Of a stretch of DNA of 27,068 nt, positions 1 to 27,068 are shown in pieces (within the stretch, counting starts at the first letter, position 1; each line of letters opens with the position of its first letter). The stretch comes from a virus. A model generated the notes under the pieces. The model did no database searches. It was not told the origin of the DNA and saw only the letters and a program-made list of their open reading frames with translations. The position numbers were made by a program, and so were the translations under genes. The stretch spans positions 1-27,068 of the IMG/VR virus record IMGVR_UViG_3300042383_000617, one strand, 5' to 3'.

Positions 1-243
1 GGCCCTGATGGACGGCAGGTCAGTCAGCAGCAGTCATTGAACAACCGCGATGCACTTATCTCGGCGCTGATCCAAGACAACGCCCAACACGCCGGTCGCT
101 CTGGCGTCTACCAAGGACGAGGTAACCCTCCTCCGGAGTTCATGGCGCCGCCTCCGCCTCCCAACATCCCGGCTCTGTGGGGTCAGGCACAAAACGCAGT
201 CAGCAACGGCTGGGTGAGCCCAGCGGCAGGATTATGGGGTTGA
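1..243 (+). CDS. 3' end of an unidentified virion-type protein (partial)
   Basis: The frame is open from the first base of the window to a TGA at 241-243, so this is the last 80 codons of a gene that begins upstream. A TTG at 37 could in principle start a 68-aa protein, but nothing favours it over read-through from the left. The tail is low in complexity: a Gln-rich start, then a proline-rich stretch (PPPEF, then five prolines), then a Trp/Gly-containing end (PAAGLWG). Pro-rich C-termini are common in phage structural proteins, and the portal in this window ends the same way. The position just before the packaging genes suggests a virion component. The product is not recognised. Confidence 0.6.
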   Translation, partial: GPDGRQVSQQQSLNNRDALISALIQDNAQHAGRSGVYQGRGNPPPEFMAPPPPPNIPALWGQAQNAVSNGWVSPAAGLWG

Positions 244-268
244 TCGGCAATCTGTAACTTCGTACACT
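240..268 (+). promoter_or_regulatory. candidate sigma70-type promoter before the packaging operon
   Basis: TTGATC at 240-245 and TACACT at 263-268 are separated by exactly 17 bases; each matches the TTGACA/TATAAT consensus at four of six positions. The -35 box overlaps the stop codon of the upstream gene. Transcription would begin near 275, giving a short leader that carries a Shine-Dalgarno-like GAGGTG (282-287) before the ATG at 292. This is inferred from spacing and sequence only; the host sigma factor is unknown. Confidence 0.33.
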
Positions 269-291
269 AACGCCTCCCCCCGAGGTGCCCC

Positions 292-1164
292 ATGAACCAG
301 AAGTTCAACGTCGGTATCTGTACGTTCTCTTATGGCGGGAACGGAGGCATTTCCTCCGAAGTTCCTGACGTCCGCGAATGGATGACCCCCCTTGTCTCGG
401 AACTGTCCCGAGACACTCGCGTTGAGAATATCCGTATCTGGAACCTAGCCGATACGCCCATCACCATGACCCGCAATCGCTGCGTCCTTATGGCGCGCGA
501 GTTTGGCGTGGACGTGCTGGTGATGGTGGATTCGGACATGAAGCCCGACCTCCTTGTCGGCCAAGACCAGGACGCCAAGCCGTTCTTCCAGTCCTCCTTC
601 GACTTCCTGGTGGACCACTACCACAAGGGCCCCTGTGTGATCGGGGCTCCGTACTGTGGCCCTCCCCCGGCAGAATGCGTGTACGTCTTTGAGTGGCGCA
701 ACATGCAGTCCAACAACGCCAATCCGGACTTCCAGTTGAAGATGTACGAGCGGTCGCAGTCCGTGAAGATGTCGGGCATCCAGGAGTGCGCTGCTCTGCC
801 CACGGGCCTGATCATGTACGACATGCGGGTCTTTGATCTGACCGAGCCCAAGACCGAAGCCGACAAGCCTTGGTTTTACTATGAGTGGGCCGACAAGTAC
901 GCGGCCGACAAGGCTTCGACGGAAGACGTGACGATGACCCGCGACCTCTCGCTCGTCGGTACGCAGAAGCTGGGCTACAACCCGGTCTTCTGTAACTGGG
1001 ATGCTTGGGCAGGTCACTGGAAGCCGAAGTGTGTCGGCAAGCCGCAGTTCATCGAAGCCAAGGCGGTCAGCGAGAAACTGAAGGAATCGTGGGCCGCCGG
1101 CTACGATCCGACCGTGAAGCTCGTAGACCTGAAGCCGAAGTTTTCCGTGAAAGTGAATGGCTGA
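292..1164 (+). CDS. GT-A-like glycosyltransferase (phage family near terminase)
   Basis: A 290-aa protein with features of GT-A fold glycosyltransferases, which transfer a sugar from a nucleotide-sugar donor with a divalent metal. The N-terminal strand (VGICTFSYGG) is followed by an Arg/Asn-containing helix (MTRNRCVLMA) and a hydrophobic strand ending in a DxD motif, DSDM, at residues 80-83, the expected metal/nucleotide site. An acidic patch (STEDVTMTRD) and a GHW histidine near residue 242 sit where GT-A enzymes have late catalytic or metal residues. No signal peptide or membrane helix is seen. It overlaps the next gene by 8 bases and lies directly upstream of the terminase genes. Such enzymes in phages may decorate virion proteins, host surface glycans or modified DNA bases; the target cannot be told here. 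The fold assignment is fairly confident, the substrate unknown. Confidence 0.72.
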   Translation: MNQKFNVGICTFSYGGNGGISSEVPDVREWMTPLVSELSRDTRVENIRIWNLADTPITMTRNRCVLMAREFGVDVLVMVDSDMKPDLLVGQDQDAKPFFQSSFDFLVDHYHKGPCVIGAPYCGPPPAECVYVFEWRNMQSNNANPDFQLKMYERSQSVKMSGIQECAALPTGLIMYDMRVFDLTEPKTEADKPWFYYEWADKYAADKASTEDVTMTRDLSLVGTQKLGYNPVFCNWDAWAGHWKPKCVGKPQFIEAKAVSEKLKESWAAGYDPTVKLVDLKPKFSVKVNG

Positions 1165-1846
1165 GTATCGGGCCTGTGTGAAATGTGGGGTCAGCTACGC
1201 CCTCACTCCAGAGTACTTCCACAAGTCCAAGGACGGCTTCCACGCCCGCTGTCGGAAGTGTCGCAACAAGCAGGTCAAAGCCGACCGTCTGACCAAGAGT
1301 CAGAAGAAGCTCGTTGAGATTGAGAAGGGTGCGGTCGATCTCTTCATCGCCGCATCCCGGGTCGGTGGTACGAACATCCCGCATTCCAGCGAATTGCTGG
1401 AGTGCATGATGAAGTACTTCGGCGGCGTGGAGGGTTTCTCGCGGGCGTTTATGAAGCAGTTCTTCGACGCCCCCGCTGGTGGAGCGTTCCGTACCAAGCA
1501 GTTGGATTCCCTCCTGCGGCTGATCGTGAACAACACCGCCATGGGTGGGGCGAAGAAGCCGCTGGAGTTGATGACCGAAGAAGAGCTAGAAGCGCAGTAT
1601 CGGCGGGACGTTCTCGCCGCCGCCCTGGCGATCAAAGTGAATGGCAAGCAAGCAAGGATAGAGAGCAATGGGGACGTGCGAGAGTTGCCGGTGGTGGCTG
1701 CGGGAACTGCCGAGGTCGATCCAGGGGTCGTGCATGAGGTTCCCGCCACAGGTGCATCCGACCGAAGCGATGGGGGTGTTTCCGAAGACGAACTCCCTGT
1801 GGACGTGCGGGGAGTGGCACCCTCAGTCGATGAGGCAGGTGAATGA
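1157..1846 (+). CDS. zinc-ribbon protein in the small-terminase position
   Basis: A 229-aa protein starting at an ATG that overlaps the upstream stop by 8 bases. Residues 7-35 form a four-cysteine zinc ribbon, C7-x2-C10 and C32-x2-C35, with an aromatic/Lys linker (EYFHKSKDGF). The same finger is often found beside HNH or endonuclease VII domains, but no HNH motif follows here. The middle (about 50-160) is helical, with the segments YFGGVEGFSRAF and LLRLIVNNTAMGGAKKP and then an acidic TEEELEAQYRRD. The last 60 residues are acidic and probably disordered. Its stop overlaps the start of the large terminase, the usual place for the DNA-recognition (small) terminase subunit. I infer that role from position and general character; the sequence does not prove it. 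It could also be an unrelated DNA-binding regulator. Confidence 0.7.
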   Translation: MAEYRACVKCGVSYALTPEYFHKSKDGFHARCRKCRNKQVKADRLTKSQKKLVEIEKGAVDLFIAASRVGGTNIPHSSELLECMMKYFGGVEGFSRAFMKQFFDAPAGGAFRTKQLDSLLRLIVNNTAMGGAKKPLELMTEEELEAQYRRDVLAAALAIKVNGKQARIESNGDVRELPVVAAGTAEVDPGVVHEVPATGASDRSDGGVSEDELPVDVRGVAPSVDEAGE

Positions 1847-3519
1847 AAAAGCATCCGAAGATAGAGCTGCCTGACCCGCCCAAGACGGCTGGTCCTGAAG
1901 TCTCTCAGCACGCCCTCCAGCAGATGCGGGAGGTGCAGGCCGAGCTTGCATCTCGCCGCCTGGAGTCGTTGCGGCTCTATCGCCCCATGCCTCATCAGGA
2001 AGAGTTCCACAAGTGCATGGCGAGCGAACGGATCGTGCTGGGTGGTAACCGAGGTGGTAAGTCTCTGGCTGTGGCCGTGGAGGCGGCTCGCGCTGTGACG
2101 GGCCAAGACCCCTACGGCAAGTATCCAGAGAAGGACGGCAACCTCGCCATCGTCGGCCGCAACTGGCCCCACATCGGGCTTGTCATCTATCCGATCCTCT
2201 TCAAAGCCGGGGCGTTCCGAATCATCCGCGATGAAGAGACGGGAGAGTGGCGCTCCATGCGCAAGGGGGACGACAAGTCTAAAAGCAAACCAGCCCCGCC
2301 ATTAATCCCGCCACGGCTCATCAAAGACATGAGCTGGGTGCTGAAGAACGCCGGCTATCTCAACAAAGTCGAACTGACCAACGGCTGGAACATCTGGTGC
2401 TTCTCTTCTGAAGGCGAGCCTCCGCAGGGCTATCAGGCAGATTTTATTTGGCTGGACGAGGACCTTAACAACGAGCGTTGGGTGGGGGAGTGCCAAGCCC
2501 GACTGGCGGATCGCAAAGGCCGCTTTGTGTGGGCAGCCATGCCGCACTCCAAGAATGACGCGCTCATTGGGCTGTGCGAACGTGCCGACAAGGCGATTGA
2601 GAACGGCGAAGAGAATCCGATCATCCGCAAGTTCACGTTCAGGTTTTTAGATAACGACTTCATTGATGACGAGGAAAAGCGAAAGAACATTGAGCGGTGG
2701 AGCGCGCTTGGCCAAGAAGAATTGAAGATGCGTGCCGAGGGTGAGTTCACCACCGAATCCACCCTCATGTACCCGACGTTCAACCAGTCGGTCCACATTC
2801 TCCCCCGGTCAGAACTGCCGGCCGGTCTGGTGCCTCCCGACTGGACCCGCTACGTGGCCATCGATCCAGGCCATGCGGTGATGGCGTGTGTCTTCGGTGC
2901 TGTACCCCCAGACGAGAAGTTCTTGCTCATCTACGACGAACTGTATATCAGGCAGTGCAACAGCCTGATCTTTGGCGAGCGCTTCTGGGAGAAGGCCCAG
3001 GACCAGCATTTCTACAACTTCATCATGGACATGCACGGAGGCATGCTGCGTGACCTGGGGTCCGGCCGACTGCCCCATGAGTTGTATTCGGAGGAGTTGA
3101 AGAAGCGGAACTGCCGCTCCCAGATATCCGGCTTCGGGTTCATGCCGGGGTCTGACGACATCCCGGCCCGCACAGCGATGGTCCGTCAGATGCTGCACAT
3201 CCGTGGCGACGGGACGACGAAACTCAAAATCCTGGAAGGCTCCTGCCCCAACCTTCTTAGGGAACTGAGGCGCTACCGAAAAAAGACGACCACCGTCAAC
3301 GGGCAGGTCTACGTGACCGATGAGCCGCAGACCCGCGGAGAGGTCCACGCCTGTCAATCCTTGGAATACCTCTGTGCCTACGAGCCCAAGTACCACGCCC
3401 CGCCGAAGACCTATGGTCCCGAGCCGTGGTGGGTGAAGTACCTGTCTGAGAAGAAACGCCGCCAGCGGGAGTCCGAAGACCCCGCTTTGTATCTAGCCCC
3501 GAAAGGATTTGGAAAATGA
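1843..3519 (+). CDS. terL: terminase large subunit (packaging ATPase/nuclease)
   Basis: A 558-aa motor protein that pumps DNA into the prohead through the portal and cuts the concatemer. The N-terminal ATPase shows an adenine-binding-like segment (YRPMPHQEEF, about 46-55), a Walker A GGNRGGKS at 67-74 and a Walker B strand FIWLDED with D205-E206. The C-terminal RNase H-like nuclease shows the first acidic strand YVAIDPGH (D341) and a second, MDMHG (D396). The usual third site, DHAxDALxYL in relatives, reads GEVHACQSLEYL (about 499-510), so an Asp is replaced and E500 is the only nearby acid before the helix. Length is normal for the family. ATGA overlaps join it to the genes on both sides. 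Assignment is confident; whether the nuclease is fully active is open. Confidence 0.95.
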   Translation: MKKHPKIELPDPPKTAGPEVSQHALQQMREVQAELASRRLESLRLYRPMPHQEEFHKCMASERIVLGGNRGGKSLAVAVEAARAVTGQDPYGKYPEKDGNLAIVGRNWPHIGLVIYPILFKAGAFRIIRDEETGEWRSMRKGDDKSKSKPAPPLIPPRLIKDMSWVLKNAGYLNKVELTNGWNIWCFSSEGEPPQGYQADFIWLDEDLNNERWVGECQARLADRKGRFVWAAMPHSKNDALIGLCERADKAIENGEENPIIRKFTFRFLDNDFIDDEEKRKNIERWSALGQEELKMRAEGEFTTESTLMYPTFNQSVHILPRSELPAGLVPPDWTRYVAIDPGHAVMACVFGAVPPDEKFLLIYDELYIRQCNSLIFGERFWEKAQDQHFYNFIMDMHGGMLRDLGSGRLPHELYSEELKKRNCRSQISGFGFMPGSDDIPARTAMVRQMLHIRGDGTTKLKILEGSCPNLLRELRRYRKKTTTVNGQVYVTDEPQTRGEVHACQSLEYLCAYEPKYHAPPKTYGPEPWWVKYLSEKKRRQRESEDPALYLAPKGFGK

Positions 3520-3833
3520 CCGACTTTGCTATGCCGAAGGCTGACCTGGGTGACTTTGTTCAGTACTACCGCCATGAAGGTGCCGAGCCCAACGTGGGCA
3601 TCGTGACCGCTGTCTCGTCCCGCACGCTCACGCTCTGGGTCATCGCCCCGGGCTACGGTGGCGTGGAGCGTCCAAGCGTCCATCACGTCACCGATCCAGG
3701 GGTGGCGGAGTTCCCGGCCTGGAAGGAATACGGCTTCTGGGACCTGCGCAAAGGCAAGGATGCGATTCTCTCGGAAAAGGTGGCCTTGCTGGAGAAGAAG
3801 CTGGCTGACCTGGAGGGGAAAAAGGCCCGCTAG
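3516..3833 (+). CDS. small terminase-portal linker protein, function unknown
   Basis: A 105-aa protein whose ATG overlaps the terminase stop (ATGA). The first 70 residues look beta-rich, with GDFVQYYRHEG and GIVTAVSSRTLTLWVIAP, resembling a small SH3-like barrel. The last 25 residues form a charged helix with heptad-like leucines (SEKVALLEKKLADLEGKK), a likely short coiled coil that could oligomerise it. Small proteins with this layout sit between terminase and portal in a number of phages, but I cannot name a characterised member. A role in packaging or head completion is inferred only from position. Confidence 0.7.
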   Translation: MTDFAMPKADLGDFVQYYRHEGAEPNVGIVTAVSSRTLTLWVIAPGYGGVERPSVHHVTDPGVAEFPAWKEYGFWDLRKGKDAILSEKVALLEKKLADLEGKKAR

Positions 3834-3858
3834 GACACTGATCCATAGGAGAACCTAG

Positions 3859-5850
3859 ATGGCCGACGAGAATCCCCTGCGCCCAATAGTGGCCACTTGG
3901 CTGAAGAAGATCGAACTAGCCAAGAAGCACAAGAAGCCCTTTGCCGATGATGCGGCCGAGGCTCTTGGCTTCTATGACAGCGATCCTGACACCATGTGGA
4001 AGGACTCCACCGCGCGTGGGGACAAGGGCTACAACAAGGGGATCGATGCCCCGCCGATCCGGTTGTGCATCAACCGCGTCTGGGAGGCCGTGCGTCTGTT
4101 TGCGTCGGTGATCCATCACCGTAACCCGCAGCGTACGGTCAGCCCGAAGGAGTACCCCATCGTCGGCCCGGCTCTCCTGGGCATCTTCCCGCAGCAGCCG
4201 GTTCCCCAGATGGGCCCCGATGGTCCCGTGATGGGGCCTGACGGCCAGCCGGTGATGATGCCGGACCCCGGGATGCAGATGTACGAGCAGGGCCTTCAGC
4301 AGCAGCAGATGATGTGGGAGCGCCGCAAGGTGATCGCCCAGTTGTTGGAAGGATATTTGAACTACACCCCCAACGAACTGAACCTCAAAGGCCACTCCCG
4401 CAAGGTGGTGGAAGAGGCGTTCATTAAGGGTGCTGGTGTCTGGTGGCACGAACTCTACTCGCCTTCTGGGTCGCAGGTGAAGTTCGCCGGGTCGTTCTTT
4501 GACTCCATCGACAACATCGTCTGGGACCCGGATGCCGATGAGTTTGAAGACATCCGCTGGGCCGCCCGCAAGCGGACGCAGCCCATCGATGAGGTGGCAG
4601 CGAAGTTCGGCCTGTCTCGCGACGACCTGAAGGGGCACATCGAATCCTACGCCTCCCGCACGGAGGAAGGTGAGCGTGGCTACGAAACCAAGCGCAAGAA
4701 CGGCAAGACGAACGACCTCATCTGCTACTGGGAGATTTACTCCAAGACCGGCTTTGGAGATCGCCTGAAGGACGCCGACAAGGACCTGCAAGGAAAGTTT
4801 GATTCGTTAGGCCAGAACTGTTACATCGTCGTCGCAGAGGGCGTGGAGTTCCCATTGAACCTCCCCCCTGCCCTGCTTCAGGAAGAGGCCGGCGAGAACG
4901 GGGTGCCGCAGAACTTCTTCATGGCTGCCCAGTGGCCGATCCCCTTCTGGGCTGAACCAAACGGCTGGCCCTTCACGCTCCTGGCGTGGCACGGCAAGCC
5001 GGGCTACTCATGGCCGATCTCCTTGATCCGCCCTGGTATTTCGGAGTTGCGGTTCATCAACTGGGCGATGTCGTTCCTCGCCACCCGGATCGCCACGTCC
5101 TCGCAGACGCTGATCGGTGTTGCCAAGGCGGCTGACCCAGACCTGAAGGCCAAGATTCTGGAGAAGTCGGAGAAGGGATTCAACATCGTTGAAATCTCGG
5201 AGGCGGTGGGCAGATCGGTCAGCGACGTGATCTCGGTGTTCCAGACTCCTGGCGTGACCCAGGACATGTACCAGATCATCAGCGAGGTCACCGCCCTCTT
5301 CGACCGCCGCGTGGGGCTTACTGAACTTTTGTATGGTATGACCCGGAACCAGTTCCGGTCAGCTGCAGAAGCCCAGGTGAAGGCCGAGCAAATCTCGGTC
5401 AGGCCCGACGACTATGCAAATATTCTGGAAGACGCTCTCTCGGAGGTCGCTCGCAAGGAAGCCCTCCTCGCCCGGTGGTTGATCTATCCGCAGGACGTGG
5501 AACCGCTCTTGGGACCGATGGCCGCGCAGGCGTGGGGCATGCACGTCCAGGGCGAGAATCCCGACGCGATTGTCCGCGAGTACTCCTACCGCGTCGAAGC
5601 CGGGTCGGCTCGTAAACCGAATCTCGCGACGAAGACGGAGAACCTCAACAACTTCCTGCAGGTGGCCATGCCTGTGGCGCAGGGTCTTCTCCAGGCCGGT
5701 CAGCCCGATCTGTTCAATAGCCTGATGACGGCCTGGGGTCAGGTGAACCAGTTCGACGTGTCGTCGTACCTCGTTCCACCACCGCCTCCTCCGCCCCCTG
5801 GTCCTCCGCCCGGTGAGCCGCCCCCCGCTCCGCCTCCCCAAGGACAATAG
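3859..5850 (+). CDS. portal protein
   Basis: A 663-aa protein that should form the dodecameric ring at the unique head vertex, through which DNA enters and leaves. A strong Shine-Dalgarno AGGAGA (3847-3852) lies six bases before the ATG. Portal-like features are the early helix with RLCINRVWEAVRLFA, the wing region FFDSIDNIVWDPDADEFED followed by ARKRTQ, and a late helical stem/crown region around GMTRNQFRSAAEAQVKAEQ. A Pro/Met/Gln-rich loop (about residues 110-150) is inserted before the wing. The C-terminus (640-663) is nearly all proline and glycine, probably disordered. It directly follows the terminase genes, as expected. The portal assignment rests on position, length and these segments and is fairly firm. 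Confidence 0.87.
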   Translation: MADENPLRPIVATWLKKIELAKKHKKPFADDAAEALGFYDSDPDTMWKDSTARGDKGYNKGIDAPPIRLCINRVWEAVRLFASVIHHRNPQRTVSPKEYPIVGPALLGIFPQQPVPQMGPDGPVMGPDGQPVMMPDPGMQMYEQGLQQQQMMWERRKVIAQLLEGYLNYTPNELNLKGHSRKVVEEAFIKGAGVWWHELYSPSGSQVKFAGSFFDSIDNIVWDPDADEFEDIRWAARKRTQPIDEVAAKFGLSRDDLKGHIESYASRTEEGERGYETKRKNGKTNDLICYWEIYSKTGFGDRLKDADKDLQGKFDSLGQNCYIVVAEGVEFPLNLPPALLQEEAGENGVPQNFFMAAQWPIPFWAEPNGWPFTLLAWHGKPGYSWPISLIRPGISELRFINWAMSFLATRIATSSQTLIGVAKAADPDLKAKILEKSEKGFNIVEISEAVGRSVSDVISVFQTPGVTQDMYQIISEVTALFDRRVGLTELLYGMTRNQFRSAAEAQVKAEQISVRPDDYANILEDALSEVARKEALLARWLIYPQDVEPLLGPMAAQAWGMHVQGENPDAIVREYSYRVEAGSARKPNLATKTENLNNFLQVAMPVAQGLLQAGQPDLFNSLMTAWGQVNQFDVSSYLVPPPPPPPPGPPPGEPPPAPPPQGQ

Positions 5851-5856
5851 CCCAGT

Positions 5857-6384
5857 ATGGATATTCCCGTCGAAGTCCAGCGAGCCGGCCGAGAGGCGAT
5901 TGAGACGTACAGGCGTGCCCTGCCCTACGGGGAACGCTGGGCCACGATGTGCGCTCTCCAAGTCGCCCCGGGCACCAAGGGCTCAGACCGGGCGTTCATG
6001 GAAGGCCGCATGAACAACCAGCAGTTGGATGACATGCCCGTGCAGTCCGCGAAGTGGATGGTCAAAGAAGCCAAGGAAGCCGGGATCAATATCTCCGGCA
6101 AGTACTACTGCGGCGGGCTTGCGGACAAGCGTGGCTGGAAAGACCCCGAAGCCTGGGTGTCATCGAACGACGACATCATGCGCGTGGCCAAGAGCCGCCG
6201 GATGGCTGTGGCCGGCACGGTCAATTACGACCCGGGCCCGGCTGCCCCGCAGCGCAAACTGATCAACGAGAAGATCGTTAAGCGAGAGGTCGCCAAGGAG
6301 CTTCGGAAGAACCCGGGCGCCAAGGCGGCGGATGTGCGGGAGCGCATCCTGGAGAAGCACACTTACAGAGCGAAAGGTCGATAA
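5857..6384 (+). CDS. unidentified head/neck-region protein
   Basis: A 175-aa soluble protein starting six bases after the portal stop, with a weak AGGA at 5841-5844. It has a helical N-terminus, then a central segment with KWMVKEAKEAGINISGKYYC and GWKDPEAWVSSNDDIMRVAK, and a basic, helical C-terminus (KREVAKELRKNPGAKAADVR). No catalytic motif is recognised. The pattern SGKYYCGGLADKRGWKDPEAW looks like a conserved core rather than low-complexity sequence. Position between the portal and the fibre genes suggests a structural or assembly role. It ends in a TAATG overlap with the next gene. Confidence 0.72.
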   Translation: MDIPVEVQRAGREAIETYRRALPYGERWATMCALQVAPGTKGSDRAFMEGRMNNQQLDDMPVQSAKWMVKEAKEAGINISGKYYCGGLADKRGWKDPEAWVSSNDDIMRVAKSRRMAVAGTVNYDPGPAAPQRKLINEKIVKREVAKELRKNPGAKAADVRERILEKHTYRAKGR

Positions 6385-6710
6385 TGAGTCAGATTGAACG
6401 GTTTTTCTATGGTGCCACGGTCGTTGCCGCGTCGTCGGCTGCGGCTACCACGCCGCGTATTCCGTACGGCCGTTACTCCGGCGGCGGCGTCATCATCGGC
6501 AACACTAACGGCGCCACGCAAATCCGCTGGCATGCATCGGCTGGCCCAGAGGACGTGCCAGTTCAGGTGTTCTCCGATGGCGCTGCCGTGACTACGGCGG
6601 TGGTTGTCGGTGCCCACCCGATCCCGGAGGCGTGCTTCGGCTTTGGGTACGTCGCGCCGGTCATCGTCGGTGCGGCCAGCTGCAATCTCTCTGTGCTGGT
6701 GAAGGGATGA
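6384..6710 (+). CDS. small beta-rich virion-type protein
   Basis: A 108-aa protein coupled by TAATG to the gene before and ATGA to the gene after. It is rich in Ala, Val, Gly and short beta-type strands (GGGVIIGNTNGATQIRWHA, then VPVQVFSDGAAVTTAVVVG, then ending CNLSVLVKG), with few charges. This composition fits a jelly-roll or decoration-type virion protein, but no family is recognised. There is no signal peptide or clear membrane helix. Confidence 0.65.
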   Translation: MSQIERFFYGATVVAASSAAATTPRIPYGRYSGGGVIIGNTNGATQIRWHASAGPEDVPVQVFSDGAAVTTAVVVGAHPIPEACFGFGYVAPVIVGAASCNLSVLVKG

Positions 6711-6838
6711 CCAGCAGCATCACGCTTGCTCCCCGCAAGAAGCCACAGCCGGTGGTGCGGGTGGTGTACACGCTCAAAGCCGCTAACGGCAATTTCCTGA
6801 TCACTAAGGACGCCAAGAACATCACGGTGAAGTACTAA
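6707..6838 (+). CDS. 43-aa basic microprotein
   Basis: A short gene that starts at an ATG overlapping the previous stop (ATGA, 6707-6710) and ends in a TAA that overlaps the next start (TAATG, 6836-6840). The product begins MTSSITLAPRKKPQPVVRVV and ends NFLITKDAKNITVKY; it is basic and likely forms two or three beta strands. Coupling on both sides, identical to that of undoubted neighbours, is the main evidence that it is translated. Function is unknown. Confidence 0.58.
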   Translation: MTSSITLAPRKKPQPVVRVVYTLKAANGNFLITKDAKNITVKY

Positions 6839-7653
6839 TGCCAGACACATTCATCTCCCAGCTTCCGCTCTCCTCCGCTGCCGCTGATGCGGTTGTGGCC
6901 GCCGACAGCGGTGACGGCACCGTGACGAACAAGGTCACGCTGGCTTCTATCGCTGCGCTTGGCGGCGGGGCCCCTGCTACCCATGCGGCGACTCACGGTT
7001 CGGCCGGCACTGATCCCATTACGCCCGCAGCGATTGGGGCGGTGGCAACCAATGACGCCCGGCTCACTAATGCCCGCGCCCCTACTGGTCATGCCAGTTC
7101 GCACGGGTCTGCAGGAACCGATCCCATCACCCCGGCGGCCATCGGCGCTGCACTGGCCAGCCATCAGCACACCCTGAGTGCAGTCACCGATGCCGGGACC
7201 GCAGCCTCGCGTAACGTGCCGGCGGTGGGCAACGCCTCTTCTACGGAGGTGGTCTTGGGCTCGGACGGTCGGCTCATCGACAGCCGGGTGCCGACGAGCC
7301 ACGCCACGTCGCACCGCAGCACGGGGGCCGATGCGATTACTCCCGTAGTCCTCACTCCATCGCTGACGAGCAGCCAGAACGACTGGTCCCCCGGCGTGGC
7401 GGATGTGATCTACATCACGGCGAGCGGAGCGTTGAACATCACTGGCCTTGCGGCCAGTGCGGTGGATGGGTTCTGTGTTCTCCTGGTCAACGTGAGTGCG
7501 TCGGCCAACATCACGCTGGCCCATGAGTCCAACTCCAGCACGGCGGCCAATCGCTTCCGCTCTGCATACGGGGCGAACTATGTCCTGTATGCAGACGGCG
7601 GGTCAGCCACGCTGGTGTATCACGCCGCGTCGTCTCGCTGGAGAATCCTGTGA
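6838..7653 (+). CDS. tail fibre protein with His-x3-His/ITP repeats
   Basis: A 271-aa fibre-type protein. The N-terminus (DTFISQLPLSSAAADAVVAA) resembles the short N-terminal modules that begin many phage fibres and may dock it to the tail. Residues 49-169 carry three copies of a HAxxHxSxGxDxITP repeat (His pairs at 49/53, 85/89 and about 155/159), with the common fibre linker NDARLTNARAPTGH between the first two. Such spaced histidines can bind metal along a trimer axis in known fibres. The C-terminal 100 residues look beta-rich (VIYITASGALNITGL, then NYVLYADGGSATLVY) and could be a cap or receptor-binding head. It is coupled to the LamG-like gene by a GTGA overlap, suggesting the two products work together. 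Confidence 0.8.
   Translation: MPDTFISQLPLSSAAADAVVAADSGDGTVTNKVTLASIAALGGGAPATHAATHGSAGTDPITPAAIGAVATNDARLTNARAPTGHASSHGSAGTDPITPAAIGAALASHQHTLSAVTDAGTAASRNVPAVGNASSTEVVLGSDGRLIDSRVPTSHATSHRSTGADAITPVVLTPSLTSSQNDWSPGVADVIYITASGALNITGLAASAVDGFCVLLVNVSASANITLAHESNSSTAANRFRSAYGANYVLYADGGSATLVYHAASSRWRIL
6982..7344 (+). repeat. three HAxxHxSxGxDxITP coding repeats
   Basis: Repeat units begin at about 6982, 7090 and 7300 within the fibre gene. The first two are nearly identical in protein (HGSAGTDPITPAAIGA in both) but differ at many third codon positions, so the repeat is kept by selection on protein rather than being a recent DNA duplication. The third is more diverged (HRSTGADAITP). Confidence 0.8.
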
Positions 7654-8186
7654 TCCCTCGCCGGTCGTTCGACCCACGCTCCATTGGCGGGCTAGTGCTG
7701 TGGCTGGACGACTCCCAGACGGCTAGGGAGTGGTCTGCCAAGTTCGGCTCATCGGCGGTGCAGACGGCGACGAACAACCAGCCGACCGTCTCGTCTATTG
7801 GGACTCGCCCGGCCCTGTCGTTCGACGGCATCAACGACACGCTGTCGCTCCCGGTCACGACTCTCTCAACGTGGCATGCGTTCGCTGTAGTGAATCCGGC
7901 TACTTCAACCACCCAGACGGTGATCCATCTGGCATCCTCCGGGACGCAGTCGTTCACCCTCTCATCGTCGGCCGCGGGGCTGGCGGTGATCTCCGCTTCC
8001 GGCAACCCATCCACGTCGGCGGCGTTCTATGGGGTTGATGGAAGAATCGGTGCCGGCTGGTCCGGTGGCTCGCTGAAGAACTTCTACAAGGGACTGATCG
8101 GTGAGGTGCTGGTCTACGACGCCACTCTAAGCAGTCCGCAGGCGACGGCGATCACCCGTTATCTCTCTGCGAAATGGGGCCTGTAA
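7650..8186 (+). CDS. LamG/concanavalin-like lectin-type protein, copy A
   Basis: A 178-aa protein with a GTG start that overlaps the previous stop (GTGA). It matches the compact LamG/concanavalin A-like pattern common in phage adhesins: FDPRSIGGLVLWLD at the start, a central PALSFDGIND strand, and the closing strands KGLIGEVLVYDATLS followed by a helix ending SAKWGL. These beta sandwiches usually bind glycans. It is shorter than its relative at 10541-11338 because the WTDLSGNA segment after the first strand is missing. Its stop overlaps the start of the Gly-rich fibre (TAATG). Likely a receptor-binding or fibre-tip subunit; the ligand is unknown. Confidence 0.8.
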   Translation: MIPRRSFDPRSIGGLVLWLDDSQTAREWSAKFGSSAVQTATNNQPTVSSIGTRPALSFDGINDTLSLPVTTLSTWHAFAVVNPATSTTQTVIHLASSGTQSFTLSSSAAGLAVISASGNPSTSAAFYGVDGRIGAGWSGGSLKNFYKGLIGEVLVYDATLSSPQATAITRYLSAKWGL

Positions 8187-9748
8187 TGCAGCGCTATTAC
8201 ATTACCGCAGAAGCCACGTACGAAGCCCTCCGGCAGTCGCTGAACGTCCAGCTGGGCTATCCCACCGGCACGGCTAAGTCCATCTTCCAGACCGCCCTCC
8301 AGGCTCCCCGGGACGGATTCCGACGAGTCCTCCTCGCCGTCGATACCGACCTCCCCCAGTACACCGCCATCCTCGCCGCCATCACGCCTCTCATTGAGGC
8401 GGATGCCATGGAGGAGATTGACGAGGCAACGTACGTAGCGGCCGTGAACAGTGCCGCATCTGGCGGAGGGGCTAGCACCTGGAGCGAGCTGACCGGCACG
8501 CCCACCACGCTGGCGGGGTATGGGATCACTGATGCAGCTACTCAACATCATACGCATAGCGCAAGTCAGGTCACGGACTTCGCCAGTGCCGTCGCCGCCG
8601 CTGCCCCTGCGGAGGTGCTGGATTTCCAGACTACGGCCCAGTTTCCCGCGACCGGCCTCGCGTCGAAAATCTACGTCGCCACCGACGCCTCGCGGGCCTA
8701 CCAGTGGACGGGATCGCAGTACGCCGAGATCGGCCCTGCGGGGGCGTTCCTGCCGGTTCATAGCCATGCGGCCAGTGACATTACGAGCGGGGTGGTTTCG
8801 GCGGCTCGGCTCGGCACCGGCACGGCGAACAGCACGACGTTCCTGCGTGGCGACTCGGCCTACGCTCCGGTCAGCGAGGTCTACGAGTTCACGCGAACGA
8901 GCAGGCCAGCGGACGCGACAGGAAGCAACGGTTCCTATTCGTGGACGATCCCCGCAAACGCAAGGCTTGTTGAGTTCTTTGCTGTTGGGGCTGGCGGTGG
9001 TGGCGGGTCTGGCCGTCGCGGTGCTGCTGGGTCGGCCCGGTTTGGTGGCGGCGGTGGGGCTGGCGGTGGCACACTGCTGTTTACGCGAAGCCTGGCAGAG
9101 TTGGTTTCGCGGAGTGTCTCCATAACTGTTGGCGCTGGCGGGGCTGGCGGCGCGGCAGTCACAGCGAATGACACGAACGGAAACGCCGGATCAAACGGCT
9201 CTGATAGTGCGATTCAACTCGGCTCCTCCCATATCCTGTATGGCGGTAGGGGTAACGGTGGCGGTGGCGGGACGGCATCGGCGGCTGCTGGCGGAACGGT
9301 CGGAAACTCTCTGTACGCCGGTTCTGCCGGAGCCGCTTCTTCTGCCACAACAACGCCAAGCGGCGGCGCAAATCAGCTTGGCCTTGGAGCCGCTGGCGGC
9401 GGTGCCGGTGGCGGCATATCAACTGCCGACGCATCTTTCGCTGGATCTATCGCGCGGGCTCAGGGGTGGTTCGTGAGCGGCAATCTCGCCAACGCGAGCG
9501 GCGGCACAACTCCGGGCGGTGCCGGTCAAAATGCCGATGCAGCATTTTCTAACCCTTTCACTGCGGCCCCTGGTGGCGGCGGCGGTGGTGGTGGTAGCGG
9601 CAATTCAACAACCGCAGGCGGCAGCGGTGGAAGCGGCGGCACCTATGGTGGTGGCGGTGGCGGTGGCGGCGCGTCGTTCAACGGTTTCAATTCCGGCGCA
9701 GGCGGCAACGGTGGCGATGGTTATGTCCGAATTACGGTCTGGTACTAA
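8186..9748 (+). CDS. tail fibre with RYY N-terminal domain and glycine-rich C-terminal adhesin domain
   Basis: I chose the ATG at 8186, which forms TAATG with the previous stop, rather than the in-frame ATG at 8174, because the paralogue at 11335 also starts right before its RYF motif. This gives 520 aa. Residues 1-90 are a small domain (QRYYITAEATYEALR, then APRDGFRRVLLAV, ending EEIDEATY) that occurs alone in the gene at 11335. Next comes a fibre shaft with ELTGTPTTLAGYGITDAA and paired histidines (HHTHSASQ, HSHAASDI). The last 270 residues are a glycine-rich domain with GAGGGGGSGR, GAGGAGGAA and many more runs, ending in DGYVRITVWY. Similar poly-Gly domains, as in gp38-type adhesins of T-even relatives, pack as polyglycine-II sandwiches and bind receptors with the loops between runs. 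A host-binding role is likely. Confidence 0.83.
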   Translation: MQRYYITAEATYEALRQSLNVQLGYPTGTAKSIFQTALQAPRDGFRRVLLAVDTDLPQYTAILAAITPLIEADAMEEIDEATYVAAVNSAASGGGASTWSELTGTPTTLAGYGITDAATQHHTHSASQVTDFASAVAAAAPAEVLDFQTTAQFPATGLASKIYVATDASRAYQWTGSQYAEIGPAGAFLPVHSHAASDITSGVVSAARLGTGTANSTTFLRGDSAYAPVSEVYEFTRTSRPADATGSNGSYSWTIPANARLVEFFAVGAGGGGGSGRRGAAGSARFGGGGGAGGGTLLFTRSLAELVSRSVSITVGAGGAGGAAVTANDTNGNAGSNGSDSAIQLGSSHILYGGRGNGGGGGTASAAAGGTVGNSLYAGSAGAASSATTTPSGGANQLGLGAAGGGAGGGISTADASFAGSIARAQGWFVSGNLANASGGTTPGGAGQNADAAFSNPFTAAPGGGGGGGGSGNSTTAGGSGGSGGTYGGGGGGGGASFNGFNSGAGGNGGDGYVRITVWY

Positions 9749-9750
9749 CG

Positions 9751-10077
9751 ATGCAATCTCTCGCGATCCTCAACGCTGACGGCCTCGTAGTGACGTTCGT
9801 GCGGCCCGACGTTCCCGAAGGCTGGACGCCCCCCGAAGGATGCACGGCAGTCCCCGAAGCGGAGTTGCCCGCAGGCTGGGTGCGCGAGCCAGAGCGTCAC
9901 GATATGGCCGACGTTCGCAAGGAGCGTAACGCGAGACTGACGGCGAGCGATTGGACACAGGTGGCCGACGCGCCAGTCAATCAGCAAGCATGGGCCACCT
10001 ACCGACAGGCGCTCCGCGATCTGCCGAGCGTCTACTCAGGCGAAGGGCCGATCCCGTGGCCGCAGGAGCCAGCCTAA
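9751..10077 (+). CDS. tail assembly chaperone-like protein (Phage_tail_APC type)
   Basis: A 108-aa protein two bases after the Gly-rich fibre. Its C-terminal half is a classic tail-assembly-chaperone signature: RNARLTASDWTQVADAPV, then AWATYRQALRDLP, then a closing PIPWPQEP. Members of this family are encoded beside tail fibres, and some help fibre folding or attach to the fibre base. The N-terminal half is a small domain with AILNADGLVVTFVRPD followed by a Pro-rich segment. It most likely serves the Gly-rich fibre upstream or the short fibre downstream. It ends in a TAATG overlap. Confidence 0.82.
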   Translation: MQSLAILNADGLVVTFVRPDVPEGWTPPEGCTAVPEAELPAGWVREPERHDMADVRKERNARLTASDWTQVADAPVNQQAWATYRQALRDLPSVYSGEGPIPWPQEPA

Positions 10078-10541
10078 TGCCATTCTCGTTTCCCTCCTCA
10101 CCGACCGTAGGCGACCAATCCACGCAGAACGGGCGCGTCTATTCGTGGACGGGATCGGCGTGGGAAATCGTGCCGATCCCGACGGGCGTGGATGCGGGGA
10201 ATCTCACCGGCACCGTCGCCCTCGCCCGCCTCCCCATCGTCTTGGAGCAGACGCAAACGGTGGGCAACAGCGGCACCTCTACGACGCTGGCCCTGACCAC
10301 CGGCAGCGTCCAGACCGTGACGCTCTCGGGCAACTGCACATTCACGATGCCATCACCGACCGCTGGGGCGTCGATCACGTTGATCCTCACGCAGGGCGGG
10401 ACGTTCACGGCGACGTTTACCGGCGTCCTGTGGGCGGGCGGCACCGCGCCCACGATCACGGCGACGAGCAACAAGCGGGACATTCTCGTCTTCGTCTCGG
10501 ACGGCACGAACTGGTTTGGCACGGCCTCGCAGAATCACTAA
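10077..10541 (+). CDS. short tail fibre-type protein
   Basis: A 154-aa protein starting at the ATG of a TAATG overlap; a longer in-frame reading upstream lies inside the previous gene and is rejected. The N-terminus FPSSPTVGDQSTQNGRVYSW with TGSAWE is a widespread phage fibre module in which a Trp-rich strand pair follows a Gly/Asn turn. The middle has NLTGTVALARLP, a typical shaft-to-head linker. The C-terminal 90 residues are Thr-rich and beta-type (QTVTLSGNCTFTMPSP, ITLILTQGG, DILVFVSDGTNWF). It is probably a virion-attached beta-structured fibre or cap. No enzymatic motif is seen. Confidence 0.78.
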   Translation: MPFSFPSSPTVGDQSTQNGRVYSWTGSAWEIVPIPTGVDAGNLTGTVALARLPIVLEQTQTVGNSGTSTTLALTTGSVQTVTLSGNCTFTMPSPTAGASITLILTQGGTFTATFTGVLWAGGTAPTITATSNKRDILVFVSDGTNWFGTASQNH

Positions 10542-11338
10542 TGCTTGCAGGCAAGATCGGCTACTTCCGGCAGGCTTTCGACCCGCGAAGCATCGCAAAT
10601 CTGGCGCTATGGCTGGACGCTTCCGCCACGGGCGGTTTTACGTCTACCAGCGGGCAGGTCACGCAGTGGACGGACCTCAGCGGAAACGCCCGCCACTTCA
10701 CGCAAACGACGGCGAACAACAGGCCGACGCTATTTACCAGTGCCAGCGATGCCCAGACGACGACGCCCGCAACGATTGGCGGCAAGCAGGCTTTTTTCTT
10801 TGACGGCGTGAACGACAGGCTAGCTGGGAACGTGGCTGCCAGGAATATCGGTCGCAACGTCGGCGGCGTGTCGTTGTTTGCCGTGGTGCAACTCACCTCC
10901 GCAGCGGCAAGCGAGCGTTTCGTTTACGCCGCCCTGACGCCGCAAAGCAACTACCGGCACGGACTGCTGTTCAACACCGGCCTAACGATTTTTCGATTGC
11001 TCGGCCAGCGATTAGACGCCGACTCGGCTGTGACGCGATCGTCTGCAAGCGGCTTTTTTTCTACCGGCCCGATATATGTCATATCGGCATTGTGGAACAA
11101 CACGGCGGCAACGTCGCTTGCGATGCTCAACGGAACGACCGTCATCGCCAGCGGCGCGCACGGTACTGCCGGGTCTACGAGCGACACGGCAGCGAGCCAA
11201 GTAAATATCGGCTTCACCGGGTTCGGTGGCTTTTGGGCTGGGCTGATCGGGTCGGTTCTGATTTACGACCGCGCGCTGAGCGATGCGGAACGTGCCACCG
11301 TCCGGTCGGGGCTGGCCGCGCAATGGGGGGCATCGTGA
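10541..11338 (+). CDS. LamG/concanavalin-like lectin-type protein, copy B
   Basis: A 265-aa protein coupled by TAATG. It is a full-length relative of the 7650-8186 gene: FDPRSIANLALWLDAS, VTQWTDLSGNARHF, ANNRPT, AFFFDGVNDRL, FAVVQL and the closing GLIGSVLIYDRALSDAE followed by a helix ending AAQWGAS. The WTDLSGN segment, missing in copy A, is present. This pattern is typical of LamG-like beta sandwiches that bind sugars on cell surfaces. Its stop overlaps a GTG start (GTGA) of a small gene that is homologous to the start of the Gly-rich fibre, so the lectin plus RYY-domain pair occurs twice in this window. A receptor-binding role is inferred. Confidence 0.82.
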   Translation: MLAGKIGYFRQAFDPRSIANLALWLDASATGGFTSTSGQVTQWTDLSGNARHFTQTTANNRPTLFTSASDAQTTTPATIGGKQAFFFDGVNDRLAGNVAARNIGRNVGGVSLFAVVQLTSAAASERFVYAALTPQSNYRHGLLFNTGLTIFRLLGQRLDADSAVTRSSASGFFSTGPIYVISALWNNTAATSLAMLNGTTVIASGAHGTAGSTSDTAASQVNIGFTGFGGFWAGLIGSVLIYDRALSDAERATVRSGLAAQWGAS

Positions 11339-11595
11339 ACCGATATTTTCGTATCGCTTCTAGCGAACAATACGAGGCTATGCGGCTGATGCTTGACGCA
11401 GCCTGGGGGCATGAGCCGCCGACAACCTGCGTCGATCCAGCGGAGTCAGCTCCCCGCGATGCGGAGGGGCGAATCCTTCTGGCCGTGCGGCCGGAGTTCT
11501 TGGCGTTCGATGCGGTGGCCGCGATGCTGCCGCAGTTGCTCGCCAGCGGCGTCGTGGAAGAAATCAACGAGTCGCAATACCTGCCGGTGGGCTGA
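11335..11595 (+). CDS. stand-alone RYF-domain protein, paralogue of the fibre N-terminus
   Basis: An 86-aa protein with a GTG start in a GTGA overlap. It aligns with residues 1-90 of the Gly-rich fibre: RYF against RYY, YEAM against YEAL, APRDAEGRILLAV against APRDGFRRVLLAV, and EEINESQY against EEIDEATY. It ends where the fibre shaft would begin, so it is either a truncated duplicate that lost its shaft or a deliberate free-standing copy, for example a competing or capping subunit at the fibre attachment site. It closes the run of coupled genes before a noncoding gap. Confidence 0.72.
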   Translation: MNRYFRIASSEQYEAMRLMLDAAWGHEPPTTCVDPAESAPRDAEGRILLAVRPEFLAFDAVAAMLPQLLASGVVEEINESQYLPVG

Positions 11596-11621
11596 GTTGC
11601 CGTCTTCCCACAACATACGGC

Positions 11622-11646
11622 AACGATCCGGAATCTCCGGATAGTT
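11622..11646. promoter_or_regulatory. imperfect palindrome in the gap before the methyltransferase
   Basis: ATCCGG (11626-11631) and CCGGAT (11637-11642) form a perfect 6-bp inverted repeat around a 5-base loop; beyond one G/A mismatch, AAC and GTT extend the pairing. No T-run follows, so a simple intrinsic terminator is not supported. It could be an operator or an RNA hairpin ending the fibre operon. The rest of the 130-base gap (11596-11725) holds only a weak promoter-like pair, TTGCCA (11692-11697) and TAGGCT (11714-11719), 16 bases apart. Confidence 0.35.
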
Positions 11647-11725
11647 CGGCGCGACCGTATACACCTTAGAGAGAGTCGGTCAGAAAACGTATTGCCAGAT
11701 TTGGCTATGCGCGTAGGCTCGGGGA

Positions 11726-12418
11726 ATGCGAGTTCTTGATCTGTTCTGCGGCGCGGGGATGGCTGCCGATGGCTACGCCCAGGCGGGCTTTGAGCCGACC
11801 GGCGTGGACATCTTCCTGCGGGCGAGCTACCCGTACCGTTTCGTATGGGCGCACGCTCTTGCGATCCTTGGGGATCGGGCCTTCGTCTCGCAGTTCGATC
11901 TGATCCACGCCTCGCCGCCGTGTCAGGCCCATACGCGGGCCAAGCACCTACGGACTGCCCAGGGCGGCACCAGCAGGCACGGCGACCTGCTGACGCCTAC
12001 GCTGGCCCTCCTGCGGACCTACGACATTCCCTGGGTCGTGGAGAACGTCGTGGGGGCTCCGGGCATGGATGGGGCTGCGATTGAGTGCGGCTCGGCCTAC
12101 GGTCTGAAGGTGCGACGGCACCGGCTTTTCCTCGCTTCGTTCCCGCTCGTCGGCTCTGGCTGCAAGCACCAGGAGCAGGGCAAGCCGGTGGGCGTCTATC
12201 ACGTTATGGGCGACACCTGTAAGGGCGTCTGCAAGAAGACCGGCAAGCTCGTCATCGGCGGATCGACGGCCAAGACGGTGGAGGAAGGCCGCGAGGCAAT
12301 GGGCGTCGAACGGGATATGTCGTGGGAAGAACTAAAGGAAGGATTCCCGCCCGCCTATACCAAGCACGTTGGCGAGCAGGCCATGCGGTACATCTTGGAG
12401 ACGCGAGCGGCTGCGTAG
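11726..12418 (+). CDS. solo C5 cytosine DNA methyltransferase
   Basis: A 230-aa enzyme that should transfer a methyl group from S-adenosylmethionine to cytosine C5. Motif I is LDLFCGAG (4-11), motif II GVDI (26-29), motif IV SPPCQ with catalytic C66, motif VI ENVV (E106), and a motif VIII-like RRHRLF (130-135). The C-terminus (LKEGFPPAYTKHVGEQA) fits motifs IX-X. It is shorter than typical C5 enzymes (over 300 aa), so the target-recognition part, roughly residues 136-200 with a DTCKGVCKKTG cluster, is small; this compact form is common in phages. No restriction enzyme is nearby. Shielding phage DNA from host restriction is the most likely job. The start has GGGGA touching the ATG with no spacer, an odd ribosome site. 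It sits alone between noncoding gaps inside the fibre region, like a moron gene. Confidence 0.88.
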   Translation: MRVLDLFCGAGMAADGYAQAGFEPTGVDIFLRASYPYRFVWAHALAILGDRAFVSQFDLIHASPPCQAHTRAKHLRTAQGGTSRHGDLLTPTLALLRTYDIPWVVENVVGAPGMDGAAIECGSAYGLKVRRHRLFLASFPLVGSGCKHQEQGKPVGVYHVMGDTCKGVCKKTGKLVIGGSTAKTVEEGREAMGVERDMSWEELKEGFPPAYTKHVGEQAMRYILETRAAA

Positions 12419-12419
12419 T

Positions 12420-12442
12420 GCGCTCTTGCACCAGAAGAGCGC
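12420..12442 (+). terminator. hairpin directly after the methyltransferase stop
   Basis: GCGCTCTT (12420-12427) and AAGAGCGC (12435-12442) form a perfect 8-bp stem with a 7-base loop, starting two bases after the TAG stop. Position and stem strength suit a transcription terminator or an mRNA-stabilising end, but no T-tract follows, so factor-independent termination is uncertain. Confidence 0.45.
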
Positions 12443-12448
12443 CCGACA

Positions 12449-12525
12449 CGTATCAAAAACGATACGCTTCACGAACGATCTCCGATACAATCGGGGCGTT
12501 CGCGATTCGGGAAACCCGAAACGCC
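12449..12525 (+). promoter_or_regulatory. hairpin cluster with an embedded -10-like box
   Basis: Three further perfect inverted repeats follow within 77 bases: CGTATC/GATACG (12449-12454, 12461-12466, loop AAAAAC); CCGAT/ATCGG (12482-12486, 12490-12494, loop ACA); and a two-part stem with TTCGGG/CCCGAA (12506-12511, 12515-12520, loop AAA) inside GGCGT/ACGCC (12495-12499, 12521-12525). TACAAT at 12486-12491 is a five-of-six match to a -10 box; the hexamer 17 bases upstream, TACGCT, is a poor -35. If used, the promoter would start a structured leader of about 80 bases for the 72-aa gene. Confidence 0.35.
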
Positions 12526-12554
12526 ACACCCGACCGGCACGCTACACCGAGCGA

Positions 12555-12577
12555 GGGTATATACCCAAATTGGTATA
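12555..12577. promoter_or_regulatory. operator-like palindrome before the 72-aa gene
   Basis: GGGTATATACCC (12555-12566) is a perfect 12-bp palindrome. A third half-site, GGTATA (12572-12577), follows so that TATACC (12560-12565) and GGTATA form a second inverted repeat around six bases. The last half-site touches the AAGGA Shine-Dalgarno-like sequence (12577-12581). The symmetry looks like a repressor binding site, possibly for autoregulation; the binding protein is unknown. Confidence 0.4.
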
Positions 12578-12581
12578 AGGA

Positions 12582-12800
12582 ATGGCACACGCGATCCTGA
12601 AGTTCGACCTGAGCGACACGGACGACGCCCGCGAGCATCGGTACGCTCTGGCAGGCCGCGAGGCGTTGATAGCGCTGGAGTTGATCGACAACCGCTGCCG
12701 GGCGATCTGTAAGCATGGCGAGCCGAGCGAGGAGACGGCGAAGATTCTGGAAGAAATACGGCAGTTGATTCCCTACGAATTGACGAGCCTGCTGGTGTAG
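12582..12800 (+). CDS. 72-aa phage protein of unknown function
   Basis: A small, mostly helical protein. It begins with a strand, AILKFDLSDTDDAREHRYAL, followed by helices with REALIALELIDNRCRAICKH and then SEETAKILEEIRQLIPYEL. Small proteins starting with a KFxL strand followed by a His/Ala helix and a paired C-terminal helix are common in phages, often near replication or early genes, but their function is not established. AAGGA abuts the ATG with no spacer, as with the methyltransferase, so initiation may be weak or leader-dependent. Only this gene and the methyltransferase lie outside the coupled operon, which suggests separate expression, perhaps early in infection. Confidence 0.72.
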   Translation: MAHAILKFDLSDTDDAREHRYALAGREALIALELIDNRCRAICKHGEPSEETAKILEEIRQLIPYELTSLLV

Positions 12801-12828
12801 TGCGCTAGCGAGCGAAGGGACGGCAATT

Positions 12829-12853
12829 CCCGCCCGTTTCCCCTTTCCCCCCC
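12829..12853 (-). other. G-quadruplex motif on the minus strand
   Basis: On the + strand there are four C-runs: CCC (12829-12831), CCC (12833-12835), CCCC (12840-12843) and C7 (12847-12853), separated by 1, 4 and 3 bases. The minus strand therefore fits the standard G3+N1-7 quadruplex pattern, and the plus strand could form an i-motif. It lies 28-52 bases before the fibre start codon in an 80-base gap, on the template strand for transcription. Confidence 0.5.
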
Positions 12854-12863
12854 GCCGGACAAT

Positions 12864-12877
12864 GACTCTTAGGAGTC
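12864..12877 (+). promoter_or_regulatory. Shine-Dalgarno sequence within a small hairpin
   Basis: GACTC (12864-12868) and GAGTC (12873-12877) pair around a TTAG loop. The Shine-Dalgarno AGGAG (12871-12875) that serves the ATG at 12881 lies across the loop and 3' arm, so folding would hide part of it. With a 5-bp stem the effect would be modest. Confidence 0.35.
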
Positions 12878-12880
12878 TCC

Positions 12881-15349
12881 ATGTCCAAAAACCGGGGTAA
12901 TTCCCAGCGTATCCAGCACCGCCGTGGCTCGGCTGCGGAGTGGACTGTCAATAATCCCATCCTCTTTGCCGGGGAGCTTGGGTATGAGACGGATACCACT
13001 CGGATCAAAGTGGGGGATGGCGTCACCCAATGGGTCAATCTGGCCTACGTGGGCCAATTTGGGGCCAACGACCTGGATGGCCTGACAGACGTGTCGATCA
13101 CCAGCCCCGCCTCTGGGGCCGTCCTGCGGTACGACGGGGCCTCTTGGACTGACTACGTCCTCTCTAAGTCCGATGTCGGCCTGTCCAACGTCGATAACAC
13201 CTCAGACGCCAATAAGCCCGTCTCCACAGCCCAGGCTGCCGCAGACGCTGCCGTAGCCTCCGCCGCCTCGTCCGACGCGACCAGCAAGGCCAATGCCGCC
13301 CAGGCCGCCGCCATTCAAAGGGCTAACCACACTGGCACCCAGCCGGCCAGCACTATTACCGGGTTGGCCGCCGTCGCGACATCGGGATCGTACAACGACC
13401 TGTCCAACAAACCCAACGTCATCTCACAGGCCGATGCCGATGCCCGCTATGTGAACATCACGGGCGACACGATGACGGGTGCGCTGACCGCAACGGCGGT
13501 GACAGCATCATCTTCTGGACTTTATTCGGTCGATGGCACGACGAACTGCCGCATTATTGCGGCCGCTGGAATTTCATACTTCGGGGCCACCAGTAACAAC
13601 TCCGTGCATTTGCAGGCCAACAACCAATCTCATGTTGTGATCCTGCCATCGGGCAACGTCGGCATAGGGACTGCGAGCCCCGGCGCAAAGTTGCACGTTG
13701 CCGGATCGGGCCAAGGCATCTTCATCGAAGACACAGGCGCAAACCGTGCTGTACTGGGACTGTATGCGTTCAATAACGAACTGCGGATTCAGGGAACGGC
13801 ATACGTCAATGCCGCGCAGCCGCTGACCGTGTGGACAGCCAACGCCGAGCGTATGCGCATCGACGCCAACGGCAACGTCGGCATCGGAACAACTAGCCCA
13901 AGCGCGAGGCTGGATGTTCGCACCAACACCGCCAACGACGGCATCCTTCTGGCAAGCAGCACTTCCAATTTGCAGATTCGCGCACTGAACGGCCAAGGCG
14001 CAAATAACGGCATCGTTCAGGCCAACGACTCTGGAATCATCTATACCGGAGGCACGGTCAATACGGGCGCATTCGTCATCGCACCGTGGAACAACGCAAC
14101 GTGCGGCCTTCGCATGGACGCCAACGGCAACGTCGGCATCGGGACTGCGAGTCCGACAACGAGGCTGGACGTTGCGGCTGTCAGCACAATCGCGAGCGGG
14201 ACTTGGGCTGGCGGCACTGACTTCGTAAGGCTGCTGGCCGCTTCCGGCAGTGCGTTTAGCGAGCAGGCGATTGCCTTCCAAGAAGCCGGTACTAATGTCG
14301 GCGCGAAGATCGGCGTCAAGAATCAGGGCAACGGCGCATATGACATTGTTTTCGCCAACAGAGACAACTCGTCTTTGACCTCTGCGTTTGCGGAACGCGC
14401 TCGCATTGCCGCTACGGGCAACGTCGGCATCGGGACTACGAGCCCCAACCAGCGACTCCATGTCAGTGGTGGTCAATTCTGGAACACAACCTCCGATTTC
14501 GTTCTCGGTTCAACAGGAACGATTATCGGCACCGGACACGGCGCTGCGACAGGGAACACCTACGGGTTCATCGCGGCAACCAATGTCGGTGGGACAGCGT
14601 GGAGCAATCTCGTCTTGCAGTCTGGCGGTGGCAACGTCGGCATCGGGACTGCGAGTCCCGACCAGAGGTTGGCCGTAAGCGGAAACATATCATGCTCCGG
14701 CATCCTCTATGCCAGCACCGGCATCCAGACCTCTGGCGCGCGTGCCCTGTTCAGGGCTAATGGCGAACAATACGGCGTGGGCGTTGCGGCTTCAGCGGCC
14801 GGTGGGTTTGTCTATTTCGGTGCCAACAACGGCACTGCCACTCCCGATGCCGTTATCAGTGCAGCAGGCGGCAACACGCTGATGACCCTGCAAAACGGCG
14901 GCAACGTCGGCATCGGGACAACGAGCCCCACAAGAACGCTTCATGTCAACTCAGCGGGCTTCTTTGCTGCTCGCATTCAGTCTTCCGACACAATTGCCTG
15001 CGTCCTAGAGATTTCCGCCCCCGGAAGGACTTGGGAGTTGGCCGTCAACGGAACGACAGGCACCACTGGGGTTGCTGGAACGTTCTACATCTGGCAGCAA
15101 GGTGCTGGCGGCGGGCCACGGTTTGCCATCGACCCCACAGGCAACGTCGGCATAGGGACTGCGAGCCCTACGATCTCCAGCGGCGTCGGCCTTCATCTCT
15201 CCGGCTCCACTCTCCGACTCGGTACAGCCCGCACCCCGGCCAGTTCGACGGCCACTGGCAACCAAGGGGAAGTCTGCTGGGACTCTTCGTATCTGTATGT
15301 GTGCATTGCAACGAACACTTGGCGCCGCATCGCCCTAACCACTTGGTGA
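12881..15349 (+). CDS. long tail fibre with Mtd-like N-terminus and GNVGIGT repeats
   Basis: An 822-aa fibre. Residues 8-50 match the N-terminal domain of major-tropism-determinant-type proteins: RIQHRRGSAAEWTVNNP, then GELGYETDTTRIKVGDG. Then comes a SDVGLSNVDNTSDANKPVST linker and Ala-rich coiled segment, typical of trimeric fibres. From residue 258 to about 760 seven copies of GNVGIGTxSP, usually followed by xxxLxV, recur every 71-97 residues, each probably closing one beta-domain. The C-terminus (GEVCWDSSYLYVCIATNTW) is a common phage fibre ending. Proteins with GNVGIGT repeats often carry a self-cleaving S74 chaperone at the end; none is present here. The gene has its own strong Shine-Dalgarno. 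It is likely the main or side fibre for host attachment. Confidence 0.88.
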   Translation: MSKNRGNSQRIQHRRGSAAEWTVNNPILFAGELGYETDTTRIKVGDGVTQWVNLAYVGQFGANDLDGLTDVSITSPASGAVLRYDGASWTDYVLSKSDVGLSNVDNTSDANKPVSTAQAAADAAVASAASSDATSKANAAQAAAIQRANHTGTQPASTITGLAAVATSGSYNDLSNKPNVISQADADARYVNITGDTMTGALTATAVTASSSGLYSVDGTTNCRIIAAAGISYFGATSNNSVHLQANNQSHVVILPSGNVGIGTASPGAKLHVAGSGQGIFIEDTGANRAVLGLYAFNNELRIQGTAYVNAAQPLTVWTANAERMRIDANGNVGIGTTSPSARLDVRTNTANDGILLASSTSNLQIRALNGQGANNGIVQANDSGIIYTGGTVNTGAFVIAPWNNATCGLRMDANGNVGIGTASPTTRLDVAAVSTIASGTWAGGTDFVRLLAASGSAFSEQAIAFQEAGTNVGAKIGVKNQGNGAYDIVFANRDNSSLTSAFAERARIAATGNVGIGTTSPNQRLHVSGGQFWNTTSDFVLGSTGTIIGTGHGAATGNTYGFIAATNVGGTAWSNLVLQSGGGNVGIGTASPDQRLAVSGNISCSGILYASTGIQTSGARALFRANGEQYGVGVAASAAGGFVYFGANNGTATPDAVISAAGGNTLMTLQNGGNVGIGTTSPTRTLHVNSAGFFAARIQSSDTIACVLEISAPGRTWELAVNGTTGTTGVAGTFYIWQQGAGGGPRFAIDPTGNVGIGTASPTISSGVGLHLSGSTLRLGTARTPASSTATGNQGEVCWDSSYLYVCIATNTWRRIALTTW
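13652..15160 (+). repeat. seven identical 14-base repeats coding GNVGI
   Basis: GGCAACGTCGGCAT occurs at 13652, 13871, 14126, 14417, 14630, 14900 and 15140, each followed by MGG(G/A)AC. Spacings are 219, 255, 291, 213, 270 and 240 bases, all multiples of three. The DNA is identical even at third codon positions, although the sequence between the copies differs, which suggests recombination or gene conversion between copies. Confidence 0.9.
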
Positions 15350-15352
15350 TCT

Positions 15353-15655
15353 ATGGACCTTCCCCTGCTGATGGCGGCCGAGCCGCTCGTAATTCCCGCC
15401 CGCACATATGACCGCATCTGGATTGAGGTGGTTGAGATTTCCGCCCCCACCCCCGCAGGAGATGCCACTGCCCGTGTGCGGTTACGCCGGTTTGCCGTGG
15501 AAGAAGGCGAGGTCTACGTGGAGCCCGATAGCCAGCTGATCCAGGTGGACAACATCTTGGAAAAGGCCCAGACGGACACTGATCTTGCCGCAGCCGTGAC
15601 GGCCCTGATGGCCTACATCGGCAAGGCTGGCATTGAGCAGGGAGTGATCGCCTGA
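15353..15655 (+). CDS. small tail-region protein, function unknown
   Basis: A 100-aa protein three bases after the long fibre. The N-terminal 60 residues look beta-type (RIWIEVVEISAPTP, ATARVRLRRFAVEEGEVYVE); the C-terminus is helical (NILEKAQTDTDLAAAVTALM). No known domain is recognised. It is coupled by TGATG to the adaptor gene, so it may take part in fibre attachment or in tail assembly. It contains no catalytic-looking motif. Confidence 0.7.
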   Translation: MDLPLLMAAEPLVIPARTYDRIWIEVVEISAPTPAGDATARVRLRRFAVEEGEVYVEPDSQLIQVDNILEKAQTDTDLAAAVTALMAYIGKAGIEQGVIA

Positions 15656-16797
15656 TGTTGACGTACCAAGACACTGTAGAACACCTGATCACCGCTTCGT
15701 TTGGCGGGCCGCAGGACGCGGAGCAGAAGGACATCCGCACGGCCATCCAGCGGGCCTATCAGGAGATCGCCTGGATTCGGGACTGGGAGTTCTATAGCCA
15801 GCAGGGGCGGATCATTCTCTCCCCGACATGGCAGGGCACGGTCACATACACGGCCTCTACGCGGACGATCACCAAGCAGTCCGGCGATCCGTTCCCGACC
15901 GATGCGGCCCAGCACATGATCCGCATTGGCGAGGTGGTGGCCAAGATCGCCACCCGCGTGAGCAATACGCAGGTCACGCTGGACTCCACGCTGCGGTTCC
16001 CGACCGACATCCCTAACGCCGCGTCGGCCCGCACGTTCCGGACGGTGTTCCCGCTCCCGGAGGACTTCCGCAACATCGACGCCCCGGTGGATGACACGGG
16101 CTGGACAAATTTCCAGTACGTCTCCCAGGACGTGGCGATGAAGCTGGAAGCGTCTAATTCCGCCCTGGGACCTCCGTACTACTGGACGGTTGTCAAAGAC
16201 CCCAACTCCTTCGGGTACGCCATCAAAGTCCTGATGGACGGCTATCCCATTGATGTGGAGACGCTGGACTTTACCTACCGCCGATCCCCTCGCCTGCTGC
16301 GACTGTCGGGGCATGAGACGACTGCCAGGGCGGGGACGGTCAGTGCAAGCGGCACCACTGTCACTGGATCGGGGACGAGCTTCTCCACCGGCATGGTGGG
16401 GTCCATCATTCGTATCGGGACGGCCGACAAGCATCCCGATACGTTGGGGTCGATGAACCCCTACGTGGACGAGGCTCGCATCACGGCCGTTGCCAGCAGC
16501 ACCTCCCTCACGGTGGATAAGGCGCTCTCGGCCAGTGGCGTGAAGTACGTCATCACCGACCCGGTGGACATGCCCCCCGGCATGCACAACTGCCTGCTGA
16601 GTGGGTGTGAATACTGGCTGGCCCGTACTCGGAACGCCAAGCCGGACAATGCCTTTGCGATGTACCAGCGCGACCTGCGGCTGGCCATGGAGAACGATCA
16701 GGTGGCTCCGCTGTCTGGTTCGATCCGGGTGGTCTGGGATGCCTACGGCTGGAGAACCCCGCTCCAAGCCGACGACTACGATGGAGGTTCGCCGTGA
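15655..16797 (+). CDS. head-tail adaptor / tail tubular protein A-like
   Basis: A 380-aa protein that resembles the adaptors linking portal and tail in short-tailed phages. The N-terminus is a helical bundle-type segment (TAIQRAYQEIAWIRDWEFYS) with the Trp/Arg pattern usual in these proteins, and the C-terminus is helical with CEYWLARTRN and MYQRDLRLAMEND. Two similar beta modules are inserted: from G61 (GTVTYTASTRTI, IRIGEVVAKI, TQVTLDSTL) and from G227 (GTVSASGTTVTGSGTSF, IIRIGTAD, ARITAVASSTSLTVD). The middle region has FPLPEDFRNIDAP and a Tyr-rich segment. It lies directly before the nozzle-type genes, as in podovirus tail operons. Assignment comes from order and helical pattern; it is probable, not certain. 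Confidence 0.7.
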   Translation: MLTYQDTVEHLITASFGGPQDAEQKDIRTAIQRAYQEIAWIRDWEFYSQQGRIILSPTWQGTVTYTASTRTITKQSGDPFPTDAAQHMIRIGEVVAKIATRVSNTQVTLDSTLRFPTDIPNAASARTFRTVFPLPEDFRNIDAPVDDTGWTNFQYVSQDVAMKLEASNSALGPPYYWTVVKDPNSFGYAIKVLMDGYPIDVETLDFTYRRSPRLLRLSGHETTARAGTVSASGTTVTGSGTSFSTGMVGSIIRIGTADKHPDTLGSMNPYVDEARITAVASSTSLTVDKALSASGVKYVITDPVDMPPGMHNCLLSGCEYWLARTRNAKPDNAFAMYQRDLRLAMENDQVAPLSGSIRVVWDAYGWRTPLQADDYDGGSP

Positions 16798-17060
16798 TCA
16801 CGATTGAGAAGTGGGCCGGGCTTGTGACCAACGCTAGTCCCTATGCCCTACCTCCTGGAGCCGCGGTGACGCAGGTCAATCTGCAGGTCATCGCCCCTGG
16901 GCAGCTGACGGTGCGTCCTGGCCTGTCGTCCGTGTCGTTCACGCAGCACACGGGATCAACCGCTCCCGTTGTGCGGACGTTCCGTTACCCGCGAGACACG
17001 GACAGCATCGTCTACCAAAACTCGGACGGGAAGATTTTCGTAGCGCGAGGTCCATCGTAA
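16794..17060 (+). CDS. N-terminal nozzle (tail tubular B-like) fragment or small partner
   Basis: An 88-aa protein with a GTG start in a GTGA overlap. It reads KWAGLVTNASPYALPPGAAV, then a strand with GQLTVRPGLSSV and then VVRTFRYP. This is the characteristic opening of large podovirus nozzle/tail proteins, where an Asn/Pro-rich arm precedes an RPG turn and the first beta-propeller blade. Here the frame ends after 88 codons and the large protein restarts by TAATG in another frame. Either the gene is split into two coupled polypeptides, or a frameshift or sequencing error broke one gene. It is certainly part of the tail set, given the motif and position. Confidence 0.68.
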   Translation: MITIEKWAGLVTNASPYALPPGAAVTQVNLQVIAPGQLTVRPGLSSVSFTQHTGSTAPVVRTFRYPRDTDSIVYQNSDGKIFVARGPS

Positions 17061-19681
17061 TGCAGATCGGCTCACGTTCCCCTGGCGGTCTGGTCAAAAT
17101 CACCGTCGCCACCGGAGGCACCGGGTACACCACGCCACCCACCATCACCATTACTGGCGGCGGCGGCACTGGTGCTACAGCCTATGCCCACATGGCCGGC
17201 ACTGCGGTGGAGTCTGTCTTCGTCTCTGCGCGTGGCACGGGCTTTACCCAGGCTCCCACGATTTCGTTTTCCGGCGGTGGTGGAACGGGGGCTGCGGCGA
17301 CGGCTGCGGTGTACACCGGCTCCGCTCGCCCGATGAGCTTCTTCAAAGGCCGTTACAACGACATGTACGGCGTGGACGGGATGGGGAGGGGCGTTCGCTG
17401 GAACGGCGTCGATGCTTCAGTCGAACCCATTGGCCTGTCGAAGTCTCGTCGCGGGCCGACGATTGTCCAGGCGGCTGCCACCAACCAAGGATTCGTCAGT
17501 GCGATCCAGATCGTCAATTCTGGCAGTGGGTATGCGTCCGCGCCCGACGTGACGTTTAGTGGTGGTAGTCCTTCTACTGCGGCGAAGGCCAAAGCCACCA
17601 TCACGGATGGACGGGTGACTTCGATCACCGTCACGGAAAATGGAGCCAACTACCAGTCCACCCCGTCTGTGACGCTTACAGGTGGCGGCGCCGGCGGCGC
17701 TACACTCGGTGTCGGCGTCATGGGCTCGGTGTTTGGCGTCACCGTGATTTCTGGCGGCTCTGGGTATGTCTTCGCCGCGACCACCAGCCCGTCCATTACC
17801 TTCTCCTCCGCGCAGGGGCTGACGAGCGCCAACGCTAATGTGATCGTGGATTCGCTTGGTAAGGTGTCTGGGATCAATATCCTGTCCGGCGGCACTGGCG
17901 CTACCGGGGCGGTGACGGCCACGATTGCTGGTGGTGGTGGATCAGGCGCTGTGGTGGCTGTGCAGATGTCCTACCGCGTGACCTCCGTCACGGCGATCAG
18001 CGGCGGCACTGGTTACATGGCGGCGCCGGTGATTACCTTCCGCGCTGCGACGGATGACACCAGCGGCAGCGGCGCAGCGGCGACGGCCGTCATCAACGGC
18101 TCCGGTGCTGTTACCGGGGCCACCGTCTACGCAGGCGGGGATTACGCCAAGCCACCCACGGCAACGATTGAGGACACCTCCGCCAAGGCGGTAGCCACGC
18201 TGGAGCGTCCGATGTCCGGCAAGTACCAGTGCTGCATCCGCTATCTGGACGACACGCCGGAGTCGGAGAACGGCCCTGTCCCGTCCGCAATCTCCGATCT
18301 GACAGAAGTCGATATCCCCGGCTCCGCCGGCACACTCACATGGTCGTTTGACAATACCGGCATTGACGACCGTGTCAGTGCAGTAGAACTCTGGAGGACC
18401 TCCGCCGATCAGGCTGTCATCCTCTACCGCGTGGCGACGATCCAGCGAACGGATGCGGCGTTTACTGGCACGTACGCCGACTCACTGACGGACGACGATC
18501 TGCAAGACACCAAGCGGGCCAAGTACGGCCTGATGCCGATCACGCTGCCATCTGGCCAGTTGAACGCCCGGCGCTTTGGAATCCCTCCTGGCGAGTTTGC
18601 CGTCGCCTGCATGTTCCAGGATCGGGCGTGGTACGCCGTGGACACCACGGGCCTGCGGCCTAACTCCTTGCTGTATTCCGAAATTGACGAGCCGGAGAGC
18701 GTCCCGGAAGAGAACGAGCTGGTCGTCCAAGAGAACACGGTAGATCACGACAAGATTGTGGCCCTGATCCCGTTCGGTACGGAACTCCTGATCGCCCAGC
18801 AGTCGCATATCTACAAGTTGAACTATGTGGCCCAGCCGGTGATTGACGCCTCCATCATCTTGGGGAGTTATCGCGGCGTGCTGAATACGTCGTGCTGGGC
18901 CACCATGGCGGGCGTGGCATTTCTGGTAGACGGCTATGGAATGTACGCCTTCGACGGGCGGGCTGAAGACCCCGTCTCCGTGCCGGTCGATAACTACTGG
19001 CGGGATGGGATCATCGACTTCTCTAAGTCCAGCCAGTTCCACGTTCGTGCCGATCTCGGCTCCAGAACCGTGCGGTTCTTCTACTGCACCGCCAGCGACT
19101 CTGCCCCGGTGCGAGCGCTCTGCTACTGCATTGCTACGAAGGCATGGTGGGAAGAGACGTATCCACAGGCCGTGACGGCAGGATGTCCTGCATTTGTGGG
19201 CGGTCGCATTCAAGAGGTGTATGGCACTGCGGCGGGGGGTATCTCGCGGTTTGATGGTGGCACGGACGCTGGGTCGTCCATCCCCTACGCCATGCGCACG
19301 GGAGCGATGCCGCTGTCGAACGAAGGTGGCTCGCGGGCTATCGGCGTGGTCTACAACCCAACACAATCCGATGCCACTCTGAATGTGGGCCTGCACTACA
19401 ACAACTCTGGCACACCGCGACCCAATGCGATCTCGTCGGACCAGGGTGGCGGGTTTGCGACGACGGCCGGTGGAACGTCAGCCCAACTCAACATGAAGAA
19501 GACCCGGTCGGCTCTTGGGGATTCGACCGGGTTTGCCAGAGCGTATTACTCAGGGCGGGTAGACGAGCGCTCCTCTGGTGGGGACAGGCACATGGCGATT
19601 GCCGTGTCGGGAACTCAGGCGGCGACCACTGCGGCCGATGCCGTGGTGATCTACGCCGTATCAATCGACGGTGTGAAGTAA
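17060..19681 (+). CDS. tail nozzle-type protein with GGTGY repeat insertions
   Basis: An 873-aa tail protein. Its C-terminal 470 residues look like a beta-propeller or platform of the tail tubular B type: YQCCIRYLDDTPESENGPVP, AVELWRTSADQAVILYRVAT, a segment with RAWYAVDTTGLRPNSLLYSE, then IVALIPFGTELLIAQQSHIY and MYAFDGRAEDPVSVPV. The N-terminal 380 residues contain eight GGTGY-type repeats in two groups (two, then six), separated by a propeller-like blade (RPMSFFKGRYNDMYGVDG). The repeats usually run GGxGYxxPPxVTxxGGGG plus an Ala-rich strand, and probably form beta-rich domains that project from the nozzle. The gene is coupled to the 88-aa gene by TAATG. The tail role is confident; the exact homologue is not. 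Confidence 0.78.
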   Translation: MQIGSRSPGGLVKITVATGGTGYTTPPTITITGGGGTGATAYAHMAGTAVESVFVSARGTGFTQAPTISFSGGGGTGAAATAAVYTGSARPMSFFKGRYNDMYGVDGMGRGVRWNGVDASVEPIGLSKSRRGPTIVQAAATNQGFVSAIQIVNSGSGYASAPDVTFSGGSPSTAAKAKATITDGRVTSITVTENGANYQSTPSVTLTGGGAGGATLGVGVMGSVFGVTVISGGSGYVFAATTSPSITFSSAQGLTSANANVIVDSLGKVSGINILSGGTGATGAVTATIAGGGGSGAVVAVQMSYRVTSVTAISGGTGYMAAPVITFRAATDDTSGSGAAATAVINGSGAVTGATVYAGGDYAKPPTATIEDTSAKAVATLERPMSGKYQCCIRYLDDTPESENGPVPSAISDLTEVDIPGSAGTLTWSFDNTGIDDRVSAVELWRTSADQAVILYRVATIQRTDAAFTGTYADSLTDDDLQDTKRAKYGLMPITLPSGQLNARRFGIPPGEFAVACMFQDRAWYAVDTTGLRPNSLLYSEIDEPESVPEENELVVQENTVDHDKIVALIPFGTELLIAQQSHIYKLNYVAQPVIDASIILGSYRGVLNTSCWATMAGVAFLVDGYGMYAFDGRAEDPVSVPVDNYWRDGIIDFSKSSQFHVRADLGSRTVRFFYCTASDSAPVRALCYCIATKAWWEETYPQAVTAGCPAFVGGRIQEVYGTAAGGISRFDGGTDAGSSIPYAMRTGAMPLSNEGGSRAIGVVYNPTQSDATLNVGLHYNNSGTPRPNAISSDQGGGFATTAGGTSAQLNMKKTRSALGDSTGFARAYYSGRVDERSSGGDRHMAIAVSGTQAATTAADAVVIYAVSIDGVK
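17114..18200 (+). repeat. eight GGTGYxxPP protein repeats
   Basis: Units such as GGTGYTTPPTITITGGGGTG, GTGFTQAPTISFSGGGG, GSGYASAPDVTFSGG and GGTGYMAAPVITF recur roughly every 30-50 residues. Two lie before and six after the blade-like segment coded at about 17312-17480. Later copies are more degenerate (GGDYAKPPTATIED). The same repeat is known from many phage tail proteins. Confidence 0.8.
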
Positions 19682-21193
19682 ATGCTTACGCAGGCCATGC
19701 CGGCGCTGCAGAGGGCCCTTGCCGGCGCTCTGCCTGACGGTGCGATCAAAGCGCTGACGCAGGCGCTGGGCAACTGCAACATGCCGCTGATTCATCGCGG
19801 CCCAGTCACCATTGCACCGCCGACGTATCCCAACGACCAAGGAGTTGAGCGACCGGGCCGTTGGAACCCGGGGCAATACCCCGGCCTCATCCCGCCCATC
19901 GATGCCGTGGACGGCCCCCGCCCACCGGGAGACAGGCTTATCGAACTGCCTGGGTGGGGCAGCCCGTGGAACAGCGTCTATTACGGTGGACCCAACTTTT
20001 CCTTCCCGACGAACAACTACTTTAACACCAGCAGTTATTACGGCGGGCCCACGTACAACGTCGGCGGAGACAGTTACCACAACAACACTTACGTCAATAA
20101 CTATTACTCCACACAGCCGCCCGGAGGTCAGCCTCCCGCGGGGCCGCCACCGGCGCAACCGCCCAATGGCGGGCTGCCGCAGCTGAATGTGCGCGTTGTT
20201 GAGGTTCCGTTTTATGACGCCCGCTTCGCGCGAGTGCCCATACCCCAGAACGCTATCGGAGGAGGGACCGCCAAAGCCACGATCCCAACGAACGCCATTA
20301 AAGACATCAACACGAATGCGATTAGTGGCGGGACTGTGTCTGTGCCGGTCATCACGAATGCAATATCGGGCGGAACTGTATCCGTCCCCCAGGTCACGAA
20401 CGCCATTTCCGGCGGCTCAATCACTTACGACAAGACTACGTCCGTCACTGGTGGGACGGTGTCGTACGACAAGACAACGTCAATCACAGGCGGAACAGTT
20501 TCGTACGACAAGGCGACGGCCGTCAGCGGCGGGACGGTCTCGTACGACAAGGCGACTGGCATAACTTTCCCGGCCGCGGGCATACCGATCACCTTCCCGA
20601 CCCCTGCCGGTACGGTGGCTGTAACCCTCACCTTCCAGTCCGTTTCTGTTGTGACGGGAGTCTCGTCCACGTTCAACTCCTCCACCTGCTCCGTCACCAC
20701 CACTCCGACGTTCACATCCATCCAAGTGCCTTCGTCTGCGACCGCGACGTTCACTGGCACCGCACCCGCGAACGGTGCGTTATCGCTGTCCAGTGCCGGG
20801 CTGGCGCACACGGCCACCAGCGCATCGGTGGCTGGCCTATCGCTAACGCACACGTCCACGAGCGCCTCCGTTGCGGGGCTTGCTCCCTCGCACACGGCCA
20901 CCGGCGCGGACGTGACCGGACTGACGCCAAATTCGACGGCCACCAGCGCGAGCCTCAGCGGCACGCCCGCAGACATCAGCTCAACCTCCGTCGCCGTCTC
21001 CGGAACCCCGGCTACGAAGAACGACGAGTCGCGGACCCTCTCCGGAACCAAAGCCATCAATACCCCCGTTGCTGCCGACCAGTCCGAGCAGACCCTTCAG
21101 ATTTCTGGCACCCCCGCCACGACCGTCCAGACCCTTGTCTGCACGGGAATTGGGGAGGTCGGGGCCGTCCAGTATCCGGTCTTTGGGCCATAG
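19682..21193 (+). CDS. repeat-rich virion protein with 13-14-residue beta repeats
   Basis: A 503-aa protein directly after the nozzle. Residues 1-30 are helical (MPALQRALAGALPDGAIKAL). Residues 100-160 are rich in Tyr, Asn and Gly (SVYYGGPNFSFPTNNYF) and then Pro. From residue 211, three TNAISGG units of 14 residues and three of 13 residues (TSVTGGTVSYDKT type) follow in tandem; from residue 372 a second array of 12-14-residue units (AGLSLTHTSTSASV type) continues. The strong periodicity of short Gly/Thr/Ser/Val repeats suggests a beta-solenoid-like or stacked-hairpin rod. There is no catalytic motif. It is likely a tail-associated spike or appendage, inferred from neighbours. I cannot name a family. 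Confidence 0.75.
   Translation: MLTQAMPALQRALAGALPDGAIKALTQALGNCNMPLIHRGPVTIAPPTYPNDQGVERPGRWNPGQYPGLIPPIDAVDGPRPPGDRLIELPGWGSPWNSVYYGGPNFSFPTNNYFNTSSYYGGPTYNVGGDSYHNNTYVNNYYSTQPPGGQPPAGPPPAQPPNGGLPQLNVRVVEVPFYDARFARVPIPQNAIGGGTAKATIPTNAIKDINTNAISGGTVSVPVITNAISGGTVSVPQVTNAISGGSITYDKTTSVTGGTVSYDKTTSITGGTVSYDKATAVSGGTVSYDKATGITFPAAGIPITFPTPAGTVAVTLTFQSVSVVTGVSSTFNSSTCSVTTTPTFTSIQVPSSATATFTGTAPANGALSLSSAGLAHTATSASVAGLSLTHTSTSASVAGLAPSHTATGADVTGLTPNSTATSASLSGTPADISSTSVAVSGTPATKNDESRTLSGTKAINTPVAADQSEQTLQISGTPATTVQTLVCTGIGEVGAVQYPVFGP
20312..20554 (+). repeat. tandem 42/39-base repeats
   Basis: Units of 42 bases start at 20312, 20354 and 20396, followed by 39-base units at 20438, 20477 and 20516. 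They encode TNAISGGTVSVPVI, TNAISGGTVSVPQV, TNAISGGSITYDKT, TSVTGGTVSYDKT, TSITGGTVSYDKA and TAVSGGTVSYDKA. The third unit joins the start of the first type to the end of the second, so the two types are variants of one array. The change from 14 to 13 residues keeps the frame. Confidence 0.9.
20795..21040 (+). repeat. degenerate 14-residue repeat array
   Basis: One 12-residue unit then five of exactly 14 residues: AGLSLTHTSTSASV, AGLAPSHTATGADV, TGLTPNSTATSASL, SGTPADISSTSVAV and SGTPATKNDESRTL. Further SGTxA starts appear at 21041 and 21104. The common pattern is a (A/T/S)G turn followed by a Ser/Thr-rich strand. DNA identity between units is modest, so the array is older than the one at 20312. 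Confidence 0.82.
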
Positions 21194-21217
21194 GACATTA
21201 GTCAGTAGGAGACATCT

Positions 21218-22428
<1,211 letters not shown>

Positions 22429-22429
<1 letters not shown>

Positions 22430-22773
22430 TGCTGCAATACAACACCTCGCTGAAGAACTCCCAGCCACTAACGGCGGGTGACCGGCAGAAGGCCCTGGAG
22501 GGCCTGAAGATTAAGTCCCCGTGGAACTACGGCTCCGCCCATCGGGACATCCTCAATGCCTCCAACGTCGCCAACCAAGCGGCCTATGACGTTGAGGCGA
22601 CGAAGGTCAACACCGACTACGAGATGAAGCAGAAGGATGCCGAGCGCCGTCTGGTCTTGGCGGGCTTGCAGCAGATGAACGAAGCCCAGCAGAACCAGCA
22701 GCAGCTTACCAACACCCGCTTGGGGAACATGTACGGCATGGTGGGCAATCTTCTTGGGGGTCTGTTTAATTGA
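22429..22773 (+). CDS. Q-rich small virion protein ending in LLGGLF, copy 1
   Basis: A 114-aa protein coupled by TAATG. The N-terminus is polar (KNSQPLTAGDRQKALEGLKI), the middle is a long charged helix (YEMKQKDAERRLVLAGLQQM), then comes a Gln/Asn-rich stretch and a hydrophobic Gly-containing end, YGMVGNLLGGLFN. The next protein has the same plan. A long helix ending in a short hydrophobic Gly patch could touch membranes or bundle with partners, as ejection proteins do. Function is not known. Confidence 0.7.
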
Positions 22774-23183
22774 ACCAAGTCCAGATTAACGACAAGCTGC
22801 CCACCGGACTGACGGCAGCCCAGTTGCAGAAGGACCTCAACAGCCGCTACTCCCGCGCGCTGTCGATGGGTGATCCGCGCTTCAACATGAAGCAGCTGGA
22901 TCGCGGCGGTCTTTCGCGCGGCGCTGCCCAGCGCAATCAGGCGGGCATTGACGCCGCGCAGAACGTGGCGAACGGCGTGGCCGAGGCGTACGGAAACGAC
23001 CTCACCAACCGAGCCTACAACTCCGGCCTTCTCCTCCAAGGCCAGACCGGCATGGAACAACAGGCACAGGCTCTCGGTGGCCTGCAGCAGCAGAACAACT
23101 ACGCAAACCAAATGGCTGGCCTCCAGCGCCAGCAGATGCAAATGAACCTTTTCTCCTCGCTCCTTGGGGGCTTGCTTCGATAA
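22770..23183 (+). CDS. Q-rich small virion protein ending in LLGGLL, copy 2
   Basis: A 137-aa protein with a TTG start, chosen because it forms a TTGA overlap with the previous stop; there is no earlier in-frame choice that avoids deep overlap. It has LPTGLTAAQLQKDLNSRYSR, a basic FNMKQLDRGGLSRGAAQRN, an Ala/Asn helix, and a Gln-rich end (GGLQQQNNYANQMAGLQRQQ) closing in NLFSSLLGGLLR. The ending mirrors the previous gene (NLLGGLF), so the two may be distant paralogues that assemble together. A role in the ejected inner-virion set is inferred. Confidence 0.7.
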   Translation: MNQVQINDKLPTGLTAAQLQKDLNSRYSRALSMGDPRFNMKQLDRGGLSRGAAQRNQAGIDAAQNVANGVAEAYGNDLTNRAYNSGLLLQGQTGMEQQAQALGGLQQQNNYANQMAGLQRQQMQMNLFSSLLGGLLR

Positions 23184-23446
23184 TGGCCAAAGTCAACTTC
23201 GATCTGGACGATCTCACCAACGCCGCGCTGAAGCGCATGGTGAAACAACTTCTCACCGCTTCTGACGGAGAGGAGAAGTCCATCCTGGAGCAGCTGGAGA
23301 AGAAGGCCAAGCGTGCCCCAGAGAAGAACGACCTCGCTGATCTGGACGAGGAGATGCACGGCAAGCCCAACACGCCGAAGGTGGAAGACGACGACCTGTC
23401 GGAAGACGGCGATCTTGCAGACCTCCCGAAGAAGGGGAAGAAATAA
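23183..23446 (+). CDS. small acidic helical protein
   Basis: An 87-aa protein coupled on both sides by TAATG. Residues 1-45 are a helical segment (NAALKRMVKQLLTASDGEEK) and residues 46-87 are highly charged and mostly acidic (VEDDDLSEDGDLADLP), ending in a basic KKGKK tail. Such acidic, probably disordered proteins can act as assembly or scaffold helpers, but no family is recognised. Confidence 0.68.
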   Translation: MAKVNFDLDDLTNAALKRMVKQLLTASDGEEKSILEQLEKKAKRAPEKNDLADLDEEMHGKPNTPKVEDDDLSEDGDLADLPKKGKK

Positions 23447-24387
23447 TGCCGGGAATGAACCGTCTCTTCCGTGCCCCGCGTACGATGGCTGAGTTCTTGG
23501 ATATGCAGGACGCAGCTGCGGCCATGCGTGCCGCTGGGCGGGCGACCGACGAGATCGACGCTGCTCTCGCTGCGGCCGGTCGTTCGTTTGATCCCGACAG
23601 CCTTTCCATCTCGCAGATGCTGCGTGGCATGCGGAGCGAGCCGATGGACGCCATGCCGACCGTCCCGCTCAATTCGCTGGATGTTCCGCCTGTTGCCGGC
23701 CGGCTGGATGACATGGACGCCGGCACGTTGAAGGCGGTGAACAAGGCCAACAACTCTTTCATGGGACTGGAGTCTGGGCGTACCCTGAATCTCCGCAATC
23801 AGAACACCGACCTCAACCGCATCCGCCGCGACGACATTCTCACGGCTGCCCAGGATTCGATTCGCGGTCAGCAGGAAGCGGCTGCGGCGGAAGCCATGGC
23901 TCTCCAACTGGCCGGGGCTGCGGCCCTGGGTGGTGGCATGATGGCGGGTGAGTCGCTGACCCGCGGGTACAACGACGGCCCGACCACTGCCGACGTTCCG
24001 CTGGAAGAACTGCCCCGCCCACGGATGTCCCGCCCAATGGAAGTAGACATCCCCGATGTGGACATGCTCCCCGTGGATGACGTTCCGGTGACGGACGACT
24101 ACATCCCGCAGTCTGTGCCGATGCCGATGCCAGAGGAACTCGCCCTCCTGGAGGACGATCCCATGGCTACGGCCAATCTGGTGGAGGAGTCGCGACCGAT
24201 CCCGGCTTCGACTCCCAAGGTGGAGGCGCTGACCCCCGAAGAGATTGAAGCCCTCCGCAGTCAGGTTGTCTCCATCCGAGATGCCCAGACCGGACAGGCT
24301 ATGGACTCCTTCTATCCGCCGGAGAGCGAGGAGTACAAGGCCGAGCAACGCATGAAGAAGATGTATCCGCAACTGAGGAGACGGTAA
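23446..24387 (+). CDS. internal virion-type protein with Ala/Gly hydrophobic core
   Basis: A 313-aa protein coupled by TAATG at both ends. The N-terminal third is helical and Ala-rich (FLDMQDAAAAMRAAGRATDE). Around residues 149-168 there is a hydrophobic stretch (EAMALQLAGAAALGGGMMAG) that could insert into a membrane or form a packed helix. The following 80 residues are rich in Pro, Asp, Val and Met (VDIPDVDMLPVDDVPVTDDY), probably extended. The C-terminus is charged and helical. This fits ejection-type proteins lying before the giant gene. No catalytic residues are recognised. Confidence 0.72.
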   Translation: MPGMNRLFRAPRTMAEFLDMQDAAAAMRAAGRATDEIDAALAAAGRSFDPDSLSISQMLRGMRSEPMDAMPTVPLNSLDVPPVAGRLDDMDAGTLKAVNKANNSFMGLESGRTLNLRNQNTDLNRIRRDDILTAAQDSIRGQQEAAAAEAMALQLAGAAALGGGMMAGESLTRGYNDGPTTADVPLEELPRPRMSRPMEVDIPDVDMLPVDDVPVTDDYIPQSVPMPMPEELALLEDDPMATANLVEESRPIPASTPKVEALTPEEIEALRSQVVSIRDAQTGQAMDSFYPPESEEYKAEQRMKKMYPQLRRR

Positions 24388-25658
24388 TGCAGGGCTACGA
24401 TCCCAAGATTGACGCCGCGGAACTCGTTCGCCGCCACGGCCCCGAGAAGGCGCAGCAGATCATCGCGGAATTCATGCGTGACCGTGGCATGAGCGACCGC
24501 AATTCCGAAATCTGGTCGGGCCTGGATGTGCGCACCGCCCAGCGCGGCATGGAGCCTTCTGATCTTTCGGACGGCATGGCTGGCGCCCCTCAGTCCACGG
24601 TGGGCGATGACGCAGGCTTGGACGGCCATGATGGTTCAGGTCGCGACTGGGGTAACTGGAGCCCGGGCATGCCGCTGCCGGCCGAGGCTCCCGACAAGTC
24701 CGTGCTTGCCGACAACGCCCGCCGTGCCCGCGAGGCAGAGCGTGTGGCCGCCAACTCCCGTGAGCGGAATGAGGCCATCGGCCAGAAGTATGGGCCGAAA
24801 GCGCAGGAGATCGCAGAGGCTGGTGACGCTCGCGGTGTGACGGACTACGACGCAACGCGCACTAAGGCGGAGCAAGACCGAATCGATTACCGCCGACAGT
24901 TGGAAATGGACGCCCGCCACCAGGGTCCGAGCCCACAAGGCGCTGCTCGCGCGAAACTGATCGCCCAGGACCGCACCGAGGGGCAGGCTCGCAAGGCATT
25001 CCGCGACAAGCTCGCCGCCACGCCGGATGCACAGGCCGCGAAAGCCGATCTCGCTCGTCGCCAGGATGCATGGAGGGCCCAGTCCATGCTCGCTGGTGGC
25101 CAGCCGACTGGTGGCCCGCGTGGCACGAAGGCTGCTGCCAATGCCTGGACGATGATGGGCGATCCAGGCATCACCGACGAGCAGCAATCCTCGCTGCGGT
25201 ACATGCTGCCCGGCGGGCAGTTGGCCGCGGGCGTAGACGCCAACAACGCGCAACAGGCAGGCCGCATGGCGCAGTCTGCCATGACGGCGTTCCTGACCAA
25301 CAACCCGGCCGCCACCCCAGAGCAACGCATGATGTTGCAGGACAGGCTGCGACAGCAGAACCCAGCCTCCGCCGGTGCGGCCGACATCGCCAACAACAAA
25401 GCCGACTCACCGGAGGCGCAGCAGGAACTGCTTCGCTTGGCCCAAAGCTACGACACTGGTTGGTTTGGCGTGAACGACAGCGATTCGCAGAGCATGGCAA
25501 AGGCTTTGATGGGACCTCCGTATAACCTGCGCCAGCCAGAGGCCGAGGCGCTGGCGGCGCGCTACATGAACAAGCGGTCGTGGTTTGGCGTTGGCGCCCC
25601 GCAGGCACCCGCCGCTGGCAGCTCTCCCTATAACCCGCCGGCTCCGCACGGGCTGTAG
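24387..25658 (+). CDS. charged helical internal virion-type protein
   Basis: A 423-aa protein coupled by TAATG. The N-terminus (DPKIDAAELVRRHGPEKAQQ) is a helical domain. Residues 110-240 are a long Ala/Arg/Glu-rich helical region (NARRAREAERVAANSRERNE and similar) likely to form coiled coils. Later parts are Gln/Ala-rich. Two short WFGV motifs, GWFGVNDSD and SWFGVGAP, appear near the C-terminus. No enzyme motif such as a lysozyme or transglycosylase site is visible. Its place just before the giant open frame is usual for internal virion or ejection proteins. The role is inferred. Confidence 0.73.
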   Translation: MQGYDPKIDAAELVRRHGPEKAQQIIAEFMRDRGMSDRNSEIWSGLDVRTAQRGMEPSDLSDGMAGAPQSTVGDDAGLDGHDGSGRDWGNWSPGMPLPAEAPDKSVLADNARRAREAERVAANSRERNEAIGQKYGPKAQEIAEAGDARGVTDYDATRTKAEQDRIDYRRQLEMDARHQGPSPQGAARAKLIAQDRTEGQARKAFRDKLAATPDAQAAKADLARRQDAWRAQSMLAGGQPTGGPRGTKAAANAWTMMGDPGITDEQQSSLRYMLPGGQLAAGVDANNAQQAGRMAQSAMTAFLTNNPAATPEQRMMLQDRLRQQNPASAGAADIANNKADSPEAQQELLRLAQSYDTGWFGVNDSDSQSMAKALMGPPYNLRQPEAEALAARYMNKRSWFGVGAPQAPAAGSSPYNPPAPHGL

Positions 25659-25661
25659 TAA

Positions 25662-27068
25662 ATGGCCCGCTCCCCGCTATTCGACATCTTCGATCCGTAC
25701 GACCAGCTGCAGTCTGGGTTCCTGCCGGATCAGGGCGATGAGATCGATCCGATTGGGTTGATCCCAATTCGCCGCAAGCCCACCCTCTCCGACCTCATGC
25801 CCGAGGAGGAGAAGACGAGCATGCTCCGCTCGCTGGCGGAGATGGGCTCTAGCGGGCTCTCCGCAGTGGGCTGGCTCTTGGATACCCCGGGAGCCATCAT
25901 CCGTGGCGGGCTCTCTGGTGGCCTTGGCAAGGCTGCATCAGCACTGTGGGAAACTTCCGACGACCGGGTCACCGGGCGGGAGCTTCTCCGGCAGTACGGC
26001 ATGACCGGCAGCGAGGATACTTGGTCGAACTTCGGGACGGGCCTCGCCGCCGAGGTCCTTTTAGACCCCCTGACATACGTCGCACCATGGGCATTGCTTG
26101 GGAAAGGTGCGTACACGCCAGCCGGCAAGGCGCTGCAATCGACTGGGCGACTACGGTTTGCTGCCGAGGATGCCTATCGCGGACTGGAGCCCTCGCTTCA
26201 GCAGGCCGCGAGAGGTGCCGTCGCTCGCGATGCCGGCCAAGGCGTGCGGCAGTATCTTCGCAACGCCACACCCAGGCAGATTCTGGCTGAAGCCCCCGAC
26301 TACGCAGACGCACTGCAACGCTTCCAAGATCAGGCGAGGCGGTTCGGGGCAGACCCAAACAACTTAGACGCTCCGATCACGGGCGTGATGGATTTCCGAA
26401 TCCCGGGCACGAACATCGGCTGGAATTGGCGAGGAGGCCAGACGGCTGACCAGATTGCCGGGGGCCTAGACTGGCTGGGCGAGTCCTCTAAGACGAATCG
26501 TTACACCGGCCCGCTCGTCTCCGCACTCAATGCAGCCTTTCACGCCCCCTCCGGAAGCACGCTAGACCCGGCCGTGCAGTGGGACAGTCGCATCGCTCGC
26601 GCCGACAACATCCGACGCGACGAGGCCACCAGCCTTCTCCGCACTCGCCAGATGCGTGAGGCCATGAATGCCGTAGTCCCCGACTCGGCCGTCATCAACG
26701 GCACACAGCAAGCCATCCCGGAAGAACTGCGGCGGTTCAACAGCACCGACTTGCAGCGTGCCCTGGTGGACTATGCGGAGTCTCCGTCTGAATACGGCGT
26801 GGCCCCGGGGTACTTCGGCCCTGTCTTGCCACGACAGCGGACAAGCGGCAATGAGGTTGCAGACTGGGTCTTAGAGAACGTCCCAGAGTTCCGTGAAGTC
26901 CGAGAGGCGTACGTCGGGCTGGGCCCACGGGCTGCCGCCGATGCCGAGGCGCTGGGCCTGCATCTCCCCACTTGGCGTGGCGACACTGGGACTGAGTTCA
27001 TTCCCCGCCAGTTGAAGTGGTGGCAACGCCGACTTCTGCCCGACCGGCCGAATGCGGTGCCCAACCAG
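25662..27068 (+). CDS. N-terminal part of a giant virion/ejection protein (runs off the window)
   Basis: An ATG three bases after the previous stop opens a frame that stays open for 469 codons to the last base, so the gene is cut by the window edge. The start reads MARSPLFDIFDPYDQL. Residues 65-100 are Gly-rich and amphipathic (SSGLSAVGWLLDTPGAIIRG). A conserved-looking core follows: VTGRELLRQYGMTGSED, then GLAAEVLLDPLTYVAPWALL and TPAGKALQSTGRLRFAAEDA. The same sequence pattern opens very large phage structural polyproteins, which can carry peptidoglycan-cleaving or other domains further on. No such domain is reached here. Later sequence is helical and charged. It is most likely the giant inner-virion protein ejected with the DNA. 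Confidence 0.85.
   Translation, partial: MARSPLFDIFDPYDQLQSGFLPDQGDEIDPIGLIPIRRKPTLSDLMPEEEKTSMLRSLAEMGSSGLSAVGWLLDTPGAIIRGGLSGGLGKAASALWETSDDRVTGRELLRQYGMTGSEDTWSNFGTGLAAEVLLDPLTYVAPWALLGKGAYTPAGKALQSTGRLRFAAEDAYRGLEPSLQQAARGAVARDAGQGVRQYLRNATPRQILAEAPDYADALQRFQDQARRFGADPNNLDAPITGVMDFRIPGTNIGWNWRGGQTADQIAGGLDWLGESSKTNRYTGPLVSALNAAFHAPSGSTLDPAVQWDSRIARADNIRRDEATSLLRTRQMREAMNAVVPDSAVINGTQQAIPEELRRFNSTDLQRALVDYAESPSEYGVAPGYFGPVLPRQRTSGNEVADWVLENVPEFREVREAYVGLGPRAAADAEALGLHLPTWRGDTGTEFIPRQLKWWQRRLLPDRPNAVPNQ

Follow-up and report, generated by a model that had tools for sequence, protein, structure and literature searches.

The locus and its genes

The virus record IMGVR_UViG_3300042383_000617 comes from an uncultured lake virus of bacteria, and the window analysed here, the whole stretch of 27,068 bp, carries a terminase gene (1843-3519) and a portal gene (3859-5850), followed by a tail/fibre block. 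Inside this block lie two ORFs, one of 230 aa (11726-12418) and one of 72 aa (12582-12800; hereafter p72), around which the gaps measure 130, 163 and 80 bp (Table 1). The first-pass annotation described these gaps as the only sizeable noncoding DNA of the window, placed between fibre genes, and both statements were borne out. The two ORFs and the three gaps exist, 12881-15349 has Mtd_N and PHROG tail-fibre matches, and 7650-11595 is tail/fibre-like. The sole other apparent gap, 6711-6837, was considered as a counter-example and rejected because it is occupied by a coupled ORF of 42 aa, itself with no Pfam match, and the claim therefore stands.

Two further features of the window were observed in passing. 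A pair of fibre genes, a lectin-like gene followed by a domain of about 86 aa, is seemingly duplicated (7650-8186 with 8174-8450, and approximately 10535-11338 with 11335-11595), and 19682-21193 encodes a protein with internal repeats of the NAISGGTVSVP and SYDKTTSITGGTV types.

Table 1. Features of the fibre-block locus, with window coordinates
Feature	Position	Strand	Evidence or context
Resident left neighbour, 86 aa, the fibre-block gene just before the slot	11335-11595	+	100% identical in L033/L316, which lack the methyltransferase
Left composite linker	11596-11672	+	Hairpin with 8-bp stem (11596-11624), palindrome (11626-11642), then CACCTTAGAGA (11662-11672)
Apparent mobile methyltransferase cassette (promoter and gene)	11673-12418	+	About 20 bp in its place in L286; similarity to homologues lost at 12424-12429
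Putative methyltransferase promoter	11692-11725	+	-35 TTGCCA (11692-11697), 16-nt spacer, -10 TAGGCT (11714-11719), 6 nt to ATG
Predicted compact C5 cytosine DNA methyltransferase, 230 aa	11726-12418	+	PF00145, PHROG 363, Foldseek, motifs
Right linker (type B), directly after the methyltransferase stop	12419-12443	+	TGCGCTCTTGCACCAGAAGAGCGC
Operator-like inverted repeat upstream of p72	12449-12466	+	CGTATC-N6-GATACG
Putative -10 box of the p72 promoter	12486-12491	+	TACAAT; GATACAATCTGGGCG conserved in relatives
p72, resident small phage protein, 72 aa	12582-12800	+	52 distinct homologues in aligned set A1
Third linker, directly after the p72 stop, second slot boundary	12801-12823	+	TGCGCTAGCGAGCGAAGGGACGG
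Resident right neighbour, tail-fibre gene with an Mtd_N domain	12881-15349	+	PF18454, 7.7e-18

The methyltransferase and its expression

The 230-aa protein matches a C5 cytosine DNA methyltransferase in profile, motifs and predicted fold. It scores 25.3 bits against the PF00145 profile (curated cut-off 22) and matches PHROG 363 at 4e-26, and its score with the NCBIfam dcm profile lies below the cut-off of that profile. The sequence displays DLFCGAG (motif I), PPCQ with the catalytic Cys66 (motif IV), ENV at residues 106-108 (motif VI), RRHR at residues 130-133 (motif VIII, R-x-R) and PPAYT (motif X), and the first four of these, including Cys66, are essentially invariant across 14 methyltransferase homologues. 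Foldseek aligned the model, which is uncertain at residues 67-82 and 158-164, with the catalytic domains of DNMT3B, DNMT3A and DNMT1 (E 3e-7 to 1e-6; TM 0.45-0.59), and the target-recognition region is short. Cultured relatives of the enzyme are the small methyltransferases of mycobacteriophages and of some other phages, at approximately 40% identity.

Comparison with the nearest homologue, that of L002, gives 29 nucleotide changes, all of them in third positions and synonymous, with no non-synonymous change, and comparison with L003 gives 29 synonymous and one non-synonymous codon changes. Such strong purifying selection argues that the enzyme is in use. A homologue at 76% identity was also seen in L098 and L012 (contig 3300009160_000004), where it belongs to a different module on the opposite strand, well away from the fibre slot; the fibre slot of that contig is itself without it.

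The putative promoter of the methyltransferase keeps its register in L002 and L004 and appears in a variant form in L014, and the register recurs before N6/N4, Dam, large C5 and PAPS-type cargos elsewhere. Its TAGGCT is a weak -10 element, and a strict sigma-70 scan of the region upstream of the methyltransferase in the window returned no promoter. The arrangement GGGGCATTTCAG..TGGAC..CGCGCGTANNNT, with 6 nt before the ATG, is common to other, unrelated modification genes, and a TANNNT box stands 5-8 nt before 17 of 49 cargo starts and 26 of 70 p72 starts, compared with 2 of 283 structural starts. The methyltransferases of L003 and L006 have a different promoter and an ordinary leader bearing a Shine-Dalgarno (SD)-like site. 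Judged from the common promoter layout, the unrelated modification genes that display it probably produce leaderless mRNA. The SD-like sequences that had been described as touching the start codons are indeed there, GGGGA-ATG and AAGGA-ATG both abutting their starts. At the methyltransferase, with transcription beginning at about the A of the ATG, this stretch would be only what separates the -10 box from the start codon, and it is better read so than as a ribosome-binding site.

Homologues of the large terminase subunit TerL at 80% identity include two contigs binned with a Pirellulaceae MAG, and the hosts of these phages are probably Planctomycetota, with Pirellulaceae as a tentative host; the host assignment derives from the binned MAG contigs. 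Planctomycetes are among the phyla that display signals of leaderless and/or S1-dependent starts (PMC5397173).

Slot boundaries and empty sites

The clearest empty site is found in L286, in which the left linker (95% identical, through CACCTTAGAGA at 11672) is followed by approximately 20 bp, TGCGCTCTTGCACCAG and the p72 promoter, so that what is missing is exactly the methyltransferase cassette. L343, L299 and L313 have a site of the same pattern, also without the methyltransferase, and the left-linker segment is 91-98.5% identical in L286, L343, L299, L297 and L313, where it stands beside other genes or an empty slot. L033/L316 are 100% identical to the window in DNA over 10500-11613 and then diverge inside the left linker; L033, with a TerL 100% identical to that of the window, lacks the methyltransferase and retains p72 (68% identity). 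On the right of the gene, similarity of six methyltransferase-bearing relatives to the window ends at 12424-12429, and that of p72-bearing relatives begins at 12439-12443, placing the switch of identity within about 20 bp, inside the type-B linker.

From these alignments the mobile part appears to be smaller than first annotated, comprising approximately 11673-12418, the methyltransferase gene with its promoter. The earlier description of a moron-type cassette with its own expression holds for the methyltransferase, which is present or absent between fibre genes and has a putative promoter of its own, and fails for the two-gene island. Likewise, the proposed comparison of relatives did reveal genomes without the methyltransferase segment (L286, L343, L299, L313 and L033), with p72 forming no part of the mobile unit. 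The natural absence of the methyltransferase from relatives suggests that it is dispensable for lytic growth.

A second slot after p72 was observed at the third linker, where L286 carries about 700 extra bp (3216-3960) with an ORF containing a Recombinase domain (PF07508). Similarity to the next fibre gene is regained at 12782-13198. In L162 and L165 an HNH gene lies shortly downstream of p72.

Interchangeable cargo

Exact copies of the A linker CGCTCTTCACCTTAGAGA are present in 69 viral contig stretches, almost always within a fibre-type block, and between A and B linkers the empty slots of relatives measure 26-71 bp. The window-type C5 enzyme occupies this interval in L006 and L003. In L111 the slot contains a larger C5 enzyme (163 bits), in L131 a Dam-type enzyme (PF05869, below cut-off), in L129 a PAPS-reductase-domain gene and in L144 an ATPase-GNAT fusion (a 354-aa ORF on the reverse strand of the locus). 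The GNAT part of this fusion may resemble the DNA-modifying Mom protein. An N6/N4 methyltransferase lies at the corresponding place in L172 and L287. The cargo families above cut-off are PF00145, PF01555, PF01507 and GNAT (PF00583). Further contents are small HTH genes (L150, L160 and L106, with an HTH trio in L036 and others), small unknowns, and fibre-like genes (the L048 group); the cargos outside DNA modification, namely HTH, U95, U148 and fibre-like genes, count against reading the locus as a slot for modification genes.

These relatives show predicted DNA-modification genes of different chemistry recurring in one slot. The aligned loci also show how this slot appears to be built: it is bounded by linkers bearing GCGCT 0-4 nt after a stop codon, it contains nothing, a C5 methyltransferase or other genes, and p72 is resident. 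Taken together, we consider it quite probable that the fibre block of a family of uncultured freshwater phages, which probably infect planctomycetes, contains an accessory slot of an anti-restriction moron type that has been rebuilt by recombination at shared linkers.

Linkers and gene exchange

Across 104 non-redundant loci with 1,062 gene stops, the linker core GCGCT follows the stop codon at a distance of 0-4 nt in 96 cases. Similarity between loci breaks at 51-53% of these linker stops and at 18-19% of other stops nearby, whether 3' ends (49/96 linker stops and 71/400 other stops within 3 kb; Fisher p 2e-10) or 5' ends (51/96 and 74/400 within 3 kb; Fisher p 5e-11) are counted, although part of this excess arises because shared linkers end alignments even if the exchange occurred elsewhere between the genes. 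Read accordingly, the excess shows gene content changing at linkers, rather than proving crossovers within them. The 15-mer CGCTCTTGCACCAGA has many chance matches by itself and was used only together with its context.

Directly after their stop codons, two linkers of the window are predicted to fold into hairpins with perfect 8-bp stems (11596-11624, -11.4 kcal/mol, z -3.9; 12420-12442, -13.0, z -4.4), and for each of them 0 of 200 shuffles folded as well. Folding of the third gap gave no hairpin of this kind, and the scan of the window found no T-run after the hairpin at the methyltransferase stop. Across 82 distinct linkers the median z was -0.15, no better than shuffles. The linkers were therefore rejected as conserved RNA hairpins or terminators, given strong folding confined to the window and no T-run; since as a class they do not fold, what is conserved is the DNA sequence and not a structure. 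A sequencing-adapter origin, raised by the common GACGCTCTTC, was also rejected, as the element goes on differently and contigs from many samples contain it. The last approximately 16 bases of L047 (to 16784) are an adapter-like AGATCGGAAGAGCACA at the contig end, an assembly artefact.

Ordinary mosaicism is a possible, though rather unlikely, account of these patterns. Genes would be swapped by illegitimate recombination or over long homology, only junctions in gaps would survive selection, and the linkers would be regulatory or RNA-processing signals. The share of the junction excess that comes from common linkers ending alignments agrees with such a history. Breaks are, however, about three times as frequent at linker stops as at other stops within 3 kb, both linkers are retained at empty sites, and, in the fibre-block group, methyltransferase genes with quite different neighbours keep a TGCGCT-type start after their stop codon.

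Function and mechanism

An anti-restriction role of the methyltransferase, as originally proposed, is plausible. Under the slot reading the enzyme would be expressed as a leaderless mRNA made from a promoter of its own, uncoupled from the late transcription of structural genes, and its methylation of the phage genome would prevent cleavage by host restriction enzymes. By swapping cassettes the phage could in turn adapt the chemistry of its modification to shifting host defences. It is unlikely that the enzyme instead serves phage regulation or packaging, or labels the DNA of its host during lysogeny. Some orphan methyltransferases do have a part in gene regulation, and the tyrosine recombinase found in relatives makes a lysogenic state possible, but the swapping of chemically different modification enzymes is more in keeping with escape from diverse restriction systems than with a single fixed regulatory role.

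The longer contigs of the group, eight in number, suggest how an anti-restriction slot might be rebuilt. ERF, an annealing-type protein encoded by relatives of about 60 kb, was found in four of the eight and no RecT was found in the relatives. A serine recombinase (PF00239) is present in five of the eight, among them G005, whose TerL is 100% identical to that of the window, and a tyrosine recombinase domain in five, three of them over cut-off. The serine recombinase was seen at a resolvase-like size of 257-259 aa in L362, L363, L365 and L366 (G005, G001, G003 and G002, respectively), with an HTH gene nearby in some. Recombination at the common linkers may account for the gain, loss and swapping of cassettes, and ERF-type annealing at these short sequences would be the simplest mechanism of exchange.

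It is distinctly doubtful that the linkers are instead the sites of a dedicated site-specific system worked by a phage recombinase, such as this serine enzyme. The distribution of serine and tyrosine recombinases over these contigs and the direct-repeat-like linkers on both sides of single-gene cassettes would suit such a system, but linker sequence and pairing vary in a manner unlike strict recombinase sites, the recombinase gene does not adjoin the slot, and ERF annealing at short homology accounts for the same pattern.

The resident neighbour p72

The p72 protein is predicted to be mostly helical (AlphaFold pLDDT 91.6), with an N-terminal segment followed by helices at residues 13-45, 50-62 and 65-71. 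It had no match in Pfam, NCBIfam, PADLOC or the PDB and only weak matches in PHROG; BFVD returned only uncharacterised small phage proteins (E of about 0.02), and tblastn gave no match in cultured phages. In 24 of 88 p72 contexts the inverted repeat upstream of the gene precedes a GATACAATC-type box by about 20 bp, and one p72 subfamily keeps the repeat together with a TACAAT box. Repeat and box together form a probable regulated promoter.

Scans with p72 and with the terminase yielded 93 distinct p72 contexts at 35-97% identity, mostly without a window-type methyltransferase. For the 79 of these that have at least 1.2 kb of upstream sequence, a window-type methyltransferase is present in 5, the A-B slot is shorter than 80 bp in 18, and a modification-type gene lies within 3 kb upstream of p72 in 17. 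In 68 of 88 contexts the 400 bp upstream of p72 include a type-B linker (...GCACCAG...). The suggestion that methyltransferase and p72 are one functional unit, an enzyme with its partner or specificity factor, is highly improbable and was rejected by this census: the two genes are adjacent and co-directional in the window, L003, L004, L006 and L007, but only 5 of the 79 well-covered contexts have the methyltransferase and at least 18 have an empty slot, methyltransferases occur in L002 and L008-L022 with no p72 detected nearby, and p72 is a resident gene with its own conserved promoter-like region.

Comparison with known systems

The origin of phage mosaic junctions is an old question, mostly stuck because junction sequences have decayed, and this locus offers many recent, clean swaps with recurring junction sequences, on which homologous, annealing and illegitimate models become testable. 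That varied modification genes share one slot and one promoter type probably reflects an arms race with host restriction, in a phage family without a cultured close relative.

Phage morons are presented, in the part of PMC7067206 that draws on Juhala 2000 and Cumby 2012, as accessory loci with their own expression. The methyltransferase resembles them in being one gene inserted among structural genes, in its variable presence in near relatives and in a putative promoter of its own. It differs in occupying one slot with recurrent boundary linkers and interchangeable cargo, in a putative leaderless promoter common to unrelated cargos, and in showing no canonical T-run terminator. The small methyltransferases of mycobacteriophages (e.g. 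Gwendoluna gp89) are alike at about 40% identity over the full length, and differ in the phages that carry them, in their place in the genome and in expression context.

Mosaic junctions at short conserved boundary sequences are an idea cited in a passage of PMC3029335, and here too short common sequences stand at gene ends where similarity breaks; the present case differs in that they are visible at many junctions of one block, 0-4 nt from stops and with varied downstream halves. The SAS/ESAS of cluster K mycobacteriophages, near-identical 13-bp motifs at translation initiation sites (PMC3203893), are likewise repeated short intergenic motifs beside non-structural genes with larger gaps, whereas the slot linkers sit 0-4 nt after stop codons and vary, placing them outside the SAS definition.

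There is a slim chance that the locus is a true cassette-exchange system, in which the post-stop linkers would be dedicated recombination sites, worked by a phage serine recombinase or an annealing protein. Accessory genes would then be inserted one at a time at a set position, and many of these genes would encode DNA-modification enzymes expressed from a single kind of leaderless promoter. If true, this would be a phage counterpart of the integron for counter-defence. Integron cassettes likewise consist of one gene each, have a boundary element that follows the stop codon directly, and are exchanged in an array-like manner. They differ in that the slot linkers have no conserved folded attC-type site and in that the eight contigs gave tyrosine recombinase domain matches and no identified integron integrase. 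The accessory slot is known in outline, and what is new is the apparent combination of common linkers with a common, putatively leaderless promoter for unrelated modification genes.
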